Part shown: positions 1-64,000 of the stretch, piece by piece
How positions within the stretch are numbered: position 1 is the first letter of the stretch
Layout: each line of letters begins with the position of its first letter
Virus record (IMG/VR): IMGVR_UViG_3300031963_000044
Location: 1-64,000 of that record
Reading direction: 5' to 3' (one strand)
DNA length: 64,000 nt
From: a virus
Position numbers and translations under genes: made by a program
The notes under the pieces: generated by a model
Told to the model about the DNA's origin: nothing
The model's input: only the letters and a program-made list of their open reading frames with translations
Databases searched by the model: none

Positions 1-103
1 GTTGTTCTTTGGTTTTAACATCTTTATTTCGTTGTTTATCAATCTGAGCAAGTTGTTCTTGCGTGAGTTCGATGACAATTCCGTTTTCAAGCGTTGCTTT
101 CAT
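1..103 (-). CDS. Small protein, 3' end cut by window edge
   Basis: The frame starts at an ATG at 103 and runs off the left edge; 34 residues are visible, beginning MKATLENGIVIELTQEQ. The visible part ends in a charged helix (ELTQEQLAQIDKQR). I recognise no family. A host-type promoter lies 19 bases upstream, so it is probably transcribed on its own. Confidence 0.6.
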   Translation of the reverse strand, partial: MKATLENGIVIELTQEQLAQIDKQRNKDVKTKEQ

Positions 104-121
104 TTGTTGTTTTGTTTAATA

Positions 122-151
122 CAAATATACACATAAATCTTTTATCTCCAA
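122..151 (-). promoter_or_regulatory. Host-type early promoter
   Basis: On the minus strand: -33 TTG, 19-base spacer, -7 TATATTTG, ending 19 bases before the ATG at 103. This matches the Bacteroidota vegetative promoter (TTTG / TAnnTTTG). Confidence 0.65.
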
Positions 152-176
152 CGAATGTTAATAACTATTTTTAGAC

Positions 177-368
177 CTAATCATAAAATAGTTTCGCAAT
201 AGCTAAAAAGACGTGTGCAACAATTGTAGCGCCAATGGGTGATACGAGAAATAGAAGCAAATACAACGGTTCGTCCTTAGTAATCACATAATAAAGGGGC
301 GAAATCAAAACCCCAATAGTGATAATTATACCAACGACAGCAATAATTAACCCAATAATGTATTTCAT
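177..368 (-). CDS. Two-helix membrane protein
   Basis: 63 residues with two hydrophobic helices (about 3-25 and 33-58) separated by a short charged turn (TKDE). No family recognised. It starts one base after the stop of the upstream gene (370-690), so both are likely co-transcribed. Function unknown; small membrane proteins of this kind in phage early regions are often host-modifying, which is inference only. Confidence 0.6.
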   Translation of the reverse strand: MKYIIGLIIAVVGIIITIGVLISPLYYVITKDEPLYLLLFLVSPIGATIVAHVFLAIAKLFYD

Positions 369-369
369 A

Positions 370-690
370 TTAAAGATTTTTGTTTGCGTAATCCTTACCT
401 TTTTCAGTCAAGAAAAATACCTGCTCACCGTTTTCATCTTCGATGCTATCAATCATATTTTTATTCATCAATTGCTTCATTGTAGATTCAACAATTGATA
501 GTTGCATACCCTTAATAGCATCTTCCTCACTCATTACCAAATCATCACCACGTTTCCATCGCTCAAATACAACCTCACCGAATGCTTTGATTGCTGATTC
601 CTTATCAACATCATTTTCAGTCAGAAATCCACTCTCATCAAGAGATTGGACAACCTGAGCAACAAATTCATTTACTGATTGTGGATACAT
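370..690 (-). CDS. Small protein with winged-helix-like C-terminus
   Basis: 106 residues, acidic. The C-terminal half (about 65-104) has the layout of a winged helix: a helix ending in QLMNKNMI, a turn, a short strand pair around EQVFFLTEKG, then a helix. That suggests DNA or protein binding but key residues cannot be assigned. First gene of a two-gene unit with the membrane protein at 177-368; a host-type promoter (713-744) lies directly upstream. Confidence 0.65.
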   Translation of the reverse strand: MYPQSVNEFVAQVVQSLDESGFLTENDVDKESAIKAFGEVVFERWKRGDDLVMSEEDAIKGMQLSIVESTMKQLMNKNMIDSIEDENGEQVFFLTEKGKDYANKNL

Positions 691-712
691 TGGTTTTCTG
701 TTTTTGGTTTGG

Positions 713-744
713 TAAAGTTACAACAATAATTCGGAAGATGCAAA
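713..744 (-). promoter_or_regulatory. Host-type early promoter
   Basis: Minus strand: -33 TTTG, 20-base spacer, -7 TAACTTTA, 23 bases upstream of the ATG at 690. Confidence 0.65.
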
Positions 745-745
745 T

Positions 746-1096
746 TTATTTGAAGAGTTCGGGTGAACGTTTTTTCAATTCTTCAAGAAGTTTCGCATCA
801 TTTACTTTTTGTTGTACTTCTCGTTTTGCATTCATTTGCAAAACTTCATTGAGGTTTTTATCGAACGCTGGTACTTCTACATTATATGTGAATACCACCT
901 CATAACCATCCTCGTACTTCAAACGTTCTGTTGTGAAAAGAGCATCAGGATAGTTAGCGAGTACTCGCTGAACGTGTTTAAGATGTTCTTTAAGAGTTGT
1001 GGAGGTATCCACGCTTTCTTTTTGCTCACGATAGAACTTATCACCATCTTGGTAATATGAAGTATCACTATAAGAATGTGTTCCAATATATTTCAT
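746..1096 (-). CDS. Unknown protein, charged
   Basis: 116 residues, soluble, mixed alpha/beta, with a charged C-terminal helix (NAKREVQQKVNDAKLLEELKKR). No recognised family. It has its own promoter at 1117-1147 and ends just before the promoter of the next gene, as usual in this one-gene-one-promoter stretch. Confidence 0.65.
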   Translation of the reverse strand: MKYIGTHSYSDTSYYQDGDKFYREQKESVDTSTTLKEHLKHVQRVLANYPDALFTTERLKYEDGYEVVFTYNVEVPAFDKNLNEVLQMNAKREVQQKVNDAKLLEELKKRSPELFK

Positions 1097-1116
1097 ATTC
1101 GTTTGGTTTAGTGATG

Positions 1117-1147
1117 CAAAGATAGATTATTTTTTTGGTATGTGCAA
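1117..1147 (-). promoter_or_regulatory. Host-type early promoter
   Basis: Minus strand: -33 TTG, 20-base spacer, perfect -7 TATCTTTG, 21 bases upstream of the ATG at 1096. Confidence 0.7.
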
Positions 1148-1156
1148 CCACATTTG

Positions 1157-1187
1157 AAAAAAAAATGAGGTGACTGGCTACCACCTC
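1157..1187 (-). terminator. Intrinsic terminator of the structured RNA
   Basis: Minus strand: 6-bp stem GAGGTG/CACCTC with a 9-base loop, followed by an A and nine T residues. Confidence 0.85.
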
Positions 1188-1395
1188 TGTACCGTTTACC
1201 CGGTTGACGACCCACCCATCTCTTTTTATCCCACAACAGCGGATGGATGGTAGTTCCGTTGTGAGATCCGGGTCAAATCACGCTGGAGTCGAACCAGTTA
1301 CGGTTGCGTCAACAACCGAAGCACCGCTGCATTTAAGTCACTTGTTCACTTTCGCTGTTGACGCAGTATACTGATGAACAGTTAACCGTGATTGA
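1157..1395 (-). ncRNA. Structured RNA with tRNA-like domain, pseudoknot and terminator
   Basis: A stand-alone RNA unit of about 240 nt. It begins a few bases after a perfect promoter (1401-1432). The 5' domain is closed by a 7-bp stem (AATCACG with CGTGATT, 1274-1280) and contains a tRNA T-arm look-alike (CTGG TTCGACT CCAG, 1282-1296), a D-arm-like hairpin (ACTG TTCAT CAGT) and a perfect 10-bp stem (TGCGTCAACA with TGTTGACGCA). The 3' domain is closed by ACCCGG/CCGGGT (1268-1273 with 1198-1203) and holds an H-type pseudoknot: a 10-bp stem (1258-1267 with 1228-1237, one G-U) interleaved with a 9-bp stem (1242-1250 with 1212-1220, one G-U). A terminator hairpin and T-run end it. It has no long ORF and no anticodon arm, so it is neither an ordinary tRNA nor a tmRNA that I recognise. 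Confidence 0.75.
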
Positions 1396-1400
1396 GATTG

Positions 1401-1432
1401 TAAAGTTACATCATTAATCCGAGACTTGCAAA
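1401..1432 (-). promoter_or_regulatory. Promoter of the structured RNA
   Basis: Minus strand: -33 TTTG, 20-base spacer, -7 TAACTTTA. It overlaps the last codons of the endonuclease gene and points at the structured RNA, so the RNA is expressed independently of that gene. Confidence 0.75.
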
Positions 1433-2067
1433 TTTTTCTTATACTTATTTTTCAATATTCCATAAGATTTCGCCCATTTCCGTATTGCATTATCTGATAC
1501 ACCATATAATTCACCTATTTTCGTGTATGGTGTTGTTTCGATTAGCGTTTGTAATTCTTCTTTGGTTGGGCGATTTTTGACTTTACGTTTACCATATGTA
1601 TTTTTAGGGTAAATCATTCTAAAATTTGGGTTAATATCACTCGGTTTACGATAGGTGATTGTAGTTCCGGTTGGGTATTTATAGTCTTCCCACCAAATTA
1701 TATCCCTATCTTTGTAAAGAGGTAAAGTAGTTCTTACTGTCATATGTGTTAACCCAACATTGGGTATGTATGCGCACTCGTCTATATCAGGTAGATAAAT
1801 TGCATAATATTCAAAATCGTGAATCTCATATTTCTTTACTACCTCCCCGTTAGTTGTGCGAAAATTTTTCGTACAAAGAATCGCATTAACCTTATCGTAT
1901 TTAACTTGTAATCTAAACAATTTATTATTTGTCGTATCGTGACAAATTAAATCATATTGTAGATGTTCCGCGATTGGGATTGCAACTTGATACCCCTTTT
2001 TAGTTAAGTCTGCTATTACTTGTGTGACACCAATATCACCTTTGGTTTTTTCATTATTTAATCTCAT
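1414..2067 (-). CDS. PD-(D/E)XK homing-type endonuclease (I-Ssp6803I-like) with C-terminal HTH
   Basis: 217 residues. The N-terminal half has the layout of the group-I-intron-associated PD-(D/E)XK endonucleases: KGDIGVTQVIADL helix with a conserved E/D-type start, LQYDLI (metal-binding D) and LFRLQVKYD, where Q-x-K replaces the usual E-x-K as in I-Ssp6803I. Residues about 165-205 form a helix-turn-helix (YTKIGELYGVSDNAIRKWAK). That family in cyanobacteria sits in tRNA introns. Here the gene is not inside an intron but 68 bases downstream of tRNA-Arg and of an intron-containing tRNA-Leu, so it may be a free-standing nuclease that targets tRNA genes or drives spread of the cluster (inference). 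A late-type box (2083-2092) lies 15 bases upstream of the ATG. Confidence 0.75.
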   Translation of the reverse strand: MRLNNEKTKGDIGVTQVIADLTKKGYQVAIPIAEHLQYDLICHDTTNNKLFRLQVKYDKVNAILCTKNFRTTNGEVVKKYEIHDFEYYAIYLPDIDECAYIPNVGLTHMTVRTTLPLYKDRDIIWWEDYKYPTGTTITYRKPSDINPNFRMIYPKNTYGKRKVKNRPTKEELQTLIETTPYTKIGELYGVSDNAIRKWAKSYGILKNKYKKNLQVSD

Positions 2068-2082
2068 TATCGAATCTTTCCC

Positions 2083-2092
2083 TATAAATATA
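2083..2092 (-). promoter_or_regulatory. Candidate late promoter box (ATATTTAT)
   Basis: Minus strand TATATTTATA, 15 bases before the ATG of the endonuclease gene. One of about a dozen such boxes in the window at similar spacing; no -33 element is seen. Confidence 0.45.
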
Positions 2093-2134
2093 AGGAATAA
2101 TTCAAAAGTTCGATTTAGGATGAAAAAGTTTCAG

Positions 2135-2206
2135 TACCCCCACCTAGAATCGAACTAGGAACCGAAAATTAGAAGTTTTCTATTATATCCATTTAACTAT
2201 GGGGGC
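2135..2206 (-). tRNA. tRNA-Arg (anticodon TCT)
   Basis: Full cloverleaf: acceptor GCCCCCA/TGGGGGT (first pair G-U), D-arm with AATGGATA loop, anticodon stem GAAAA/TTTTC with loop CTTCTAA giving anticodon TCT, T-arm CCTAG TTCGATT CTAGG. CCA is not encoded. It lies 20 bases downstream of tRNA-Leu and shares its promoter. TCT decodes AGA, the favoured Arg codon in AT-rich phages. Confidence 0.95.
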
Positions 2207-2226
2207 AAAAGTCGAACCTAAAAATG

Positions 2227-2543
2227 TGCTCCCGGTCAGAATCGAACTGACAAGCCCGTTGGGGGCGACAGATTTTCTTACCACTTCGACTTTCGCCGCC
2301 CCAATATTGGGTTTGTGGTCTGGACTATACCATCGCCATAACTTTCGTTTTAGGCGTACCGTGTCTAGTCTCTGCACCTTCATGATTTTCATCACGCTTG
2401 GCTCAGGATTGGCAGTTAAGCGTTCCCTGAATTTACGGTATTCTACATTCACCTTTTCAAGTGATGCACTCAAATTCTAACTACCTGAAAATGAGGTAGT
2501 TAAGTCTAAAGTCTGTTGTGTTTACCAATTTCACCACGGGAGC
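2227..2543 (-). tRNA. tRNA-Leu (anticodon TAA) interrupted by a group I intron
   Basis: The 5' exon (2543 to 2509) and 3' exon (2276 to 2227) join to a complete class II tRNA: acceptor GCTCCCG/CGGGAGC, anticodon stem ACAGA/TCTGT, loop CTT-AAAA with anticodon TAA split after U34, a long variable arm (CGCCCCCAACGGGCTTG region) and T-arm TCAG TTCGATT CTGA. CCA is not encoded. The break after U34 is the same place as in the cyanobacterial and plastid tRNA-Leu(UAA) intron. Transcribed from the promoter at 2563-2594 together with tRNA-Arg. Confidence 0.93.
2277..2508 (-). other. Group I intron (232 nt, IC3-like) in tRNA-Leu
   Basis: The conserved core strings of group I introns are present in order: AAATTCAGGG (P4 5' side), GCCAATCCTGAGCCAAGC (P4/P6), GTGCAGAGACTAGAC (P7/P3) and GGTATAGTCC (P7 3' side), and the intron ends in G. 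The 5' exon ends in U; an internal GAGU (in TTTGAGTG) can pair with ACUU as P1, which would leave a hairpin (AACTACCT/AGGTAGTT) inside the P1 loop. P2 is CACTT-GAAA-AGGTG with a GNRA loop. No ORF inside. Predicted self-splicing. Confidence 0.92.
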
Positions 2544-2550
2544 ATTAAGT

Positions 2551-2570
2551 CAAAGAACATCACAAAGATA
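2551..2570 (-). repeat. 20-bp direct repeat (promoter leader), copy 1
   Basis: Identical to 2741-2760. On the minus strand it carries the -7 element TATCTTTG and the transcript start region GTTCTTTGA, so the two RNA units are driven by duplicated promoters. Confidence 0.85.
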
Positions 2571-2594
2571 CAACATCCATTTCACATTTCCAAA
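2563..2594 (-). promoter_or_regulatory. Promoter of the tRNA-Leu/tRNA-Arg unit
   Basis: Minus strand: -33 TTTG, 20-base spacer, -7 TATCTTTG; the tRNA-Leu 5' end follows 19 bases downstream. Confidence 0.8.
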
Positions 2595-2599
2595 TTAAA

Positions 2600-2734
2600 T
2601 TGTTCCGGTGACTAAAAATATTAATGGTTAGGAATATTTGCGCCAAATAACAGCATAACGCTGTGTTCCTTTGCGTCAGAACATAAATCTTGGGATTTGT
2701 AAGACCTAACGATACCCAAGCGTCACCGAAACAA
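2600..2734 (-). ncRNA. Structured RNA candidate 2 (135 nt)
   Basis: Closed by a 13-bp stem between its two ends (2722-2734 with 2600-2612). One pair is U-G when read on the minus strand but C-A on the plus strand, which supports minus-strand transcription. Inside are a CTTGGG/CCCAAG hairpin (2689-2720), an ACAGC-GTTAT-GCTGT hairpin (2650-2664) and a possible loop contact GTTAGG/CCTAAC (2704-2709 with 2627-2632). It has its own host-type promoter (2753-2782) and no ORF. I do not recognise the family. Confidence 0.65.
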
Positions 2735-2740
2735 TCTAAT

Positions 2741-2760
2741 CAAAGAACATCACAAAGATA
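2741..2760 (-). repeat. 20-bp direct repeat (promoter leader), copy 2
   Basis: Exact copy of 2551-2570; carries the -7 element of structured RNA 2. Confidence 0.85.
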
Positions 2761-2782
2761 AGCATTATTTTCATATCTCCAA
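2753..2782 (-). promoter_or_regulatory. Promoter of structured RNA 2
   Basis: Minus strand: -33 TTG, 19-base spacer, -7 TATCTTTG, 18 bases before the closing stem. Confidence 0.7.
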
Positions 2783-2801
2783 CACTTACCTGAAAATTTT
2801 C

Positions 2802-2964
2802 ATATCTGTGGGTGTGCAAGTTCATGTGGTGGGATTACGGTTTACCCACATCGCTGGTCGCAGACCATGCAGTTGTCGCTTTACAATCACACATGAACAT
2901 AGGTCGTTTACACAACCGAAGTTTCTCTTCTCCCGACCAAGGAGCGGTCTTGACCCACAGATAT
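2802..2964. ncRNA. Structured RNA candidate 3 (about 163 nt)
   Basis: Its ends form a perfect 12-bp stem (2802-2813 with 2953-2964). Inside are a perfect 9-bp pair GTTCATGTG/CACATGAAC (2819-2827 with 2888-2896), TGGTC-GCA-GACCA, GGTC-AA-GACC and GAAG-AGAAA-CTTC hairpins. Just outside, on the minus strand, it has the same GTTCTTTGA leader found in the other two RNA units, which hints at minus-strand transcription, but I see no good -7 element. ORFs that cross it look accidental. Confidence 0.5.
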
Positions 2965-3053
2965 GATATTCAAAGAACTCTTTTACTTTTCGGTGGGGGT
3001 CGGTGACGTTTTCACCGACCCTCTCCACCTACTTAACCAAACCAACCAACCAA

Positions 3054-3212
3054 TTATCCTTGTGCTTCCTCAGCTTTCCTTGCTTCTCGCTCTGCTCGTT
3101 CGCGCAACTTTTGTTGACGCTTAGAGTCAGGTTTAACAGAACCTTTGGGACGACCGCGCTTGCGCTTTGCAGTTTCCACAGACGTTACCGGTGCTTCAAG
3201 AGTTGCTTCCAT
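3054..3212 (-). CDS. AT-hook-like small basic protein A
   Basis: 52 residues. Residues 16-25 read KRKRGRPKGS, the core of an AT-hook (GRP flanked by K/R), followed by a highly basic helix KRQQKLRERAERE. This would bind the minor groove of AT-rich DNA, fitting for an AT-rich phage; the role (nucleoid, transcription or replication) is not known. A paralogue (3353-3490) lies directly upstream with the block SKRQQKLRERAER identical at protein and nearly at DNA level. Own promoter at 3252-3282. Confidence 0.75.
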   Translation of the reverse strand: MEATLEAPVTSVETAKRKRGRPKGSVKPDSKRQQKLRERAEREARKAEEAQG

Positions 3213-3251
3213 CGTTTTTCGTGTTTAAGGTTTGTGTTTCTGTTACCGATA

Positions 3252-3282
3252 CAAAGTTAACTATTCTTATTCAATTTTGCAA
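3252..3282 (-). promoter_or_regulatory. Host-type early promoter
   Basis: Minus strand: -33 TTG, 20-base spacer, -7 TAACTTTG, 40 bases upstream of the AT-hook protein A start. Confidence 0.7.
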
Positions 3283-3352
3283 GTCTTTTTTCTCTTTTTT
3301 TTCGGTGGGGGATCGGATGACCAATTTCACCCGACCCAAATACCCCACCTAC

Positions 3353-3490
3353 TTATGCTTCCACTTCAACAGTCTTATGTGCATCTCGCTCTGCTCGTTC
3401 GCGCAACTTTTGTTGACGCTTAGAGTTAGGGTTCACCGAACCTTTGGGACGACCGACTTTACGCTTCTCACTTACCACTACATTTTCCAT
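3353..3490 (-). CDS. AT-hook-like small basic protein B
   Basis: 45 residues: KRKVGRPKGSVNPNSKRQQK then LRERAERDAHKTVEVEA. Same AT-hook plus basic helix plan as protein A at 3054-3212, so the pair arose by tandem duplication. Each copy is followed by a similar hairpin region that starts TTTTCGGTGGGGG on the plus strand (2987 and 3298). Own promoter at 3530-3561. Confidence 0.75.
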   Translation of the reverse strand: MENVVVSEKRKVGRPKGSVNPNSKRQQKLRERAERDAHKTVEVEA

Positions 3491-3529
3491 GTGTACTTAG
3501 ATTTTAGTTAGACATTTAATTTACCGAGA

Positions 3530-3561
3530 CAAAATTACAACCTTCATTTGATTTATGCAAA
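3530..3561 (-). promoter_or_regulatory. Host-type early promoter
   Basis: Minus strand: -33 TTTG, 20-base spacer, -7 TAATTTTG, 40 bases upstream of AT-hook protein B. Confidence 0.7.
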
Positions 3562-3577
3562 TCTTTTTTGTTAATTT

Positions 3578-3790
3578 TTAGTTAAGACACAAAAGTTTTA
3601 CATCAATATTTGCTTGAACAGGTCCAAAGATTTCTTTGAGCATTTCCATTCCCTCCACAACATCTTCATGACGAGCAACAGCTACTTCATAAGGATTGAT
3701 TTCGTGAAATTTATGATTCAACCATTTATGCTCAGATGCACTAAAGGTGAAGGTTGCAAAGTCGTTGATTCTTGCTACGAGTTGGAACAT
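3578..3790 (-). CDS. Unknown small protein
   Basis: 70 residues starting MFQLVARINDFATFTF, alpha/beta. The longer frame that begins at 3859 would swallow the promoter at 3818-3848, so the ATG at 3790 is preferred. No family recognised. Confidence 0.65.
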   Translation of the reverse strand: MFQLVARINDFATFTFSASEHKWLNHKFHEINPYEVAVARHEDVVEGMEMLKEIFGPVQANIDVKLLCLN

Positions 3791-3817
3791 GGTTGTTGTT
3801 GTTTTGGTTTGACCCCA

Positions 3818-3848
3818 CAAAGGTATAACTATTTTCGTTACCTCCAAA
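3818..3848 (-). promoter_or_regulatory. Host-type early promoter
   Basis: Minus strand: -33 TTTG, 19-base spacer, -7 TACCTTTG, 28 bases upstream of the ATG at 3790. It decides that start. Confidence 0.7.
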
Positions 3849-3865
3849 TACCTGAGCAACTTTTT

Positions 3866-4720
3866 TTATCCCTCCACAAGTTCGCTCAATTCCCTAAAAA
3901 TTTGTCGCTCACGATTTCCATAGGTTCCGAACATCTTATTCTCCGTACTATCACCTTTACCCAAAGAGTGCGTTGTGTATCGTGTCACACCTGAGAACAA
4001 ACCCCACAAGGTATTACCCTTTTCTTTCAATTCGCGGAGCAAGTCATGTTCAAAAGTTGTGATGCGATTTCTTGTGGTTGTCGATACCGCATCAATATCC
4101 ATAAGATTAACATTATCCTTAACGTTAAACAATGTCTTGGTGACAAAATCTCGTTCCTTCGCACCAAACTCTGTTTCAAACATTCGTTTGATGGTTTCAA
4201 ACATTTTTGCTTCTTCCTTCATTGCAACCTCCATACCTTTGCATACATCATCAATTCGCAATTCCATATTCTTGGTATGCTTAATCTTATTCTCCAATGT
4301 TCTGAAGACCGAGAAAAATGTATTCTGACATGAAATGGTCAAATTGCTTGGTCCGAACGCAAGACTTGTGGATCCATCGAATGAATTAATTCCGGTGATG
4401 TATCCAACAACTTTGTCAGAACCGAGCGAAAGGTCATTCGATTTAAGTTGGATGAATACTTTTTTACCCTCACCAAATAGACCACCTGAATGAATTGGTA
4501 GACCAACTTGTGCGGAAACCCTATCCAAGAGTTCAACGAGTTGGTAATTCTGATATGCTTGATAACCTTCACCATGCACAGACAATACCTCATTATTATC
4601 CTCACGGATGAGTGCTTTGCGATCCGGAATCACGATTCCGCTTGCTGTTACCATGCTTTCTTCACGAACGGTCCAGTTAAGTCCGGTTTCGTTCAAAACT
4701 TGTTCAATTCGATTGTTCAT
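3866..4720 (-). CDS. DUF932 family phage/plasmid protein
   Basis: 284 residues. The sequence follows the DUF932 (TIGR03299 phage/plasmid-like) pattern: N-terminal NWTVREES, DRKALIREDNNEVLSVHGEGYQAYQNYQ around residue 40-65, GGLFGEGKKVFIQLK, then a central beta-rich block with TSLAFGPSNLTISCQNT. The family is common in large phages, plasmids and mobile elements; its biochemical role is not established. The ATG at 4720 is preferred over the longer frame because a promoter (4751-4781) lies in that extension. Confidence 0.8.
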   Translation of the reverse strand: MNNRIEQVLNETGLNWTVREESMVTASGIVIPDRKALIREDNNEVLSVHGEGYQAYQNYQLVELLDRVSAQVGLPIHSGGLFGEGKKVFIQLKSNDLSLGSDKVVGYITGINSFDGSTSLAFGPSNLTISCQNTFFSVFRTLENKIKHTKNMELRIDDVCKGMEVAMKEEAKMFETIKRMFETEFGAKERDFVTKTLFNVKDNVNLMDIDAVSTTTRNRITTFEHDLLRELKEKGNTLWGLFSGVTRYTTHSLGKGDSTENKMFGTYGNRERQIFRELSELVEG

Positions 4721-4750
4721 GTTTGTTCTGTGTTTTAGAGTTTGACGATG

Positions 4751-4781
4751 CAAATATACATCAATTTTGTGATTCGCGCAA
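4751..4781 (-). promoter_or_regulatory. Host-type early promoter
   Basis: Minus strand: -33 TTG, 20-base spacer, -7 TATATTTG, 31 bases upstream of the DUF932 start; it overlaps the 3' end of the upstream gene. Confidence 0.7.
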
Positions 4782-5552
4782 CTTTTTAATCTCCGAGTTA
4801 TCAACAATTTTGAAATCTTGTCGCGCAATTTTCTCAATCAAATCATCAAGATTAAATCGCATTGCTTCATCTTGTCGCCAACCATTCTTATAGAATGTCG
4901 CATGAACGGTTTTCTTGTTAACTTTATGAATAAAGATATGTTCCGTTACCGTTCCACCTTTGTATTTGAACTCAATGGTAACACCATCTGCAATAGCTGA
5001 CATAACCTTATTTCGTTGCTCTTCACGAACCCTTTGTTGAGTTTCTCGTACCAATTTATCCATCGGAGCGGAAATACTATACACTTTATTGTTCATTTCA
5101 TGGTAGACATGATATGCGCGAACAATCTGACTCTGAACTTCATCCATACGCTTTGCAATTTCCGCACAAAGCATCAAGTGAACAAAATCTTCAACATCAA
5201 ATTTTGTGGATGAAAAACGCATACTTGACATCGACATTTCAATACCTTCAATTTCCACCTTATTATTAACATAATCGCGATTCTCTTTAACATAAATGTT
5301 CAAATCACGACCCCAGTTTTTGCTATCCTTTTCTGTGATTCGCAACGTAGTAGAGTAACCGCCAAAATTCACATTAAGTCCAATGGTATCAGGTACATCA
5401 ACAAGACCTTTGAAGTAATATTCAAGATTACTATTGAGGTTCTTGATACCTACTTCATTCTCAGCATATACACTCTGAAGTTTCTCAAAAAGAAGGTCGT
5501 AAACCATCTTATCGGAATCGGTCATGTGTTCGTATGTTTTGCTCTTTTCCAT
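4761..5552 (-). CDS. Unknown protein
   Basis: 263 residues from MEKSKTYEHMTDSDK. The first 170 residues look like a mixed alpha/beta fold; the C-terminal part has a predicted helix rich in charged residues (RETQQRVREEQRNKV) and a small beta domain (TIEFKYKGGTVTEHIFIHK). No recognised family. The frame extends 8 codons upstream but the common pre-ATG context here (TGGTTTTGTT-like) favours 5552. A -7-like TATATTTG sits at 5574-5581 but without a clear -33 element. Confidence 0.65.
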   Translation of the reverse strand: MEKSKTYEHMTDSDKMVYDLLFEKLQSVYAENEVGIKNLNSNLEYYFKGLVDVPDTIGLNVNFGGYSTTLRITEKDSKNWGRDLNIYVKENRDYVNNKVEIEGIEMSMSSMRFSSTKFDVEDFVHLMLCAEIAKRMDEVQSQIVRAYHVYHEMNNKVYSISAPMDKLVRETQQRVREEQRNKVMSAIADGVTIEFKYKGGTVTEHIFIHKVNKKTVHATFYKNGWRQDEAMRFNLDDLIEKIARQDFKIVDNSEIKKLRESQN

Positions 5553-5609
5553 TGTTGTTTTGGTTTGACGATGCAAATATATGTATAATTCCGTTACCTT
5601 TTACGATTG

Positions 5610-5888
5610 TTAATAACTAATTATGAATTTTTGGGGGTGTTTCTTCGCGCAAGAGTTACCAATATTAAAACAACCTTGACTTTTAGCACCAGTCAATACT
5701 TCACAATTTTCATCTGTAACATCATTTGATACAATCAACCAATCTTCATTCATGTGAACCATTTTGGTTTCACCGGGTTTCATCGGAAGATAACAACAAA
5801 TGCAATAATTCCCATCACCTTCACCATATTTCTTACGATTTTTATCCTTAGCGGGAGAGACATACAAAGGGTGCGTGTATTGATTCAT
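5610..5888 (-). CDS. Small Cys/His-rich, probably zinc-binding protein
   Basis: 92 residues with CICC at about 29-32, and a second cluster C-x7-8-C-x5-C in ENCEVLTGAKSQGCFNIGNSC, ending in AKKH. The spacing suggests one structural zinc site. No named family recognised. Own promoter at 5912-5943. Confidence 0.65.
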   Translation of the reverse strand: MNQYTHPLYVSPAKDKNRKKYGEGDGNYCICCYLPMKPGETKMVHMNEDWLIVSNDVTDENCEVLTGAKSQGCFNIGNSCAKKHPQKFIISY

Positions 5889-5911
5889 TGTTACTTTGGT
5901 TTTGATTAATG

Positions 5912-5943
5912 CAAAGGTATAATGAAAATTCTAATTCTGCAAA
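5912..5943 (-). promoter_or_regulatory. Host-type early promoter
   Basis: Minus strand: -33 TTTG, 20-base spacer, -7 TACCTTTG, 24 bases upstream of the ATG at 5888. Confidence 0.75.
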
Positions 5944-5955
5944 TTTTATTACCCC

Positions 5956-6333
5956 CTAATATTCATCATCCCAATTATTGCTTGTTGGTGGAACACGTCT
6001 TTGATAGACAGTACAAAAATCCTCTTCACCATACTTACAAGAATAAATACTACAATGTTCAGTATGAACATCTTTAATCATCCAAAGACATAGTTCTGTA
6101 AATTGTTCAGATTCAGATGGAACACATCTCGCAAAAGCCCAACCAACATTAATGTATTCCTTAACAATCTCTTTGCAGATTTCAAAAGATAATACACCAT
6201 CTATTGATGCGGTATAATAATTAAAATCCGGAGATTTCTTTTTAAGAATATTATCAAATCTTGCTACTGCAATATTAACCTGTTCTTTAATTTTTTCAGA
6301 ATCCGTAATAAGTTCATTTGGTTTAATTGCCAT
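5956..6333 (-). CDS. Unknown protein with cysteines
   Basis: 125 residues, mostly helical, with scattered Cys (EICKEIV, FARCVPS, ELCLW, EHCSIYSCKYGEEDFC). No family recognised. Own promoter at 6355-6385. Confidence 0.65.
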   Translation of the reverse strand: MAIKPNELITDSEKIKEQVNIAVARFDNILKKKSPDFNYYTASIDGVLSFEICKEIVKEYINVGWAFARCVPSESEQFTELCLWMIKDVHTEHCSIYSCKYGEEDFCTVYQRRVPPTSNNWDDEY

Positions 6334-6354
6334 ATTATCTTTGGTTTAGTGATA

Positions 6355-6385
6355 CAAAGGTACAAATAATTATTGAACCACCAAA
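6355..6385 (-). promoter_or_regulatory. Host-type early promoter
   Basis: Minus strand: -33 TTTG, 19-base spacer, -7 TACCTTTG, 22 bases upstream of the ATG at 6333. Confidence 0.7.
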
Positions 6386-6699
6386 TTAATTTTGAAAAGT
6401 TTATCCAACTCTCTCACAATCTGACCAAACACTTTAGCGTTCTCATAATCACCATCCTTCATTGCTTCCAACATCATATAACCATTAATGTCAGCAGAAT
6501 CATGACATTCTACCATAACCATCATCATGTGATGTTGTGGAATTTCCCATTCACCACCATCAACGGGAAGTGAAGAAACGAGTTGGTAAACTTCATCTTT
6601 GGTTACACAATAATCGTCCAACAAGTCATCGGTATCATGTATCACCATGAGTTTGTGTTGGAGTTCGTTAGAGATTATTTTTGAAATCGTGACCTTCAT
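6370..6699 (-). CDS. Unknown acidic protein
   Basis: 109 residues, acidic, alpha/beta; includes HHMMMVMVECHDSADINGY. Its start overlaps the 3' end of the gene at 6696-7040, so the two are translated from one message driven by the promoter at 7059-7089. No family recognised. Confidence 0.65.
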   Translation of the reverse strand: MKVTISKIISNELQHKLMVIHDTDDLLDDYCVTKDEVYQLVSSLPVDGGEWEIPQHHMMMVMVECHDSADINGYMMLEAMKDGDYENAKVFGQIVRELDKLFKINLVVQ

Positions 6700-7040
6700 G
6701 GTTGTTTTGGTTTTATTGGTTCTACTCTTTCTCTCTTAACAATATTAATTACCTTAAAATAAGACTCAATCGGTCCATATCCGTGATTTGTCCTAACTTC
6801 ATATGGACGATAATCACTATACGATAAGTTAATAATTTTATGAGAATCATTAGGAAAACCAGTGCAATATTGCTTTTCATCTGAACACATTCCATCTTTT
6901 AGTCTCAGACCCGTTAAATACCACTCACCATTTACAAGTCTTGACTCAACAATAGGAAAAACTTCATCACCCTCTTTCAAATCCTCATTTGAGAAAAATA
7001 CATCCGAATCAATATCCTTAAAATAAATGCAAATTTTCAT
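6696..7040 (-). CDS. Unknown protein
   Basis: 114 residues, beta-rich (KICIYFKDIDSDVFFSNEDL, then VFPIVESRLVNGEWYLTGL). First gene of a two-gene unit with 6370-6699. No family recognised. Confidence 0.65.
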   Translation of the reverse strand: MKICIYFKDIDSDVFFSNEDLKEGDEVFPIVESRLVNGEWYLTGLRLKDGMCSDEKQYCTGFPNDSHKIINLSYSDYRPYEVRTNHGYGPIESYFKVINIVKRERVEPIKPKQP

Positions 7041-7058
7041 TGTTATCTTTCATTTATG

Positions 7059-7089
7059 CAAAGGTACAAAAAATTCCGGTTCGATGCAA
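7059..7089 (-). promoter_or_regulatory. Host-type early promoter
   Basis: Minus strand: -33 TTG, 20-base spacer, -7 TACCTTTG, 19 bases upstream of the ATG at 7040. Confidence 0.7.
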
Positions 7090-7167
7090 GTAAAACTTTT
7101 CAACAATGGACCAATTTTTTGTTAAAAAGTTTGTGTATCTTTGCCCCAATGGTTGTTTAATTTATAT

Positions 7168-7338
7168 CTACTCATCCTTAAACAAAATTATATCACCATC
7201 CCCATCAACATCAACGTCATCCCACTTACCCATCGCTCGATAACGACTGAGGACAGTATCGGTGTCTTTGCTATCAAAGACTTCCAATGTCCTCATATTG
7301 TCAGCATCAATCACTCGTTGCTTATTCATGGTCGTCAT
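7168..7338 (-). CDS. Small acidic protein
   Basis: 56 residues starting MTTMNKQRVIDADNM, ending in an acidic stretch DDVDVDGDGDIILFKDE. The frame opens at 7353 but that codon lies in the -7 element of the promoter at 7351-7380, so 7338 is chosen. No family recognised. Confidence 0.6.
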   Translation of the reverse strand: MTTMNKQRVIDADNMRTLEVFDSKDTDTVLSRYRAMGKWDDVDVDGDGDIILFKDE

Positions 7339-7350
7339 TTTTAATTTATG

Positions 7351-7380
7351 CAAAGCTACAACAAAAATTCAAAAATACAA
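7351..7380 (-). promoter_or_regulatory. Host-type early promoter
   Basis: Minus strand: -33 TTG, 19-base spacer, -7 TAGCTTTG, 13 bases upstream of the ATG at 7338. Confidence 0.6.
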
Positions 7381-7543
7381 GCGCCAACGAAAAATAATTT
7401 TTGACCATACCCCACACTAATAAGGAACGTGCGTGTGCGCGAAGTATACGCAAAAGACTTCGTATTTCCAAATAGTTTGAAAGAAAAAGTTATTAACAGA
7501 AAAAAAATGTTAAAATCCTTGCTTTTGTTATATTTATTGTTAT

Positions 7544-7762
7544 ATGTTCTTTAGCTATTGCAGAATCAAAAAGTTCTCCGTATCTTGCTGGGTTTTTGAG
7601 ATTAATTCGGTCCTATTAGACGTTATGGACGCTATTGTATTAAGCTGTATAGCGTCTATTGTATTAGGCGTTATGGACGCTATTGTATTAAGCTGTATAG
7701 CGTCTATTGTATTAGGCGTTATGGACGCTAATAGGATTACTGAAGTCAAGATGAAATTGTAA
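7544..7762. repeat. Repeat element copy A: two 48-bp direct repeats with inverted repeats
   Basis: A 48-bp unit occurs at 7623-7670 and 7671-7718 with a partial third copy to 7729. Each unit carries inverted GACGCTAT/ATAGCGTC arms, so it can fold into hairpins. The array is bounded by CCTATTAG (7612-7619) and its inverse CTAATAGG (7728-7735). Open frames cross it on both strands (plus strand with a repeated MDAIVLSCIASIVLGV; minus strand with SITPNTIDAIQLNTIA) but I cannot decide that either is a gene. Confidence 0.8.
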
Positions 7763-7848
7763 TAAAAAAATAAATTCAACACAAAAAAAATAGTTAAAGT
7801 TAATAAGTTAATAAGTTAATTTGGAAATTTAATATTTAATGTTATTCA

Positions 7849-7975
7849 TTGTTCATCTATTCCAAATTAAAAAAAATATTCGTAACTTGTGAGATTTTTC
7901 AACTTAACTCAAACCTATTATTAACCATAAAACGTATTGTATTATGTGTTATTGTATCTAATAGAAAAATTAGAC
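7849..7975. repeat. Repeat element copy B (diverged, single unit)
   Basis: Starting at CTATTCC this stretch aligns almost without gaps to copy A from 7555 (shared CGTA-CTTG, TTTTTNA, CCTATTA and CGTATTGTATTA / CTATTGTATTA blocks) at roughly 60 percent identity by eye. The plus-strand frames of the two copies line up codon by codon (MF-x-Y... KK ... C ... F ... NS .. LL). The rest of the gap 7381-8002 is AT-rich with nothing else I can name. Confidence 0.55.
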
Positions 7976-8002
7976 TAAAAAACGAATTTTTAATTTTTAT
8001 TA

Positions 8003-8197
8003 TTATTTTTTTTCAGAATATTGATGACATAACACAACTTCTTTGGTTTCCTCGTCAACTATCACACTGACTATTGGTTTATCAACTCTATATCTAATTT
8101 CATCTTCAAAAATACCTTCCTCACCATTAACAATCGAATAATCTAGAAATTCTTCTGGTAATGTTTTCAAAAATTCTAATAGTTCTTTTGTTTTCAT
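8003..8197 (-). CDS. Unknown small acidic protein
   Basis: 64 residues, MKTKELLEFLKTLPEEFLDY then a beta-rich part with two EE-rich turns (VDEETKEVVLCHQ). The family type 'helix LPEEFxDYxIV ... VxVxVDEExKEVxLxx' occurs in other phages, function unknown. It is preceded by a pyrimidine-rich leader (the complement of the poly-G tract at 8235-8270). Confidence 0.6.
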   Translation of the reverse strand: MKTKELLEFLKTLPEEFLDYSIVNGEEGIFEDEIRYRVDKPIVSVIVDEETKEVVLCHQYSEKK

Positions 8198-8234
8198 TAT
8201 AAATTTTCTATTTTTTTTTAATCTTATTAAATAA

Positions 8235-8270
8235 GAGGGGGGGGAGGGGGGGGAAGGAAAGGAAGACGGG
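8235..8270 (+). repeat. Polypurine poly-G tract 1
   Basis: G8-A-G8 followed by purines on the plus strand in an otherwise AT-rich region, in the gap between two minus-strand genes. Could form a G-quadruplex or slip during replication. Confidence 0.8.
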
Positions 8271-8272
8271 AA

Positions 8273-8452
8273 TTATTCTTGCACAACAAAATATTTGAAC
8301 GCTTCAACCTCTTCTTTAAAAATATCATCCGGTCCATAATGTTTCTTTATAAAAACATTTGCTTCTTCCTCAGTTTCAAAACCATGTGTAATGTATTGTA
8401 CATATGGTTTTTCATTAGGTAAATTAACAGTTCTGTATATTGTGTAACTCAT
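8273..8452 (-). CDS. Unknown small protein
   Basis: 59 residues: MSYTIYRTVNLPNEKPYV start and HGFETEEEANVFIKKHYG helix. The pattern of an N-terminal strand, then a helix starting 'ETEEEAxxFIxKxxG', is that of small phage alpha/beta proteins of unknown role. Bounded on both sides by poly-G tracts. Confidence 0.65.
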   Translation of the reverse strand: MSYTIYRTVNLPNEKPYVQYITHGFETEEEANVFIKKHYGPDDIFKEEVEAFKYFVVQE

Positions 8453-8470
8453 TTTATTATTTTTTTTGTT

Positions 8471-8501
8471 AAGGGGGGGGGGGAGGGGAGAAGGAACGGA
8501 G
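8471..8501 (+). repeat. Polypurine poly-G tract 2
   Basis: A run of 11 G, then A, GGGG and further purines on the plus strand. Same position relative to genes as tract 1, directly upstream (minus strand) of the gene at 8273-8452. Confidence 0.8.
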
Positions 8502-8506
8502 ATTAT

Positions 8507-8770
8507 TTATTCTGGATAACCTTTAAATTTTGTTGGTTTTTTATTTTCCATCTTTTCTTTCTCTAACACATGTTTTATAAATTCATTAATATCGGAACTT
8601 AAATTAAACATTAAATTTGTTACAGTGGTACATTCTCTCCAATAGGTAAAAAGTATATAATTAAAAACCTTTACAAATGTTTTACGTTCAAGAATGTGAT
8701 ATTCCAGACCATCATTTGATGGTATAAAACGAATTCTTGTGTTTTTATCAATATAATAAATATTTTTCAT
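8507..8770 (-). CDS. Unknown protein
   Basis: 87 residues from MKNIYYIDKNTRIRF; beta-rich N-terminus then helical. The start at 8770 is preferred because the longer frame overlaps the end of the upstream gene by 38 bases. Last gene of the operon 9930 to 8507. Not recognised. Confidence 0.6.
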   Translation of the reverse strand: MKNIYYIDKNTRIRFIPSNDGLEYHILERKTFVKVFNYILFTYWRECTTVTNLMFNLSSDINEFIKHVLEKEKMENKKPTKFKGYPE

Positions 8771-8771
8771 T

Positions 8772-9062
8772 TTAAGAAAAATTAAAATATTGTTCACAAT
8801 AGATATCAATCATCGCTCTATCTTTATTTTTTTCCAATTTGTCAATTAAAGTTTTTGAAAGACATTCAACGACATATTGATTTTTGGGATTAAATCCTTC
8901 CTCATATTTAACACCAACCATATAATAATCCGCATATTGTTGTCCAATATGTCTTGACATGCTCGATAAAGCTTGTTCTTTTGTATTTGCATCAACAATA
9001 TTTAAGAAAACTGTTCTTCCTTCACCTGTCGCAAAATAATCAATCCAAAGCGTATAAATCAT
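8772..9062 (-). CDS. Unknown protein
   Basis: 96 residues. Begins MIYTLWIDYFATGEGRTVFL with a following helix DANTKEQALSSMSRHIG, then KYEEGFN. It is related in layout to the protein at 9443-9646 (strand with aromatic start, then a helix that begins NxxEAIxHI). Start overlaps the upstream gene by 4 bases (ATGA). Confidence 0.6.
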   Translation of the reverse strand: MIYTLWIDYFATGEGRTVFLNIVDANTKEQALSSMSRHIGQQYADYYMVGVKYEEGFNPKNQYVVECLSKTLIDKLEKNKDRAMIDIYCEQYFNFS

Positions 9063-9439
9063 TTTTCTAGTTGTTCTATATATGTTTTTGTTATCCTAAC
9101 AACCAATTCCGACTCACTATCTAGTTTATAATAAGCTTCATTATATAATTTTTTATACCAATCTGAATTATATAAATCTTTATATATTTTATCAATTATT
9201 AATAAATCAATATCTTTATTAATTTTATAATTACGTAAAATATCAAAAAGTCTTCTTATGATTGGTAAAATTAAATATGAGACACCGGTTTCATCAAAAA
9301 TATTTTCAGATAAAAGATTGTATTTTACAACCGCATCATTAAAATATTTTACAAGTTTAATTTTCTCATCATCTGATAAATTAACCAATAATCCAGTATA
9401 TTCCCACTTTTCCAGTGTTAGTTGTTCACCCCTTAGCAT
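9059..9439 (-). CDS. Unknown helical protein
   Basis: 126 residues, nearly all helical by composition (EKIKLVKYFNDAVVKYN, RLFDILRNYKINKDIDLL). No family recognised. Coupled to the downstream gene by an ATGA overlap. Confidence 0.6.
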   Translation of the reverse strand: MLRGEQLTLEKWEYTGLLVNLSDDEKIKLVKYFNDAVVKYNLLSENIFDETGVSYLILPIIRRLFDILRNYKINKDIDLLIIDKIYKDLYNSDWYKKLYNEAYYKLDSESELVVRITKTYIEQLEK

Positions 9440-9442
9440 TTT

Positions 9443-9646
9443 CTACAGTTCTCCAAACTCGTTTAATTTTTTTGTTATGTGTGCTATAGCCTCATCACGA
9501 TTGTTCGCATAAAATGGGGTTATAACCACACTCACAAATGGATTTCCTTCACAATCATCAGTATAGTCTTTATGGTCTCCAAACCATCGTTTAACTTGGA
9601 TATTACCGTTTGAATGTAGATATCCCCACCACATTAAGTCACTCAT
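9443..9646 (-). CDS. Small phage protein (MWWGYLHSNG type)
   Basis: 67 residues. The motif WWGYLHSNGNIQVKRWFGD, then DYTDDCEGNPFV and a helix NRDEAIAHITKKL, is one I associate with a small family found in phages and mobile elements; function unknown. Its ATG shares a base with the stop of the upstream gene. Confidence 0.65.
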   Translation of the reverse strand: MSDLMWWGYLHSNGNIQVKRWFGDHKDYTDDCEGNPFVSVVITPFYANNRDEAIAHITKKLNEFGEL

Positions 9647-9930
9647 TAGTTTAGAATTAAATAGTTATATAATATATTCTCGATTGAGAGCATTTTATCA
9701 ATCGTATCATTAAATTTTTTGATTTCTTTTTCCACAATAACTTTATTTGCTTTTTCAATAAAAGATTTATTATTTAGTGTTTTTTCAACTGAATCCAAAA
9801 ACTCCCAAAGTCTTTCTAATTCGCTAATTAAATTTTTAATCTCATCGAATTTATTAACCCTATCATTAGATGATCCATAAATTTCATATGTTACATTATC
9901 AATTATTACCGTCTTTAATAACGTCTTCAT
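9646..9930 (-). CDS. Unknown protein, helical hairpin
   Basis: 94 residues: a short beta start (TVIIDNVTYEIYGS) then long charged helices (NLISELERLWEFLDSVEKTL; VEKEIKKFNDTIDKML) likely to form a coiled coil. First gene of the operon that runs to 8507. Not recognised. Confidence 0.6.
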   Translation of the reverse strand: MKTLLKTVIIDNVTYEIYGSSNDRVNKFDEIKNLISELERLWEFLDSVEKTLNNKSFIEKANKVIVEKEIKKFNDTIDKMLSIENILYNYLILN

Positions 9931-9950
9931 ACTAATTTATTGTTTAAAAA

Positions 9951-10046
9951 TCATTTTTTATCCGTTTTTTTAAGAAAAATTTGTACGCTAAATAATAAAC
10001 CAATGAGAGAAATAAATGCTATAATAAAAATTTCGTGTGATTGCAT
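9951..10046 (-). CDS. Putative 31-residue single-pass membrane peptide
   Basis: MQSHEIFIIAFISLIGLLF then SVQIFLKKTDKK: one membrane helix (5-24) and a basic cytoplasmic tail. It fills most of the gap between two genes on the same strand. Coding is inferred from composition only. Confidence 0.45.
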   Translation of the reverse strand: MQSHEIFIIAFISLIGLLFSVQIFLKKTDKK

Positions 10047-10095
10047 TGTAATATATGTTTAATGTTAGACAATAAGTTGGTGATTTGGTTGCCTA

Positions 10096-10677
10096 CTAAT
10101 CATTCAATTCTTCCTCCAAATAATCAATTTCTTTTTGCAACTCATCAAGTTCAAGTCTAGCCTGTTCCAATCTTTCTCTTTTTTCTTCCTCCTCATTATC
10201 ATTAATTTCAGTTTCATCTCTGGTAACGTTAGTTGAATCGGAATCAATTTGTATTCTATAGTTATATCCGTAACTTTCATCAGTAAAATACAAAGTTACC
10301 TCATCTGAGTTATTCAAATCAACTGAAACTTCTAAGTCATGTTCTCCTTCAAAAGCAATTAAAGTGTCTAACGTATTCATAATACTAGCTAAAGGTTCTT
10401 GTTCTTTTAAAAGAAAGAAATCAACCGCTTCCGGAACTTCATATGGGTCATCAATAATAACACTAAAATCATCACCATTTGAAGATTTAAAAATAAGAGT
10501 AATCTCTTCAATTTCATTATTAAGATTGAGTTTTACCTCAAAATCCATTTCAGGATGAAAATCATTTTGAATTGTAATACTTTCATTAAAACCAATTAAA
10601 TTTTCCTGAACCAATTTGCTCATTTCTGTAATTCCATTGAATACTTTTTCAGTATCTCTAAGTTTAATTTTTTGCAT
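10096..10677 (-). CDS. Acidic protein with C-terminal coiled coil
   Basis: 193 residues, strongly acidic. N-terminal 145 residues read as two similar beta-rich repeats (SITIQNDFHPEMDFEVKLNL and EGEHDLEVSVDLNNSDEVTLYF), followed by a coiled coil (EEKRERLEQARLELDELQKE). No family recognised. Confidence 0.65.
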   Translation of the reverse strand: MQKIKLRDTEKVFNGITEMSKLVQENLIGFNESITIQNDFHPEMDFEVKLNLNNEIEEITLIFKSSNGDDFSVIIDDPYEVPEAVDFFLLKEQEPLASIMNTLDTLIAFEGEHDLEVSVDLNNSDEVTLYFTDESYGYNYRIQIDSDSTNVTRDETEINDNEEEEKRERLEQARLELDELQKEIDYLEEELND

Positions 10678-10730
10678 TTTTATTTGATTTAAAATTTTAT
10701 ATTAAATTATAGTTGAATTTGGTGTTAGAA

Positions 10731-11009
10731 TCAAATCAATTTATCCAAAATATTTTTCATGTATGTGCATTTTTCATATTCTTCGATGTGTGGTTGCGAA
10801 AAATATTGAATTGCTCTGGTTAAAGATTTAATTTTCACGTCTTTGGTTAAAGCTCTTGCTTTTGTTTTAATAAACCTTTCATCACCCATATCAATTAAAT
10901 CATTATAAAATGACTCATAAAGAAATCTTGTCATTCTTTCATTATCAATTAGATTAGTTTCATTTTTTTCAAATTTTTCATCATCCAAAAAAAGGTGTGC
11001 GTCATACAT
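10731..11009 (-). CDS. Unknown helical protein
   Basis: 92 residues, helical and charged. Starts MYDAHLFLDDEKFEKN. Not recognised. A good host-type promoter (11035-11065) lies 26 bases upstream. Confidence 0.6.
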   Translation of the reverse strand: MYDAHLFLDDEKFEKNETNLIDNERMTRFLYESFYNDLIDMGDERFIKTKARALTKDVKIKSLTRAIQYFSQPHIEEYEKCTYMKNILDKLI

Positions 11010-11034
11010 TTTTTAATATTTTTAATTTGTTTCA

Positions 11035-11065
11035 CAAAGATATGGAATCCTTTTCGATTTCCAAA
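11035..11065 (-). promoter_or_regulatory. Host-type promoter
   Basis: Minus strand: -33 TTTG, 19-base spacer, perfect -7 TATCTTTG; located in the gap after the secreted protein gene at 11067. Confidence 0.7.
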
Positions 11066-11066
11066 A

Positions 11067-11381
11067 TTATTCTTCTCTAATAGAGATTTTTTTAATATAT
11101 ACAATAGTTGATTTTGGTATTGAAACACAATAACCAATCATGTTCTCATTTCTAAAATAACTATCAGTTAAGACTAGCTTATTTGCGTCCTGATAAACGA
11201 TAAATCCAAGTTGTGTTACCGTATCTTGTTGTGCTCCTGACCATTCCAGCATTTCGTCATATGTTCTCCATCCACCATCTGTTGCTGTAATATCAACCCA
11301 TTTTATTAAAACTGGTTGGTAATCCTGTGAATAAACATTAATTCCAATAGCTAAAAATATTAAAAAAAGTAAATTTCTCAT
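11067..11381 (-). CDS. Small secreted protein (signal peptide)
   Basis: 104 residues. Residues 1-18 are a signal peptide (MRNLLFLIFLAIGINVYSQ, cleavage probably before Q, the usual flavobacterial S-Q end). The mature part is a small beta domain (PVLIKWVDITATDGG... NKLVLTDSY... STIVYIKKISIRE). Exported to periplasm or beyond. Start overlaps the upstream gene by 4 bases. Family not recognised. Confidence 0.65.
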   Translation of the reverse strand: MRNLLFLIFLAIGINVYSQDYQPVLIKWVDITATDGGWRTYDEMLEWSGAQQDTVTQLGFIVYQDANKLVLTDSYFRNENMIGYCVSIPKSTIVYIKKISIREE

Positions 11382-11638
11382 TTTTGATTATCATTTAAAA
11401 GATTCCAGAAAGAACCATAAACATTATTATAATAATTTCTTTCTTCACCCTGATATGGTCCTTCCATTCCTTGCATTCTACTCCAAATATTAATATTATC
11501 TAAAATTTGACGATATCTATCGTCATTTAATGAATAATTTCTACAGAGATACATTTGGTTAAAAACATTTTCATACATCTCAACTTTTTGTTTCAAAGTT
11601 GGTTTTTTATAGTTTCCCCTCTTATCTTTCATAATCAA
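11378..11638 (-). CDS. Unknown protein
   Basis: 86 residues, basic N-terminus (KDKRGNYKKPTLKQKVEMYE) and Tyr/Asn-rich rest. A second ATG lies two codons in. Not recognised. Coupled to the secreted protein gene. Confidence 0.55.
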   Translation of the reverse strand: MIMKDKRGNYKKPTLKQKVEMYENVFNQMYLCRNYSLNDDRYRQILDNINIWSRMQGMEGPYQGEERNYYNNVYGSFWNLLNDNQK

Positions 11639-11672
11639 TTATTTATGACCAAAAGATAGAAAAACTTTTTCG

Positions 11673-12194
11673 TTATTTCAATATCTCACCATTAAAAAGT
11701 CTTAACGAAGGTGTTTTTGAATAATCGGTAATTGTTACCTTCTCAACATAAATTCCCCACTTTTTAGCTTCAACTCTTGCTTGTTTTGTTATGAGTGAAC
11801 TTAAATTTGATGTATAAGATTCTTCCCAAGTTTTTGTTCTTATTATCTCATAAATAACACCACCGGTCATATCCGATAATGCATCAATTGCATCATAAAC
11901 TTCAACACCAAATATCTTAATATCTTCTATTTTATATTTTATATGTCCTCTAATAACAACATTAATTCCATCGCTGGTAACTATGCTTTGTGGTGGTAAT
12001 GTAATTGTTGTATATACAACGGGATGTATTTCAATATCATCAAAAAATGGAATTTTAAACTGAATACCGGGTTTTACAACCTTTCTAAATTTACCGAATC
12101 TAAATAAAACTCCTTGCTGATAATCCTTTAGGACTTTAAAAGGAATTATCTGCTCAATAATCTCAAGAATAAAATCAATTAGTTTTTCTAGCAT
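11673..12194 (-). CDS. SPFH (stomatin/prohibitin) domain protein
   Basis: 173 residues. After an amphipathic or re-entrant helix (1-20) comes the band-7 core: YQQGVLFRFGKFRKVVKPGI with the typical 'V..RFGK......PG' pattern, FKIPFFDDIEI, then ITLPPQSIVTSDGINVVIRG and DALSDMTGGVIYEII. It lacks the long C-terminal coiled coil of host homologues, so it is an SPFH-only form. SPFH proteins scaffold membrane proteases and microdomains (HflK/C with FtsH); a phage copy could alter host membrane proteolysis or protect against membrane-acting defence (inference). Confidence 0.85.
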   Translation of the reverse strand: MLEKLIDFILEIIEQIIPFKVLKDYQQGVLFRFGKFRKVVKPGIQFKIPFFDDIEIHPVVYTTITLPPQSIVTSDGINVVIRGHIKYKIEDIKIFGVEVYDAIDALSDMTGGVIYEIIRTKTWEESYTSNLSSLITKQARVEAKKWGIYVEKVTITDYSKTPSLRLFNGEILK

Positions 12195-12229
12195 TTAATT
12201 CTTAATTATTAATAATATAATCCCCATTT

Positions 12230-12239
12230 TATAAATATC
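12230..12239 (-). promoter_or_regulatory. Candidate late promoter box (ATATTTAT)
   Basis: Minus strand GATATTTATA, 35 bases upstream of the SPFH gene start. Confidence 0.4.
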
Positions 12240-12249
12240 AAGAAAAGTT

Positions 12250-12278
12250 AAAATCCCCACTTTTTGGGTGGGGATTTT
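12250..12278 (-). terminator. Intrinsic terminator
   Basis: 11-bp stem AAAATCCCCAC/GTGGGGATTTT with a 7-base loop, followed on the minus strand by TTTT-AACTTTT. It ends the unit of the gene at 12297-12512; the symmetric A/T tails could work in both directions. Confidence 0.8.
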
Positions 12279-12296
12279 ATTTAATTTTTGTGGTTA

Positions 12297-12512
12297 TTAA
12301 AGACTATAACCAATTTCGCTATTTTTTCTGCGCATGTAGCTAATTTCATATGCGGTATCAGCAGTTTCTTCATTAATTCTGCGTTCTGCCGCTAACATTC
12401 TGCGAGTGTGGTTGGGACTCATTCCGGTTTCAGAGATAATTCTGGAGACATCACCTTCGCGTCTACGTGCATTAAAAAATGCTAACTTTGCTGTACGATT
12501 AAGATTTTTCAT
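12297..12512 (-). CDS. Small basic DNA-binding-like protein
   Basis: 71 residues with a helix-turn-helix-like core (DVSRIISETGMSPNHTRRMLAAERR) where ISETGMSPNHTRRML resembles a sequence-reading helix, and a basic N-terminus. Monocistronic: own promoter (12542-12571) and terminator. Likely a small regulator. Confidence 0.65.
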   Translation of the reverse strand: MKNLNRTAKLAFFNARRREGDVSRIISETGMSPNHTRRMLAAERRINEETADTAYEISYMRRKNSEIGYSL

Positions 12513-12541
12513 TTTATAAAAGTTTTAATTTGTTTATAACT

Positions 12542-12571
12542 CAAATATAGTAAACTTTTTGCACTTGACAA
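12542..12571 (-). promoter_or_regulatory. Host-type promoter
   Basis: Minus strand: -33 TTG, 19-base spacer, -7 TATATTTG, 30 bases upstream of the HTH protein. Confidence 0.65.
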
Positions 12572-12589
12572 GCCTTAAAACGAACTTTT

Positions 12590-12913
12590 TTATCTTTTTA
12601 AGATATTTTTGGACATGGTTTCCAAAATTTTTTTAATCTCGGAATATTCTCTCTCATCAAAGTTAACATGTTTGTGTAATAAATCAATGACACCAAATAA
12701 ATCTGCGTCAGTTATAATATAAGAAGAGGTCATTAGTGGTTTAGTATTCCACTTGTTTTTTGCTTTTTTAAACATAACTTTACCAATCTGATTAGCTTCT
12801 CTGTTATCCCAAATAACATTTATGGTGTCACCATCAATTTTTTCTTTTCTTAACCAAAAAAGTCTTGGTAAAATATTTTTTATATTAATTATTACATCTT
12901 CTCTAAATTCCAT
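12590..12913 (-). CDS. Unknown protein
   Basis: 107 residues, alpha/beta (INIKNILPRLFWLRKEKIDG; INVIWDNREANQIGKVMFKK). Its ATG shares one base with the stop of the upstream gene, so translation is coupled. Not recognised. Confidence 0.6.
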   Translation of the reverse strand: MEFREDVIINIKNILPRLFWLRKEKIDGDTINVIWDNREANQIGKVMFKKAKNKWNTKPLMTSSYIITDADLFGVIDLLHKHVNFDEREYSEIKKILETMSKNILKR

Positions 12914-13617
12914 TATTTTTCAATTTTTAAATCAAAATTTGAAATAAATTCCTCAAAATTAAATAGAGATTTATTAATCTCATTTATAATATTATCTAAT
13001 TTGTCTTCCGGAAAATCTGTCGGGTCATTGAATTCATATTCATTTTTTATTCGATTGAAAAAATAATCTTTATCTCCGTGTACCATTATTTGACCATTAT
13101 ATGATAATTTTTGGGACACTAACATCGCAGCTTGTGTAAATATCTTAATTTTAAGATTTGTTTCTTGATCTTCTGTTTTTGCTGGTTCTAAAACTAGTCG
13201 ATTTTTAATTACAAAATAATAAAAAACAGCATCGCCATTTTGATTTGGAAAAAAAGTAAAATCAGAAAACATGAATATTTTATCAAAATCAGCATACGTC
13301 CCTCCAATATTAACTTTTTGATTTTGTGAGACTTTTTTTAAACCAAATTCAATTCTATATTGCATTCCATCTTCTCTATCATCATGTGGGGATCTTCCCG
13401 GTTCAAGTATAATATTATAGTCTTTTAAAAACGGAACTCTTTCAATGAAATAATTAACTGTAAATTTGTCTTTATATAATTCTAAAACGTTTTTTCCCAA
13501 TTTATTTACCTCATCATATGACATGGATTTTCGTTTAGCTAATTTCTTTTCAATCCATTCATTAGAACCAACTTCTTGCTCTAAAATTCGTTTAATATTT
13601 TTTCTTAATCGACTCAT
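12913..13617 (-). CDS. Unknown protein with N-terminal basic helix
   Basis: 234 residues. Starts MSRLRKNIKRILEQE, an amphipathic basic helix ending in an LEQE-type site that recurs in several proteins of the window, followed by a globular domain (YRIEFGLKK, FMFSDFTFFPNQNGDAVFYY). No family recognised. A late-type box lies 12 bases upstream, so it may be a virion protein (inference). Confidence 0.65.
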   Translation of the reverse strand: MSRLRKNIKRILEQEVGSNEWIEKKLAKRKSMSYDEVNKLGKNVLELYKDKFTVNYFIERVPFLKDYNIILEPGRSPHDDREDGMQYRIEFGLKKVSQNQKVNIGGTYADFDKIFMFSDFTFFPNQNGDAVFYYFVIKNRLVLEPAKTEDQETNLKIKIFTQAAMLVSQKLSYNGQIMVHGDKDYFFNRIKNEYEFNDPTDFPEDKLDNIINEINKSLFNFEEFISNFDLKIEK

Positions 13618-13629
13618 ATTATTTTTTTA

Positions 13630-13639
13630 TATAAATATA
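13630..13639 (-). promoter_or_regulatory. Candidate late promoter box (ATATTTAT)
   Basis: Minus strand TATATTTATA, 12 bases upstream of the ATG at 13617. Confidence 0.5.
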
Positions 13640-13670
13640 TACGAACCCTAAGTTAATTAAATTTTATTTC

Positions 13671-14177
13671 TCAACCAAAAATTAATACGAGTAAAACTAA
13701 AATACTACCACCAACAATTGCTCCAATTTTTAAATTCTTTTGCTTTTGAATTTCTTCATCTTTTTCAACAATAATTGTATTTAAATTATTAATTTCAATG
13801 TTTTTATTCACAATTGTTGTGTCAGATAAAGCAATTTCTTTTCTTAATTTTTTAATTAATTCATCTTTTTTAAAGATTTCACTTGTTAGGTTAATAATTT
13901 TATATTTTTGCAATTCAACTTTTTCATTTAAATCATTAATTAAACTGACATAATAATATTGTACGGTATCGACTTGTGAATTTAATTTTTCAATATATTC
14001 AAGAAGTTCAAGGTCTTTATCAATCTTCTGAACATTTTCAACTGAGAAGATGATACCAAGAGTGTCTGATTGATTTTTAATCACGTAAGCTGGTAATTCA
14101 TCCCTATCCAACCGGATATTTTGACAATAACCGAATGAAACCAAAAGTAAAAATAATATTGATAAAATATTTCTCAT
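13671..14177 (-). CDS. Exported coiled-coil protein with C-terminal membrane helix, spanin-like
   Basis: 168 residues: signal peptide (MRNILSILFLLLVSFGYCQ), a long heptad-type coiled coil (about 45-140) and a C-terminal hydrophobic helix (KIGAIVGGSILVLLVLIFG). Its start overlaps the stop of the upstream gene (14174-14599), an N-anchored coiled coil. A pair made of two overlapping coiled-coil envelope proteins resembles phage spanins, which join inner and outer membranes at lysis, but there is no clean lipobox, so this is a suggestion only. Confidence 0.55.
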   Translation of the reverse strand: MRNILSILFLLLVSFGYCQNIRLDRDELPAYVIKNQSDTLGIIFSVENVQKIDKDLELLEYIEKLNSQVDTVQYYYVSLINDLNEKVELQKYKIINLTSEIFKKDELIKKLRKEIALSDTTIVNKNIEINNLNTIIVEKDEEIQKQKNLKIGAIVGGSILVLLVLIFG

Positions 14178-14599
14178 TTTAATCTTTTGCTAATTGAAAA
14201 AATTAACTCTTCACCTCGTTTTTCATTTGGTGTTGATTTAATCTTATTTATGTTTTCTTTTGTAATATTTTGTTCTTTCAATACATCATTCAATTTACCT
14301 TTTGTTCTCTCAATGTCAATATCTTTCTTGTCTAACTGTTTATCAATTTTAACTCTTTCCGTTTGTAAATTAACAATAAATAAAGAATCTTCTTTAATTT
14401 GTTCTCTCAATTCCTTTCTTTGTTTTTCAATATCCTCATTTTGTTTTTTAAGTTCCTCATTTTCTTTTCTAAGATTAATTATTGTTTCGTTTTCTTTTAA
14501 TTTACCCAATACAATCTTCCATTTATCAGGCAAAACTACATAAGAAATACCCAATAAACTAACAATAATTAAAATTATATATAAAAAATTTTTGTTCAT
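14174..14599 (-). CDS. N-anchored coiled-coil protein, inner-membrane spanin-like
   Basis: 141 residues: N-terminal membrane helix (4-23), then nearly 90 residues of charged coiled coil (LRKENEELKKQNEDIEKQRK onward), and a short basic tail. This is the architecture of an Rz-type inner-membrane spanin. The ATGA overlap with the next gene supports a pair. The transglycosylase gene of the window is 24 kb away, so the assignment rests on architecture alone. Confidence 0.55.
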   Translation of the reverse strand: MNKNFLYIILIIVSLLGISYVVLPDKWKIVLGKLKENETIINLRKENEELKKQNEDIEKQRKELREQIKEDSLFIVNLQTERVKIDKQLDKKDIDIERTKGKLNDVLKEQNITKENINKIKSTPNEKRGEELIFSISKRLK

Positions 14600-14601
14600 A
14601 A

Positions 14602-14961
14602 CTATAAATATGGATTATGTTCATTATTATGTGAATTAATTTTATCGAACAATTCTTTTCCAACTAAATTCTCAATATCTTTACAATTGGAATCAATTAA
14701 ACTTTCAGAATCAATCGAAATTATCACATCAGGTATTTGTGGATGATTATATCCTAATGCTAACAATTCTTTATCAGTTATCCTTAACAAATCATCAACC
14801 GAAATTAAATAATCATTTGAGTTAGATGTTAAAAATTCAGCAGCATTCTTAATCGCAATTTTAACATCATTTTCAAAATCAATTTTTGTTTTATTTGGAT
14901 GCGAATATTCAAATATATTCATACTTTGCCAACCTATATTTTCAATAACAAATTTTTTCAT
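14602..14961 (-). CDS. Unknown acidic protein
   Basis: 119 residues, acidic, helical; contains SVDDLLRITDKELLALGY. Starts in an ATGA overlap with the small membrane protein upstream. Not recognised. Confidence 0.6.
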   Translation of the reverse strand: MKKFVIENIGWQSMNIFEYSHPNKTKIDFENDVKIAIKNAAEFLTSNSNDYLISVDDLLRITDKELLALGYNHPQIPDVIISIDSESLIDSNCKDIENLVGKELFDKINSHNNEHNPYL

Positions 14962-15107
14962 TTTTTATTTTCATTTTTAAGACGAATTATCATTAGAATT
15001 AAGATGAATAAACCACCAACAAAAAATAAAATATCGAATCCACAAGCTAATGCCCATCCAGCGGATTCTAAACATTCCGAACATTTTGGTGATTCAAAAC
15101 AAATCAT
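14958..15107 (-). CDS. Small Cys-rich membrane protein
   Basis: 49 residues: N-terminal CFESPKCSECLESAGWALAC (four Cys), a membrane helix (about 23-43) and a basic tail RLKNENKK. ATGA overlaps on both sides place it inside the operon 16872 to 14602, which supports that it is a real gene. Confidence 0.65.
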   Translation of the reverse strand: MICFESPKCSECLESAGWALACGFDILFFVGGLFILILMIIRLKNENKK

Positions 15108-15319
15108 GGATAAACAACTTTATCAATAATTTTAGTTTTACTAAATAGATAAAGATTCTTTTTTGCTTCTTCTAAAGTTTTAAATCTTGCGGTCTCATAA
15201 AAACCAAAAGAAGCTATTTCACAATCCACCCACTTATCTTTAAATAACCAATGTTTCTTCTGTATAACATATAAGATATTTCCACTTGGATAGGTTCTTT
15301 CAACGATTCTTAAATTCAT
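15104..15319 (-). CDS. Unknown small protein
   Basis: 71 residues, beta start (NLRIVERTYPSGNILYVIQKK), then a helix ARFKTLEEAKKNLYLF. The pattern 'KTLEEAxxxL' after strands is common in small phage proteins that accompany this type of operon. ATGA overlaps with both neighbours. Confidence 0.6.
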   Translation of the reverse strand: MNLRIVERTYPSGNILYVIQKKHWLFKDKWVDCEIASFGFYETARFKTLEEAKKNLYLFSKTKIIDKVVYP

Positions 15320-15696
15320 TTTATTAGTTTTTTAATTTGATTACCACATCCCGGACAAACCCAACACTTATTCGGATAAACAATTCTTTTATTAATATGG
15401 TCTAATTCTGCATTTTTATATGCCCAAGGTGGAATCCAAGGATTTTTATTACAACATTTAGTCACCAACATAGAAAATTCAACATCATTACCATCAACCC
15501 ATTTTTTCCATTCTTCTTCGGGTACTGATGGATGATGAACTTCCACATATTCGACCCACTTCAATCGACCTTCTGAGATATGAATCTCATAAACATCTCT
15601 AACCTCTTCAGCAATAACCGCAGCAAAACTATCTCCTTCTGACCATTTTTCAATGGTCTCATCTGTCACTATTGGTATATATTTATTATCAGTCAT
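15316..15696 (-). CDS. Protein with C-terminal zinc ribbon
   Basis: 126 residues. Helical N-terminal part (DSFAAVIAEEVRDVYEIH) and a C-terminal Cys cluster: TKCCNKNPW and CWVCPGCGNQIKK, giving C-x2-C-x2-C close to a zinc ribbon. Unknown role. Confidence 0.65.
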   Translation of the reverse strand: MTDNKYIPIVTDETIEKWSEGDSFAAVIAEEVRDVYEIHISEGRLKWVEYVEVHHPSVPEEEWKKWVDGNDVEFSMLVTKCCNKNPWIPPWAYKNAELDHINKRIVYPNKCWVCPGCGNQIKKLIK

Positions 15697-15700
15697 TTTT

Positions 15701-15895
15701 TTATTTTTTATAACCCATTTCTACTGCTGTATCATAAGAAACATTATGTGCTGTTACACAATGTACTAAGATACCAAACACATAATAAAAAACAGTAACA
15801 TCTGTTTTTTGAACACTTACTTCGCCAATTTTACCCCATCCCCAAGGACCAACAACTACTTTTTTACCAAACAATGAATTTCTTCGATTGTTCAT
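15701..15895 (-). CDS. Unknown small basic protein
   Basis: 64 residues: KKVVVGPWGWGKIGEVSVQK then beta strands. Could be an SH3-like small barrel, but this is only from composition. Its start overlaps the stop of the RNA ligase gene upstream by 4 bases (ATGA). Confidence 0.55.
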   Translation of the reverse strand: MNNRRNSLFGKKVVVGPWGWGKIGEVSVQKTDVTVFYYVFGILVHCVTAHNVSYDTAVEMGYKK

Positions 15896-16872
15896 TTTTT
15901 AGAATCATAAGATTTGTTAATAACTTTAAAAGAACCATTTTCATGATTAATTACAACACCCTCAAAAGGTTTACCTTCAATTTTATCAATACCAACCGAA
16001 TATTTTTGAATCAACTCATTAGTTAATTCGACATCCAATTCAATGATATCAACGAATGGTAATTCCAATTCTTGCGCAACATTTCTAAAATAGAATCTAT
16101 CGTTCTTTCTATGATATTTACGTTCTTTAATGTTATATACAGAAAACATTACCCACCCTTTTGGTTTTTGAGAATGTGGATTGTTTCCAGAACTTTGAAT
16201 CCCTTGACCAAACGACTCACCACGAATGCACAAAGAAACATTATGTTTTTTGCAATAGTCAATAAGCTTATTTTTAATGTTGTAACGAGCAACATGTGCG
16301 GTATAGTTATTTACCGCATCCAACTTCATTTCCAAGTTTCTTCCAAGAACACCAAATTCATCAGTTTCAATGTTATAATAGAAACTACAACTTTGTCCAT
16401 CAACTTTAGATGTAACATCAACAATTGAACCGAATGGAAGTTCATCAATGATATTCTCAAATCGAATTTCATCAGTGGGACCAATTCCAACCGGAAGATA
16501 ACCTTTTGCTTGAAGATCTTGTGGTTGTGGTGCTTCATAATGAACAACACCAATTTGTTCACTCACATCAGAGCCAACTTGAAGATTTGATAAATCAACT
16601 GGAAGTTGTTCAAACCTAACAATAATACCTTCACTAAATTCGCCACGAAGTTTTACAGCTTTGATTCGTTTTGGTGAATATTTTCGATACTCTTCAGTCC
16701 AAGGTTCAATAGGAAGAACCGCATCAGGTCGAATATAAACAATTTTCTCACCACCCTTATAAAGTCCTTTTTGTGTAACGCATTGAAACCCAAGAATCTT
16801 AACAAGATCAAGTCTATCTGCATCAGGATGAGCTTTGACTTCAGAAATAATTTCAATCGTTGCGTCTTTCAT
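15892..16872 (-). CDS. RNA ligase, Rnl5 / DRB0094 family
   Basis: 326 residues. Residues 1-115 match the N-terminal OB-like module of Deinococcus Rnl-type ligases (AHPDADRLDLVKILGF, YIRPDAVLP, RIKAVKLRGEFSEGI). The nucleotidyltransferase domain follows with motif I KVDGQS (Lys nucleophile, about residue 158), motif Ia/III region SLCIRGE and WVMFSVYNI, motif IV PFEGVVI and motif V SFKVINKSY. It seals nicked RNA by 3'-OH/5'-P joining through a Lys-AMP intermediate. A second, Rnl1-type ligase is at 35032-36105. First gene of an operon running to 14602, promoter at 16893-16924. Confidence 0.9.
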   Translation of the reverse strand: MKDATIEIISEVKAHPDADRLDLVKILGFQCVTQKGLYKGGEKIVYIRPDAVLPIEPWTEEYRKYSPKRIKAVKLRGEFSEGIIVRFEQLPVDLSNLQVGSDVSEQIGVVHYEAPQPQDLQAKGYLPVGIGPTDEIRFENIIDELPFGSIVDVTSKVDGQSCSFYYNIETDEFGVLGRNLEMKLDAVNNYTAHVARYNIKNKLIDYCKKHNVSLCIRGESFGQGIQSSGNNPHSQKPKGWVMFSVYNIKERKYHRKNDRFYFRNVAQELELPFVDIIELDVELTNELIQKYSVGIDKIEGKPFEGVVINHENGSFKVINKSYDSKK

Positions 16873-16892
16873 ATTTTGCTTATTTTATTATG

Positions 16893-16924
16893 CAAATCTA
16901 AGAAAAAAAATTTCAAATTCCAAA
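16893..16924 (-). promoter_or_regulatory. Host-type promoter of RNA ligase operon
   Basis: Minus strand: -33 TTTG, 20-base spacer, -7 TAGATTTG, 21 bases upstream of the ligase ATG. Confidence 0.65.
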
Positions 16925-16928
16925 AAGA

Positions 16929-17138
16929 TTATCTAAAAACTTTTGGTTTAAAGAACTCATTATTTTCGGGTTTGTAGAATTTTAGTTTCCATTCATCATC
17001 GCCACGTCTTTCAAACCGTTTATCCGCACTAAGATCTGAATATGCTCTAACCGCTAATTTAATATCAAATCCTTCATATAACACAACATCAGCTTTTGTT
17101 GTAATTTTATATTCAACTGGTTTTAGTTCTTTACTCAT
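16929..17138 (-). CDS. Unknown small basic protein
   Basis: 69 residues: VEYKITTKADVVLYEGFDIKLA then a helix and beta hairpin, ending KPENNEFFKPKVFR. Overlaps the upstream gene by 8 bases. Not recognised. Confidence 0.6.
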   Translation of the reverse strand: MSKELKPVEYKITTKADVVLYEGFDIKLAVRAYSDLSADKRFERRGDDEWKLKFYKPENNEFFKPKVFR

Positions 17139-17433
17139 TTTCTTCTAATTTAATTATTTTTAACATTTCACCTTTCACAAAAAAAGCAACAAATTCGTAC
17201 CATATTGAGTTAATATTTTGATAAAATCTAATCTCACCAGTATAATTTAGTTTTTCAGTTTCTCCATGATTACCATATTCATCAACATCAACCAATAATA
17301 GATTACCATTTTCATCGATTTTCAATAAATTAAGAAGTCTATGATGACTTTTGGTTTTCCAACCAAATTCATAATCTTTTAACTCGTCAGGTAGATGTTT
17401 TTTATCAATATATAAATCATCAAACATTCCCAT
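17131..17433 (-). CDS. MGMFD-type phage protein
   Basis: 100 residues starting MGMFDDLYIDKKHLPDELKD. Many phage and mobile-element proteins share a start of the form MGMFDxxxx(D/E)xxLP, followed by a beta-rich domain (TKSHHRLLNLLKID, YGNHGETEKLNYTGEIRFY); the role is unknown. An alternative ATG two codons upstream exists; both overlap the upstream gene. Confidence 0.65.
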   Translation of the reverse strand: MGMFDDLYIDKKHLPDELKDYEFGWKTKSHHRLLNLLKIDENGNLLLVDVDEYGNHGETEKLNYTGEIRFYQNINSIWYEFVAFFVKGEMLKIIKLEENE

Positions 17434-17635
17434 AATCATCTGCTACATTAGTTGTTATTTCGACTTCATAACCCAAATGTTTCAATACTTGTTTAAGTAT
17501 TGTTGCTGTATCATCATTATGCAATTCCAATTCTTGACCATTAACTTTGGTTATTGTACCATAATGAGTACAACAGCCATCAGCGCAATTATAACAATAT
17601 TCGTTTAATTCTATTTTTAGTTTTCTTTTTTCCAT
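17420..17635 (-). CDS. Small Cys-cluster protein
   Basis: 71 residues: KIELNEYCYNCADGCCTHYG carries four Cys and one His in 15 residues, a likely metal-binding knuckle, followed by strands and a helix TATILKQVLKHLGYEVEI. The start at 17635 is chosen because the longer frame runs through the promoter at 17649-17679. Confidence 0.65.
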   Translation of the reverse strand: MEKRKLKIELNEYCYNCADGCCTHYGTITKVNGQELELHNDDTATILKQVLKHLGYEVEITTNVADDYGNV

Positions 17636-17648
17636 TGGTTTAACACCA

Positions 17649-17679
17649 TAAAGATAAAAAGAAAAAGTCAAAAGGTCAA
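17649..17679 (-). promoter_or_regulatory. Host-type promoter
   Basis: Minus strand: -33 TTG, 20-base spacer, -7 TATCTTTA, 14 bases upstream of the ATG at 17635. Confidence 0.6.
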
Positions 17680-17993
17680 TTCCCAATAATTAAATCATTA
17701 TGGTCCAACTTATCCATTCCCTTCATTTTATCTTCAACCTCATCATACATATATGCTTTAACAACAGCAACAACGGATTGTTCAGCTTGTGCTATCTTTG
17801 ATTCCATCCAATCATCAAGTTGTTCATCATCACCCAATTGCTCCCACATTTTATATGCTAATGTTGCAATTGTAAATAATTGTTGTTTTGCCATATAAGA
17901 ACCGTCCTTATCTTCATTAACTTGTTTTTTTGTTTTCTCAATATGCTGAAGAACTTCCGCCATTTGTTTTTCGGTAAGAATGAATTTTGCCAT
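17676..17993 (-). CDS. Helical protein with LTE-type N-terminus
   Basis: 105 residues starting MAKFILTEKQMAEVLQHIEK. The first residues follow the pattern K-x-x-LTExxL seen at the N-terminus of several unrelated proteins in this window (see 36982, 38781, 56557). Rest is helical and acidic. A late-type box lies 18 bases upstream. The longer frame to 18056 covers that box and is not used. Confidence 0.65.
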   Translation of the reverse strand: MAKFILTEKQMAEVLQHIEKTKKQVNEDKDGSYMAKQQLFTIATLAYKMWEQLGDDEQLDDWMESKIAQAEQSVVAVVKAYMYDEVEDKMKGMDKLDHNDLIIGN

Positions 17994-18011
17994 TTTTTGA
18001 AGTGTTTTATA

Positions 18012-18021
18012 TATAAATATA
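18012..18021 (-). promoter_or_regulatory. Candidate late promoter box (ATATTTAT)
   Basis: Minus strand TATATTTATA, 18 bases upstream of the ATG at 17993 and directly after a terminator. Confidence 0.5.
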
Positions 18022-18024
18022 ACA

Positions 18025-18058
18025 AAAAAATAAAATGGTGATATTTCTATCACCATTT
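18025..18058 (-). terminator. Intrinsic terminator
   Basis: Minus strand: 11-bp stem AAATGGTGATA/TATCACCATTT with GAAA loop, followed by TATTTTTTTG. Ends the transcript from 18799/18359. Confidence 0.85.
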
Positions 18059-18116
18059 ATATTTGGGACCAAACGCTTGCAGGTCGCTCCACCACTTGGT
18101 TTAAAAAACCAAGAAA
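18059..18116 (-). other. Structured 3' UTR or small RNA region
   Basis: Between the stop of 18117-18359 and the terminator, the minus strand holds a perfect hairpin CTTGGTTT-TTT-AAACCAAG and a GC-richer segment GTGGTGGAGCGACCTGCAAG with GACC/GGTC pairing. The segment is richer in G/C than anything near it, which suggests a structured tail. Confidence 0.4.
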
Positions 18117-18359
18117 TTAAAAATCATCATAACACCATATTGGTGTTTTTTCACCAACATAAGAACCGCTCACATTAAAATCAAAAAACTCTCTTGCTTC
18201 TTCATAATTCATACCATCTTTTTTCAGAATGTCAATACATTTTGATACCGAATATATTAATCGCATATCAACCTCATCAATACCGATTATTGCATTATCA
18301 AATCCGTCAGCTTTCATAAAGCTAGCATCATCATATATCTCTAAAATTTTTTCTATCAT
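18117..18359 (-). CDS. Unknown acidic protein
   Basis: 80 residues from MIEKILEIYDDASFMKADG. Acidic and helical, ends EKTPIWCYDDF. The extension to 18374 would need a TTG start inside the upstream stop, so the ATG at 18359 is used. Four bases after the upstream gene. Not recognised. Confidence 0.6.
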   Translation of the reverse strand: MIEKILEIYDDASFMKADGFDNAIIGIDEVDMRLIYSVSKCIDILKKDGMNYEEAREFFDFNVSGSYVGEKTPIWCYDDF

Positions 18360-18363
18360 TTTT

Positions 18364-18513
18364 TTAAAATTCAATATCTTTAATTGCTTTCAAGTCTTTA
18401 AAATCATTAAAATTAAATTCTTCATCTTTTTTACCTTTTACATTGTTGTAAACCATTTTTCCGCCAATGTATACCAAAATAACACCAAGAATGATTTTGA
18501 AAAGTTTTCCCAT
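18364..18513 (-). CDS. Small N-anchored membrane protein
   Basis: 49 residues: MGKLFKIILGVILVYIGGKM is a membrane helix, followed by a charged tail NVKGKKDEEFNFNDFKDLK. Lies in an operon between 18518-18799 and 18117-18359 with 4-base gaps, which supports coding. Confidence 0.6.
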   Translation of the reverse strand: MGKLFKIILGVILVYIGGKMVYNNVKGKKDEEFNFNDFKDLKAIKDIEF

Positions 18514-18517
18514 TTTA

Positions 18518-18799
18518 TTATTTTGTTTTAGTTGTTAGAGCTTCAGCTTTTGATTTAATGATTTCACTTACACCAATTTCATTTTCTTTGGTAAAGATAA
18601 CGCTATTTTTCAAAACTGCAAAAGGAATGTGGATTAAAAAGTTTTTTCCATTAAAATAACTAAAATCTTGTGTTGTATCCAAGCAACCCTTAATCGCTTT
18701 CAAAAAAATCGAAAATTGTGTTTCATCAACAAATCTTTCATCAACCACTTTTCCAAATGTATCATTCCAGATGATAATTTCAAAAACTTCTTTTTTCAT
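18518..18799 (-). CDS. Unknown protein
   Basis: 93 residues from MKKEVFEIIIWNDTFGKVVD, alpha/beta. The frame could start at 18817 but that codon lies in the -7 element of the promoter at 18815-18846. Not recognised. Confidence 0.6.
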   Translation of the reverse strand: MKKEVFEIIIWNDTFGKVVDERFVDETQFSIFLKAIKGCLDTTQDFSYFNGKNFLIHIPFAVLKNSVIFTKENEIGVSEIIKSKAEALTTKTK

Positions 18800-18814
18800 T
18801 TTTGTTATTTTTGA

Positions 18815-18846
18815 CAAAGATAACTAAAACTTTTCAAACTGGCAAA
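18815..18846 (-). promoter_or_regulatory. Host-type promoter
   Basis: Minus strand: -33 TTTG, 20-base spacer, -7 TATCTTTG, 16 bases upstream of the ATG at 18799; it overlaps the 3' end of the recombinase gene. Confidence 0.7.
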
Positions 18847-19634
18847 TTAATTTTGTTCAAAATTTGATTTGAAACGTGTGTGTATATTTCTGTGGTTTTA
18901 ACATTTGAATGACCAAGAATTTTTTGAATAATTCTTAAATCTGTTCCATTTTCTAATAAGGATGTTGCAAAACTGTGTCTAAGTGTGTGTATATGTCCAT
19001 CAGATTCAATATATTTTTTGTATATTTTCTGACAACTACCTATTGAATATTTAGTACTGTTTTGTCCATTGAAGAGATATTCCTTTGGGATATAATTTTT
19101 ATAATAAGTTCTTAATAGTCTTAATACATTTTGAGATAATGGAACAACTCTATCTTTTCTTCCTTTTGCGTTCTTAATGTGGATTAACATTCGCTTGGAA
19201 TCAATATCCTCTATTTTAAGATTAATTATTTCTGAGACTCGTAGACCAACTGAAAAAGTTAAGGTGAGAATTGCTTTGTGTTTGAGATTATCAATCTTAT
19301 TTAATTTATCAATGATTGAATTTGAATCAATTACTTTTGGTAGTTTCTTCTCAGATTTAGGTCTTTTAAACGATATTTTATCATATTTTTTATTAAGACC
19401 AAATTTGTAGAGAAATCTTATTGCGTTAATGATTTGGTTTTGTTGTGCTGTTGAAGTGAATTTATAATTATCTAAATAGGATTGAAAATCTTGAGCATTA
19501 CAATGTATTACTTGTTTACTACCAATGTGATTTAAGAAATTTTTTATATGTGAAAGATAATTATCTTTTGTTCTTGGTGAATAGTTTAAATATATAAACT
19601 TTTCTTCACAAATCTTAATAATTTTATTATTCAA
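18834..19634 (-). CDS. Tyrosine recombinase (integrase, XerC/D-like)
   Basis: 266 residues. N-terminal SAM-like core-binding domain (about 1-90: YSPRTKDNYLSHIKNFL), then the catalytic domain with all expected residues: Arg in SVGLRVSEI, Lys in NAKGRKDRVVPL, HTLRHSFAT (H-x-x-R), GHSNVKTTEIYTH (His/Trp position and Tyr nucleophile in IYTHV). It makes staggered cuts through a 3'-phosphotyrosine. It lacks the extra helix region that marks integron IntI proteins and is shorter than IntI (about 320-340). The gene begins with TTG preceded by AAAGGA, one of very few Shine-Dalgarno-like sites here. It abuts the cassette array (19.68-28.2 kb), reads in the same direction, and lies at the array's 3' end, so it is the obvious candidate to act on the sites, though not proven. 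Confidence 0.92.
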   Translation of the reverse strand: MNNKIIKICEEKFIYLNYSPRTKDNYLSHIKNFLNHIGSKQVIHCNAQDFQSYLDNYKFTSTAQQNQIINAIRFLYKFGLNKKYDKISFKRPKSEKKLPKVIDSNSIIDKLNKIDNLKHKAILTLTFSVGLRVSEIINLKIEDIDSKRMLIHIKNAKGRKDRVVPLSQNVLRLLRTYYKNYIPKEYLFNGQNSTKYSIGSCQKIYKKYIESDGHIHTLRHSFATSLLENGTDLRIIQKILGHSNVKTTEIYTHVSNQILNKINLPV

Positions 19635-19682
19635 GTCCTTTATTTTTAAGTGGTTAGATTATACTTACTTATATATACTAGT

Positions 19683-19689
19683 TATGTAT
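19683..19689 (-). other. Terminal half attachment site (R''-like)
   Basis: ACATAAC on the minus strand right after the stop of cassette gene 19693-19899, with no R' partner before the recombinase gene. Flanked by a short ATTATAC/GTATAAT inverted repeat. Marks the 3' end of the cassette array. Confidence 0.5.
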
Positions 19690-19692
19690 AAT

Positions 19693-19899
19693 TTATTCCC
19701 AAATGATAACGCCTTTCATATTACCATGTGGATTAGTAAAAACGCCTTCATCATCTAAATCATACATATCCATAGTTCCAGAAAAATCAACTTGAATTGT
19801 GTTTAATTTTCCGTCCAAATTCCAATGAAGTGTTTTTACTTTTTTAATACCCCAGTCTTTACCGTGAATGTCGGTTATTTTAATTTTTGGTTGTTTCAT
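19693..19899 (-). CDS. Cassette gene a: unknown beta-rich protein
   Basis: 68 residues: KIKITDIHGKDWGIKKVKTLHW then alternating strands (NTIQVDFSGTMDMYDLDDEG, MKGVIIWE). Probably a small beta domain. Last cassette before the recombinase; driven by a promoter that sits in the loop of the upstream attC-like site (19962-19993). Confidence 0.6.
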   Translation of the reverse strand: MKQPKIKITDIHGKDWGIKKVKTLHWNLDGKLNTIQVDFSGTMDMYDLDDEGVFTNPHGNMKGVIIWE

Positions 19900-19930
19900 A
19901 AACTTTTATTTTAATTTGTGAATAAACTAT

Positions 19931-20025
19931 ACATAACAAGGTGTATATGTAATTTTTTTTACAAAGGTACGAATAAGTTTTGACATTTCCAAATAAAAAA
20001 CTACATATACACCCAATCGTTAGGC
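19931..20025 (-). other. attC-like site 1
   Basis: Minus strand: R'' GCCTAAC (20019-20025), an 11-bp arm pair GTGTATATGTA/TACATATACAC (20002-20012 with 19941-19951), R' GTTATGT (19931-19937). It starts directly after the stop of gene b and ends before gene a, the standard gene-attC order of an integron cassette. The loop holds a complete host-type promoter. Confidence 0.75.
19962..19993 (-). promoter_or_regulatory. Promoter inside the attC-like loop
   Basis: Minus strand: -33 TTTG, 20-base spacer, -7 TACCTTTG. It reads toward cassette gene a. Confidence 0.7.
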
Positions 20026-20029
20026 GCAA

Positions 20030-20248
20030 TTACAACAAACCCTTCGAGAAAAGTTGTGCAATTTGATTTTCGGTTAAATCTTCGCCTTTGAGCATTGCAG
20101 GTTCATTTACTCTTGTGCCATCGTGTTTAATTGTGTAGGTAACAGGATACTCTTTCTTCGGGTCAACAAATTTGACCAAGTAACTGCGCCTAACAACGTA
20201 TTGCTGAACATTGCCAGCTTCGTCTTTAACTTCAACTCTGATTTTCAT
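20030..20248 (-). CDS. Cassette gene b: unknown protein
   Basis: 72 residues, beta-rich: KIRVEVKDEAGNVQQYVVRR, YPVTYTIKHDGTRVNEP, then LTENQIAQLFSKGLL. More GC-rich than the surrounding phage genes. No family recognised. Confidence 0.6.
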   Translation of the reverse strand: MKIRVEVKDEAGNVQQYVVRRSYLVKFVDPKKEYPVTYTIKHDGTRVNEPAMLKGEDLTENQIAQLFSKGLL

Positions 20249-20287
20249 ATTTATTTTTTTGTTTTTAATTCAACATTTGTGTTTCAA

Positions 20288-20321
20288 ATTGGCAACGTCA
20301 GCAATACGCAAACCGTTATAT
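20288..20321 (-). other. attC-like half-site after gene c (R''-L'' only)
   Basis: Minus strand GCATATAAC-GG-TTTGCGTATTGCTGACG. The stop codon TAA of gene c lies within the R'' box, as also seen for gene f. I find no R' before gene b. Confidence 0.45.
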
Positions 20322-20597
20322 GCCACCTTGCGGTCTCAGCAACAAGTACCATCCGTTTTTTATGACATCTTCCCAAATCAATACTTCTGCATTCAAAGAT
20401 TGTGCTTGTTCAGTTATACCACCTTGTGCAAGTTGCCAAAGCATATTCATATTCAAAACATCTTCACGACTGATAAAGTATTGTTTTTTCAGTTCCAATT
20501 TTGACCAATCCCATGTTAACCCTTTCCTTCCCAAATCAAAAAGGCGGCATATAACAGCAGTTTGGCAAGATGCGGGGTTTTGTACTTCGTTTGACAT
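20316..20597 (-). CDS. Cassette gene c: unknown protein
   Basis: 93 residues starting MSNEVQNPASCQTAVICRLF; contains GLTWDWSKLELKKQYFISRE and ends GWYLLLRPQGGI. Noticeably higher G+C than phage genes nearby. Family not recognised. Confidence 0.6.
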   Translation of the reverse strand: MSNEVQNPASCQTAVICRLFDLGRKGLTWDWSKLELKKQYFISREDVLNMNMLWQLAQGGITEQAQSLNAEVLIWEDVIKNGWYLLLRPQGGI

Positions 20598-20654
20598 ATT
20601 GTTTTTTATTTAAAAATTTGTAATTCTAATCGTCTTTAGTGCTGTAAATCCCGC

Positions 20655-20682
20655 ACCTCGCCAAGCTGCGAAACGTTATGTG
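20655..20682 (-). other. attC-like half-site after gene d (R''-L'' only)
   Basis: Minus strand ACATAAC-GTTTCGCAGCTTGGCGAGG. The complementary L'-R' half is missing; gene c follows directly. Confidence 0.45.
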
Positions 20683-21050
20683 TAAGTGTTCCACCCATCG
20701 TTCTAATCAACATCTATGTTTAAAATTTTAAAAGAAAAATTATTTGTTAAATGGTTCACTAAACATAGTTTTAGGATATGTTTCTTCCTTTCTACTTGAA
20801 GGGTTAAATATAGTTACTCGTCCAACACCATACGGTTGGTTATCATATTTAATAACCAAATAATCCTTTTTATTATGAAGTTGGTAATTATCTTCTGGTG
20901 CGTTTTTACATGTGACGTATAACCCATCTTTAAAGTTTTCAAATTTTTTAACTATGTTTCCCATAATCTATATATTAATTTTTCTTTTAAAATTTTTGTT
21001 CAGTTCTCCGATTAAACATTCCACCTTAATAATCCACACCTACACATAAC
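20675..21050. repeat. Inverted-repeat-bounded cassette d
   Basis: Both ends read inward as GTTATGTGTA, and both inner ends carry AAAATTTTAAAAGAAAAAT in opposite orientation (5' copy near 20975, 3' copy near 20725), so gene d sits in the loop of a long imperfect palindrome. The same ends bound cassette m (24762-25312). Confidence 0.7.
20740..20964 (-). CDS. Cassette gene d: unknown beta-rich protein
   Basis: 74 residues: KKFENFKDGLYVTCKNAP, KKDYLVIKYDNQPYGVGRVT, then KEETYPKTMF. Looks like a small beta barrel. Carried in an inverted-repeat-bounded cassette. Confidence 0.6.
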   Translation of the reverse strand: MGNIVKKFENFKDGLYVTCKNAPEDNYQLHNKKDYLVIKYDNQPYGVGRVTIFNPSSRKEETYPKTMFSEPFNK

Positions 21051-21099
21051 AAATGATAAACAACATTAAAACGATTGTTTATCATCGGACGTTATTCCC
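21043..21099 (-). other. attC-like site 2
   Basis: Minus strand: R'' GGAATAAC, then GATGATAAACAA and its inverse TTGTTTATCATTT around an 11-base loop (TCGTTTTAATG), R' GTTATGTG. Nearly identical in arms and loop to site 10 (25677-25734), 4.6 kb away. Confidence 0.75.
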
Positions 21100-21102
21100 C
21101 AT

Positions 21103-21525
21103 TTAAAAAACCTCAAATGGAGACACGTAATACATATTTGGTTTATAATCTGCGTATGATACCGTTTTCTGTTGTAAATATATCTTTATACACGATGAAT
21201 CTTTTGCAGTCAACCAAAAATATTTCACATTCTTACTATATTTTTCATCGTTAATTCTATATTCTTGCCCCTTTTGAATACAAATATTTTCGTCAATAAC
21301 TTGATTTCTGTTAAATTCAATAAACGCTCCATAATCTCCAATTACAATTCTTTCATATCCTTTTGAAATTATTGTACCGTTTGCTGTTTTTAACTCAAAT
21401 TCAGAATCACCATTGATATTCAAACATTTTGGTATTTCAGACAAATATTGGTTTCTTACCTTGTCAGATAATTCTGATGGAAGTTTTTTGTATTTATATT
21501 GTAATGCTAATTCGTCTTGTAACAT
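21103..21525 (-). CDS. Cassette gene e: unknown protein
   Basis: 140 residues from MLQDELALQYKYKKLPSELS; beta-rich middle (DSEFELKTANGTIISKGYER, AFIEFNRNQVI) and aromatic C-terminus (YADYKPNMYYVSPFEVF). The frame could start at 21555, inside attC-like site 3, so 21525 is preferred. No family recognised. Confidence 0.6.
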   Translation of the reverse strand: MLQDELALQYKYKKLPSELSDKVRNQYLSEIPKCLNINGDSEFELKTANGTIISKGYERIVIGDYGAFIEFNRNQVIDENICIQKGQEYRINDEKYSKNVKYFWLTAKDSSCIKIYLQQKTVSYADYKPNMYYVSPFEVF

Positions 21526-21545
21526 AAAAAATTGGATAAAAACGG

Positions 21546-21677
21546 GGCATAACACACGGTATAAAAAATTGGGGCGTGTGTGCGTTCCCGAAGGTTTGTA
21601 CTATTAATTATCATTGTATCGGTGCGAAAGTTTATATCTTTTAATCCCCAACTTTTCATACCGTCAACCGTTATGCG
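21546..21677 (-). other. attC-like site 3
   Basis: Minus strand: R'' CGCATAAC (overlapping the stop of gene f), arm pair ACGGTATGAAAAGTTGGGG with CCCCAATTTTTTATACCGT (unpaired bases on one arm only, as in real attC sites), R' GTTATGCC. About 132 bases. Confidence 0.8.
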
Positions 21678-21973
21678 GGATCGAGAACAATGCCGTGCGC
21701 TTTAAACACCGCCTCGACCTCTCCGATCCCGACCGCCCACACAATATCGTGTCCTCCGGATCCATCGCTTATATGCAGTCGTTCCTGTTCTGCGAGAATC
21801 TCTCGCACCATCGCCTTCACCTCGCTCTCGGTGAACACGCGCTCTTTCTTTTCCGAGCTCGCCTGAGGCTTTTCGCCTGAGCAGCGGCGGCACGGTCTTG
21901 GTGGATTGATGCTGATGTGACCTCCGCACTTGGAGCACTTGCCGCTCGATGGGCCTAACTTCCTTTTTGCCAT
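21671..21973 (-). CDS. Cassette gene f: GC-rich zinc-ribbon protein
   Basis: 100 residues. Two Cys pairs, CSKCGG (about 13-18) and CRRC (about 28-31), form a likely zinc ribbon; then a helix (FTESEVKAMVREILAEQERL). By hand count the gene is close to 58-60 percent G+C whereas its neighbours are near 30 percent, a clear sign of recent acquisition from a GC-rich source. Its TAA stop is part of the recombination site. Confidence 0.75.
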   Translation of the reverse strand: MAKRKLGPSSGKCSKCGGHISINPPRPCRRCSGEKPQASSEKKERVFTESEVKAMVREILAEQERLHISDGSGGHDIVWAVGIGEVEAVFKAHGIVLDPA

Positions 21974-22012
21974 TGTACCTTTTGCTTTTTACCGAGTGAA
22001 AAAGAATGACCC

Positions 22013-22073
22013 CGCATAACAGTCGGGTTGCCGTTATTGAATGCACAACGGCAACCCGCCGAACCGTTATGTG
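22013..22073 (-). other. attC-like site 4
   Basis: Minus strand: R'' CACATAAC, arms CGGGTTGCCGTT/AACGGCAACCCG (12 bp, perfect) around a short loop, R' GTTATGCG. GC-rich, like gene f next to it. Confidence 0.85.
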
Positions 22074-22078
22074 TAATA

Positions 22079-22486
22079 CTACATTTGTTCTCCGATTTGA
22101 GTTTCATCTGCAATATCTTTTTCTTTTCTTTTTTCTCCACGCTCTTTAAGAGTAATAATATTATTTCTCAAAGAATTTATTTTTCTTTCGTATTCTTTGA
22201 ATTTTAAATATTCATCATCATATATTTTTATTCTTTCAACATTTTCTGGTGTGTTTTCAGCCAAAGCCCAAGAATAAGTTGCTTGTAATCTTTCACCAGT
22301 TTCTTTACAAGTAAATTCATAACTGCCATTATCTCGTTGAATAACATTATTCATTATCGTTCCAATTTTAATTGGTTTACTTTCAAGTTTGTTAGGTATC
22401 CAAACCATATCTAATCTGTAAATATATTCCATATCAGATTTTGGTTTTCCATTGTCTTTATCTATTAAACAATCAAATATTCCCAT
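22079..22486 (-). CDS. Cassette gene g: unknown protein
   Basis: 135 residues: beta-rich N-terminal half (YIYRLDMVWIPNKLESKPIK, GSYEFTCKETGERLQATYSW) and a charged C-terminal coiled coil (YERKINSLRNNIITLKERGE). Third gene of a three-gene cassette (i, h, g) with gaps of 1-4 bases, unusual since most cassettes carry one gene. Confidence 0.6.
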   Translation of the reverse strand: MGIFDCLIDKDNGKPKSDMEYIYRLDMVWIPNKLESKPIKIGTIMNNVIQRDNGSYEFTCKETGERLQATYSWALAENTPENVERIKIYDDEYLKFKEYERKINSLRNNIITLKERGEKRKEKDIADETQIGEQM

Positions 22487-22487
22487 T

Positions 22488-23087
22488 TTATTTATTATTA
22501 AATATGTTTATAATTTTTCGAATTTCATCTTGTTTCCAAGGTCTATTCTTACTGCCATCTTCAGAAATTGTTAAATAATCACCATCATATCCCAATGCTC
22601 TTTCAATTAACCAAGGTCTTGATTCTTGTTCAACTGCAATCCACCCATCTTTTGTTTTACCAATTGGAGTACTTCCTTCCTTAATTTCTTCACTACCATC
22701 TAATGGTAATAAATCTCTTGTTTCATTATAAATTATTCTTGTATCTTTGAATAGTTCATACACTAATCCAACATCTTCACCAGTCCATTCAGTATCTTCT
22801 GTTTGATGTTCATATTTTTTAGCAAGAAAATAACCATCAGATTCTGTTCTTAAAACATATTTTTGATGTAATATTTTTCTACATTCTCTATTATAATGGT
22901 CAATAGTGTTTTGAATATCTTCTTGTCCTTTCCAATAGTTGTCTTCGCCTACCGAAAGCGAATCACCATTTTGTGGCTGTTCACCAACAAATTTTTGATT
23001 ATCTAAACAAGCCAGTATCATTTCAAAGGAATCTTCCGATATTACAATGTTTCCTTTACCGTCTTTTTTTGCTTCAATTTTCATCAT
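22488..23087 (-). CDS. Cassette gene h: unknown acidic protein
   Basis: 199 residues, acidic; helix-rich N-terminal half (SFEMILACLDNQKFVGEQ; DIQNTIDHYNRECRKILHQK) and a beta-rich C-terminal half (GKTKDGWIAVEQESRPWL). Two ATGs in tandem at the start. Middle gene of the i-h-g cassette. No family recognised. Confidence 0.6.
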   Translation of the reverse strand: MMKIEAKKDGKGNIVISEDSFEMILACLDNQKFVGEQPQNGDSLSVGEDNYWKGQEDIQNTIDHYNRECRKILHQKYVLRTESDGYFLAKKYEHQTEDTEWTGEDVGLVYELFKDTRIIYNETRDLLPLDGSEEIKEGSTPIGKTKDGWIAVEQESRPWLIERALGYDGDYLTISEDGSKNRPWKQDEIRKIINIFNNK

Positions 23088-23091
23088 AGTT

Positions 23092-23325
23092 TTAAATTTT
23101 AGTTTTTAACATTTCTTTATAAGCATTACCTGTATCAAATTGTTGTTCAAATGTTGGATTTGGATAATGTTCGTTTTTAATCCAATTATCGTGATGTTCA
23201 AATGTTCTCCATTCATTATCACGTAATTCTTTTACCATATTCATCAATCCAGTTCCAACTTTCATATCAGAAGGAATTTCAACTCCACCATCTGGTGTAA
23301 CTTTTACAATTGTTTCTAATTTCAT
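23092..23325 (-). CDS. Cassette gene i: unknown small protein
   Basis: 77 residues from MKLETIVKVTPDGGVEIPSD. The first ATG downstream of the long A/T leader is used; the longer frame runs through that leader, which matches the leaders of cassettes p, d and m (GGAGAACTGAAC then CTTTTTCTTTTC). First gene of the three-gene cassette. Confidence 0.6.
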   Translation of the reverse strand: MKLETIVKVTPDGGVEIPSDMKVGTGLMNMVKELRDNEWRTFEHHDNWIKNEHYPNPTFEQQFDTGNAYKEMLKTKI

Positions 23326-23432
23326 ATTATTTATTTTTAAATTTTTCAAATTTATTTTGTCCAACCCACAAAAAAGAAAAGAAAAAGGTTCAGTTCTCCG
23401 AATGAGCATTTGTAGTTTAAATCCGTACTACT

Positions 23433-23526
23433 GCTAACATCGTGTATAAAACATAGCCAATTAAGGTCTGTGGTTTATATTAAGTATTGTGCGTGGCTAC
23501 GTTTCATACACCCAACCGTTAGGTGT
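23433..23526 (-). other. attC-like site 5
   Basis: Minus strand: R'' CACCTAAC, arms GTGTATGAAACGTAGCCA with TGGCTATGTTTTATACAC (extra bases on one side), R' GTTAGC. Confidence 0.8.
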
Positions 23527-23534
23527 AATAAATT

Positions 23535-23723
23535 TTACTCCAACACACCCTTCAAAGTTCGTTTCTTCATTTCACCAAAGTTTCTTTCTTCTTCTGCCAA
23601 TTTTCGTAGTTCTTCTTGAAGTTCCATTGGTATTTTATCACCATACTTACCAAGTATCTGAAATAATAATGTTTCCCTACCTAAAGAAACTTTCATATCA
23701 ATTAACAGTTGTATATCTTTCAT
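23535..23723 (-). CDS. Cassette gene j: small helical protein
   Basis: 62 residues, helical: MKDIQLLIDMKVSLGRETLL, MELQEELRKLAEEERNFGEM. Nothing recognised. Confidence 0.6.
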   Translation of the reverse strand: MKDIQLLIDMKVSLGRETLLFQILGKYGDKIPMELQEELRKLAEEERNFGEMKKRTLKGVLE

Positions 23724-23742
23724 AATCCGTAAAATTTACATA

Positions 23743-23876
23743 CACCTAACAAAGTATAACCAAAAGTGGGGTGTAGTTCCAACATTCAGATATTGTGCTT
23801 CTAATTTACTTTTGTAGGTAAGTCAGGGTTCGGCACTTCTAATCCCCACCTTCGGTTATACTCAACCGTTATAAGT
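23743..23876 (-). other. attC-like site 6
   Basis: Minus strand: R'' CTTATAAC, arms AGTATAACCGAAGGTGGGG with CCCCACTTTTGGTTATACT, R' GTTAGGTG. Confidence 0.8.
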
Positions 23877-23887
23877 AATAAAACAAA

Positions 23888-24118
23888 CTACTTTATTCTG
23901 TTTATTTTTATAATAAATATTTTAGTGAAAATCATCCAGATCATAAATAAAGTTGAAGACGAAACTAAAATATTTACCAAAAATTGTTTTACACTGAATC
24001 CAAAGTGTGATAAATACCACCACCCACTAATAGAACTACCTATTGTTAAAAATAAACAGAATAAAATAAACAGTGTATATAATATACCATCTAGCGTAAT
24101 TTGACCTTCAATTTTCAT
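23888..24118 (-). CDS. Cassette gene k: two-helix membrane protein
   Basis: 76 residues with two membrane helices (about 10-33 and 45-68; LYTLFILFCLFLTIGSSISG and STLFMIWMIFTKIFII). No family recognised. Confidence 0.6.
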   Translation of the reverse strand: MKIEGQITLDGILYTLFILFCLFLTIGSSISGWWYLSHFGFSVKQFLVNILVSSSTLFMIWMIFTKIFIIKINRIK

Positions 24119-24148
24119 ATTTAATTATTATTTAGTTTGTTTTACATA

Positions 24149-24235
24149 CTTATAACAACAAATATAAGAAATAAATTTTGATTTATCTAATTTTTATAGG
24201 TAAAATTTACTTCTCATATTTACAACCGTTATGCA
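24149..24235 (-). other. attC-like site 7
   Basis: Minus strand: R'' GCATAAC, arms AAATATGAGAAGTAAATTT with AAATTTATTTCTTATATTT, R' GTTATAAGT. The L' arm contains the -7 element TATATTTG pointing at gene k; the -33 position reads TTAG (one mismatch). Confidence 0.75.
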
Positions 24236-24291
24236 AAAGTGTGGCAAGAAAGTTTTGTCTATAATTTGAAATTTTGGAGTTGCCACACCTT
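24236..24291 (-). other. Gene-less spacer between two attC-like sites
   Basis: Between R' of site 8 and R'' of site 7 there is no ORF, only an inverted repeat AAGGTGTGGCAA/TTGCCACACTTT. It has the form of an empty cassette. Confidence 0.5.
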
Positions 24292-24770
24292 CGCATAACA
24301 ACGGCTAAAACGACAATATTTAAAAACTTTCCCACCGCACAATTGAACAATTAAGAATTACCAAGTATAATGTCAATCACTTCTTTTGGTGCTTCTATCA
24401 ATTCATCTTCACGGTATTTTCTCCATCCTGCCTGATTTTCTTCTTGTGAAATACTGTGAGCAATCACCCAAGTAAATTCTCCTTTTTCAGAATACTTTTC
24501 TACAAATTCCTTTTGAGCAATTACATGTTTGCACAAATAAAATACCTGCGTTCCTGCATAGCAAGTTTGTGCAATCACTTCCATTACTTCCAAAGCACTC
24601 ATCTGGTTCTTTGAATTGGTGTCGAATTTTCTTTTCACCAAATTGTTTACGTCAAATTTTGTTTTGATTTCCATTTTACTTTTTGTTTTTAATTATTATT
24701 ATTTAATTGATTAATTATTTCCCTCGCAAAAGTTTTTAAATACTGCGTTTAGCCGATATACGTTATGTGT
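24292..24770 (-). other. Giant attC-like site 8 enclosing gene l
   Basis: Minus strand: R'' CACATAAC (24762-24769), left arm CGGCTAAACGCAGTATTTAA, then about 400 bases holding gene l, then right arm TTTAAATATTGTCGTTTTAG..CCG and R' GTTATGCG (24292-24299). The two arms pair over about 29 bases with few mismatches. Confidence 0.65.
24351..24674 (-). CDS. Gene l: unknown protein nested in a site loop
   Basis: 107 residues, helical: SALEVMEVIAQTCYAGTQVF, then CKHVIAQKEFVEKYSEKGEF and a C-terminal APKEVIDIILGNS. It lies entirely between the two arms of attC-like site 8, so excision of the usual cassette would move it together with gene m. Not recognised. Confidence 0.65.
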   Translation of the reverse strand: MEIKTKFDVNNLVKRKFDTNSKNQMSALEVMEVIAQTCYAGTQVFYLCKHVIAQKEFVEKYSEKGEFTWVIAHSISQEENQAGWRKYREDELIEAPKEVIDIILGNS

Positions 24771-25312
24771 AAGCGTTCCGTTCATCGTTCTAATCAACAT
24801 TTCGGTTGAAAATTTTAAAAGAAAAATCAAAATCCATAATGAAACCATTTATCATCATTTGGTAGTTGTTCTTTTAATTGTTTGTTTATTTTTCCCACTA
24901 TATTTTGAGCAGTAACCGAAGTTATACCTTTAACATCAAAATCATAAGCAATTTGACCGATTGAATATACAAACATTCTCAGTAATTCTCTTGGTATATC
25001 AAATGTTATATCCACATCATAAGTATAGTTTTTACCAGAAAAGTTTATTTCGTCACTTATTGGTCGCATAACTAAGTGATGTAAATCTTCAAACCAATCC
25101 TTACTCAGTCTTTCACAACCTTTTTTCATCATTGACTCTACCCAAGTTCCAGATGAATTCCACTCTTCTCTTGTTAGAGAAATTTTAACCACCTTTTCAA
25201 AATAATTGATAGTTGTAATTTTTTGTTTATAATTCATATATTTTTCTTTTAAAATTTTTGTTCATTTCTACTATTTAACATTCTACCTTAATTAACCACA
25301 CCTACACATAAC
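24762..25312. repeat. Inverted-repeat-bounded cassette m
   Basis: Ends read inward as GTTATGTGTA and carry inverted AAAATTTTAAAAGAAAAAT next to gene m on both sides. The 3' end shares CATCGTTCTAATCAACAT with cassette d, so d and m have homologous ends around different genes. Confidence 0.7.
24827..25237 (-). CDS. Cassette gene m: unknown protein
   Basis: 136 residues: N-terminal helices (VKISLTREEWNSSGTWVESM), then a beta segment (NFSGKNYTYDVDITFDIP) and helices. Nothing recognised. Unlike most cassettes, its ends are long inverted repeats. Confidence 0.6.
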   Translation of the reverse strand: MNYKQKITTINYFEKVVKISLTREEWNSSGTWVESMMKKGCERLSKDWFEDLHHLVMRPISDEINFSGKNYTYDVDITFDIPRELLRMFVYSIGQIAYDFDVKGITSVTAQNIVGKINKQLKEQLPNDDKWFHYGF

Positions 25313-25402
25313 AAGGTGTATAAGAAAGTTTGCTATAAAGTTCAGTGGTTAATTTGAAAGTTCATCTAAGCAAACCTTCTCATACACCCAACCGTTATAA
25401 GT
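25305..25402 (-). other. attC-like site 9
   Basis: Minus strand: R'' CTTATAAC, arms GTGTATGAGAAGGTTTGC with GCAAACTTTCTTATACAC, R' GTTATGTG. One of the clearest sites. Confidence 0.85.
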
Positions 25403-25408
25403 AATAAT

Positions 25409-25654
25409 TTAAAATTTATTTATTATTTTATTTTCAATATATTCTTTAACTTTTGACGGTAATATTTGTGTTGGAAATGACCCTTCCGCACCAACATACA
25501 TTTCACTACTTGCAACATCACTTGCATCTATTTTATAATATTGTTCATCTGGTGAACATATCGTTACATGAGTTACCTCACCCCATCTACCAGAACCAAC
25601 CCAATAAAACCATAGGTCATTTCCAATATGTATTTTTCTTTTCGTTTTTTTCAT
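25409..25654 (-). CDS. Cassette gene n: unknown protein
   Basis: 81 residues: basic start KKTKRKIHIGNDLWFYWVGS, strands (EVTHVTICSPDEQYYKID) and C-terminal helix (LPSKVKEYIENKIINKF). Not recognised. Confidence 0.6.
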   Translation of the reverse strand: MKKTKRKIHIGNDLWFYWVGSGRWGEVTHVTICSPDEQYYKIDASDVASSEMYVGAEGSFPTQILPSKVKEYIENKIINKF

Positions 25655-25676
25655 AGGTATAAATTGTAAATTACAT

Positions 25677-25734
25677 ACTTATAACAGCAAATAAAACACA
25701 TTAAAACGATTGTTTATCATCAGACGTTATAAAC
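25677..25734 (-). other. attC-like site 10
   Basis: Minus strand: R'' TTTATAAC, GATGATAAACAATCGTTTTA (shared with site 2), right arm GTTTTATTTGC, R' GTTATAAGT. Short form (58 bases). Confidence 0.65.
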
Positions 25735-25736
25735 AA

Positions 25737-26015
25737 TTAAATTATTTTCCGCAACAGTTCATCTTTATCCAAAAAAATATCATCCTGTTTATACCAATCA
25801 TAACTAGATAAATGTCCACCTGAAGGATAGAATTGTTCATTAACTACAACCAAGTAATCAATTTCAATTCCATCCATTTGTTCCATTGTTTCGCCTTTGA
25901 TATAAGGTACCCCATGAACAATTCTAATCTTTTCAATTTTACTTTTAAATATTTTTTTGGATAAAAGTATATATACTTCTTGTCCAACATCATACTTTAC
26001 ATTATATGTTTTCAT
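25737..26015 (-). CDS. Cassette gene o: small beta-barrel-like protein
   Basis: 92 residues: YNVKYDVGQEVYILLSKKIF, then KSKIEKIRIVHG, YLVVVN and a C-terminal tail DDIFLDKDELLRKI. The layout 'xVGQxVYxLxxxKIxxxxIxxI ... LDKDELL' belongs to a widespread family of uncharacterised small bacterial and phage proteins. Confidence 0.65.
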   Translation of the reverse strand: MKTYNVKYDVGQEVYILLSKKIFKSKIEKIRIVHGVPYIKGETMEQMDGIEIDYLVVVNEQFYPSGGHLSSYDWYKQDDIFLDKDELLRKII

Positions 26016-26032
26016 AATAAAATAATTTAACG

Positions 26033-26157
26033 TGTTTATAACAACAAATATAAAACATTTATTTCAGCGTTCCAAATTTATTGTTGGTTTATATTTATAT
26101 ACTGTTTTTCAATTTAAGTTTAGTTTAAAACGTTTTATATTTGCAACCGTTATAAGC
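26033..26157 (-). other. attC-like site 11, with internal promoter
   Basis: Minus strand: R'' CTTATAAC, left arm GCAAATATAAAAC, right arm GTTTTATATTTGTT, R' GTTATAAAC. A complete host-type promoter (TTTG at 26073-26076, 20-base spacer, TATATTTG at 26045-26052) lies inside and points at gene o. Confidence 0.8.
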
Positions 26158-26162
26158 AAGTG

Positions 26163-28136
26163 CTACATCTCGTTTCCAAATATAGTCCCTACATGTAAAT
26201 CTTTTTCTTTTCTTTTTTCTTCCCACGCTTTTTTTATTTCCATAGAAAGAAATGGTAAAATCGAAAAAAGTAGTTTATTTAAGTGTTTTAAAACATAGTA
26301 AAACTCTGTTTCATATTTAATTCTCATATTGGAATTTGTGTCAGATTCATAAAATTCATTTTTAATATCCTCCGTCAACAAAGATGAATAATAGTTTATA
26401 AATTCAACAAAACCCCTTACTGCTTTATTCAAATCAAATTCATTGACAAGTAAATCAAATTTATTTTCCAACTCTTTTACTTTAAAAAAAATATTTTCAT
26501 CAACTTTTGTTTCATCATAATCATATATATATAGATTATTAAATAAATAACGGAGAAAGTTTCTTATTTTAAAATATTGTTTACCAGAGTTTTTTAATGA
26601 ATCTTCCGAAAAGACAATATCGTTTTTAAAATCTGACAGTAAAACCCATAGTCTTAATACATCAGGGTTATATGTTTCATACAGCTTTTCCAAACTTCCG
26701 CCATTACCTTTTGATTTTGATAGTTTTTCTAATGTGTTATCAACAATAAATCCGTGTGTTATTATTCTTTTTGTTGGTACTCGACCAATCATTGATGCTA
26801 ATATAATCGAACTTTGAAACCACCCTCTGTGTTGGTCTGAACCTTCAATGTATATATCGGCAGGTTTATCATACATCATAAATGTAGAACCACTATCAAA
26901 CCAAACATCCAATATATCATTACTATTAGGTATTTTAACACCCCATTTTCTTTGTCTTGAAATACACCAATCTTTGCGTGAAAATATTGTCGTTGATAAA
27001 CGATTTCTGTCTTTTGATGATAACTTTATTTCTTTTAAACAAGTCTTTATTTTGTTTAAATCAAAATCAAGATACGTTTGTTCCGTTAATACTTTATACA
27101 CCTTATTCCCTTCACGCCAATCAATTGGATAATCGTGTGTGTAAATTTCACGTTTATATACAAACTTTTCATCAATTTTAAAATCTTCTATGTGTTTTAA
27201 TAAGCCGATTTTATCGCACACATTTTTGGGGGTTATGTTATTATCCATTAAAATTCGATAATCTTCATCACCGTGTCCACCGCAAAGATGTACTATACCT
27301 GTTTTATCATCTGAAACGTAGTCATCATAAATAATTGGACATAAATCTCCATTGTGGTTATGATATGACTTAATATTACTCACATCAAACAAATCATAAT
27401 CTAAATTATTTTCAATAGCAAAACTTTCACTACAAATAATATTGTCAACAGTTTTAACATATTTTATATTATTACTTAAACATACTGCCTGATTTCCGTT
27501 TACAGTCCATTCTGTTGTTGTCCAAACAAGTAATTTAAAACTATCAGAGTTGAATAGAAAATACAAAGATTCATCTTCTATTTTTTTATATTCAATTTCT
27601 GAGTTAGCCAATACTGTTTTTAATGTTGGTGAGTACCAAGTAGGCTTATTCTTTTTAAGAATTAGACCCGCATTTAGTAGTTGGTGGTATATATATAATT
27701 CTCTTTCTATAAAATCAATATCCATAGTTTTAAACCTACCTTCAGTTGGATAAATCCCGAAAAGTTCAAGAGTTTTATTTTGAATATCACAATATTTGGT
27801 TGCGACTAATTTAGCATTTTGAATTAAATCACCACTCATTTCTTTTGCTTTATTTTCAATGGGTAAACCATGACAGTCCCAACCAAATGAAACCCTAACT
27901 TTCTTACCTTTTGTTAAGTAATATTTTACAACAAAATCTTTCAAGGTTTTGTTTAAAAAATGTCCCAAATGTAATTCTCCATTGGCGTATGGTTCACCAT
28001 CTTGTATAATGTATTCATCATTTGAATTTTCATACAAGTTGTTCACATAATCTTTGATAGAAGCGTTCAATAAAGTAAGTTTATCTCTATCTAACTTCTG
28101 TGTAATTTCTTCTTTTGGTAATAATACTTTATTCAT
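26163..28136 (-). CDS. ileS: Isoleucyl-tRNA synthetase, compact form, in a cassette
   Basis: 657 residues; cellular IleRS is about 930-1050. Class I signatures are intact: ELHLGHFLN (HIGH motif, about 52-60), FGWDCHGLPIE, editing-domain landmarks WTTTEWTV and GIVHLCGGHGDEDY, DVWFDSGSTF, GSDQHRGWF and KLSKSKGN (KMSKS). It stops soon after the anticodon-binding helices, so the C-terminal zinc-binding part is missing. It would charge tRNA-Ile with isoleucine in the cytoplasm. First gene of the array, bounded by a half-site (28225-28233) and site 11. Possible roles: replace a host enzyme that is inhibited or degraded, or give resistance to an IleRS inhibitor (inference). Confidence 0.9.
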   Translation of the reverse strand: MNKVLLPKEEITQKLDRDKLTLLNASIKDYVNNLYENSNDEYIIQDGEPYANGELHLGHFLNKTLKDFVVKYYLTKGKKVRVSFGWDCHGLPIENKAKEMSGDLIQNAKLVATKYCDIQNKTLELFGIYPTEGRFKTMDIDFIERELYIYHQLLNAGLILKKNKPTWYSPTLKTVLANSEIEYKKIEDESLYFLFNSDSFKLLVWTTTEWTVNGNQAVCLSNNIKYVKTVDNIICSESFAIENNLDYDLFDVSNIKSYHNHNGDLCPIIYDDYVSDDKTGIVHLCGGHGDEDYRILMDNNITPKNVCDKIGLLKHIEDFKIDEKFVYKREIYTHDYPIDWREGNKVYKVLTEQTYLDFDLNKIKTCLKEIKLSSKDRNRLSTTIFSRKDWCISRQRKWGVKIPNSNDILDVWFDSGSTFMMYDKPADIYIEGSDQHRGWFQSSIILASMIGRVPTKRIITHGFIVDNTLEKLSKSKGNGGSLEKLYETYNPDVLRLWVLLSDFKNDIVFSEDSLKNSGKQYFKIRNFLRYLFNNLYIYDYDETKVDENIFFKVKELENKFDLLVNEFDLNKAVRGFVEFINYYSSLLTEDIKNEFYESDTNSNMRIKYETEFYYVLKHLNKLLFSILPFLSMEIKKAWEEKRKEKDLHVGTIFGNEM

Positions 28137-28224
28137 TATTTTAAATTTTATTTTCCCACCACACAAAAAGAAAAGAAAAAGGTTTCGTCTTTCAAATCAA
28201 GTTCTGTGCTATAATACCGCACCT

Positions 28225-28233
28225 GCTTATAAC
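28225..28233 (-). other. Terminal half attachment site (R'-like)
   Basis: Minus strand GTTATAAGC preceded by GCATATACACGCT, i.e. an L'-R' half without the matching R''-L''. It marks the 5' boundary of the array and has the form expected of an attI or an insertion junction. Confidence 0.5.
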
Positions 28234-28264
28234 AGCGTGTATATGCAAGTGGCGGGTTTGTGGT

Positions 28265-28528
28265 TTATTCAACATAAGTACCTTTTACTTTTGTAATTTG
28301 ATATCCAAAAAATAATAAAGCTGATTTTAAAAGTTTATTTCTATCCTTGTTCTGTCTAATATATATTCTTTTTTCATTATCATTTTCGGTTCTACAGTTA
28401 GTTAACTTACCTTTAAACGCTGTTATAATTGCGCATTCATATTTTTGAATATGACTATATATTCTATTTAAACTTGATTCGTTAATGTTATTAAACTCAT
28501 TTATGAGTTTTCTCATTTCAGTACTCAT
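28265..28528 (-). CDS. Phage protein, DUF3293-like (tentative)
   Basis: 87 residues: KYECAIITAFKGKLTNCRTE, then NKDRNKLLKSALLFFGYQIT and KVKGTYVE. The order 'IITAFR ... N..RN..L...L...GY.V..V.GxYIE' recalls a widespread phage family related to DUF3293, function unknown. It lies just outside the array and has a late-type box 14 bases upstream. Confidence 0.6.
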   Translation of the reverse strand: MSTEMRKLINEFNNINESSLNRIYSHIQKYECAIITAFKGKLTNCRTENDNEKRIYIRQNKDRNKLLKSALLFFGYQITKVKGTYVE

Positions 28529-28542
28529 GATTTTTATTTTTC

Positions 28543-28552
28543 AATAAATATC
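28543..28552 (-). promoter_or_regulatory. Candidate late promoter box (ATATTTAT)
   Basis: Minus strand GATATTTATT, 14 bases upstream of the ATG at 28528. Confidence 0.45.
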
Positions 28553-28866
28553 TATACCTTATCCAATTCTTCAGACAATTCTCTCAAGAATGATTCATCG
28601 CCATCATCACCCGATAAAAACCAATCAACTCTTTGTACATAAATTCTTGCAATTGTTAATGATTTAATTGCTTCTTGCAATTTTTCTTGAATTTCTTTTG
28701 AATAGGTTGGATAATATTTTTCTTCTGGATATTTTTCAAGATATTCATCACTACACCAACGTTCTTCTTTTGGTCTTTCTTTTCCTTGTCTATTTAAAAC
28801 TCTTTCAATATCATCAATGATATCATTAAGTTGATATTTTTTATAATCAAAATAACCTCCTGACAT
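28552..28866 (-). CDS. MSGGYFDY-type phage protein
   Basis: 104 residues starting MSGGYFDYKKYQLNDIIDDI, then a helical stretch and a C-terminal VDWFLSGDDGDESFL. Proteins that begin MSGGxFDY and end in an acidic 'DWxLSGDDGxExF' block occur widely in phages; the function is not known. Confidence 0.7.
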   Translation of the reverse strand: MSGGYFDYKKYQLNDIIDDIERVLNRQGKERPKEERWCSDEYLEKYPEEKYYPTYSKEIQEKLQEAIKSLTIARIYVQRVDWFLSGDDGDESFLRELSEELDKV

Positions 28867-28878
28867 GTTTTTATTTTT

Positions 28879-29454
28879 TTAGTACCACCAATTAATTAAA
28901 CCCTTACCATTGTGAACATCTTCATATGCTTTACCTTTATGTTCGGTATACATATCAACATTATAGATATCGCCTTTTAAAATATCAAAAAGTTCATTCC
29001 AAACTTCTTTCTCAATTTTTGAAGATTCCTCAAAAATTTTCCAGTTCGCTTGTCTTTCTTCTTCGCTTTCTTCATCAAAAACCAATCTTTTACTGGTAGA
29101 ACCTTCAATTGGTTCAAATTTAAAATCTCTAAAAACTGTTTTATAACCAAGTCTAGCTTCCGCCATATCATGAAATTTATCTTCGAGAATGCAATCCGTT
29201 AAATAAATTGCTCTCTTCATATAATAAAGTTTCAATCTAAGTGTTGGTTCATATTCATTGCTGAACTTTTCCATTGATTCTTTCTGTGTAATCAAAGACC
29301 TTCTTAGCATTGAGATAGTATAATACCGGTCCCAACCACCAAAGGATTTAAGTTCTCTCCTGAACCTCCAAATGTTCTTAAAAAATCTTGGAATATCCCA
29401 TCGGATAAATTCCCAAGTATTTCTAAAATAATATGAAAAACTATGTTTAAACAT
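28879..29454 (-). CDS. Unknown basic/aromatic protein
   Basis: 191 residues. Aromatic, basic N-terminus (FSYYFRNTWEFIRWDIPRFF), then helices with RLVFDEESEEERQANWKIFE. May be membrane-associated through its amphipathic start. Not recognised. ATG overlaps the upstream lipoprotein stop. Confidence 0.6.
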   Translation of the reverse strand: MFKHSFSYYFRNTWEFIRWDIPRFFKNIWRFRRELKSFGGWDRYYTISMLRRSLITQKESMEKFSNEYEPTLRLKLYYMKRAIYLTDCILEDKFHDMAEARLGYKTVFRDFKFEPIEGSTSKRLVFDEESEEERQANWKIFEESSKIEKEVWNELFDILKGDIYNVDMYTEHKGKAYEDVHNGKGLINWWY

Positions 29455-29600
29455 TAGAAAGGAAATTGTGAAAACGTTCTTTGTTGTTGCTGCTTTTTCG
29501 CTTTAAGTGCATGTGTTGTGTTTCCAACACCATGACATCTTTGTGATGCACAGGAAGATGCAAAAATAACAATAATAAGTGCAAAAATTAATTTTTTCAT
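29454..29600 (-). CDS. Small lipoprotein
   Basis: 48 residues. Signal peptide with lipobox: MKKLIFALIIVIFASSC, Cys17 as the lipidation site; the mature part ASQRCHGVGNTTH is followed by a Gln-rich basic tail. Expected in the periplasm or outer membrane. Similar tiny lipoproteins are common in phages of flavobacteria. Own promoter at 29617-29648. Confidence 0.7.
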   Translation of the reverse strand: MKKLIFALIIVIFASSCASQRCHGVGNTTHALKAKKQQQQRTFSQFPF

Positions 29601-29611
29601 TTGTTTTTTGT

Positions 29612-30286
29612 TTAGACAAAGCTAATCATTCTATTTGACATATCCAAATCAATGTTCAAAGGTTTGTTTTGATAAACATAATTTTCACCAAGAGAACACG
29701 CATTAATAAAATTAATATTGTCTCTTTGCATATAACCATAAGAATAATGAATATGACCAAAACAATGAATTATTGGATTAATTCTTTTAATTTCTTCGGT
29801 CAAAATTTCGCATCCAACGGATTGTCCCTGAATTGTTTTGTCCAAACAACCAAACGGTGGACCATGTGTAATTAATATATCAATATTCTCCGGTATTGCT
29901 TTCCATTTTTCTTTAAGTTTTTCACCGTTTCTTGGAAGATTAAACGCCCAATTATAAAATTCTGGTTGCCAAGGTGAGCCATAAATTTTGACCCCCTCAA
30001 TTTCAACCATATTATCCTGAAGATAAATTATATTTGAATATTCTTGAACCAATTCCTTTGATTGGAGTGGGTTATCTTCAAAGAAGAAATCGTGATTACC
30101 AGCAATGAATACTTTGTGTGTATAGGAATCTAAATCGGTAAACCATTCAAGGAACAATCTAACCTCTTCTCTATAACCACGCGAAGAAATATCACCACAA
30201 TGAATAATCATGTCTCCACCCGGAAGATGTTCTTTCGGAATGTGATGATGTTTTGTGTGGGTATCAGATATTATTGTAATTAACAT
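29612..30286 (-). CDS. Calcineurin-like metallophosphoesterase
   Basis: 224 residues with the complete motif set: ISDTHTKH (D-x-H), HCGDIS (GD), GNHD, ITHGPP and FGHIHYSYG (GH-x-H). Binds two divalent metals. Resembles the compact MPPED/UPF0046-type phosphodiesterases. The substrate cannot be told; cyclic nucleotides or RNA 2',3'-cyclic ends would both fit. Own promoter at 30303-30334. Confidence 0.85.
   Translation of the reverse strand: MLITIISDTHTKHHHIPKEHLPGGDMIIHCGDISSRGYREEVRLFLEWFTDLDSYTHKVFIAGNHDFFFEDNPLQSKELVQEYSNIIYLQDNMVEIEGVKIYGSPWQPEFYNWAFNLPRNGEKLKEKWKAIPENIDILITHGPPFGCLDKTIQGQSVGCEILTEEIKRINPIIHCFGHIHYSYGYMQRDNINFINACSLGENYVYQNKPLNIDLDMSNRMISFV
29617..29648 (-). promoter_or_regulatory. 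Host-type promoter
   Basis: Minus strand: -33 TTTG, 20-base spacer, -7 TAGCTTTG, 17 bases upstream of the lipoprotein gene. Confidence 0.65.
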
Positions 30287-30302
30287 TTTTTGTATTTATA
30301 TG

Positions 30303-30334
30303 CAAATATAAATAAAAATGTTTAGAAAAACAAA
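30303..30334 (-). promoter_or_regulatory. Host-type promoter
   Basis: Minus strand: -33 TTTG, 20-base spacer, -7 TATATTTG, 17 bases upstream of the phosphoesterase gene. Confidence 0.7.
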
Positions 30335-31405
30335 TTAATTGTTTAAAACAATTTTTTTGGTTTTATCGTTTAATCTTAATAAATATATTCCAGCATTTAG
30401 CTGAACTGATCCATTATTCAAATCATGAATAAATCTCCCAGAGATATCACAAATATTAGCTATTTTGTATTCATGTTGGTTGGTTAATGAAACCAATCCA
30501 TTTTGTATTAAAATTGCATCAAAATTATTATTAACTGAAACTATTGGTGAATATGTATAATCACCATCATAATCAACTTGTTTTAAGCGATAATATATTA
30601 TTTTATCATTATTTACATTAAAATCTGTATAATTATACAATATATTTTGTTGTGAGTAACCAATTGAAATTATATTGGCTATTTTATAGAAATTAAACGC
30701 ATCAAATGACTTTTCAATTTCAAAATGCGAATTATCCACTTCTGATGATGTCAACCACTCTAAATTAATTTTATTTTCAATTGACCTCACATTAAAATAA
30801 ACTAACTCAATTGGTAAAGTTGTAAACGAATGTGTGAGTTTCACATTATCAATTCTTACTGTCCCATCGACCGAGCCACCCCAAAAATAAATTTTAAAAT
30901 TTGCTGAACCAGTCACCAATTGATTAATTCCCGCACCAAGTGAAACGCAACTTGTTGATGTTGAATTAAATATTGATTGAGAAACACCATTCATATATAC
31001 AGCAAGGTTGGTGGGTCCAGTGGATGATCTTCTGAAACTAAAACTTAATTGATTTAAATAAAACGAAACATTTGGATATGTTGATATTGTAAACTCATAA
31101 TAATGAGCGAGATTTATTGCTGGACTAGTCCAAGATTTTGTTATAAAGGATGTGTTGTTATTTGTACAAATCAAATCGGGGCATCCGGCTGCACATCCAT
31201 CATTAATGCTACTACATCCCGAACCAAGTGGTAAAGTTGTTGTCACAGGTGTTGCATTAAAATATGGAAAAATATAATCAGGATTATTATTACATACATT
31301 AAAATCATAAAATACCAAATCTGTTTGTGAGAAAGTTTTAATGTTGAAAACAAAACCAAAAATTATTATAAATATATATTTTAATTTGTTATTTATTATT
31401 TGCAT
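30335..31405 (-). CDS. Secreted protein with T9SS C-terminal sorting domain
   Basis: 356 residues from MQIINNKLKYIFIIIF. Signal peptide about 1-25 ending TFSQ; a beta-sandwich ectodomain with repeated Cys (CNNNPDYIFPYF; CSSINDGCAAGCPDLIC); and from about 220 a fibronectin-like plus type A sorting region: ELVYFNVRSIENKINLEWLT, FEIEKSFD, YYRLKQVDYDGDYTYS, ending ICDISGRFIHDL and GIYLLRLNDKTKKIVLN. That ending is the classic Bacteroidota type IX secretion signal. Such a gene in a phage suggests a cell-surface change to the host during infection or a captured host gene. Confidence 0.85.
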   Translation of the reverse strand: MQIINNKLKYIFIIIFGFVFNIKTFSQTDLVFYDFNVCNNNPDYIFPYFNATPVTTTLPLGSGCSSINDGCAAGCPDLICTNNNTSFITKSWTSPAINLAHYYEFTISTYPNVSFYLNQLSFSFRRSSTGPTNLAVYMNGVSQSIFNSTSTSCVSLGAGINQLVTGSANFKIYFWGGSVDGTVRIDNVKLTHSFTTLPIELVYFNVRSIENKINLEWLTSSEVDNSHFEIEKSFDAFNFYKIANIISIGYSQQNILYNYTDFNVNNDKIIYYRLKQVDYDGDYTYSPIVSVNNNFDAILIQNGLVSLTNQHEYKIANICDISGRFIHDLNNGSVQLNAGIYLLRLNDKTKKIVLNN

Positions 31406-31438
31406 ATTTTTAAGCGAAAGAATGTTTTTATAAACATA

Positions 31439-31448
31439 AGTATTTATA
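31439..31448 (+). promoter_or_regulatory. Candidate late promoter box between divergent genes
   Basis: AGTATTTATA on the plus strand, 13 bases upstream of the ATG at 31462. The opposite strand reads TATAAATACT toward the T9SS gene. Confidence 0.4.
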
Positions 31449-31461
31449 TATAAAAAATAAA

Positions 31462-31839
31462 ATGAATATAAGAACAAAAATTAAAAAACTTTTAAAGGAA
31501 TCGGATAGACAAAATAATTTAAAAGATTTTATTGTGGATAATATAGATTTTGATGGGTATGATATTAGACCAACAAAAAATCCATTAAAAACCGGTTTGG
31601 AAATATTCGTGAATGAATATGATTTTGAAATCAAAAGACGTGGTATGAAACGAGCATTTATTGAGTATTTGCAAGGTTTACCAAGTTGGATTAGTTTACC
31701 GTATTCTTATTATGATATTGAGCATTTAATGTATGCTTTGGGTTATGATGAAATCAAAGATAAGAATATGGAAGATGATGAAATCGCTAATTTATTTTAT
31801 AACGAGGTTGCAAATATATTTTTAGATAGTATTATCTAA
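31462..31839 (+). CDS. Unknown protein with N-terminal basic helix
   Basis: 125 residues. Starts MNIRTKIKKLLKESDRQNN, a basic amphipathic helix ending in KES that recalls the candidate targeting motif of other late proteins. Rest acidic, with GMKRAFIEYLQGLPSW and YYDIEHLMYALGYDE. Isolated plus-strand gene; its end overlaps the convergent gene by 8 bases. Confidence 0.6.
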   Translation: MNIRTKIKKLLKESDRQNNLKDFIVDNIDFDGYDIRPTKNPLKTGLEIFVNEYDFEIKRRGMKRAFIEYLQGLPSWISLPYSYYDIEHLMYALGYDEIKDKNMEDDEIANLFYNEVANIFLDSII

Positions 31840-32371
31840 ATAACGGAATTTTAGTGTGATTTTCGTCAACCCACCCATCTGCTTCAGATTCCTTAAAAAA
31901 TGGACCGTATTTAATATTTCTTTCCCTTTCTGTAAGACCTCCTGTTCTTTGTACATACCATGCAACAGGTTTTCTATTTAGCATTTCATCGTGTTCATTA
32001 ATAATATCAATGATATCTTGCCAACCATATTTTGTTGACCATCTTTCACCGTTTTCTAACCAAGAAAAATAAAATCCACCACTATGATTATATTCTGGAT
32101 AAACTGAGAAACCCTCACCATTATCATTAATAAATTCTCTGATTGGACCATCATCAAAATATTCATCACCAAGTTTTGGTTCTGAAAATGTTAAATGTTT
32201 TGGATGTTTATTAACCGGAATTACAAAATCTGGAATATTCCAACTTCTTTCATCATCTTCACTTAAATTATTCCATTCTTCCCATTGCTCACGAAATTCA
32301 TTATTAATTAAATAATAATGGGAATTTTTATCTCTATCTATGAAGAAACTTTTATTTATTTTGTATTCCAT
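31832..32371 (-). CDS. Unknown protein, aromatic-rich
   Basis: 179 residues, acidic, many Trp/Tyr/Phe (WSTKYGWQDIIDI; PVAWYVQRTGG). Ends in KESEADGWVDENHTKIPLF, which resembles a small C-terminal unit of type 'FxxxxEADxWV'. No named family. Overlaps the upstream gene by 20 bases. Confidence 0.6.
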   Translation of the reverse strand: MEYKINKSFFIDRDKNSHYYLINNEFREQWEEWNNLSEDDERSWNIPDFVIPVNKHPKHLTFSEPKLGDEYFDDGPIREFINDNGEGFSVYPEYNHSGGFYFSWLENGERWSTKYGWQDIIDIINEHDEMLNRKPVAWYVQRTGGLTERERNIKYGPFFKESEADGWVDENHTKIPLFR

Positions 32372-32714
32372 ATCTAATTATTCTAGTTTTTAATCCCTTT
32401 TCAGTTACTATATCAATCATATGTTTCGTCCCTCTAGATTCGCCATCCCAAAATGCTATTAGAGCGTCAGCATATTCAGACATTTTAATATTTCGAAGAT
32501 AACCAGCTTTTTTTTTATATTCATCCCAATTCGCCAAAAAAATCTTAAGACCATATCTCCTTTCATTTGCATATCGTTCACCAAGAGCATCGGCACCTTT
32601 AGCGCCTCCACTCACTATCTCGATATCCTTTTGATTTATTAAAATTTTATCGCAAGTTTTCTTTAATAATTCATAATCATTAAAGTCTCTACTACCCGCT
32701 ATTATTACTTTCAT
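32352..32714 (-). CDS. SLOG-fold protein, DUF2493 (YspA-like)
   Basis: 120 residues: KVIIAGSRDFNDYELL, VSGGAKGADALGERYANERR, ANWDEYKKKAGYLRNIKMSEYADALIAFWDGES. This matches DUF2493/YspA: Rossmann-like SLOG fold with GSR and GGAKGAD signatures. Thought to bind nucleotides or their derivatives; some relatives sense signals in phage-host conflict. Exact role unknown. Confidence 0.85.
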   Translation of the reverse strand: MKVIIAGSRDFNDYELLKKTCDKILINQKDIEIVSGGAKGADALGERYANERRYGLKIFLANWDEYKKKAGYLRNIKMSEYADALIAFWDGESRGTKHMIDIVTEKGLKTRIIRYGIQNK

Positions 32715-32722
32715 TAAACATT

Positions 32723-33232
32723 TTATTTTAATATTTGGTTTAAATAATCAAACATGGGTTTTAATTCATCGCAATATAACTCACGATTAAATTCCTCATT
32801 TTCTTTACGATACGCATTCACCATTGAACTATCATTACTTATAGAATAACTCGCATTTGCAAGTCTATCGCAGACCTTAACGAATCTAGCAACAGGAATA
32901 TCGCGAATACCCTGATAGTATTTAGCATTCGCTCGGTCTTTTCGCGTCCTACCTTTTTCATTCGTTAATGCATAGACAGCTTCTGCAATTTGCTCACCGA
33001 ATTCCTTTTTGATGTCGTTGTAACTTATAAAGTAAATATCCTCTAGTGTGTCGTGTAACCATGCGGATGCTTGCGCTATTTCCAAATCATCATCTTTAAG
33101 GAGATATTGGAACTGACTTGCAAATTCACTGACCATTTTAAGATGAACCTCATAAGGTTGATTATCATATTTTTGATTCACAGCATTGTGTGCTTTGATT
33201 GCAAACTCCCTTGCTTTATTTACTATATTCAT
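32723..33232 (-). CDS. HD-domain hydrolase, (p)ppGpp hydrolase-like
   Basis: 169 residues with the RelA/SpoT-type HD pattern: QPYEVHLKMV (first His), WLHDTLEDI (HD and ED), VKVCDRLANA (D-R-x-x-N). This is the compact single-domain form like Mesh1/small alarmone hydrolases and would cleave the 3'-pyrophosphate of (p)ppGpp in the cytoplasm. In a phage it could remove the alarmone signal (inference). Overlaps the upstream gene by 4 bases. Confidence 0.8.
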   Translation of the reverse strand: MNIVNKAREFAIKAHNAVNQKYDNQPYEVHLKMVSEFASQFQYLLKDDDLEIAQASAWLHDTLEDIYFISYNDIKKEFGEQIAEAVYALTNEKGRTRKDRANAKYYQGIRDIPVARFVKVCDRLANASYSISNDSSMVNAYRKENEEFNRELYCDELKPMFDYLNQILK

Positions 33233-33603
33233 TTTTCTTCAACAATTTTAATGATTTGACTTAATTTTTGCGTATATTCTTGTAAATCAAATATACGTGT
33301 CTCTGATGTTAGTAATTCGTTATTTAACCCCTTTACTATAAAATTTTCAACAAAGAACTTAGCCTTATTTAAATCCTCAGATGCGTATATATAATATTTG
33401 TTACCAAAATCCGGATAAACATAGTATATATCACGATTTTTATTTGTGCCTAACATATAAAAAATATTTCTTATGATTGGGTATCCATATGCCCAATGTA
33501 ATCGTTCCACAACCGGAACATACGTTTTTACATCATCAGCTAGAACGTGATCCCAAGATCCCGGAAAATCCTCGCTCTTACCATTATATTCAATAAATTC
33601 CAT
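33229..33603 (-). CDS. Unknown protein
   Basis: 124 residues from MEFIEYNGKSEDFPG; includes HWAYGYPIIRNIFYMLGTNK and a helix SEDLNKAKFFVENFI. The longer frame overlaps the gene upstream. Not recognised. Confidence 0.6.
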   Translation of the reverse strand: MEFIEYNGKSEDFPGSWDHVLADDVKTYVPVVERLHWAYGYPIIRNIFYMLGTNKNRDIYYVYPDFGNKYYIYASEDLNKAKFFVENFIVKGLNNELLTSETRIFDLQEYTQKLSQIIKIVEEK

Positions 33604-33634
33604 TTTAATTAAAATATTTTTATCTATAATTATT

Positions 33635-34249
33635 TTATAGTTCACCCAAACTTTTAAATAAAGCTTCAATCCAAATATTCGACTCTTCACAGTTTTCTTC
33701 TTGTTCCTTTAATTTTTTGGAAGAATATTCAAAATCTTTTTTCAATTCATCATATTTTTCTTTTAAAAAAACATCCAAGGACATTGTTTCAAGTCGATTT
33801 TTTAATTCAGAAATTCTTTCGTCATAATAACTTATATCACAATCTTTTTGAGCATATGAAAGCTGTTCCATAACAAAATTTCTAAAACCAATATGTTCAT
33901 CAGTTGGTACTACCCACTCATTTGCTTCTTTAAAAATTTTATCAACTAATTTTTTATTTTCTAACCTTTTACTAATTTCTTTTTCACAAAATTCTAAATC
34001 TTCAATAATTTTTTTCTTCTCACTTTCATATGCTTCATGTGGATATTGTTCTAAAAACAATAATTCATGTTTAACCTCATCAAGACTTTCTAGATAATAT
34101 GGGTCAACATATCTCTTCCGATAAGAAGAATCTAACGACTCATCTCGCATATGAATAGCTGCGCTGAATGCTCTTGTACATAATTTAGCAAAATCTTTAA
34201 AATTCGTAATTTCACCCTTTTCAATTCTTTCCGTGAATGCTGTTGGCAT
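33635..34249 (-). CDS. Helical / coiled-coil protein
   Basis: 204 residues, nearly all helix. Starts MPTAFTERIEKGEITNFKDF AKLCTRAF; then charged helices (EYPHEAYESEKKKIIEDLEF type). The start 'MPTxFTxxIxxG...F..F...CARAFGA' is familiar from large-phage proteins of unknown role. Own promoter at 34280-34310. Confidence 0.65.
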   Translation of the reverse strand: MPTAFTERIEKGEITNFKDFAKLCTRAFSAAIHMRDESLDSSYRKRYVDPYYLESLDEVKHELLFLEQYPHEAYESEKKKIIEDLEFCEKEISKRLENKKLVDKIFKEANEWVVPTDEHIGFRNFVMEQLSYAQKDCDISYYDERISELKNRLETMSLDVFLKEKYDELKKDFEYSSKKLKEQEENCEESNIWIEALFKSLGEL

Positions 34250-34279
34250 GTTAACTTGATTTTATGTTTAAATTTAATG

Positions 34280-34310
34280 CAAATATAATTAATAAATTTC
34301 ACTTATGCAA
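34280..34310 (-). promoter_or_regulatory. Host-type promoter
   Basis: Minus strand: -33 TTG, 20-base spacer, -7 TATATTTG, 31 bases upstream of the ATG at 34249. Confidence 0.65.
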
Positions 34311-34757
34311 GAAGTTATATTTTTTGCACCATTCCTCTTCATTAAATCGCTCATCAACATAACCATACTTTGTCTCAATCCACTTAGCGTGTTCCGTATG
34401 TCGAGGTTCCCAATTGCGAATTTCATCTTTGGAGTCCTTCACCAACTGTTCTATTTCTCCGATGTATCTATCGCACATAACATCCCTAGTATCTTTGGTG
34501 AAATTCCAATAAACATTTTTGAATCCCATTTCATAAATCATGTCACGAATTTCCTTGCATGGTTCCCAAGGATATGGAATAGATTCCCGAAAATAAATTT
34601 CAATACTCCAATCATAATAATCACAACCTATTTTAAGGTCATCAAGTTTAATTTCCGGTTCATATTTCTCGAAAGCATCAAAAAGCATGTCAATAATTTT
34701 TGCTTCCGCTAATTGACCGTCAATTAACATATCTGCTAATGTTTTGTGATTATCCAT
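34299..34757 (-). CDS. Unknown acidic protein
   Basis: 152 residues, acidic, Trp-rich (YPWEPCKEIRDMIYEMGFKN; YWNFTKDTRDVMCDRYIGE). No family recognised. Last gene of the RNA-repair operon (36919 to 34299), overlapping the upstream gene by 8 bases. Confidence 0.6.
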   Translation of the reverse strand: MDNHKTLADMLIDGQLAEAKIIDMLFDAFEKYEPEIKLDDLKIGCDYYDWSIEIYFRESIPYPWEPCKEIRDMIYEMGFKNVYWNFTKDTRDVMCDRYIGEIEQLVKDSKDEIRNWEPRHTEHAKWIETKYGYVDERFNEEEWCKKYNFLHK

Positions 34758-35028
34758 TTAATTGTAGTTTAATTTGTTCGTCCAATTCATTTATATTCTT
34801 ATTAGAGGTATCCAAGAATTGCTCGAAAATTCTTTTTAAGAAATCAACTTCTTGATTATGAAGGTTGCAATATGGTTTATCAAATGCATCTATACCATCA
34901 GCAGATAATGTAATATCAATTCTTATATTATTTGATTGGATTTTATTTAATCTTTCTAAGATTCGAATAAGTCCCTCAATATTAGTTAATTCATCTTTAT
35001 AGTAATTTACTAAATTTTTATCAATCAT
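34750..35028 (-). CDS. Unknown helical protein
   Basis: 92 residues: KDELTNIEGLIRILERLNKI helix, a beta pair (NIRIDITLSADGID) and a C-terminal helix. Follows the RNA ligase by 3 bases in the same operon. Not recognised. Confidence 0.6.
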   Translation of the reverse strand: MIDKNLVNYYKDELTNIEGLIRILERLNKIQSNNIRIDITLSADGIDAFDKPYCNLHNQEVDFLKRIFEQFLDTSNKNINELDEQIKLQLNG

Positions 35029-35031
35029 TTT

Positions 35032-36105
35032 TTAATCTTCTTTATTCCAATAAGGTTTTTGATATTTTGGTCTTACCAAATCCCAAATTAGTGGTTTATA
35101 ATTTCTATTATCCAACATCGAATACAATATTTTTTGATATCTTGGAATCACATTCGATTGTATCCATAATGCTTTATCTTTTCTATTTTCAAGTTGTTGA
35201 TTATTGAGTTCATCTTTTTTTGTATTGCAGACTGATAAAATGTAATCAAAAGACTTGTTCAAGTCAAATATCTTACCTCTAACCCACTTATCAAATTCAT
35301 CTGGAACTTTATTCAAGAACGCATAAATATCATCTTCGTTTTTCAAACATTCCCAAATATCAACGTTTGAAAAATTGGTTATTAATTTATGCAAACGAAC
35401 ATATTCATCAAATTTAATTTTGATTCGATAGTTAGATGGTTCAAATTTAATAATATAACCCTCTCTATTTTCTTCAAAAGAATTCTTTAATGATTTATAA
35501 TCAAATACATTTCCATATTCTTTAACAATATGTGAATTGGGTATTTGACAACGATTAAATTCTTCTTTGCACTGAGACCAAGAAAGTTCCTTATCTTTAT
35601 GATAGATGGATAAGAAAAATAGTTTTTCCTCATTATAAACCACAACAATCGTGTTTTCAACATAAATTATTTCAACTAGATATGTGTATTCCGGATTTAA
35701 CAAATCAACACGATACAAATTATGTAATATTTCCTCAGCTTTTTGCGCTTGTTCAGACATAAAAGAACCTCTGGTTGCTACATTCCACTTATTATCATAA
35801 TAATAAATAATTCCAAGTGATCCATCACATTTATCTTGCACAATCGGATTTTCTTTTACAATAATATTAAACGCGGAGTGATTTTGTGGTAATTCTTCAT
35901 AATTAAAAAACTTTGAGAATCCTCTAGCAATTAAATTACCGTTCTCATCAAGAATGAGACCACGACAATTAAGCGTAATATCGTCCCACTTATTATCAAA
36001 CTGAGTTTTTCTTGAGTAATTATAAATAAAAAGATTTTTGGTTGGGTGTTTTGTTTCTTCTACCCAACCATCAATAACATATTGCTTTATTTTATTATGA
36101 TTCAC
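35032..36105 (-). CDS. rnlA: RNA ligase 1 (T4 Rnl1-like)
   Basis: 357 residues (T4 Rnl1 is 374). Motif I KCDGSLG with the AMP-accepting Lys at about residue 93; LNCRGLILD and FSKFFNYEE upstream as in T4 Rnl1; motif IV REGYIIKFE; motif V RIKIKFDEYVRLHK; and the Rnl1-specific all-helical C-terminal domain. It joins 5'-phosphate and 3'-OH ends of broken tRNA anticodon loops. Overlaps the Nudix gene by 4 bases. T4 pairs Rnl1 with a polynucleotide kinase/phosphatase; I see none in the window. Confidence 0.92.
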   Translation of the reverse strand: MNHNKIKQYVIDGWVEETKHPTKNLFIYNYSRKTQFDNKWDDITLNCRGLILDENGNLIARGFSKFFNYEELPQNHSAFNIIVKENPIVQDKCDGSLGIIYYYDNKWNVATRGSFMSEQAQKAEEILHNLYRVDLLNPEYTYLVEIIYVENTIVVVYNEEKLFFLSIYHKDKELSWSQCKEEFNRCQIPNSHIVKEYGNVFDYKSLKNSFEENREGYIIKFEPSNYRIKIKFDEYVRLHKLITNFSNVDIWECLKNEDDIYAFLNKVPDEFDKWVRGKIFDLNKSFDYILSVCNTKKDELNNQQLENRKDKALWIQSNVIPRYQKILYSMLDNRNYKPLIWDLVRPKYQKPYWNKED

Positions 36106-36518
36106 GATAATTTTTTTATAACAATTTTTCTTAACTGCTCACCAATTGGTTCTGGTAGGTTATCTATTCCAAACCAACCACACTGTGAATGTTCATGACC
36201 ATCTTGTGCTGTTTCCAAATTAACATCAAATTCATTATCAACCTCACAAAAATAAACATACAAAAGACCTTTCATTTTTTCGCCATTCCTTGTCATTTTT
36301 GCAATTAATGAAATTAATTCAATATCTTCGTTTATTTCAATATCAGTTTCTTCAAAAAATTCTCTATATGCTGCATCGATTGGTGCTTCATCTTCTTCAA
36401 TTCCTCCAGATGGTATACTCCATTCACCTCCTCTTATTTTTTTTAAAGAGCGTTTACATAAAAGAACTTTGTCATCACATTTGACCAAAATTCCAGCATA
36501 TCTTTTATTTTTCTTCAT
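36102..36518 (-). CDS. Nudix hydrolase
   Basis: 138 residues with a complete Nudix box: GGIEEDEAPIDAAYREFFEE followed by TDIEI (G-x5-E-x7-REUxEExGU). Hydrolyses nucleoside diphosphate-X compounds; with the ligase next door an RNA cap, AMP-linked or damaged nucleotide substrate is plausible. Overlaps both neighbours by 4 bases. Confidence 0.9.
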   Translation of the reverse strand: MKKNKRYAGILVKCDDKVLLCKRSLKKIRGGEWSIPSGGIEEDEAPIDAAYREFFEETDIEINEDIELISLIAKMTRNGEKMKGLLYVYFCEVDNEFDVNLETAQDGHEHSQCGWFGIDNLPEPIGEQLRKIVIKKLS

Positions 36519-36919
36519 GTTGTATGAGGTGGATTATGTCTTATTGAAGTTTGTGGTCTACGTTTATTTTTCAAATAATTATTAACCACCCCGATTATAT
36601 TACTCGCACCAATCGGATTTGCGCTATGTGAATATACCAATGGAAGTTCTTGGTTTGTATCTTCAACATGATGAATTAACCACTTAATTAAATCATAACC
36701 AGTGCATTCATTAATGTTATCGTAATCTAATATGTAATTGGTTGCAACATTTTTAAAATATTCTTTCATTGATTCGGGACCAAGATCGTGATCCAAAGAA
36801 ATTAACTCAACATCTTTAAGTTCAATTTTTTTAATTAAATTCTTAAATTCGTCGCAAGTTCTAACAACTTCCCAACCACCATCTAATGGTGTACGAATAT
36901 CATCCAAGTAAATTTTCAT
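36515..36919 (-). CDS. Cyclic-phosphate processing receiver (cREC) domain protein
   Basis: 134 residues: KIYLDDIRTPLDGGWEVVRT, then CDEFKNLIKK, ELISLDHDLG and GYDLIKWLIHH. This is the cREC type of receiver-like fold (DDxRxP and SLDHDLG) proposed from gene neighbourhoods to handle 2',3'-cyclic phosphate RNA ends. Its place as first gene before Nudix and RNA ligase 1, all with ATGA overlaps, fits an RNA end-repair operon. Confidence 0.8.
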   Translation of the reverse strand: MKIYLDDIRTPLDGGWEVVRTCDEFKNLIKKIELKDVELISLDHDLGPESMKEYFKNVATNYILDYDNINECTGYDLIKWLIHHVEDTNQELPLVYSHSANPIGASNIIGVVNNYLKNKRRPQTSIRHNPPHTT

Positions 36920-36931
36920 GTTTTTTTTTGG

Positions 36932-36962
36932 TAAAGATACGATAATTTCAGTACAATGTCAA
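36932..36962 (-). promoter_or_regulatory. Host-type promoter of the RNA-repair operon
   Basis: Minus strand: -33 TTG, 20-base spacer, -7 TATCTTTA, 13 bases upstream of the cREC gene. Confidence 0.65.
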
Positions 36963-36968
36963 TTTAAT

Positions 36969-36977
36969 GATATTTAT
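36969..36977 (+). promoter_or_regulatory. Late-type box near plus-strand start
   Basis: GATATTTAT only 4 bases before the ATG at 36982, closer than the other boxes; the message would be nearly leaderless if this is a promoter. Confidence 0.3.
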
Positions 36978-36981
36978 GGTT

Positions 36982-37554
36982 ATGAAAAAGATAAAATTAA
37001 CAGAATCGGATTTATATAGAATTGTTAGAAAGGTTCTTCTTGAACAGGAGGAAGAAAAGAGAAGTTTTACATTTTCTCCGGGAGCATTTGCATCTTTTAT
37101 AACATCATCATCAGGTGAAAGATTTGTTAAACATCTTAATAACAAATATGATGAGATTGTTGTTAATGGGCATTTGGATTTAAGTGAAACACAAATTCAA
37201 TCCTTACCGGATAATCTTAAAGTTGGGGGAAGTTTGTGGTTAAATGGAACACCAATTCAATCCTTACCGGATAATCTTCATGTTGGGGGAAGTTTGTATT
37301 TACGAGGAACACCAATTCAATCCTTACCGGATAATCTTGACGTTAAGGGATTGTTGGATTTAAGAGGAACACCAATTCAATCCTTACCGGATAATCTTCG
37401 TGTTGGGGGAAGTTTGTGGTTAAATGGAACACCAATTCAATCCTTACCGGATAATCTTAGGACTGGATTAGAAATTGATATTATCAATACACCATTAAGT
37501 AAAAATGATGAATTAGTTGCGAACTATAGAAAAAAATATATAATTGTTAAATAA
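36982..37554 (+). CDS. Leucine-rich repeat protein with KLTES N-terminus
   Basis: 190 residues from MKKIKLTESDLYRIVRKVLL. After a 45-residue head come six 20-residue repeats of the form GTPIQSLPDNLxVGGSLxLx (about 75-175). At DNA level four copies are near-identical 60-bp units (37190-37460), so the repeat number is changing recently. N-terminus matches the window's candidate capsid-targeting motif. Start at 36982 rather than the earlier ATGs because the ATGAAAAAG context matches the motif. Confidence 0.75.
   Translation: MKKIKLTESDLYRIVRKVLLEQEEEKRSFTFSPGAFASFITSSSGERFVKHLNNKYDEIVVNGHLDLSETQIQSLPDNLKVGGSLWLNGTPIQSLPDNLHVGGSLYLRGTPIQSLPDNLDVKGLLDLRGTPIQSLPDNLRVGGSLWLNGTPIQSLPDNLRTGLEIDIINTPLSKNDELVANYRKKYIIVK
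37190..37462 (+). repeat. 60-bp tandem repeats within the LRR gene
   Basis: The string CAATTCAATCCTTACCGGAT recurs at 60-base intervals (five times, 37194, 37254, 37314, 37374, 37434) with the rest of each unit differing only in a few codons. Confidence 0.9.
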
Positions 37555-37910
37555 TGAAAATAAAAATAAATAACAAAAACTTTAACGTAATACTTAAAAC
37601 TTCTGTAGAAGGAAGAACTGAAGGTATGATGGGTAAACGATTTAATGGTTTTGATGGAATGTTATTTATAATGGACAAAAATGAAGAACAATCATTTTGG
37701 ATGAAAAATTGCATTGTAAATCTTGATATCATATTTATAGTAAATGATACTATATCAAAAATTCATGAAAATTGTCCTCCTTGCAAATCAAATGACTGTC
37801 CAACATATTCAGGTCAAGGTAACATAGTTCTTGAGCTACCCGGAGGTTCTTGTTCGCATCATGATATAAAAGTTGGTGATAAAGTTGCATATTTCAAAAA
37901 ATCTTCTTAA
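37554..37910 (+). CDS. DUF192 family protein
   Basis: 118 residues: RTEGMMGKRFNGFDGMLFIM, QSFWMKNCIVNLDIIFIVND, ISKIHENCPPC, VLELPGGSC and IKVGDKVAYF are the DUF192 landmarks (beta-rich, FWMKN..xxLDIxFI). Found in bacteria and in T4-like phages; function unknown. Start follows the stop of the LRR gene directly (TAATG). Confidence 0.88.
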   Translation: MKIKINNKNFNVILKTSVEGRTEGMMGKRFNGFDGMLFIMDKNEEQSFWMKNCIVNLDIIFIVNDTISKIHENCPPCKSNDCPTYSGQGNIVLELPGGSCSHHDIKVGDKVAYFKKSS

Positions 37911-37915
37911 TTTTG
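37885..37915 (+). promoter_or_regulatory. Host-type promoter
   Basis: Plus strand: -33 TTG, 20-base spacer, -7 TAATTTTG, 27 bases upstream of the ATG at 37942. Confidence 0.6.
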
Positions 37916-37941
37916 CGGTCTAACCTAAAAAATTAAGAAAC

Positions 37942-38253
37942 ATGAAATTAGAATTCAAAGAAACTTTCACAACCATTAAGCGTATTATTAATCATATGTT
38001 ATTTGTTGTTGCGGTTGCTGGTGGAATCACAGTTGGTTTTTTGGTCGGTATTAATTACAATAAAATTGTTCCTCAACCAAAAACAAAAATCAAATATGTT
38101 AATAAAAAAGATGTTAATATTGCAATAGATGAGGGAAATAGATTGATTTTGATTGATAACTTTAGTGGTGATTATGTGATTTACTCAGACAGTGTAGGAA
38201 AATCAATTTTCAATAGTTATGCAAACCAAATCATGACAAAAAATGAACCATAA
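37942..38253 (+). CDS. Single-pass membrane protein
   Basis: 103 residues: membrane helix about 19-40 (MLFVVAVAGGITVGFLVGIN) and a small extracytoplasmic domain. Overlaps the lytic transglycosylase gene by 11 bases, so it may be a lysis partner such as a holin or antiholin (inference). Confidence 0.6.
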   Translation: MKLEFKETFTTIKRIINHMLFVVAVAGGITVGFLVGINYNKIVPQPKTKIKYVNKKDVNIAIDEGNRLILIDNFSGDYVIYSDSVGKSIFNSYANQIMTKNEP

Positions 38254-38797
38254 ATTTTACTTAAATGTTTGGGTCTATATTATTATTTGTTTCACCATCT
38301 TTATGTTTTTCATAATTAAACCTGAGGAAAAAACTACATTAGATGATGGTGATTTATTTTATCTAGCGGAAACAGATAATTCCCCAAATTGTTTAAAGAT
38401 GTATTACTTCATCGAGAAGTATTCGGATGAATATAATATCCCAAAATATATCGCATACAATGTAGCATACAAAGAAACTAGATATTTGGGTCCATTTCAT
38501 TGGGGTTATAATCACGCACAAGGTTCAAAAGCCGGTGCTCTTGGTCCTATGCAAATTATGCCAGCAACATCTGAATTTATTAATAAAGAACCAATTGGCG
38601 GAAAAAAGCTAAAAACCGATATTGAATATAATGTGCGTACTAGTATGAAGTTATTACGCTATCTCCACAATAAATACAAAAAGTGGGATATTGTTTGTGG
38701 TGTTTATAATACTGGTAAAGTACTTGTAAACGATTATGCTATGTATTGCTCAAATACTAAAGATTATAAGAAAATGTGGATTAAACCTCAAAATTAA
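38243..38797 (+). CDS. Membrane-anchored lytic transglycosylase (SLT)
   Basis: 184 residues. Membrane anchor about 8-25, then an SLT domain: YKETRYLG (catalytic Glu in KETR), GALGPMQIMPATS, VRTSMKLLRYLHNKYKKWD and CGVYNTG. Cleaves the glycan strand of peptidoglycan with anhydro-muropeptide formation. As an N-anchored exported enzyme it could act in lysis or DNA entry. Convergent with the LysM gene. Confidence 0.88.
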   Translation: MNHKFYLNVWVYIIICFTIFMFFIIKPEEKTTLDDGDLFYLAETDNSPNCLKMYYFIEKYSDEYNIPKYIAYNVAYKETRYLGPFHWGYNHAQGSKAGALGPMQIMPATSEFINKEPIGGKKLKTDIEYNVRTSMKLLRYLHNKYKKWDIVCGVYNTGKVLVNDYAMYCSNTKDYKKMWIKPQN

Positions 38798-39128
38798 AAA
38801 GAAGAACATCATTAGGTTTTAAATCATTTTCATTCTTTAAAAGTGTATTGAGTTCCATCGGATTCTTAATAATAAAATTACCCTTTTTATTTAACTTTGA
38901 TAAAATACCGCTCATAGTGTCACCAGATGCGACTTTATATATTAATGCAAAATATGGTTTATCGCCTTTTACATTATATTTTAAATTACCGGTTTCCATT
39001 AAGCAAGATTCTGAATAACCGCCCTTGCAAATACGATGTTCCCCCGGTTTTAATCCGGTTGCATCTTCATTAACAATTGATTTTCTTAAATCAATTAATT
39101 GTTTTTCTGTTATTATAATTTTAGCCAT
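38781..39128 (-). CDS. LysM-domain protein with LTE-type N-terminus
   Basis: 115 residues. Starts MAKIIITEKQLIDLRKSIVN. C-terminal half is a LysM unit: IYKVASGDTMSGILSKL, NPMELNTLLKNENDLKPND. LysM binds peptidoglycan; no signal peptide, so probably delivered with the virion (inference from N-terminal motif). Its start shares a base with the upstream stop. Confidence 0.8.
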   Translation of the reverse strand: MAKIIITEKQLIDLRKSIVNEDATGLKPGEHRICKGGYSESCLMETGNLKYNVKGDKPYFALIYKVASGDTMSGILSKLNKKGNFIIKNPMELNTLLKNENDLKPNDVLLFNFEV

Positions 39129-39493
39129 TATTCTAATGTTAATAGATATTTTAGTTTATTAAATTGACCAAGCATTTCATCTCTTATATTTAATAAGTCA
39201 GTGTCTGTTTCGCCTGAAAATTCACCACTTAACGAAATTAAAAACTCAACTGCTGAATCTATAAAGTCTTGAAGTGACATATTTTTTATGTCAAACAACT
39301 CAATTGTACCATCTGTTAATTCAAATCTTCCATATTTACCCATAGAGATTTCAACAAAGTCATCAATCAAACCACTTAATTCATCATATGTTTTACCATA
39401 TGCGTTATGTTTTGCATAAGATTTTGTTTGCCAATGTAAAATTCTTAATTGTTGTTGTAATTCAACGAATGTCAAAACTATCGTGTCTTTCAT
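39128..39493 (-). CDS. DUF5856 / Dps-like helical protein
   Basis: 121 residues: QLRILHWQTKSYAKHNAYGK, TYDELSGLIDDFVEISMGKY. The pattern LHWxTxSYAxHxAxGxxYDxLxxLIDxFVE is shared with DUF5856 phage proteins and resembles the Dps/ferritin first helix. Function unknown. Confidence 0.8.
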   Translation of the reverse strand: MKDTIVLTFVELQQQLRILHWQTKSYAKHNAYGKTYDELSGLIDDFVEISMGKYGRFELTDGTIELFDIKNMSLQDFIDSAVEFLISLSGEFSGETDTDLLNIRDEMLGQFNKLKYLLTLE

Positions 39494-39496
39494 TTT

Positions 39497-40525
39497 TTAT
39501 AAAAATAATTGTTTTATTATCATACCAAGAATATCATCAGTCTGAGGTATTAAACTAGATTTCTCTTGTTCTTTTTCTGGTTTTACTTCCTTATCAACAT
39601 CTAAATCTTTAGTCATCTCAGAGCCAGAAAAATCACTATTCCAAGCTTGTGTAGATTGTGGTGTCGATGCATATTTTTCAATTCCGTTAAGGACTGTGTT
39701 TTTTCCAAGTTTTGCTTCTAGCTCATCTGGACCAATAAAATTAGCCACACCTAGATAATCAAGTAAACCTAAATACCATTTAGTTCTTCTCATCAAAGAT
39801 CTAACTGATCTATTACCCCAAATTCTACCAACCCCACCAACAACATATTTTGACCATAATGATGGGTCTAAATCTTTGTACGTTCTAAACGTTTTTGTTT
39901 TTGCTCCGGGTTTTAAAATATCTTTTATAGTATTTAAAAGACTTATTTTTTCACCAGAAGCGACCGCACCTTTTGCTGCGGTTTTAGTTGTGGTTGTACC
40001 TAATTTATATTCTTTAGCACCCTTCGCTAAAAGAGTAATCCATTCATTAATAACCTTCATAAGACCACCAATGACGGGTATTTTTTCGCCTTTCTTTAGA
40101 ATTTGAATAAGTCTCGGTAAGATTTCATCGCTATTTTTTAACAACTTACCAAATTCAGGTACTTTTCTACCAGCATTTGCTAAATCAGAACTAGTTTTAG
40201 CACCTCTTAAAATCTTCGCTCCTTCACCACCTAGTTTAAGTACACCAATTACGGGTTTTGCAAACACATCTCCAAGATAGGGAATTGCTGAAATCATCGA
40301 CAACATACCAAATAAATGGTCACCTTGTCGAATATAATCTAACCCATTTACAATATCAACAACCCCAGTTGGGTCAAAAATACCTACAACATCCCCTAGC
40401 GTGTTCCACCAAGCAGCTTCGGTAATTACTTGTTTCTTTTCTGGATGTAATAAGAATAATGTCTCAACTACAAACTCTCTTTCAGCTAGAGATAGTAAAC
40501 CCCATTTTATTTCTAATTCTTTCAT
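39497..40525 (-). CDS. Large late protein with hydrophobic core (possible virion protein)
   Basis: 342 residues. Contains VVGIFDPTGVVDIVNGLDYI, RQGDHLFGMLSMISAIPYLG and repeats of Gly/Ala-rich hydrophobic helices, like the pre-toxin segments of polymorphic toxins and like known virion-internal proteins of T4-like phages. N-terminal EFVVETLFLLHPEKKQVITE may act as a targeting segment. A late-type box lies 12 bases upstream. Function uncertain. Confidence 0.65.
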   Translation of the reverse strand: MKELEIKWGLLSLAEREFVVETLFLLHPEKKQVITEAAWWNTLGDVVGIFDPTGVVDIVNGLDYIRQGDHLFGMLSMISAIPYLGDVFAKPVIGVLKLGGEGAKILRGAKTSSDLANAGRKVPEFGKLLKNSDEILPRLIQILKKGEKIPVIGGLMKVINEWITLLAKGAKEYKLGTTTTKTAAKGAVASGEKISLLNTIKDILKPGAKTKTFRTYKDLDPSLWSKYVVGGVGRIWGNRSVRSLMRRTKWYLGLLDYLGVANFIGPDELEAKLGKNTVLNGIEKYASTPQSTQAWNSDFSGSEMTKDLDVDKEVKPEKEQEKSSLIPQTDDILGMIIKQLFL

Positions 40526-40537
40526 AACATCTTTTTG

Positions 40538-40547
40538 TATAAATATA
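40538..40547 (-). promoter_or_regulatory. Candidate late promoter box (ATATTTAT)
   Basis: Minus strand TATATTTATA, 12 bases upstream of the ATG at 40525. Confidence 0.5.
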
Positions 40548-40567
40548 CTGACGTTATGAATAATTTA

Positions 40568-40801
40568 TTAATTTTTATTTTCCAAAAGATAAATTTTCCT
40601 TTCCAAATAAAATTTTGCTTTTTTTAAATCCTCTAACTCTTTATTGGGGTCTTTTTTACCTGATCTAGCGACATATTTAACTACGTTAAAAAGATAAGCG
40701 TCTTTTTCCAAAGACCATGCTTCACAAACTTTTATCACTTCATAGACATTTTCTTTTCCACCATAATGATTTGGGTGGTTAACCATTTCTTTATTTTCCA
40801 T
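40568..40801 (-). CDS. DUF3310 protein (T7 gp1.7-like)
   Basis: 77 residues: NHPNHYGGKENVYEVIKVCE, YLFNVVKYVARSGKKDP, ELEDLKKAKFYLERKI. This is the DUF3310 signature (HPxHY ... EvIkvxe ... NvVKYvxR). The family includes T7 gp1.7, a nucleotide kinase-like protein. Confidence 0.9.
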   Translation of the reverse strand: MENKEMVNHPNHYGGKENVYEVIKVCEAWSLEKDAYLFNVVKYVARSGKKDPNKELEDLKKAKFYLERKIYLLENKN

Positions 40802-40841
40802 CTAAAATTTTACAGAAAAATAAAAAAAACAACTTAAATTG

Positions 40842-41666
40842 TCAACTAAATTCAAAGTTATCAATTATTTCGGATAACTCATCATATAAATGTTTTAATT
40901 GTTTAATAAAATTATCCCATAAAGGTTGATTATATTCTTTAAATAAATTTAAAACGACTAAATATTCTGGTATAATTTCATCATCAAATGGTTCAATTAG
41001 GTGTTGAAATTCAGATGTTAACTTTAGCTTTTCAAGTAAATTAGTAAAATCGTCAACATTTTCCTCTCTACCAGACATTTTTCTTATTATTTTTTTTGCT
41101 TTTGGTAGTATTTCATATCCTTCAGCAAGATGTACAACAATGTTTTTTAGAGTATTTTTTAAATCATTTAATTCTTCTCTATTATTAACATAATTTAATT
41201 CATTCAAAATTTCATTATGTAATGCTTCTAGAATTTCGCCCGTCCACGCTCTAAATTCTATGCTGGTACCGTAATAAGTTTCAACGTTTTTACTATCATA
41301 ATAACTTAAATACTCATCAGTTTGTGACGTTGTTAAATCAGGGTCCGTTGCATGTAAAAACTCATGATATAGTTTATTATATAAATCCTTATCAGATTTA
41401 ATTAGTAAAGGATTTACAATAAGTTCAATATCAAACAATTTTTTATTTGTACTTACATCTTGAACGTGAGCATAATGATTTATAGATGTGTCCAAATAAA
41501 CAGTAACCTCATACATTGTCCCATCGTCAACCCTAACAACAATATCATCAACTTTTTCCCGATTAAAAACTTTTTTTTTCTTTTTAAGTTTAAAAATTTT
41601 GGGAATTAAGTTTTTAATATTGCGTTTTGTCGCAATATCCAATCTATGACGTATTGTGTCACCCAT
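40842..41666 (-). CDS. Putative zinc metallopeptidase (HExxH)
   Basis: 274 residues. HEFLHATDPDL at about 108-118 gives the HExxH zinc motif; a downstream acidic region (TYYGTSIEFRAWTGEI) could supply the third ligand. N-terminal basic patch KLKKKKK. No closer family recognised. Its start overlaps the stop of the small Gln-rich gene upstream. Confidence 0.7.
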   Translation of the reverse strand: MGDTIRHRLDIATKRNIKNLIPKIFKLKKKKKVFNREKVDDIVVRVDDGTMYEVTVYLDTSINHYAHVQDVSTNKKLFDIELIVNPLLIKSDKDLYNKLYHEFLHATDPDLTTSQTDEYLSYYDSKNVETYYGTSIEFRAWTGEILEALHNEILNELNYVNNREELNDLKNTLKNIVVHLAEGYEILPKAKKIIRKMSGREENVDDFTNLLEKLKLTSEFQHLIEPFDDEIIPEYLVVLNLFKEYNQPLWDNFIKQLKHLYDELSEIIDNFEFS

Positions 41667-41803
41667 TAACGCTTATAGTACTTTTGAATTGTGTTCTTAA
41701 TTGATTCACTTACAACTTTAGAATTTGATTGAACAGCTTGTTGAACTTGCTGTTGTGTCTGTTGTTGTTGAGTTGTTGTCTTATTTTTGCATCCGCAGCC
41801 CAT
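41666..41803 (-). CDS. MGCGCK small Gln-rich protein
   Basis: 45 residues: MGCGCKNK, then a Thr/Gln run (TTTQQQQTQQQVQQ) and a basic helix ending NTIQKYYKR. Start codons of this kind (MGCGCK plus Gln-rich tail plus short helix) recur in large phages of Bacteroidota. Function unknown; overlap with the next gene supports coding. Confidence 0.7.
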   Translation of the reverse strand: MGCGCKNKTTTQQQQTQQQVQQAVQSNSKVVSESIKNTIQKYYKR

Positions 41804-41819
41804 GTTTAATTATTTTTAA

Positions 41820-41844
41820 GATATTTATTTATATAATAAATATT
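41820..41844. promoter_or_regulatory. Divergent late-type boxes
   Basis: Plus strand GATATTTATT (41820-41829) faces the LRR-like gene at 41875, and minus strand AATATTTATT (41835-41844) faces 41803. The two form a palindromic region between divergent genes. Confidence 0.45.
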
Positions 41845-41874
41845 CTAGGATTTGGAATAAATAAAGATTAAACG

Positions 41875-42924
41875 ATGAAAGAGAGATTAAAATTAATTAA
41901 AGAAGCGATTAAAGAGGAATTCAATAAAAATGTTTTTGTACTAAACCAGCCTATGTGGACGGTGTTTAACAATGATATTAATAAAATAATTAACTTTTTA
42001 AACAAAAAAAATTATGATAGAATTGATATTCCGATGTCTTTATCAATTTATAACAATGAACTAACAAAATTACCGGATAACTTAAATATAAATGGTAGTT
42101 TGATACTAATGGCAAAAAATTTAATAGAGTTACCAAAAAATTTAACGGTTCGTGGAAATATAGACGCTAGAGACACAAGTATTGTCAATTTACCTGAAGA
42201 TGTAACATTAATAAGAGGTAATTTTTATCCTAGTATAGAGTTGGGAAGTAAAAAAAGAAGAGACAATAATGAATGGAATCTTGATTTAGTAGCTAAAGAT
42301 AGTGTTGGAGAAAGAGCAAATGCTTTATACAAATATATAACCAAAACCTTTGATGACTCAGAATTTGATAATATCAATAATTTTGATGTTTATGATATCA
42401 TTCCAGAACCAACTAAATACGAAAAAATGTTTCGATTTGAAATACCAAAATTAGATAATAGTGAGTGGGCGGTTGGAACATATTATGAAACAGAAGGTAC
42501 AGCAATAGAATTTAAAAAAGATGAAATTGAAACCATTGTTGATAGTCTTGATATTGATGTGATTGAACCGTATTTAAATAAAAAACAAATGTTAAAAGAC
42601 GCATTAGAATATATTTCAGATGCAATATATGATGACCCAGAAGGATGGGGAATTGATCCTGATGATATTGATGAAGATGGTGGATATAATGAAGATGTAA
42701 TTTCAGAAAGAATTGATTTTTATTCTGAATTGGCTAGAGAAGATATTATTCAATTTTATAAGGATAATGGTATGGAAAATAAGATAAATGATTACTTAAT
42801 ACTTAAGGATTTTGTTGCTGATATTATAGAAAGTGATGGTTTTGATTTCTTAGATCAATATTACAATAATATTGGTGAACAAAGAATTAATTTAAACGAC
42901 TATTATATTGCGAGAATAGATTGA
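41875..42924 (+). CDS. Protein with LPxNL-type repeats and acidic C-terminus
   Basis: 349 residues. N-terminal basic helix MKERLKLIKEAIKEEFNK, then three or four degenerate repeats (LTKLPDNLNINGSLILM, LIELPKNLTVRGNIDA, IVNLPEDVTLIRGNF), then a long acidic region (DDPEGWGIDPDDIDEDGGYN). Shares the repeat type with 36982-37554. Likely a late protein; function unknown. Confidence 0.7.
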   Translation: MKERLKLIKEAIKEEFNKNVFVLNQPMWTVFNNDINKIINFLNKKNYDRIDIPMSLSIYNNELTKLPDNLNINGSLILMAKNLIELPKNLTVRGNIDARDTSIVNLPEDVTLIRGNFYPSIELGSKKRRDNNEWNLDLVAKDSVGERANALYKYITKTFDDSEFDNINNFDVYDIIPEPTKYEKMFRFEIPKLDNSEWAVGTYYETEGTAIEFKKDEIETIVDSLDIDVIEPYLNKKQMLKDALEYISDAIYDDPEGWGIDPDDIDEDGGYNEDVISERIDFYSELAREDIIQFYKDNGMENKINDYLILKDFVADIIESDGFDFLDQYYNNIGEQRINLNDYYIARID

Positions 42925-42954
42925 TTTTTTTAACAAAAAAATTATTTTGTTTTT

Positions 42955-43713
42955 ATGGAAACAAAAAAAGAAGAATCTAAAGTAAATTTCATGTTGAGTC
43001 CTGATTGGATTATTCAACAACCAATCGATTTTGAACATAAAAAATATGTCCTTTTATCATTTTTAAAGAAATGTGAGGAAAAATTCAGTCAAGGTGAAAT
43101 TTATCCATATTTTATAGAATTGTCATTACATTTTGCAAATGCTCATGTTCTTGAAAAAGAACACAAAATATTTTATACAGATAAAGTATTCAAATCTGCG
43201 GATGATGAACTTTTGATAAATGAATTAAAGAGTATTAAAATTCCAGATTTTTCACCAAATGAGAATTTAGAATTAATAAAAATAAATAAATTTTTTGGAC
43301 TCAGAATTTATGAATATTTTTCTGTTGCAAAATCAATGTGGACATTAGCGTTTGAATCCACAAACTTAAGATTTAAAAGAAATAAATCAAATTGTGATTT
43401 GAATAAAGGTTTTGTTATTTATAAGAATTTATTTAATAAGAAAAATTATATTTGGGAATACTCAATTGAAAACGAAATAAAAAGTATAGATAACAAATGT
43501 ATATTTAATTTAATTCTTGAGATTGAAACTGAAATTAAGAGTCCACTAAGAACTATAAAAAAATACACAACATTTAATCAAGAAGTTGTTAACTCACTAC
43601 CAGTTATTGAAATGTTTTCAACACAGAACTTCCCTGTTTCTGGTACGCTGGCCCCCATTTTTAAAAGAAAACTTATGAGTTATATATATCAGAACAAGAG
43701 AAAAGAAGACTAA
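42955..43713 (+). CDS. Unknown protein
   Basis: 252 residues: NFMLSPDWIIQQPIDFEHKK, VLLSFLKKCEEKFSQGEIYP, and a C-terminal region SPLRTIKKYTTFNQEVVNSL. The combination 'LSPDWIIxxPIDxEHKxYxLLxYL' is something I associate with structural or scaffold-related proteins of T4-like phages, but without certainty. Confidence 0.6.
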   Translation: METKKEESKVNFMLSPDWIIQQPIDFEHKKYVLLSFLKKCEEKFSQGEIYPYFIELSLHFANAHVLEKEHKIFYTDKVFKSADDELLINELKSIKIPDFSPNENLELIKINKFFGLRIYEYFSVAKSMWTLAFESTNLRFKRNKSNCDLNKGFVIYKNLFNKKNYIWEYSIENEIKSIDNKCIFNLILEIETEIKSPLRTIKKYTTFNQEVVNSLPVIEMFSTQNFPVSGTLAPIFKRKLMSYIYQNKRKED

Positions 43714-43716
43714 AAA

Positions 43717-43995
43717 TTAAATTCTTTTTTTAATAATTTCAATAGCCTCACTTATTTCATTATAATCTCTACTTGGAGCAAAAAGTTCTGCTTTTGTTGT
43801 ACCTTCTTCAATTATCATAAACGCGGGAACAAACTCGTTTTGTGTTACCTCCTTAAACAAATCATATTCCAACTCATTTTCATCAATATCCAAATCATGA
43901 TATGTAATATTATTCTCAGATAACATATTTTTCATTATGTCGCAAAAAGGACAACCTTTCATTGTATAAACAACCAATATTTTATTTGTTTTCAT
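43717..43995 (-). CDS. Glutaredoxin
   Basis: 92 residues: VVYTMKGCPFCDIMKNML with active site CPFC, NITYHDLDIDENE, and the cis-Pro region FVPAFMIIEE. Likely supplies electrons to a ribonucleotide reductase as in T4, which is not visible in this window. Start taken at MKTNK; an ATG four codons earlier is possible. Confidence 0.9.
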   Translation of the reverse strand: MKTNKILVVYTMKGCPFCDIMKNMLSENNITYHDLDIDENELEYDLFKEVTQNEFVPAFMIIEEGTTKAELFAPSRDYNEISEAIEIIKKRI

Positions 43996-44347
43996 TATTT
44001 TTTGCAATTTTTTTTAAACCCATTATGAATAGATTTAAATCATTAATATTTTCTGGTTTATAAAAAATTTTAATTTTCGTTTCACCATTAATTGACTTAA
44101 AGTATATAAACAGATTTTGAGTTGTTTTTATGATTATCTCCTCACTATCAATTTTAAATTCATTAATACTATTAACATTTTTATATTCAAAATATAACTT
44201 ATTATCGTTCTTTAATAAATCTTGATATTTGATTTTAAAACTTTCACCAAAACTAATGACGGAATGAAAAAATTTATCATTTCCCTTTAATAGATTCAAT
44301 ATTTCATAATCATTTTTAAAAAATAAAGTGGTAGTTTCGTTATACAT
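43982..44347 (-). CDS. Unknown protein
   Basis: 121 residues from MYNETTTLFFKNDYEILNLL; strands and helices (SVISFGESFKIKYQDLLKND; EEIIIKTTQNLFIYFKSING). Not recognised. Overlaps the glutaredoxin gene by about 14 bases. Confidence 0.6.
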   Translation of the reverse strand: MYNETTTLFFKNDYEILNLLKGNDKFFHSVISFGESFKIKYQDLLKNDNKLYFEYKNVNSINEFKIDSEEIIIKTTQNLFIYFKSINGETKIKIFYKPENINDLNLFIMGLKKIAKNNENK

Positions 44348-44352
44348 TTTAA

Positions 44353-44625
44353 TTAATTTAAACAAATTTGACCAATCTTAGTTGAAATGAATGTCTTGTC
44401 TATTTTTTTGTTTGTGGTTAATGCGACCACAATTTCAATTAATTGTTTTTTGGTTAATTCGGCTTCTTTGGTTTCTGCATAATTTTCATAGGATTTATTC
44501 TTGATTTCTTCATAAAATTTTTCTCTATCGGACTCACCAATTAAAGCCAATAAATCATTAGGATTTTTTTCAAAAAAATTAATTATATTATTTAAATAAA
44601 TTTCAACCTCAATATTTTTATGCAT
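44353..44625 (-). CDS. Unknown helical protein
   Basis: 90 residues, helical: KNIEVEIYLNNIINFFEKNP, DREKFYEEIKNKSYENYAET, LTKKQLIEIVVAL. Overlaps the end of 44618-46606 by 8 bases. The type 'LYLNxLxxFFxxNPxDLxxLIGxxxKExFFxxI' is found in large phages near structural genes; role unknown. Confidence 0.6.
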   Translation of the reverse strand: MHKNIEVEIYLNNIINFFEKNPNDLLALIGESDREKFYEEIKNKSYENYAETKEAELTKKQLIEIVVALTTNKKIDKTFISTKIGQICLN

Positions 44626-46606
44626 ATTTAATAACTAATATGTTTTTAATTTCCTCACTTCTTTTATCCAAATTAGGTAAATCCGCTAAATCCACCCATT
44701 GAACAGATTTCATTTCTAATAGCGATTCGGGTAATTTTACTAGGTTTGGATTATCTGATATGCTAAAAAATTCTAAATTTTCACAATTTACAATTGTTTC
44801 TGGTAAAGTTTTCAAAACTCTCCTTAGAGTTAAAATTCTTAAGTTAGTAAAGTTACCAATATTATCTGGAATATCTATAGCTATATTTATATTTTTATCA
44901 TTGTTTTCAATATTAATAATTTCAACACTTTCTGGGATTGTTTCAAATATATTGTAATCAGGGTATAATCTAATTACTTTTGTAATTTCAGCGTCCGGTA
45001 ATTTTATATCAACACTATTAGTATTAAATTCTGAAATACTTGATATTATTTCCTTCCTCATTGAGTTTTTTATTGTTGCCATTTCTGGTAATAATAAGAA
45101 TTCAATTTCATTTGAACTTAATTTATTTGATGAGGTTTTAATCGAGTTGGCTAGTTCTTTTATTTTCTGAAGTCTAAGTTCTTTCATTTTTGGAAGGTTC
45201 AGTTTAAGTAGAACAAAATCGCTAGGTGTTAAATCTTTTATTGATGCATGTTTAATATGCTCAAATCGTCTATTGATATAATAACTTCTAACAGTAGATG
45301 GACTTCCAGAAATCATTTCTTTAGTAATATTTCTATCATTAGCATAGGATAAATATTTTTTCATTAAATCCGATGTTAAATTTAAATATTGTTCCGTAGT
45401 TAAAGTTGGTGAACCTATTTCAAGCCACATTCCCGTTACTTCCTCCGGTTTTTTATTAACTTCCGCCGCTATTCTATTAAAATATTCGATAGGATTTTCT
45501 CCAACCGCTGAACTAGATATATTTTGAAGTCTATTAACCATAATTAATTCCTCTTCACTAAATGGTCTCCAAATAAATAAATTTCTTAAATTTTTAATTC
45601 TTGGTATTTTTTCTACAATCGTATCCCAACTGGTAATGCGACTTCCTGAGAAATTACCACTATTTGTTATGTCAGCAAGATAATAATTAGTATCATCGTC
45701 AACTAAAATAACAAAATATTTATTTATTGGCTCTTCCTCATTTAAATCAAAAACAAAGTACATTGTTCTTTCTTTACCCATCGAACCAAATCTGTATGAA
45801 TAATAATAATTTGAGTCTTGAGGTGGTCTAGATATACACCAAGATGCTTTATCGGAACCTAATCTAACACACTGCTCTTTGCTTTCTGGTTCAAAGATAA
45901 GTAAATTATCTTTATTATATATTTTTTTTATACTACTATATTTTTCTTCACCTGAAAAATCACTTTTTTTAGTTTGCCCAAAAGTTCGATATAAATCATC
46001 AAAAAAATATTCAAACTCTTGCTCGTTTTTAAAGTCTAATAAACTTTTTGCTTCAAGAGGTATACTAAACATATTTTCAGTAAAAAAACTTATACTTGCA
46101 AGTAATATGTTTTCGTCTATATTTTTTATTTTTTTTGAAATCTTATCATAGATTATTTTTGAATAGTTACTTTGAACCATTTCTTTAAAAGATTCAAAAT
46201 CTTTAAAATTTTTAAAGTTCGAATCTTTTTCAGATAATTCGTCTTTAATTTCATTAAAATATTTTACAGTTTTCTTTAGCATTGGGTCAACCGTTCCGCC
46301 CATTACTTTCTTAAAGTAAGAAATAATATTTTCTTTTTGTTTTTTTGATTCTTTTTCACTTTCTTTTTCTTTAACTAATGATTTTAAATCCTCATAGTTA
46401 TATTTAGTAATATCTCTCTGTGATGGTTCTAGTGATTGTTGGTAATTCTCAAATGAATTAATAATATTAACGATATTTTCATCGGAATCATCAGTTTCTT
46501 GTTTAAATTTGTCTAACATCGTTTTTTTAATTCCACTAGACAATTCATTTAACAAAATGGTGGATTCTTGTACTAGAATTTTTTTAAGAACTTCTAATGT
46601 TTTCAT
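44618..46606 (-). CDS. Large protein: WC-motif domain plus C-terminal leucine-rich repeats
   Basis: 662 residues. N-terminus MKTLEVLKKILVQESTILLN matches the amphipathic targeting-like start. The middle (about 235-330) has a domain shared with 59827-60750 and 62033-62899: LLIFEPESKEQCVRLGSDKA then SWCISRPPQ and a beta-rich stretch. The C-terminal 120 residues are leucine-rich repeats (NLRILTLRRVLKTLPETIVN; NLVKLPESLLEMKSVQWVDL). Late-type box at 46636-46645. Function unknown. Confidence 0.7.
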   Translation of the reverse strand: MKTLEVLKKILVQESTILLNELSSGIKKTMLDKFKQETDDSDENIVNIINSFENYQQSLEPSQRDITKYNYEDLKSLVKEKESEKESKKQKENIISYFKKVMGGTVDPMLKKTVKYFNEIKDELSEKDSNFKNFKDFESFKEMVQSNYSKIIYDKISKKIKNIDENILLASISFFTENMFSIPLEAKSLLDFKNEQEFEYFFDDLYRTFGQTKKSDFSGEEKYSSIKKIYNKDNLLIFEPESKEQCVRLGSDKASWCISRPPQDSNYYYSYRFGSMGKERTMYFVFDLNEEEPINKYFVILVDDDTNYYLADITNSGNFSGSRITSWDTIVEKIPRIKNLRNLFIWRPFSEEELIMVNRLQNISSSAVGENPIEYFNRIAAEVNKKPEEVTGMWLEIGSPTLTTEQYLNLTSDLMKKYLSYANDRNITKEMISGSPSTVRSYYINRRFEHIKHASIKDLTPSDFVLLKLNLPKMKELRLQKIKELANSIKTSSNKLSSNEIEFLLLPEMATIKNSMRKEIISSISEFNTNSVDIKLPDAEITKVIRLYPDYNIFETIPESVEIINIENNDKNINIAIDIPDNIGNFTNLRILTLRRVLKTLPETIVNCENLEFFSISDNPNLVKLPESLLEMKSVQWVDLADLPNLDKRSEEIKNILVIKYA

Positions 46607-46635
46607 TAGATTTTATAATTTTAAATTAATTTATT

Positions 46636-46645
46636 AATAAATATT
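46636..46645 (-). promoter_or_regulatory. Candidate late promoter box (ATATTTAT)
   Basis: Minus strand AATATTTATT, 29 bases upstream of the ATG at 46606. Confidence 0.35.
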
Positions 46646-46694
46646 AGCATTTCCCTTTAAATTTTTATATAAATAAATATTTTTTTATAAAAAA

Positions 46695-46853
46695 ATGGAA
46701 ACAAATAAAAAAACTTGTAGCAAATGTAAGAAATCGCCGGTGAAGTTCCAAAACCCGTTGGTTTTACTTGCCATTTACATATCACTAACATCGATTTATG
46801 GTAATTATTTATTTTTTAAAAAATTAATTAATTATCTTAGTATTACTTTTTAA
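46695..46853 (+). CDS. Small CxxC membrane protein
   Basis: 52 residues: METNKKTCSKCKKSPVKFQN with a C-x-x-C pair, a membrane helix (PLVLLAIYISLTSIYGNYLF) and a basic tail. Its end overlaps the convergent dnaJ gene by 11 bases. Confidence 0.65.
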   Translation: METNKKTCSKCKKSPVKFQNPLVLLAIYISLTSIYGNYLFFKKLINYLSITF

Positions 46854-47769
46854 ATCTAACGACTTTCTTTATCAATAAGTCACCTAGATGTCCACTTCCT
46901 CTAAAACCCTTACCCTTAACTCTTAGAGGAATTGACGTGTCGAATGTTTCCGGTAGCGTAATCGTTAGATTACCGCTTGGGTGAGGTATTTCTATCTTAT
47001 CCAGATTTAACTCGTCTAATGTAAAGATTTTAGTATAAACAAGATCATTATCTATACGTTCAAAATTATTTTGAGGTTCAATATTAACTTTAATTATTAA
47101 ATCTCCATACATACTATTTTTAAAATCTCCTTTACCTTGAACTCTGTATAGTGACCCGTTTTGAACACCAATTGGTAAATTCATATTAAGATTATCTGTC
47201 TGTGTTTTAAATCCATTACCTGAACAACTAAAGCAGGGATTAACAATGGTAGATCCATTACCGGAGCAAGTATCACATATTGTTTGGATTGTTTGTGAAA
47301 AAAATCCGTTTCCAGTTCTTTTTAGTTTGGTACCGGAACCGGAACAATCTGAACATTTTTTTCGTTCTCCACCATTTCCATTACAAGAATTACATGCAAT
47401 ATTTCTTAAATATGTAATTGGTTTATTTATCCCCAAAAAAGAATCAACAACACCGATAGAAACAGTAATAATTTTCTCAGGTGCAGAAGGTCTTCTGGTT
47501 CTATTTTGATTAAATAGATGATTTAATAAATCGTTAATATCTCCAGCACCACTAGAAAAACCAAATGGATTTTTCCTTTGATTATCATACACGTTTCTTT
47601 TTTCTGAATCGGATAAATTCTCATACGCCTCACTAATTTCTTTAAATTTATCAGCACCATTTGGATTTACATCTGGATGATATTGTTTACTCATTTTACG
47701 ATAAGATTTTTTTATCTCGTCAACTGATGCTGTTTCTGGTACTCCTAAAATTTGATAATAATCTTTCAT
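46843..47769 (-). CDS. dnaJ: DnaJ co-chaperone
   Basis: 308 residues, shorter than E. coli DnaJ (376). J domain with YHPDVN (HPD), a short G/F stretch (NPFGFSSGAGD), four CxxCxGxG-type zinc repeats (CNSCNGNG, CSDCSGSG, CDTCSGNG, CFSCSGNG) and the C-terminal substrate-binding half (VQGKGDFKNSMYGDLIIKVN). Stimulates host DnaK; in phages it may help virion assembly. Confidence 0.95.
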   Translation of the reverse strand: MKDYYQILGVPETASVDEIKKSYRKMSKQYHPDVNPNGADKFKEISEAYENLSDSEKRNVYDNQRKNPFGFSSGAGDINDLLNHLFNQNRTRRPSAPEKIITVSIGVVDSFLGINKPITYLRNIACNSCNGNGGERKKCSDCSGSGTKLKRTGNGFFSQTIQTICDTCSGNGSTIVNPCFSCSGNGFKTQTDNLNMNLPIGVQNGSLYRVQGKGDFKNSMYGDLIIKVNIEPQNNFERIDNDLVYTKIFTLDELNLDKIEIPHPSGNLTITLPETFDTSIPLRVKGKGFRGSGHLGDLLIKKVVRFKK

Positions 47770-47772
47770 GAT

Positions 47773-48414
47773 ATGAATTACTTAATAGTTTTATTTAAAA
47801 ATAAAAAACAAAGAAAAATAATAAAGAAATTTAACACTTTCAATCGCGCAAAAGATTTTTTTAAGAAAAAAATAAAAGAAAGTGAATTAATTAAATTTCC
47901 GAAATTAATTGAAACTGGACGACCAATAGAGCACGAATTAGCTATTGTTGGAATTAAAAACACAAAACATAATATATTATATAAAAGAGATTCTGTGGGT
48001 AGGTCAATTAAAATTGAGTTGGAGGATAATACAAGAGAAATTATAGAGTTAAGTCCGTATAACTTAGAAGAACAAATTTTTGATATTAAAAATCAAAAAA
48101 GAATATTTTTAACTGAGTTTATAGGCCGGTATTTACCTAAAAAAAATATAAAAATGGTTTCCAAACTAAACCATAAAATTATTGTTCAAAATGAAGAAAA
48201 AATTAATCTTTTTTCATTAAAAAGTGAAGATGATGCTAATAGATTTATATTAATATTAAGCTCTATTTTTTTGGAGAATCGAAGAGTTGATACTCTTTTT
48301 GTTAGAGATATAGATACACTACAAAGAAAGTATTTATATAACCTATTAATTGATGCTGGTTATGATAAACAAGCATTATATAGAAAATTTACAACTCATC
48401 CTTCAAAAAAATGA
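47773..48414 (+). CDS. Unknown basic protein
   Basis: 213 residues from MNYLIVLFKNKKQRKIIKKF. Basic, alpha/beta; contains FNRAKDFFKKKIKESELIKF and ends in a helix LQRKYLYNLLIDAGYDKQAL. Divergent from dnaJ with only 3 bases between starts. Not recognised; the first ATG upstream (47752) overlaps dnaJ. Confidence 0.65.
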   Translation: MNYLIVLFKNKKQRKIIKKFNTFNRAKDFFKKKIKESELIKFPKLIETGRPIEHELAIVGIKNTKHNILYKRDSVGRSIKIELEDNTREIIELSPYNLEEQIFDIKNQKRIFLTEFIGRYLPKKNIKMVSKLNHKIIVQNEEKINLFSLKSEDDANRFILILSSIFLENRRVDTLFVRDIDTLQRKYLYNLLIDAGYDKQALYRKFTTHPSKK

Positions 48415-48610
48415 AATCAGTACCTGAAATATCGATTTTAAATTGATTATTTGTTATTACCATTCCATTTAATTCAGTTAAGACACTATTGTAAACACCT
48501 TCTTTTAGTTCAAAAACAACGGTTGTTTTACCCTCCAGTAAGTTCTGAAGTTTATCTGTTATTTCTGCTAAATCATTTAAAATCCTAGTACTTTTATTAT
48601 TCGATTCCAT
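48389..48610 (-). CDS. Unknown small protein
   Basis: 73 residues: helical N-terminus (TRILNDLAEITDKLQNLLEG) and a small beta domain (TTVVFELKEGVYNSVLTELN, QFKIDISGTDFIFL). Convergent overlap with 47773-48414. Not recognised. Confidence 0.6.
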   Translation of the reverse strand: MESNNKSTRILNDLAEITDKLQNLLEGKTTVVFELKEGVYNSVLTELNGMVITNNQFKIDISGTDFIFLKDEL

Positions 48611-48738
48611 ATTGAGATTGGTTTTTGTTTATGAATTAATTCTTCTTTTTTCACTAATTTTAGTTGTTGGATAATTTTTTGCTTTTCAAATTCAAGCTCA
48701 ATTTTATCTTTCTCAATCTGGTTATTGTACCACGTCAT
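48577..48738 (-). CDS. Small basic helical protein
   Basis: 53 residues: MTWYNNQIEKDKIELEFEKQ, then KIIQQLKLVKKEELIHKQK and a C-terminal ISIWNRIIKVLGF. It overlaps both neighbours slightly (17 and 34 bases), filling what would otherwise be a gap. The W-x-R-I-x-K-V-L-G-F end looks amphipathic. Confidence 0.55.
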   Translation of the reverse strand: MTWYNNQIEKDKIELEFEKQKIIQQLKLVKKEELIHKQKPISIWNRIIKVLGF

Positions 48739-49138
48739 CAATTTTGAGTTCTCCATCGTCTTCGGATATTTCTTTTATAACTTCAATTTTCAATAATTTT
48801 AAAGAATCTAAATTATTTTGATCAAACAAAGCTTTCAATTCATTAACTTTATTTTTAAATAATTTTTCTTTATCTTCACGTTCCCTATTTATCCTAATTA
48901 TTGTTTTTATATTCTTAAGCGTATTACTTAAAGACTCTTCCTTAAATTCTGAAACAAATGAAAAAAATCTAAACTCACTATCTTGATTCTCATTTTCAAC
49001 AACTTTAGAATCCTCAATGACTGATTTTGGTATAACCCATTTAGATGGAAATTTTACATCTATTGCTAGATATTTCTCTAATTTTCTTATTGAAAATAGA
49101 AATTCAAATATATTATTTAATTCTTTAAAGAAATCCAT
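48722..49138 (-). CDS. Unknown protein
   Basis: 138 residues; helical, charged. Contains KLEKYLAIDVKFPSKWVIPK and a coiled-coil segment (NREREDKEKLFKNKVNELKA). The 'FPxKWxIPKxI' phrase followed by a coiled coil is one I have seen in T4-like phages of marine and flavobacterial hosts, role unknown. Confidence 0.6.
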   Translation of the reverse strand: MDFFKELNNIFEFLFSIRKLEKYLAIDVKFPSKWVIPKSVIEDSKVVENENQDSEFRFFSFVSEFKEESLSNTLKNIKTIIRINREREDKEKLFKNKVNELKALFDQNNLDSLKLLKIEVIKEISEDDGELKIDDVVQ

Positions 49139-49141
49139 ATT

Positions 49142-49321
49142 TTATGATGTTATATAGGTTATGAAATAACTAATGCAAGTCCCGATGAAGATAAGTTCCC
49201 TACTACGAAAATCCATTTTCTTAGGTGGAGTTTGTAGTAGGGAACTCACAAAGTTTAATATTGTCCTTATGAGGACTAATGTTGAAAATACAAATAAGAA
49301 TTTTTCAACATCAAATATCAT
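49142..49321 (-). CDS. Small two-helix membrane protein
   Basis: 59 residues starting MIFDVEKFLFVFSTLVLIRT with one clear membrane helix and a second hydrophobic stretch (LIFIGTCISYFITYIT). ATG overlaps the stop of the Hc1-like gene (TGATG). A perfect 13-bp inverted repeat (49193-49248) lies within its coding sequence. Confidence 0.6.
   Translation of the reverse strand: MIFDVEKFLFVFSTLVLIRTILNFVSSLLQTPPKKMDFRSRELIFIGTCISYFITYITS
49193..49248. repeat. 13-bp inverted repeat within a coding sequence
   Basis: AGTTCCCTACTAC and GTAGTAGGGAACT flank 30 bases. On the minus strand it would form a strong hairpin in the message. Confidence 0.8.
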
Positions 49322-49500
49322 CAAGCTTCGGCTTTACGATGATTAATAATTTCCTCTCTTAGTTGTTGGAGGGTCGCTTTAATTGATTGTGCTGTTTTTC
49401 TTGCTCTTGTACCCGCAGAGTTATTTCCTTTTTGGAAAAATTTATTGGTATCCAATTCAAGTTCAGCAACTAATTGCTTAATTATTTCAATAGTATCCAT
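49321..49500 (-). CDS. Histone H1/Hc1-like small basic protein
   Basis: 59 residues: IIKQLVAELELDTNKFFQKG, NNSAGTRARKTAQSIKATLQ, QLREEIINHRK. The signature FFxKGNxxAGxRARKxxQxIKxLxQxLRxEI is that of the Hc1-like proteins common in Bacteroidota and their phages. Binds DNA, probably compacting it in the cell or the capsid. Confidence 0.85.
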   Translation of the reverse strand: MDTIEIIKQLVAELELDTNKFFQKGNNSAGTRARKTAQSIKATLQQLREEIINHRKAEA

Positions 49501-49549
49501 TTTTTTTAATCTTTTTTTAGTTTATTTATATAAAAATAAGATTTTTAGG

Positions 49550-50026
49550 TTAAAGGTAAACAATATTTAAGTTTTTATCCAATTTTTTATATAATTCGGT
49601 TAACATATCCAAATCAGATTTTGTATATTGTGCATTAATATCAAAAATATTATGATAAAATTTATCTATTGAATCTCTAACTATTTCATTTTTTTGGGTA
49701 TAAAATGCGTCAATAAAAAAACTATAAAAATATTCTTTATGTTCACCGGTTAAATTAAAGATTATTTTTTCTTTTTTAAAATTTTGAACAGTTTTATTCC
49801 AACACCATTCGAAATGTTTAATTTTCTCATCATCATTTAAGATAATTGTTGTTTCGGTTTTTTCATCAAAACTACCCAAATACGTTTCCTGTATTAAAGA
49901 GGTTAAACTAATTGTAAAATCGAAAAACAAATCAAGTTTTTCAATAATAATATTATTCATATTAAACCAAAGAGTAATATCCTCAGGATTTAATGGTTTA
50001 GATATCCAGTTAATAAAATTCTCCAT
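49550..50026 (-). CDS. Unknown helical protein
   Basis: 158 residues: FINWISKPLNPEDITLWFNM, KLDLFFDFTISLTSLIQETY, and C-terminal DMLTELYKKLDKNL. 'WISKPLxPEDIxxWFxxNxI' start is another phrase recurrent in T4-like phages of this host group (from memory). Function unknown. Confidence 0.6.
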   Translation of the reverse strand: MENFINWISKPLNPEDITLWFNMNNIIIEKLDLFFDFTISLTSLIQETYLGSFDEKTETTIILNDDEKIKHFEWCWNKTVQNFKKEKIIFNLTGEHKEYFYSFFIDAFYTQKNEIVRDSIDKFYHNIFDINAQYTKSDLDMLTELYKKLDKNLNIVYL

Positions 50027-50079
50027 ATGTTTTTATCATATGGAGAATTTATAGTTAATTTAATAAAGTTTTAAAGTCT

Positions 50080-51471
50080 TTATTGTGTTTTTTGATTATA
50101 ATTAATCATTTTAAAGATTTTATTCATTTCTTCGTTAATTTTATCTTTTTTAGAATCCTCAGTTGATTCTAATGTTTTAAAGATTTTATTAACTTCCATT
50201 CCTTTTTTTGCATCAGTTTCACCAGCAAAATCAGTTACCGGTTGAGGTGCTTTGTTATATGACTGTCGCTTTAATGCTGCTAAATAATTCTTTTTTCTCT
50301 TTTCATTTATTTTTTCACCTAAGTCTGTTTTTTCAGCATTTGCATAATCTGACGAATTTCCTGTTTTTGACGAACCTTTGATGTTCATCTCAACCCACTC
50401 TTCATTAGGTTTAATTTCATCATAGTCTATATTCTCCATACCTGCGGTCTGTGCAAAGTTTTCAATATATTCATCAACCGCTTTTGAGGGGGTATATGCC
50501 TTTTTAGTCATTTTAGTCAATTGACCGTTTCCTTTTGGAAATGTTTTAGGGTTCATATCAAAATCACCTTTTGAACCGTCTTTTAAATATTCTTTAAACT
50601 TTTTTGTGACCGATTTAATGTAGTCATCATTTTCTTTACCAGACTCTTTATGTGATTTTTTATAAACATCTAAACCCTTAGCAGATTTTTGTTCGTTTAC
50701 AATATTTTCGATAAATGTGACCATTTCTTCTTCTGTCATTGTAACTTTATCACTCTTTTTAGGTTTTCTATTATCTTTAAAAGCTTTTTCTGCCTCAAGT
50801 CTAGTAACATCATAAACTTTACCAACTAAACGATACATATCGTTCAAACCACCACCACTTCTATGTGTTGTGATACAATCAACATTTGATTCTTTAGGTG
50901 GGCAAATTCTATGACCGCTTTTTAATTCGCTGATATCGAACTTTAAAATTTTTTCAAAATACTTGATTAAATTATTATATTCCTTTTCTTTAGAAATTTC
51001 ATTAATTATTTCAATGGATTCACTAACTTTAGCTTTTCCTTTACCTTTCCAACCTTGTTTAGCTCTTTTAGCAAAATAAAGCTGACTCATTTTAGTTTTG
51101 TTTGAATCAGGAACTTTTTTACCTTCTTCTTTATATTTTTCATTTTGATTTTTTAACTTCTTAATTGCAGCATCAAGTTCAGAAATTGACATATCGACAT
51201 ATTCACCCGTCTGTTCAACATCAACATCACCTTTCCACTTCTCATCTAATTCGGAATATTCTTCAACTTTAAATTTTTTACCGTCAACTTGAAATTCTTT
51301 TTTATTTTCTTTTCTTGCGGTGGCTAGTGCTCCAGTAAACGCATTACCTTCTTCAACCTCTTTACCCATATCTGTTTTTAATTTTTTAACAATTGATTCA
51401 GCTTTTTCTTGGATGGATTCTTCAAGAACTTGATTTATTAAGGATGTGATATATTTTTTTTCGTTCTCCAT
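50080..51471 (-). CDS. Large charged late protein (possible internal virion or scaffold-like protein)
   Basis: 463 residues, very rich in Lys/Glu. N-terminus MENEKKYITSLINQVLEESI fits the targeting-like motif. Contains GNAFTGALATARKENKKEFQ, SQLYFAKRAKQGWKGKGKAK and a conserved-looking TGNSSDYANAEKTDLGEKIN. GNAFTGALxxARxxGxxxFxVxGKxY(x)V is a phrase I associate with phage structural proteins. Late-type box 13 bases upstream. Confidence 0.6.
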   Translation of the reverse strand: MENEKKYITSLINQVLEESIQEKAESIVKKLKTDMGKEVEEGNAFTGALATARKENKKEFQVDGKKFKVEEYSELDEKWKGDVDVEQTGEYVDMSISELDAAIKKLKNQNEKYKEEGKKVPDSNKTKMSQLYFAKRAKQGWKGKGKAKVSESIEIINEISKEKEYNNLIKYFEKILKFDISELKSGHRICPPKESNVDCITTHRSGGGLNDMYRLVGKVYDVTRLEAEKAFKDNRKPKKSDKVTMTEEEMVTFIENIVNEQKSAKGLDVYKKSHKESGKENDDYIKSVTKKFKEYLKDGSKGDFDMNPKTFPKGNGQLTKMTKKAYTPSKAVDEYIENFAQTAGMENIDYDEIKPNEEWVEMNIKGSSKTGNSSDYANAEKTDLGEKINEKRKKNYLAALKRQSYNKAPQPVTDFAGETDAKKGMEVNKIFKTLESTEDSKKDKINEEMNKIFKMINYNQKTQ

Positions 51472-51484
51472 TTTTATTTTTAAT

Positions 51485-51494
51485 TATAAATATC
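51485..51494 (-). promoter_or_regulatory. Candidate late promoter box (ATATTTAT)
   Basis: Minus strand GATATTTATA, 13 bases upstream of the ATG at 51471. Confidence 0.5.
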
Positions 51495-51502
51495 GTTATA
51501 TT

Positions 51503-52273
51503 TTAAATTATTCCTTTTTTTTGCATTTCATAAATGAGAATATTTTTAATTATATTTTCAGATATATTATGTTTTTCAGAAATCTTTTTAATAATATTAT
51601 TAAGTTGTTCATTTTCAAATAACTTCAACGACTTAATGTTGCCTTGATTGCAGTATGGAAAGGTCTTACATTTTTTCTTAACTTCAACAAATTTACCACC
51701 GGGGTACTGTGTTTTAGAGGCTCCTCTCCAATCTTTTTTATTCATGCTTTTAGCTAAGAATGCTGGACCCGAATACTGACCAGCAGATGATGCGCCAGTA
51801 GCTTCTTTTGTTTCGGTTTTCTTTCCTTTTTTTTCCAGTTTTTCTAATTTATCGTAATATTTTGGATCTTCGGTAAGATGATCCATAGCAATTTCTTTTC
51901 TAGAACCAGTTTTACTAACATGTTCTTTTTCAACATTCATACCTTTCTTTAATTGTTTTTCTAATGTCGTTTTTTTAACATTATGTTTTTTTGCTAATTG
52001 ATTTAACGTTTTATTATCTGCCATACCACCTTTAAGGGTCTCTTCTTTGGTTTCACCATTAGAAAGTGACTGAATATATGCACCAGATGACCCCGATGTT
52101 GTCGCTTCTTTTGTTATTCGTTTTTTAGTTTTTTTATTTTTTTCTTCGTTAGCATTAACTTTCATCTGATTTTTTAAATCTGATGCTTTTATTGCCATTT
52201 CACCTCTAGAAACATCACTTTGTGCTGCTGCTTGTGAAAATGCGCTATCTATTGTATCTTTAATGTTTGCCAT
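51503..52273 (-). CDS. Structural-type protein with EATT repeats
   Basis: 256 residues. Two similar segments, TKEATTSGSSGAYIQ and TKEATGASSAGQYSGPAFLA, the second followed by DWRGASKTQYPGGKFVEVKK and KCKTFPYCNQG. Such 'EATTSSSSGxY' segments occur in head proteins of large phages and contain possible prohead protease sites (x-x-E before small residue). C-terminal 35 residues form a small helical domain (IIKKISEKHNISENIIKNIL). Confidence 0.6.
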   Translation of the reverse strand: MANIKDTIDSAFSQAAAQSDVSRGEMAIKASDLKNQMKVNANEEKNKKTKKRITKEATTSGSSGAYIQSLSNGETKEETLKGGMADNKTLNQLAKKHNVKKTTLEKQLKKGMNVEKEHVSKTGSRKEIAMDHLTEDPKYYDKLEKLEKKGKKTETKEATGASSAGQYSGPAFLAKSMNKKDWRGASKTQYPGGKFVEVKKKCKTFPYCNQGNIKSLKLFENEQLNNIIKKISEKHNISENIIKNILIYEMQKKGII

Positions 52274-52277
52274 TATA

Positions 52278-52523
52278 TTATGCTGATTTTATTCTTGATT
52301 CCCAGTAAGATCTCTGGGTATACATGAATCCATAAAATTCACGTAACATTCTTACAACAATGTCCTTAACATCGCTTTCAATCTTACCTCTAGAAATTTC
52401 TTTTCTAATCACATCAATCATTTTATCCTCAAACTGATTTAGTGTGTTAGAATTTAAGAAATCTTTAATTTCTTTTCTAATCATTACTTCAATATCTCTT
52501 TTATCGGTATCGGTTAGTGCCAT
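52278..52523 (-). CDS. Small helical phage protein
   Basis: 81 residues: MALTDTDKRDIEVMIRKEIK then KMIDVIRKEISRGKIESDVK and a tail with FYGFMYTQRSYWESRI. Common in large T4-like phages of Bacteroidota, next to structural genes; function unknown. Confidence 0.65.
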   Translation of the reverse strand: MALTDTDKRDIEVMIRKEIKDFLNSNTLNQFEDKMIDVIRKEISRGKIESDVKDIVVRMLREFYGFMYTQRSYWESRIKSA

Positions 52524-52529
52524 GTGATA

Positions 52530-53114
52530 TTATTTTAAAGGTTCAGTTTTTTTTCTTATTGTAATTATTTTACCCCATCTAACTTTAAATTTATCATAAA
52601 ATTTTTGAAGTTTATCGATAAATGCCAAATATTCTTCATCTACTTTATTCATAGTGCCATTTACATAAATCCCGTTTGTTTCACCGACAGAAAAAATAAA
52701 TTCTAAATCCATATCAATTATTTTACCTGACCATTCAACATCGCTAGAGTATAAATTAAGAGGATAAAATTCAACTAGATTTGAAACTTCCTCTATGAAT
52801 TCATTCATTGTATCTTGAAATGCAGCTTTTTCATCGATAGTTAACTGTAAATCGGAATTTGTTTTACCATGAACAACAATAAACCCACCAGAAACTCTAT
52901 ATTTCTGTTGTTTATCCTTAGGTGTGACTTCATCACGTAATTCATCATCTTCGATATCTTTTTCAATTTCTTTAGCCATATTAATTCTTTCTTGTTCAGA
53001 AATTAAAGAAGCATTATTCCAAATTTTTTTAATATCTTCCATTACCAAATCATTTTTCTGTAATGATCTAGATTTTTTAAGTAATTCTTTTATTTCGTCG
53101 TAATTATTTTTCAT
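52530..53114 (-). CDS. Unknown protein with N-terminal helical targeting-like segment
   Basis: 194 residues. N-terminus NNYDEIKELLKKSRSLQKND; then a beta-rich domain (YRVSGGFIVVHGKTNSDLQL, LYSSDVEWSGKIIDMDLEFI, FSVGETNGIYVNG). No family recognised. Overlaps the upstream gene by 11 bases. Confidence 0.6.
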   Translation of the reverse strand: MKNNYDEIKELLKKSRSLQKNDLVMEDIKKIWNNASLISEQERINMAKEIEKDIEDDELRDEVTPKDKQQKYRVSGGFIVVHGKTNSDLQLTIDEKAAFQDTMNEFIEEVSNLVEFYPLNLYSSDVEWSGKIIDMDLEFIFSVGETNGIYVNGTMNKVDEEYLAFIDKLQKFYDKFKVRWGKIITIRKKTEPLK

Positions 53115-53700
53115 ATTCTAATTTTTTAATAAAGGTTGAGAAGGGAAACGATGGGTTTAAATCGGTATAAAATGAGTTATAATTACTCCTACAAGTAATT
53201 CCTTCGTAAGTTTCAACTGAAACAGATTTTGTATTATGTCCAATAAATTTATATTTCATTGACATTTCCATTGTTATATTTTTACATAATTCAATTAATG
53301 AGTTTATTTGTTCGTCGGTATAAGTATCCCAAAAAAAATAATCTCTCCACTTCTTCTCATAAATATCTTGTTTTTTAATAATTCCCAACCAATTTGAATA
53401 ATAATCTTTCATAGGAACTTTCTCAACCCAACCAATATTTTCTAAACATATATGTATTAAATCATTTTTATTACTTGATAAAAAATATTCAGAAATACAC
53501 TCTGGGCTTATAAAACAAAAAATCTCACCATTTTTCTTTATAAAATAGTGAGGTATTTTTTTGCTTTTACCGTTAAATCTATAAATTAGTTGATTTTTGA
53601 AATCATCAAAATATCTAAAGGAGTTTGAAAGTAATATTTGTTTTTTACTTTCATTTTTCTCAAAGATATCTGTTGTTAATTTAAACTCATTATTCACCAT
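53104..53700 (-). CDS. N-acetylmuramoyl-L-alanine amidase-like fold (tentative)
   Basis: 198 residues. Landmarks YHFIIKKNG-like PHYFIKKNGEIFCFISPECI, then ICLENIGWVEK, YTDEQINSLIELCKNI and FIGHNTKSVS. The order 'HxxIxKxGxxxxxxxP ... I.LEN.G ... T..Q...L..LC..I ... GHN' is that of N-acetylmuramoyl amidase_2/PGRP domains, with TYTDEQ typical. Several of the zinc ligands are not certain, so this is tentative. It may be a cell-wall amidase or a derived form. Confidence 0.55.
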   Translation of the reverse strand: MVNNEFKLTTDIFEKNESKKQILLSNSFRYFDDFKNQLIYRFNGKSKKIPHYFIKKNGEIFCFISPECISEYFLSSNKNDLIHICLENIGWVEKVPMKDYYSNWLGIIKKQDIYEKKWRDYFFWDTYTDEQINSLIELCKNITMEMSMKYKFIGHNTKSVSVETYEGITCRSNYNSFYTDLNPSFPFSTFIKKLEYEK

Positions 53701-54430
53701 TTTTGGTGTAGACTAATTTTTTTATTGTTGGTTCTGTTTGATTTTGAGTTTCATCAATGACTGAATCTTCTGTGATTGATTGTTTTTTTAATAAAATTTC
53801 CTCCATTTTTTTAATTTCTTCTTCTGTTGGGTTAATCGGTTTTTCTTCTGGGAGTTGTTCGTTCTCCCACTTTGATAACTTTTTACTCAATTCCTCAATA
53901 TCTTGCGTATCTTGTTGGATTGATTTGGTATTAATATCATTAGTTTTAACTTCTTTATCTTCTTTTTGTTTTTCAGTAAAAACAACCAGCATGTGTGCAA
54001 AAGTCAATGAAATAAATGGTAATAACCCACCGGTAAAGAAAGCTAATATTCTTTTCTGAGATGGTATATCTAACAACTCAATTCCCATAGGTTCAAATAA
54101 AGGGCCAATTAATTCAACCCAATTTTTAAATGCAACTGATGTTTCATCAATAAATGAGTAGGCAAAAAAAAGATTACCTAGAAATTGGATTATTGTTACG
54201 ATTATAAATGGTATATAAATAAATCTACCCATTTTAACAGAAACTGCGGCTAATGCAGATAGTGCAGCGATTTCAATTGCTATTGATAAATAGATAGACC
54301 AAACAATTGGATTTGATAATTCATACATAGTTGTTACATGAGAAATAGAAACAAATGCAACCAATAAAATTGGTATTATAAAGCAAGTTACTATTATGTT
54401 TTTCAAGTTATTTTGTATCCAATTTTTCAT
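53690..54430 (-). CDS. Four-helix membrane protein
   Basis: 246 residues: four hydrophobic helices within residues 12-145 (IIVTCFIIPILLVAFVSISH; IYLSIAIEIAALSALAAVSV; YIPFIIVTIIQFLGNLFFAY; ILAFFTGGLLPFISLTFAHM) and a long charged cytoplasmic tail with coiled-coil character (EELSKKLSKWENEQLPEEK). Overlaps the downstream gene. Unknown function. Confidence 0.65.
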   Translation of the reverse strand: MKNWIQNNLKNIIVTCFIIPILLVAFVSISHVTTMYELSNPIVWSIYLSIAIEIAALSALAAVSVKMGRFIYIPFIIVTIIQFLGNLFFAYSFIDETSVAFKNWVELIGPLFEPMGIELLDIPSQKRILAFFTGGLLPFISLTFAHMLVVFTEKQKEDKEVKTNDINTKSIQQDTQDIEELSKKLSKWENEQLPEEKPINPTEEEIKKMEEILLKKQSITEDSVIDETQNQTEPTIKKLVYTKNGE

Positions 54431-54431
54431 G

Positions 54432-54863
54432 TCATTGATTTATATTTTTATAATTGCGCCATGTCGAATAGAACCAAACAATTAAAGTGATAATTAATAA
54501 CAATGTTCCAACCCAACCATTCTCATTCCAAGTAATAATAGATGTGATATGACCAAAAATCATTATCATGGACATAATAATTACTTTTGTCCAAGGTGTT
54601 CTTCCAACACCTGTCGGTCTTTTTAAGTACTGACAAAATGTTTCTTGTCTTATTTCATCTAACCTATATTTTAATTTACGACCAGCATTATTGATCACTT
54701 CAACACCAATTATGGCGTTATCTTCATCTTCTAATGATGGTGTATATATGGGCCAAGAATTTAATGTTAATAATCTTTTTACAATATACCATTCATTTGT
54801 TTCGATTATGAATATTCCCTCACCAACATTTGGAATCCAAACATTATTTTTTATGTCTTTCAT
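54432..54863 (-). CDS. Membrane protein with N-terminal soluble domain
   Basis: 143 residues: N-terminal 90 residues soluble (EGIFIIETNEWYIVKRLLTL), containing NNAGRKLKYRLDEIRQETFC, then two membrane helices (IIMSMIMIFGHITSIITW; VGTLLLIITLIVWFYS). Not recognised. Confidence 0.6.
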   Translation of the reverse strand: MKDIKNNVWIPNVGEGIFIIETNEWYIVKRLLTLNSWPIYTPSLEDEDNAIIGVEVINNAGRKLKYRLDEIRQETFCQYLKRPTGVGRTPWTKVIIMSMIMIFGHITSIITWNENGWVGTLLLIITLIVWFYSTWRNYKNINQ

Positions 54864-55122
54864 TTTTTAATTGATTAATGGGTATTTTATTTTTATCGCT
54901 CAATTCCTCCAATTCAAGAAAATCCCACATATTATTTTGTAGGTTTTTATTTAATGTTTTTTCAGTGATTGTTCTTTTTTCCAAAGAATCTATTTTATTC
55001 TCAATTATCGTTATTTTTTTATTAACTCTAGAAATTTCGCTACCAGCACCACAGCTTCTAAAGAAGATTAAAAATAGAAATACCAGAACAATAATATTAA
55101 AATATTTTTCAATTATTTTCAT
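54844..55122 (-). CDS. Small membrane-anchored coiled-coil protein
   Basis: 92 residues from MKIIEKYFNIIVLVFLFLIF: membrane helix, the sequence RSCGAGSE, then a coiled coil (VNKKITIIENKIDSLEKRTI). The motif FFRSCG after the helix is common in phage proteins of this group. The late-type box at 55141-55150 decides this start over the earlier ATG. Confidence 0.6.
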   Translation of the reverse strand: MKIIEKYFNIIVLVFLFLIFFRSCGAGSEISRVNKKITIIENKIDSLEKRTITEKTLNKNLQNNMWDFLELEELSDKNKIPINQLKNERHKK

Positions 55123-55140
55123 TTTTTTTTTGTTTTTTTT

Positions 55141-55150
55141 AATAAATATC
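55141..55150 (-). promoter_or_regulatory. Candidate late promoter box (ATATTTAT)
   Basis: Minus strand GATATTTATT, 18 bases upstream of the ATG at 55122, overlapping the last bases of the sigma factor gene. Confidence 0.5.
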
Positions 55151-55949
55151 ACATATATTCAAATAACTCTGATGATTGGTTTCTAAGCTTTCTCAATGCT
55201 CTTTCTTTTATTTGACGAATACGTTCTTTGGTAAGATTAAAATCATTTCCAATTTCCTCAAGTGTTCTTGTTGATCCACTTAAACCAAAATAATCATCAA
55301 TAATAACTTTCTCCCTCTCATCAAGAATATTCATAACATCAAATAATTTTTGTTTTAATGTGTCCTGAGTTGAGAACCCTGAGTCGGGTGATAACGCATT
55401 TGGGTTTACAATTACATCAATCAATGAATCACCATCTTCATTAATATTCATATCTAATTTAACAATTGACGGTAATGAAGAAAATCTATCTGACAGGTTA
55501 TCACCAGTTTTTTCAGACTTTTTCTTTTCCTTTTGTAAATCTTGAATTACGTTTACAGGAATTCTAATTGATCTAGATTTTTCATTTAATGATTGAATTA
55601 CTGATTGTCTAATCCACCAAACAGCATATGAAATAAATCTTAATTTTTTGGTCCAATCAAAGCTATCAATTGCCTTAATCAAACCCAAATTACCTTCAGC
55701 AATTAAGTCACCCAATTCCAGTCCTTGATTTTGATATTGTTTTGCCACACTAATGACAAACCGTAAGTTACCCTCAAGGAGTTCTTTTTTAATATCATCT
55801 ATCTGCTCTTTATTTGCGATGCCGCTATTCATTACTTCAGAAAGCTCTCTTTCCCTTTCAGGAGTCATTACTTTAAATTTACGGATATCTTTTAAGTACC
55901 CATAAATTTCTTCTTGGTTAATTGAAACTGTAGTGTTTTTGTCTTTCAT
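55149..55949 (-). CDS. Sigma-70 family RNA polymerase sigma factor
   Basis: 266 residues, primary-like but without region 1.1. Region 1.2 (NQEEIYGYLKDIRKFKVMTP), region 2 (GNLRFVISVAKQYQNQGLEL; DLIAEGNLGLIKAIDSFDW; RFISYAVWWIRQSVIQSLNE), region 3 (RSIRIPVNVIQDLQK), region 4.1-4.2 (TLEEIGNDFNLTKERIRQIK, ERALRKLR). It binds the host core polymerase and directs it to phage promoters. Bacteroidota RpoD has the same overall form, so it was probably taken from a host. The obvious candidate target is the ATATTTAT box of late genes (inference). Confidence 0.95.
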   Translation of the reverse strand: MKDKNTTVSINQEEIYGYLKDIRKFKVMTPERERELSEVMNSGIANKEQIDDIKKELLEGNLRFVISVAKQYQNQGLELGDLIAEGNLGLIKAIDSFDWTKKLRFISYAVWWIRQSVIQSLNEKSRSIRIPVNVIQDLQKEKKKSEKTGDNLSDRFSSLPSIVKLDMNINEDGDSLIDVIVNPNALSPDSGFSTQDTLKQKLFDVMNILDEREKVIIDDYFGLSGSTRTLEEIGNDFNLTKERIRQIKERALRKLRNQSSELFEYM

Positions 55950-55953
55950 TTTA

Positions 55954-56517
55954 TTAATATTTTGAGTTTTTTAAAAAATTTTTTTCTTCTTCGGTTAATG
56001 ATTCATAACCAGTTTTATTTATCTTATCTAAAATGTCATCAATTGTATAATTTATTTTTTGACTTTCGGTATTGTCTTGTGGTGTAAAAATTGTGACACC
56101 AAAAGTTGTGCCGCTTATCGGCAAAGGTAATGAAATTTCCCCTTCAAAAATAGAAAAATTTGGTCCAACTCCTTTTTTTTCTGGAATAAAATTTCTAGTG
56201 TCCAAATCAACATTTTCTGTTTCGTTCTCTAAATCAAATAAATGATTATATAAATTTTTTGGCATATTTACTGACAACTTGTCAGAATAATTTAATAAAA
56301 AATATTGATTTACTAATAATGCGAGAACTTCAGAAACATAATCCTTTAATTCATTAAATTCTAAATCAGTTTTAAAATTTATAATCATAGAATTATCACC
56401 ATAATTAAATTTTAATTTTGGTGAAACAACAATCGGTGAAAGACATTCGGTAATTAAAGTAATTTTATTTTCGTTATCTTTAAAATCCGAATAAATAAAC
56501 AATAAGTATGTTTCCAT
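55954..56517 (-). CDS. Unknown protein
   Basis: 187 residues: strand-rich start ETYLLFIYSDFKDNENKITL, LKFNYGDNSMIINFKT, then a helical tail (INYTIDDILDKINKTGYESL TEEEK...). The tail 'ILDKINxxGYxSLTxEEKxFL' is a known small C-terminal unit in Bacteroidota (rhomboid-associated and others). Four bases upstream of the sigma factor start, so probably co-transcribed. Confidence 0.65.
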   Translation of the reverse strand: METYLLFIYSDFKDNENKITLITECLSPIVVSPKLKFNYGDNSMIINFKTDLEFNELKDYVSEVLALLVNQYFLLNYSDKLSVNMPKNLYNHLFDLENETENVDLDTRNFIPEKKGVGPNFSIFEGEISLPLPISGTTFGVTIFTPQDNTESQKINYTIDDILDKINKTGYESLTEEEKNFLKNSKY

Positions 56518-56530
56518 TTTATTTTTTTCT

Positions 56531-56540
56531 GATATTTATG
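56531..56540 (+). promoter_or_regulatory. Candidate late promoter box (ATATTTAT)
   Basis: Plus strand GATATTTATG, 16 bases upstream of the ATG at 56557. Confidence 0.5.
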
Positions 56541-56556
56541 TTTAAAACTATTTAAT

Positions 56557-56958
56557 ATGTCTAAAAAAATTAAATTAACCGAATCTGAATTAATTACTGA
56601 ATTAAAAAAATTTTTATTAGAGCAATCTGATAATGATGAGTTTAATGATGAAGAGATTGATGACTATAATCCAAGACAAGAATTAATTAATAAATTAAAG
56701 CAATTAATAGATTCTAATGATGAATTTGATGAAGCTGTCATTGATGATATTGATTCAGATGGTAAGCCACATAGAAGAGCTAGAGGCTCGATATATGTTG
56801 ATTTATTTGTTCCTGAAACTGACGATAAAGAATTTGATCGTAATGTTGCCATGAAAATGATGGAATATTTTGCCAGCCAAATTAAAGAAAATAATTATGT
56901 GGGCGGTGTTGCATTTAAAACTGGTGATTTAACAAATCCATTTGATGCTAAATTTTAA
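56557..56958 (+). CDS. Acidic protein with KLTES N-terminus
   Basis: 133 residues starting MSKKIKLTESELITELKKFL followed by LEQSDNDEFNDEE. This head is nearly the same as in the LRR gene at 36982 although the rest is unrelated (acidic alpha/beta, DAVIDDIDSDGKPHRRARGS), which points to a targeting tag. Convergent with gp46 gene, overlapping by 4 bases. Confidence 0.7.
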   Translation: MSKKIKLTESELITELKKFLLEQSDNDEFNDEEIDDYNPRQELINKLKQLIDSNDEFDEAVIDDIDSDGKPHRRARGSIYVDLFVPETDDKEFDRNVAMKMMEYFASQIKENNYVGGVAFKTGDLTNPFDAKF

Positions 56959-59282
56959 TTAACAATCTTACTAATGTTATTTTCTTTCTTAATTTTAATT
57001 ATACTATCAGCCCAATTTGATACTAATGGATTATGTGTAATAATTAAGATTTTGTCAAAATACTCCTTTATTTTCTTGAAGAACTCTCCAACCATTTCTA
57101 AATTATCATCAGATACTTTACCAAAAATCTCATCGAATACTATAATATTCGGTTTCGGTAATGAACAAACTTTTGACAGAACGGACCTAAGGGCTAGACT
57201 TGCAATTGTTCTTTCATAACCAGAACCTGTGACCATAAGTTTTTCAATTCCGCTTGAGTTATCCGTCATCCAGAACTCAACTTCATTTTTATCATTTATT
57301 TTAATTTGAAGAGTAAATAATGCGGAATCCTCAAGAAGTCTTTGGAGTTCAGAATTAATTAATGGAATCATAGATTTCATTATAATTTTTGAAATTCCAT
57401 TTTTACCGTAAATATCAAGATATATTTTATATATTTTCTCTTTTTCAAATTCTTCAGCAATTTTAATAATTCTCTTATTGTTCTCATCTATTTTCTGATG
57501 ATAAGATTTAATCTGGAAATTGTTGTTATTAATTTCTTTGTTTACCCTATCTTTATCCGAATTTAATTCATCAATCCTAACTTTTGCTTTTATTAGCAGA
57601 CCATCAATCTTTTGATTATCTGCAATTTTACTTTGTGCATCATTATATCGATTAATTTTTTCCTCAATAGAGTTTATTTTAATATCGCAAGCATCAATAC
57701 TAACTTCAAATTTCTCCTTAATTAATTTTGCTTTTTCATATTCATCAAATTCTTTCTTTAATTTAGTAAAACTTTGTTCACTAACAGATAATGAATTTAG
57801 TTCATTATTAATTAAATTTAATTTGTCGGTTAAATCATTTTTTCTAGAAATTTTTTCCTGCGTATATGTTGCATTTATTAATTCAATTCCGCAGTGCTCA
57901 CATTTTATCCCATTTGAGTACTTAGACATTAATGAATCAATTTCTCGTAATTGACTACCTATAACAGCAACTTCACTTTTTCTAGTTGTGATTTTTTCTT
58001 TAACTTCATCATGTTTATCCTCATGATAAAATTCCGATGGTTCAACTACTTTAAGGACGGATAATTCTTTTTGATAATCAGTCTTTTCTTTGGTTATCTT
58101 TATAATGTCGTTTTTAGCTTTTTCGGGTTCAAAGATAATCAAATCTTTGTCAATATCAGAATGTTTTGTTTTTAATAAATCTTCGCGGTATTTTTCACCG
58201 ATTTTAATCTTCTCGATAACCTCATTTAATTTAACATCAAGTTCTTTATTAGAATCGTTTAAAATACCAATCATTTTTTCATGTTCAATATTGTCATTTT
58301 TTAATTGCTCAACATTAAACACATTTGAAAGCATTCCTTTTGAATAATTCGAGTAAAGCTCTTTAGCTATTTCTTCTTTCTTCTTAAGAACATCTAACCC
58401 AAGGAATCTACTTAAAACTTGACCTCTAGCGGTGGGTTTTGCTTCTAAGAGTTCTTCTAGATTGGAAGATGTTGTTAGAATAGTCATTAAGAAATCTTCT
58501 TGTTCACCAATTGATGTTTTTATAAATTTCTCAGTCTCTCTTCTTTGTTCTCCTGTGAAATTTTGAAGCTCACCATCTGGAAGAACTTTAAAAAAATCAA
58601 GTTCGGTTTTTACATTCCACTCACCTGTTTTATTTAATTTTCTTTCTGCGGTTCTAATAATCACATAATCTTCACCATCAATATTAATAGTTCCCTTTAC
58701 AGTGACCTTATTCTTATCTGAGAATTTATTAAAGATATCTTCAGCTTTTGAAGTTCTAGATGTTGAGTTAAAAAATAGATATAAAAGTAATTCCAGCCCT
58801 AAAATTGTTTTACCCCCGAAATTTTTTGGATTCGACTCAATAACACTAATACCTCTTAATGTTTCATAATCCAAAACTTGGTCCTCACCATACGATAAAA
58901 AATTTGAAAATTCAATTTTTTTGATATACCATTTTTTAAATGGTGAAATATCTGGGTTACTTAATACCAAATTATTTTCAACAATGTTGTTTATTCCAAC
59001 AACATCCTCATAAGAATTCTCAAGACCTTTTTGAGTTAAATAATTTTTAACAACATCAAGTTGATAATTTTTATCTAGAATGTTAAAAGAGGTGTCAACA
59101 GTTGTATCCTCTTCTTCTTTCTCAAGGATTGTTTTTAAAACAATGTTAACATTAGAGGTATTATACTTCTTTGAAAAATATGTTTTGACACGCTTAATTC
59201 TTTCCTGCGTGAAATTTTCTGGTGAATCCTCCCAAACAATCTGTACATAGGGGTTATCTAATTTTTCTATTGAAATATTCAT
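56955..59282 (-). CDS. 46: Recombination endonuclease subunit, T4 gp46 / Rad50-SbcC-like
   Basis: 775 residues. Modified Walker A NPKNFGGKTILG (about 165-176; Gly-Gly-Lys-Thr retained but the start is NPK rather than GxN), long coiled coils interrupted by a zinc hook CEHC (about 460), ABC signature VTGSGYERTIASLALR, Walker B NIIVFDEIFGK and a D-loop (SDDNLEMV). Works with the Mre11-like gp47 (61251-62030) to resect DNA ends for recombination-dependent replication. Confidence 0.92.
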   Translation of the reverse strand: MNISIEKLDNPYVQIVWEDSPENFTQERIKRVKTYFSKKYNTSNVNIVLKTILEKEEEDTTVDTSFNILDKNYQLDVVKNYLTQKGLENSYEDVVGINNIVENNLVLSNPDISPFKKWYIKKIEFSNFLSYGEDQVLDYETLRGISVIESNPKNFGGKTILGLELLLYLFFNSTSRTSKAEDIFNKFSDKNKVTVKGTINIDGEDYVIIRTAERKLNKTGEWNVKTELDFFKVLPDGELQNFTGEQRRETEKFIKTSIGEQEDFLMTILTTSSNLEELLEAKPTARGQVLSRFLGLDVLKKKEEIAKELYSNYSKGMLSNVFNVEQLKNDNIEHEKMIGILNDSNKELDVKLNEVIEKIKIGEKYREDLLKTKHSDIDKDLIIFEPEKAKNDIIKITKEKTDYQKELSVLKVVEPSEFYHEDKHDEVKEKITTRKSEVAVIGSQLREIDSLMSKYSNGIKCEHCGIELINATYTQEKISRKNDLTDKLNLINNELNSLSVSEQSFTKLKKEFDEYEKAKLIKEKFEVSIDACDIKINSIEEKINRYNDAQSKIADNQKIDGLLIKAKVRIDELNSDKDRVNKEINNNNFQIKSYHQKIDENNKRIIKIAEEFEKEKIYKIYLDIYGKNGISKIIMKSMIPLINSELQRLLEDSALFTLQIKINDKNEVEFWMTDNSSGIEKLMVTGSGYERTIASLALRSVLSKVCSLPKPNIIVFDEIFGKVSDDNLEMVGEFFKKIKEYFDKILIITHNPLVSNWADSIIKIKKENNISKIVN

Positions 59283-59285
59283 TCG

Positions 59286-59471
59286 TTAAATAGTTTTTTG
59301 CTCTTCATTTTGTGTATCACCTGATGTTTTAGCACTAATCTCCTTAATTCTCTCCATCATTACTTTTTTATACATTTCACTGTATATTTTCTCAACACGA
59401 TTACGTTCTTGTTTAATACGTTCATTACGTGCTTTAATTTTTTTTCTATGTTCTTTCTTTTTTTGTCCCAT
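59286..59471 (-). CDS. MGQKKKEHRKK-type small basic protein
   Basis: 61 residues: MGQKKKEHRKKIKARNERIK, then a basic coiled-coil helix. Very basic; proteins with this exact kind of start occur in many T4-like phages next to late genes. Possibly nucleic acid binding. The upstream frame extension overlaps the membrane protein gene and is not used. Confidence 0.7.
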   Translation of the reverse strand: MGQKKKEHRKKIKARNERIKQERNRVEKIYSEMYKKVMMERIKEISAKTSGDTQNEEQKTI

Positions 59472-59472
59472 T

Positions 59473-59817
59473 TTATTTATTTTTAGATTCTTCAAACCAT
59501 TCAACAATGGCGTTTATTGACCAAACAATTCCGGATGAATAAATTCCATCGAAAAACCATGAAATATATTTTGATATATCAAACAACTCATTTGTTGGTG
59601 AATATACAAATACACCTAGAAAAAACCCACCCCAGACCGAGAAACACATCGGACATGATAGTATTCCGCTTATAAAATTAGCAAGTTCATTAAGCGGTAA
59701 TTTACTATTACCCCACGATTCTAAGTCATTTCTTAATCCGGAAAAGATTGAACCGTAAACCATTATATTCATTAAGCCGTAACTTAATATACTCCATAAA
59801 ATTAATTTTGTTATCAT
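59473..59817 (-). CDS. DUF1360-like membrane protein
   Basis: 114 residues with three hydrophobic helices and the motif ILSCPMCFSVWGGFFLGVFV, close to the DUF1360 signature (LLxCPxCxGxWxG). Cys pair may bind metal. Its stop lies one base before the next start. Function unknown. Confidence 0.75.
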   Translation of the reverse strand: MITKLILWSILSYGLMNIMVYGSIFSGLRNDLESWGNSKLPLNELANFISGILSCPMCFSVWGGFFLGVFVYSPTNELFDISKYISWFFDGIYSSGIVWSINAIVEWFEESKNK

Positions 59818-59826
59818 ACTATTTTA

Positions 59827-60750
59827 TCAATTATTTGGTGGATATACAATTCTAAGTTGATTTCTTGGCTCATCCCGTACAACGTATTCCGCTGTATTGT
59901 TTCTAAAATGATTTTCATCGTATACTTGAAGTTCATTACTCACATCTTTAACGTTATCCTCCATTAAAGAATTATAATTTAGAATTTCATTTTGACTAAA
60001 CAAAGAAAAATTAGAATTTTTACAATTATGAATTTCGTTTTTGATAATATCAAGAACATCTATAGATAATCCAGATTCAATTGAATCGATTCTTCTATCT
60101 TCAGCATTCCAAAAAGAAATTTCATTATCAAGTTCTTTAAAGAACGCAACTTTTTTACCTGTTAATTTATTTAAACAATAAATTAGAATACCCTGTTTAG
60201 AGTATCGGTAAAATTGATAATATTCGCCTCTAGCTGCTGTACACCATTTCGTACTATTACCATATTTTTTTGATGCTTCCCAGCTTAATGGTTTTAAAAC
60301 CAACCACTCATTTGTTTCATATAATTTAACAATTTCTTTTTCAAATTCTTTTGTATTTGATTTTAATTCGGCAATAGCAACCGCATTTCTAACATCATCA
60401 AAAGATGAATATTTACTTAAATCGTTATTCTCAATTAATTTTCTTTCATTATATGACATAAAATCATAAAATATTTCGTAATTGTCTTTACCAATAAATG
60501 TTTCTACGAAATAATTAATTATTATAAGTTCAATTGATGATTTATCTTTAGTTTTTTCTTCCGAAATATAAAAATTTTCTCTTAAATTATTTTTAATATA
60601 AGGTTTTTCCGAATCAAATTTTTTATCTTTCTTAGATAAGTTAACCATTAATTCAACATATTTTGGTTTTTCTAATAAAAGTTTAATAACATCAACAAAA
60701 TCAATTATAAGATTGGGGTTTTGTTTTTTTAATTCTTCGATTTTAGACAT
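59827..60750 (-). CDS. WC-motif family protein 2
   Basis: 307 residues. The central block reads WLVLKPLSWEASKKYGNSTK followed by WCTAARGEY, then ILIYCLNKLTGKKVAFFKEL and EISFWNAEDRRID. The same block occurs in 62033-62899 and more distantly in 44618-46606. The fold and function are unknown to me; the invariant W-C pair and preceding (S/T)xKYG suggest an active or binding site. Confidence 0.7.
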   Translation of the reverse strand: MSKIEELKKQNPNLIIDFVDVIKLLLEKPKYVELMVNLSKKDKKFDSEKPYIKNNLRENFYISEEKTKDKSSIELIIINYFVETFIGKDNYEIFYDFMSYNERKLIENNDLSKYSSFDDVRNAVAIAELKSNTKEFEKEIVKLYETNEWLVLKPLSWEASKKYGNSTKWCTAARGEYYQFYRYSKQGILIYCLNKLTGKKVAFFKELDNEISFWNAEDRRIDSIESGLSIDVLDIIKNEIHNCKNSNFSLFSQNEILNYNSLMEDNVKDVSNELQVYDENHFRNNTAEYVVRDEPRNQLRIVYPPNN

Positions 60751-60753
60751 AAT

Positions 60754-61254
60754 TTATTTTTTTATTGGATTGTTTAAGTTTGAGCCATTCAAAAAAATTG
60801 CCGGTTTACTGTAAACTGTATTAATTTCGTTTAACGTATTTTCTAGTTCACCAATTTTTTTGTTTTTCTCATTTAATTCGTTTCTAAGTTTTTGTATTGT
60901 TGCTTCCAGAGCTTTTTGTTTTTCTTTATTTTCAATAATAATTTCTTTTTCAACAATTACCTCTTTAATAACTTGATTTTCAACAGGAATTTCTTTTGTC
61001 ACTTCTTTTATAACTTCAACCGGTTTTTCAATCTCAACATATTCAATTACAGGTACTTCTTTTATAACATCACGATAAACTATTTTTTCTATTTCTTTTT
61101 CAATAATTTTTGGTTCAACGTCATTCAAAAGACCATATTTTTCAATATCAAAACCGCTTTTAATTATTTTAATAAAAAAAGAATCAACATTTTCAATATT
61201 ATTTAATTTACAATATTGATTAATTTCATCTTTTATGTTTTTTGGAATCGTCAT
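60754..61254 (-). CDS. Protein with long repetitive Val/Glu/Lys coiled stretch
   Basis: 166 residues. N-terminal small helical domain (KDEINQYCKLNNIENVDSFF; IKSGFDIEKYGL), then a repetitive charged region rich in EKEIEK, EVPVIEYVEIEKPVEV, KEIPVEN (extended linker) and a C-terminal coiled coil. Its head resembles a ribbon-helix-helix or small DNA-binding unit, tentatively. Lies between gp47 and the WC-family gene with an ATGA overlap. Confidence 0.6.
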   Translation of the reverse strand: MTIPKNIKDEINQYCKLNNIENVDSFFIKIIKSGFDIEKYGLLNDVEPKIIEKEIEKIVYRDVIKEVPVIEYVEIEKPVEVIKEVTKEIPVENQVIKEVIVEKEIIIENKEKQKALEATIQKLRNELNEKNKKIGELENTLNEINTVYSKPAIFLNGSNLNNPIKK

Positions 61255-62030
61255 TCATTTACTAAAATTTCATTACCATTTTCAATATCATCGATTGACG
61301 ATATCTTAAATTTAAGAAATGGTCTCTTATTTGTCAAATCGTGAGTAGTATATTTATCTTGTTTTACATCATAAACCCCATAACCATGATTGGATATTTT
61401 CTCACCAAAATTCTGCATAGCGCATGAGCCAATCATATATGCTTTTCTTCCATTTGGGATATCAAAAATTTGCCTCCTGTGTATATCCCCACATAAAACG
61501 AGGTCGCACCCATCAAATCCATTCTTATCAAAACCCGAATCAAACTCATAACCAACATCAGTCTTTAATCCAACAATTGGTCCATGAAATAATCCAATTT
61601 TTAGTCTATCATTTTTTTCAATTACCGGAGGTATATTATGTTCATACAATGAATATACAACCCAATCAATGTTATCATCTTCATAAACACCTCTTGTTTT
61701 GTAATAAACAATATTTGAATCATTTAGTGCGTCAAGAACAGGACTAATTGCATCAAGTCTCGACATATTGTTTTCAAGAAAATCATGGTTTCCCGGAATT
61801 AGAATTGTTTTACAAATACTTGAACATTCGGTCAAAACCCAACGAATCATTTCTACAAGTTCTGGTGTCATTTGATTCTTACTATGAACCAAATCACCAG
61901 TAAAAACAATTCTATCTGGTTTTATATCTCTCCACTGTTTAAAAGCATCAGACATAATTTCACGATACAAATCGTGATCCTTAAATAACCTAATGTGTAG
62001 GTCACTAAAATGAATAATTTTATTTATCAT
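61251..62030 (-). CDS. 47: Recombination endonuclease subunit, T4 gp47 / Mre11-SbcD-like
   Basis: 259 residues: FSDLHIR (D-x-H), FTGDLVHSK (GD), ILIPGNHDF (GNHD), LFHGPI and LCGDIHRRQ. Compact Mre11 phosphoesterase with two metal sites; cleaves DNA together with the gp46 ATPase at 56955-59282. In T4 the two genes are near neighbours; here five genes lie between them. Confidence 0.9.
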   Translation of the reverse strand: MINKIIHFSDLHIRLFKDHDLYREIMSDAFKQWRDIKPDRIVFTGDLVHSKNQMTPELVEMIRWVLTECSSICKTILIPGNHDFLENNMSRLDAISPVLDALNDSNIVYYKTRGVYEDDNIDWVVYSLYEHNIPPVIEKNDRLKIGLFHGPIVGLKTDVGYEFDSGFDKNGFDGCDLVLCGDIHRRQIFDIPNGRKAYMIGSCAMQNFGEKISNHGYGVYDVKQDKYTTHDLTNKRPFLKFKISSIDDIENGNEILVNE

Positions 62031-62032
62031 AT

Positions 62033-62899
62033 TTAAATAATTTCCTTTAATTTATTTGTAATGAAATCAATGTTATTTTTAATTTCTAAAACATAATCTC
62101 TATCTTCAACATTTGACTCACTAATGAGATGAATAGATTCCATTAATTTATCAATATCAATATTATTTAATGTATTGATTGTGTTTGACACATTTTCTTT
62201 TGCTTTAAAAACGAACTCAAGATTAAACATATATGTTCTAATAATATTAAAAATTGTAATAATATCTTGTCTATTCCATCCCGAATTTAACATATGTTTA
62301 TCATAAATTCTTGAATCAAGTTGATTATATACTTCAATATCATTCGTAAAAACAGAATGGTTATTCCAATTAATATAAAAAGCTATTTTATTATATCCAC
62401 TATTTCTTGATGCTTTTTTATCTATTAAATAGATGATAACGCCTCGTCTAAAATATTCTTTAAACCTGCTATTTTTACCGGTAGTACACCACTTGGTGTT
62501 TGCCCCCCATTTATCTGAACCCTCTTGGGTTAACGGTCTTACAATTAAAATATTTTCGGTCTCATAAATTTTTGTCCCATGTTTTTTGGGTTCAAATTCT
62601 TTTTCTAATTTGCGACTCATCGCATCATCAATCCTATCTTGAAGAATTTTAAGATTAGTGTATTCAGGAGAGTAAATATCTTTATTTGTAAGATAACTTA
62701 AACAACTATCAAAATCATTAACAAGTTCAATTACTTTAGCCGACCTAGTTAGTTTGTTCTTATCTCTATTCGACCAAAGTTTACACATAAATTCCAAATA
62801 TTTCTTAGTTTCTGTTTTATCAGCATGTAAGAAACTTTGGAAAATAGCTGCACTAACTTGTTTAGCGTATTTTGTTTGAAGTTCAGATACTTTTGACAT
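62033..62899 (-). CDS. WC-motif family protein 3
   Basis: 288 residues. Central block ILIVRPLTQEGSDKWGANTK then WCTTGKNSRFKEYFRRG, VIIYLIDKKASRNSGYNKIA and FYINWNNHSVFTND, paralogous to 59827-60750. N-terminal helical part with SVFxxFLHADxTExxKYL-like SFLHADKTETKKYLEFM. Next to gp47 with a 2-base gap. A TATCTTTG -7 element lies at 62918-62925 but with a poor -33 spacing. Confidence 0.7.
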   Translation of the reverse strand: MSKVSELQTKYAKQVSAAIFQSFLHADKTETKKYLEFMCKLWSNRDKNKLTRSAKVIELVNDFDSCLSYLTNKDIYSPEYTNLKILQDRIDDAMSRKLEKEFEPKKHGTKIYETENILIVRPLTQEGSDKWGANTKWCTTGKNSRFKEYFRRGVIIYLIDKKASRNSGYNKIAFYINWNNHSVFTNDIEVYNQLDSRIYDKHMLNSGWNRQDIITIFNIIRTYMFNLEFVFKAKENVSNTINTLNNIDIDKLMESIHLISESNVEDRDYVLEIKNNIDFITNKLKEII

Positions 62900-62949
62900 A
62901 ATTTATTTTTTGAACTACAAAGATATGAAAAAATCTCTAACAAAAAAAA

Positions 62950-63807
62950 CTATTTCAGGTATTTTTTTACGTCCATAGTTAATGCGGTATCCATAGCACC
63001 TTTACCGACTCTAAATTCTTCAAAATCTGAATCGTCCTTAAGTAGTACTATTATACAGCCGTAGAGTTTTAAATTTTCGTATTTTGTACCCTCTAACATT
63101 TTTAGAAAAAGTTTACCGTATAGTGGTAATTGAACCGAGTAATGACCCAATGCTGTATCATCTAAAAAGATAAATGGAAATTTCATTTTTTTAGTAAAAC
63201 TATTTGGTATAAAATTTTTTGGTTTATTACTCTTATAGTCAGAAACAATAACCCCAAACCCGTCTTTATTTTTATTTTCAATTAGCCAAATTTTGTCTGC
63301 TTGACCAACATATCCTAATTCAGCCGAACCTAAAACGACCTCGGTATCTAATAAAACAGCGCCTCGCTCTTTCATTAAATTAAGAAATTTAATTCCGCCC
63401 TGAATCATAGCATCACTTTTTAATATTTGGTCAAAATCACAATCAAATGTTGGTTGTCTAACTTCTTTTTCAATGTTGAAAATTTTAAGCGATTCTTTTT
63501 CTAGAAGATAGTGAACCCTAGAACCCATATTAACCGCTAATTCACCCGATTTACTCCATTCATCTAATAATGCTTGTTTAACTGCTAAATCACCCTTACT
63601 TTTCTTATGAGCAATTGATTCTGCATCAAATTCATCATAAAAATATTTAAGAACTTTTGACACTGAAGGCCAATCATTTCTTAAATTACCGTCAATATCA
63701 TTCATAAAATAAATGTGATTTTCCTCTAAAAAAGAAAGTTTTTGACTTTCATACTTATTTTTTAAAATATCTATTATTTCTTCTCTTACTGTAATTAAAT
63801 CAATCAT
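62950..63807 (-). CDS. RecB/Cas4-like PD-(D/E)XK nuclease
   Basis: 285 residues with the motif series of this superfamily: GSRVHYLLE (H and E), LDTEVVLGSAELGYVGQADKI with GQ-x-D, IVSDYKSNK (D-Y-K) and YSVQLPLYG (QLxxY). A 5'-3' exonuclease or helicase-linked nuclease for DNA processing during replication and recombination. Its ATG shares a base with the primase stop. Confidence 0.85.
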   Translation of the reverse strand: MIDLITVREEIIDILKNKYESQKLSFLEENHIYFMNDIDGNLRNDWPSVSKVLKYFYDEFDAESIAHKKSKGDLAVKQALLDEWSKSGELAVNMGSRVHYLLEKESLKIFNIEKEVRQPTFDCDFDQILKSDAMIQGGIKFLNLMKERGAVLLDTEVVLGSAELGYVGQADKIWLIENKNKDGFGVIVSDYKSNKPKNFIPNSFTKKMKFPFIFLDDTALGHYSVQLPLYGKLFLKMLEGTKYENLKLYGCIIVLLKDDSDFEEFRVGKGAMDTALTMDVKKYLK

Positions 63808-64000
63808 TACTTTATAAAAATTTCAAATTCATTTATTTGTCCCCTTAAATCCGCAACATCTTTATCTTTTGGTAATTCTAATAATTTAACTCTACCAAAT
63901 AAAACACCCCCATTTAATTCATGAAATAACTTTTGTGCATTATTAAATGCGTCCCCGTCTAATGCGATAATAATATTTTTCTTAGCATCATTATAAAGTT
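63807..64000 (-). CDS. DNA primase, C-terminal part (TOPRIM), 5' end outside window
   Basis: The last 63 codons are visible. NIIIALDGDA is the D-x-D-type TOPRIM strand, followed by a helix (QKLFHELN), VLFGRVKLLELP and KDKDVADLRG, the typical end of the TOPRIM domain of T4 gp61-like and DnaG primases. Runs off the right edge. Confidence 0.82.
   Translation of the reverse strand, partial: LYNDAKKNIIIALDGDAFNNAQKLFHELNGGVLFGRVKLLELPKDKDVADLRGQINEFEIFIK

Follow-up and report, generated by a model that had tools for sequence, protein, structure and literature searches.

A probable phage-borne integron-like platform with its own integrase and reversed gene cassettes

Is the run of palindromic sites between the genes of this viral DNA an array of exchangeable cassettes, and does the virus encode the enzyme that moves them? 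The DNA is a stretch of 64,000 nucleotides (the window), positions 1 to 64,000 of IMG/VR record IMGVR_UViG_3300031963_000044, in which an initial annotation had recognised ten compact palindromic sites and one giant one. The palindromic array is real, but the count is larger, with 12 compact attC-like sites and the giant site. A box-and-arm finder (criteria TAAC, paired arms, GTTA) located 11 strong sites in the window, all on the minus strand between 19934 and 26152, and at a score of at least 32 it returned 10 sites on this strand compared with none in six shuffles of the window. A covariance model trained solely on 25 sites from other phages matched sites of the window with E values from 7e-21 to 0.025, every one within the array, and added the twelfth compact site. 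Applied to the complete 102.6-kb record, this model found no attC-like sites outside the array.

The array is described here outwards from its attI end, with genes and sites on the minus strand and compact sites called by both finder and model unless stated. The gene nearest attI (19693-19899, 68 aa, no assigned function) is followed by a site at 19934-20022 (85 bits), a 72-aa gene (20030-20248) whose start codon lies within the site at 20191-20318, a 93-aa gene (20316-20597) whose start codon lies within the site at 20552-20678, and a 74-aa gene of no assigned function (20740-20964). Next come a site of a common 48-bp type (21047-21094), an ORF of 150 aa without assigned function (21103-21555), a site at 21550-21673, a 100-aa gene, also unassigned, with 57% GC compared with 29% for the window (21671-21973), and a site at 22017-22069. 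A three-gene cassette (22079-23409; genes 22079-22486, 22488-23087 and 23092-23409) precedes a site at 23435-23521, a 62-aa gene (23535-23723), a site at 23747-23871, a 76-aa gene for what by appearance is a small membrane protein (23888-24118) and a site at 24153-24231. An ORF-less cassette (about 24231-24296) adjoins the giant site (24296-24765), which has its R'' at 24765, its R' at 24296 and a 107-aa gene (24351-24674) in its loop. Beyond it lie a 136-aa gene of no assigned function (24827-25237), the best model match (25309-25397, 104 bits), an 81-aa gene (25409-25654), the site of a common short type found by the model (25674-25737, a span that includes flanks; 22.5 bits), a 92-aa gene (25737-26015), a site at 26039-26152 and, most distally, a 667-aa isoleucyl-tRNA synthetase-like (IleRS) gene (26163-28166; NCBIfam ileS, 6.8e-115, below cut-off). 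As initially described, the cassette genes are on the minus strand with sites just after stop codons (median distance 12 nt over 190 cassettes), and base composition differs sharply between cassettes (25-57% GC).

These sites share with integron attC sites the palindromic form, covarying arms, conserved R boxes and a one-strand folding bias. Specifically, arms pair in 97.4% of cells, compared with 74% after shuffling and 34-54% after sliding the arms, and 18 of 25 pairs are compensated, so the arm covariation that was to be checked is present. The gene strand is the better folder in 272 of 281 sites. R boxes on the two sides of one gene match at 5.14 of 6 bases, whereas boxes of the same site match at 2.32 and random ones at 2.29, a signature expected of cassettes that integrate as circles and one with which the shared cassettes described below agree. 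The core of the phage sites reads AACG...TGTTA on the gene strand (G in 287/294, T in 292/294), and that of class 1 and Vibrio attC reads AACA...CGTTA. The phage-site covariance model leaves class 1 and Vibrio attC unmatched, and sequence kinship with those is thus limited to the box bases and the plan. Across viral loci the 48-bp type occurs in 34 near-identical copies. Some attC loops contain a start codon or an entire gene, and nine more sites of 230-430 bp were found in other phages compared with none in 508 kb of control.

The proposed integrase gene (18834-19634, minus strand, TTG start) lies directly behind an attI-like element and 49 bp from the array end; it was absent from the initial annotation. 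Its 266-aa product is a tyrosine recombinase by sequence (Pfam PF00589, 1.9e-37) with catalytic R132, H216, R219, H242 and Y251 in columns that are invariant among relatives. Its NCBIfam matches are XerA_Arch (195 bits) and, below cut-off and in two pieces, integrase_gron (161 bits). What defines integron integrases is an additional domain, considered necessary for attC recombination by IntI. The phage recombinase lacks this domain: the TIGR02249 and IntI4 matches come in two pieces, and in the PDB match IntI4 residues 180-259 are skipped, with about 31 residues of the recombinase in their place. The recombinase tree separates a phage clade (100/100) from the IntI clade (100/100) and so places the enzyme outside the latter, while a sister relationship of the two clades is not rejected (AU p = 0.205). 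As the additional domain is IntegronFinder's defining feature of IntI (PMC9668308), software that requires it would not be expected to call an integrase here, and a strict IntI definition would be expected to yield a CALIN report. Relatives of the recombinase were found in 80 viral contigs, and isolated phages gave none above 42% identity.

The attI-like element (19655-19686) reads TATATATA-CTA-G|TTATG on the plus strand, its constant side facing the integrase and its variable side being the newest cassette. Across viral loci AAC TA(T)TATATATA is conserved and conservation changes sharply at the AAC box; DNA similarity of the window with loci L009 and L077 begins at 19685/19684. Among cultured bacteria, Mesonia aquimarina MCCC 1A11700 (L120) has the attI element and one site at E = 1.6e-4, and in Sunxiuqinia indica (L114) the integrase and attI element lie at the end of a contig. 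This is the pattern of an attI adjoining its integrase gene, and what had been taken for an R''-only half-site at 19683 is better read as the junction with this element. The idea that the array was inserted as one block finds no support, as the 19683 end appears to be where the array grows, at the attI next to the integrase gene. At the other end the initial annotation had placed an R'-only half-site at 28225; there is a half-site there (28222-28245, minus strand), but its position is really 28233 downwards. It consists of L' and R' (ATACACGCTG-TTATAAGC) with the L'' arm missing or decayed, and by inspection its R' agrees with the R'' box of the IleRS cassette, which, being the most distal, we take as the oldest in the array.

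Could the array instead be a passive attC cluster without an associated integrase (CALIN), kept by an integron integrase or Xer proteins of the host, with the recombinase serving dimer resolution, phage integration or the like? The recombinase is indeed Xer-like, and related arrays occur without a nearby integrase relative in Polaribacter phage P12002L, where the phage-site model detects sites of the same family, and in the huge phages LR756500 and LR745206 (24-30 kb around the arrays examined), so that another enzyme could act on such arrays. However, among independent viral contigs that encode a recombinase relative and have at least 1.5 kb of upstream DNA, sites lie upstream of the integrase in 47 of 47, with 225 sites upstream on the integrase strand, none on the other strand and only eight in 601 kb downstream. 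The attI element is moreover conserved together with the integrase gene, and the newest cassette varies exactly at this element in dozens of loci. A passive cluster is therefore improbable. The carrier is a large T4-like virus, probably of Bacteroidota hosts: a gp23-type major capsid protein is encoded by 8 of 12 contigs bearing this integrase, including a 256-kb contig that shares 20.6 kb with the window at 100% identity.

Different phages carry cassettes that are identical or nearly so, and what they share extends from TAAC box to TAAC box. Six contig pairs, L027/L047 (100%), L029/L053, L050/L052, L020/L047, L009/L031 and L004/L018, have the upstream attC and gene in common while the downstream attC and the neighbours differ. 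We read these stretches as cassette exchange caught in natural variation, by which this virus and others evidently swap individual genes. The exchange points lie at the AA|C box, the R'' of the initial annotation, and not at R' G/TT as it had proposed. Its gene-attC order also has to be turned around: judging by these pairs, a gene moves together with the attC on its 5' side, with the coding strand as the folding strand, and the genes are thus reversed relative to classical cassettes. Cassette orientation in integrons is explained by expression from Pc. Here 197 of 199 cassette ORFs are on the integrase strand and point towards attI rather than away from it. The classical orientation, in which the downstream attC belongs to the gene and recombination occurs at R' G|TT, would suit the closeness of sites to stop codons and one ambiguous shared cassette (L047/L075), which keeps the same downstream site, of the ubiquitous 48-bp type, and a different upstream one. 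Yet this reading conflicts with the six pairs, with start codons that lie within the upstream attC in 73 of 190 genes when no stop lies within the downstream attC, with flanking bases and folding that correspond to the classical bottom strand, and with the R'' box left alone at the attI end of arrays, and it is very improbable. A reading of the palindromes as terminators or structured RNA elements, with genes shuffled by ordinary homologous recombination between them, is hardly credible, for although they are intergenic and the 48-bp type is repeated, R boxes match across genes and not within sites, arms of unrelated sequence covary, TAAC breakpoints are flanked by unrelated arms, the opposite strand upstream is devoid of sites, and an Rfam scan of the window returned tRNA only and nothing at the array sites.

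The locus is thus very probably a phage-borne integron-like platform, with a 266-aa integrase, an attI beside the integrase gene and reversed cassettes. Covariation, the R-box signature, breakpoints of shared cassettes at the boxes, and the linked integrase and attI lend strong support to the earlier suggestion that a T4-like phage carries a mobile cassette store. We infer that the recombinase would act on an attC hairpin folded from the gene-coding strand, cutting it at 5'-YYYAA|C-3', and that the cut attC would be joined to the double-stranded attI element. The cassette circle would comprise an attC and then its gene; new cassettes would enter at 19683 and the array, like that of a classical integron, would grow outwards from the integrase. 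Because attC orientation is opposite to the gene, each gene would enter facing attI, on the integrase strand, and cassettes would probably be transcribed by read-through towards attI, not from a promoter at attI. In favour of this platform, IntI1 recombined attC2 of P12002L (Qi et al. 2023, PMC9892861), a phage with sites of the same family. Less easily accommodated are the arrays without a nearby integrase relative, an enzyme without the domain that IntI is considered to need for recombining attC, and the L047/L075 cassette. More tentatively, and with the balance slightly against it, the family may represent a second, IntI-independent viral integron lineage with a Xer-grade recombinase lacking the I2-type domain, either an independent invention or a relic of a pre-integron stage.

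Bacterial integrons (class 1; Vibrio chromosomal) have in common with this system the attC plan R''-L''-L'-R', strand-biased folding, the cassette-circle R-box signature, an attI adjoining the integrase start, growth away from the integrase and small, mostly uncharacterised cassette genes. Unlike them, the phage array has an integrase without the IntI-specific domain and outside the IntI clade, genes that face attI, which leaves no role for a promoter there, some ORFs that start or sit inside attC, and large T4-like phages as carriers. Integrons and attC arrays in phage genomes were already known (PMC9892861), with P12002L sites that our model matches and that likewise lie on the gene strand; those cases are integrase-less clusters or bacterial integrons acquired by temperate phages, whereas the present family owns an integrase and attI. 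The Xer system (XerA/XerCD) and CTX-phi, a phage integrated by Xer through a site folded from single-stranded DNA (PMC4792948 discusses this), resemble it in a recombinase without the IntI-specific helix, a hairpin substrate and a phage context. CTX-phi, however, encodes no recombinase and has no cassettes, and dif is double-stranded, in contrast to the dedicated enzyme, attI and array seen here. On Bacteroidota chromosomes, attC clusters also adjoin Xer-like recombinases, which are longer (L167 Algoriphagus and others); their sites match the same model and have the AACG...TGTTA core, but these are opposite the gene strand, in classical orientation, and downstream of the recombinase. In the literature searched we found no family carried by phages that combines a non-IntI recombinase of its own with reversed cassettes. 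The family bears on the viral origin of integrons, raised as speculation by Escudero et al. 2016 (PMC4792948). With neither IntI domain nor Pc-type orientation, its arrays clearly exchange cassettes naturally, and its integrase could reveal the requirements for turning a Xer-like enzyme into an integron integrase. It also offers large phages a route to trade single genes, among them those for DNA methyltransferases, acetyltransferases, RNA ligase and a tRNA synthetase.

PADLOC and Pfam analysis of the window cassettes gave only IleRS and sub-threshold noise. The 24827-25237 and IleRS proteins were found only in two contigs identical to the window, and for the 22488-23087 protein a homologue (89%) lies next to another array (L239, L240), without a clean cassette breakpoint. 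A promoter search found no systematic promoter in cassettes; of 198 upstream regions, 24 contain the Bacteroidota -7 motif (26 hits, compared with a mean of 17 after shuffling), and the full TTTG-N-TAnnTTTG is present in six (expected 0.2).

A structure-based finder located 11 compact attC-like sites at 19934-26152, every one of them on the minus strand. A covariance model, for which only 25 sites of other phages served as the training set, matched 11 sites in the window (E = 7e-21 to 0.025) and added the site at 25674-25737 to the finder list. When the whole virus record (102,635 bases, of which the window is part) was searched with this model, the site at 22009-22077, already in the finder list, was also matched and no sites were found outside of the array. 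The compact sites and single giant site of the initial annotation are thus confirmed, with its ten compact sites becoming 11 by the finder and a 12th by the model, and with the gene at 24351-24674 lying within the loop of the giant site. Nine giant-type sites, of 230-430 bp, are present in other arrays, as compared to zero in 508 kb of controls. Note that site counts depend on the finder, the thresholds of which were set on this window; these thresholds do not affect in the same way the two controls (downstream DNA and opposite strand), the phage-trained model and the statistic on bases flanking the boxes. At 24231-24296 is a cassette without an ORF, consisting of nothing but the DNA from box to box, which includes an extended palindrome (GTGTGGC...GCCACAC).

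In the 25-site alignment 97.4% of cells are paired, versus 74% when shuffled and 34-54% with the arms slid, and 18 of the 25 pairs exhibit compensatory change. Arm covariation, the absence of which from relatives was part of what the initial annotation would have taken as refutation, is thus present. The stem has one invariant G.T pair in its interior (columns 38/91) and a nearly invariant one at its base (13/105), both of which would become A.C mismatches if the other strand is folded. This difference may tell the strands apart, replacing extrahelical bases. The better folding strand is the gene-coding strand at 272 of 281 sites. Phage SbcC- and SbcD-like (gp46/47-type) proteins are encoded at 56955-59282 and 61251-62030; SbcC/SbcD is a nuclease pair specific for palindromes, and these proteins could process attC hairpins.

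Several cassettes are common to two phages in which they have different neighbors, an occurrence in other contexts that the initial annotation had proposed as a check. Specifically, cassettes are shared between the contigs L027 and L047 (315 bp, 100%), L029 and L053 (99.8%), L050 and L052 (97.5%), L004 and L018 (99%), L020 and L047 (93%), and L009 and L031 (86%). In nearly all pairs the similarity extends from the TAAC of the upstream site to the TAAC of the downstream site, exactly or within a few bases, with L020/L047 being an exception where it continues ~20 bases into similar arm sequence. Therefore, the mobile unit is an attC together with the gene downstream of it. This reverses the gene-attC order given earlier, as the traveling attC is upstream of its gene, and it replaces the proposed exchange at the R' G/TT with ends at the TAAC of the sites. 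The six bases outside of the boxes match across the gene with a mean of 5.14 (n=228), as compared to 2.32 within a physical site (n=293) and 2.29 at random, a pattern expected only from past closure of each gene with its attC into a circle. Two cassettes have leaders and trailers that are ~90% identical between them (25240-25314 with 20978-21052, and 24760-24827 with 20673-20740), with the leader partly complementary to the trailer, and contain unrelated genes, as if the gene was swapped inside a conserved frame. A similar trailer also occurs in the loci L042 and L071.

Directly beyond the array, on the same strand, is a gene for a 266-aa tyrosine recombinase (18834-19634). Between this gene and the array is a constant motif, AAC-TATTATATATA (within 19655-19686), that precedes recombinase relatives across ~50-80% protein identity. 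The AAC is a conservation boundary, with variable DNA upstream and constant DNA downstream, and DNA similarity with other phages begins at 19684/19685. Read on the other strand as TATATATAATA-G|TTRRR, this motif has the features of an attI, with cassettes predicted to enter after the G. Sites are located upstream of the integrase in 47 of 47 independent contigs with at least 1.5 kb of upstream DNA. The upstream DNA has 225 sites in the integrase orientation and none in the opposite one, as compared to 7 + 1 sites in 601 kb of downstream DNA.

The attC sites of class 1 and Vibrio integrons have the gene-strand sequence AACA...CGTTA, versus AACG...TGTTA in the phage family, where the G occurs in 287 of 294 sites and the T in 292 of 294, neither being imposed by the finder. 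Judged by these bases, the phage gene strand corresponds to the classical bottom strand. This, together with the traveling upstream attC, the position of attI, the strand that 197 of 199 genes share with the integrase and the start codon lying within the upstream attC in 73 of 190 cases, shows the cassette genes to be directed towards attI. In classical integrons bottom-strand selectivity orients the cassette for expression from Pc at attI (PMC8946536), a logic that is inverted in the phage family. Recognizable promoters in the cassettes are few, and since all genes share the integrase direction, read-through from upstream phage promoters is the likely route of expression. Reversed cassettes were, we infer, selected by the unidirectional transcription of the phage. 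The reversal is not a tool artefact, as sites in Bacteroidota chromosomes (such as L167, Algoriphagus) are assigned by this finder and model to the strand opposite the genes, in the classical way.

The best NCBIfam match of the recombinase is XerA-type at 195 bits (cut-off 220), with the integron integrase at 161 bits (cut-off 265) in two pieces. The IntI4 alignment is also in two pieces, with ~80 IntI4 residues facing ~31 recombinase residues, and XerA and IntI4 are the nearest matches of the predicted structure (mean pLDDT 85). In the tree, the phage sequences group with ten contigs from bacterial assemblies in one clade (100/100), separate from the IntI clade (100/100), the neighbors of the phage clade being Bacteroidota Xer-like recombinases that lack upstream arrays. 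Placing the phage clade as sister of IntI was not rejected (AU p = 0.205). The definition of IntI requires an IntI-specific domain, by which this recombinase is outside of IntI (PMC9668308). The system would work like an integron, with an enzyme that is not a member of the IntI family.

Two further IMG/VR contigs (84 and 256 kb) contain identical copies of a 20.6 kb region that includes the array. Among 12 tested contigs with integrase relatives, 8, including the 256-kb one, encode a T4-type gp23 capsid protein; some of these contigs are >300 kb. The location of the platform differs among phages, with homologs of the window neighbor genes found at many distances on both sides of the integrase. 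Integrase relatives are encoded by at least 80 loci, the sampled part of a larger family. In the isolate genomes of Sunxiuqinia indica (L114) and Mesonia aquimarina (L120), a phage-type integrase is accompanied by its attI element, and cultivable hosts are thus available for experimental work.

Cargo in the window comprises an IleRS-like gene and small unknown proteins. Pfam recognized 22 families among 94 cassette proteins of other phages, including DNA methyltransferases, GNAT acetyltransferases, an RNA ligase and an exoribonuclease-like protein, with most proteins having no known family. The isoleucyl-tRNA synthetase-like gene (667 aa, HLGH and KLSKS motifs) constitutes the most distal cassette (26163-28166). 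A tRNA synthetase is unusual integron cargo, and this cassette may be fixed in place, its own attC having apparently decayed. This one phage region has two genes for RNA ligases (15892-16872 and 35032-36105), which belong to different PHROG families, and an RNA ligase is also a cassette in the array of L009.

Phage CALINs and prophage integrons have already been reported, as has recombination of an attC of Polaribacter phage P12002L by IntI1 (PMC9892861). The phage-trained model matched the P12002L sites at E = 7e-5 to 3e-3, with the matches lying on the same strand as the P12002L genes. Arrays that belong to this site family and have reversed genes are also present in two uncultured huge-phage records, LR756500.1 (L233, 462 kb) and LR745206.1 (L234, 635 kb), with no integrase relative within the 24-30 kb read near these arrays. 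A complete system in which a Xer-like enzyme acts on folded phage sites was not known according to PMC4792948. The papers searched, a set excluding preprints and most subscription papers, described neither a family of phage integrons that encode their own non-IntI recombinase nor systematically reversed cassettes. A viral origin of integrons has been raised as speculation (PMC4792948), and this phage family is a direct candidate for testing it. All evidence for the phage system is at the sequence level, from which we infer catalysis, strand use and circle formation. Finally, in seven Bacteroidota loci (L167, L172, L190, L146, L165, L171 and L178), Xer-like recombinases are followed downstream by attC-like sites, on the strand opposite the genes. 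These recombinases, which are 398-592-aa ORFs in those measured, possibly belong to a chromosomal integron-like system with a non-IntI enzyme.
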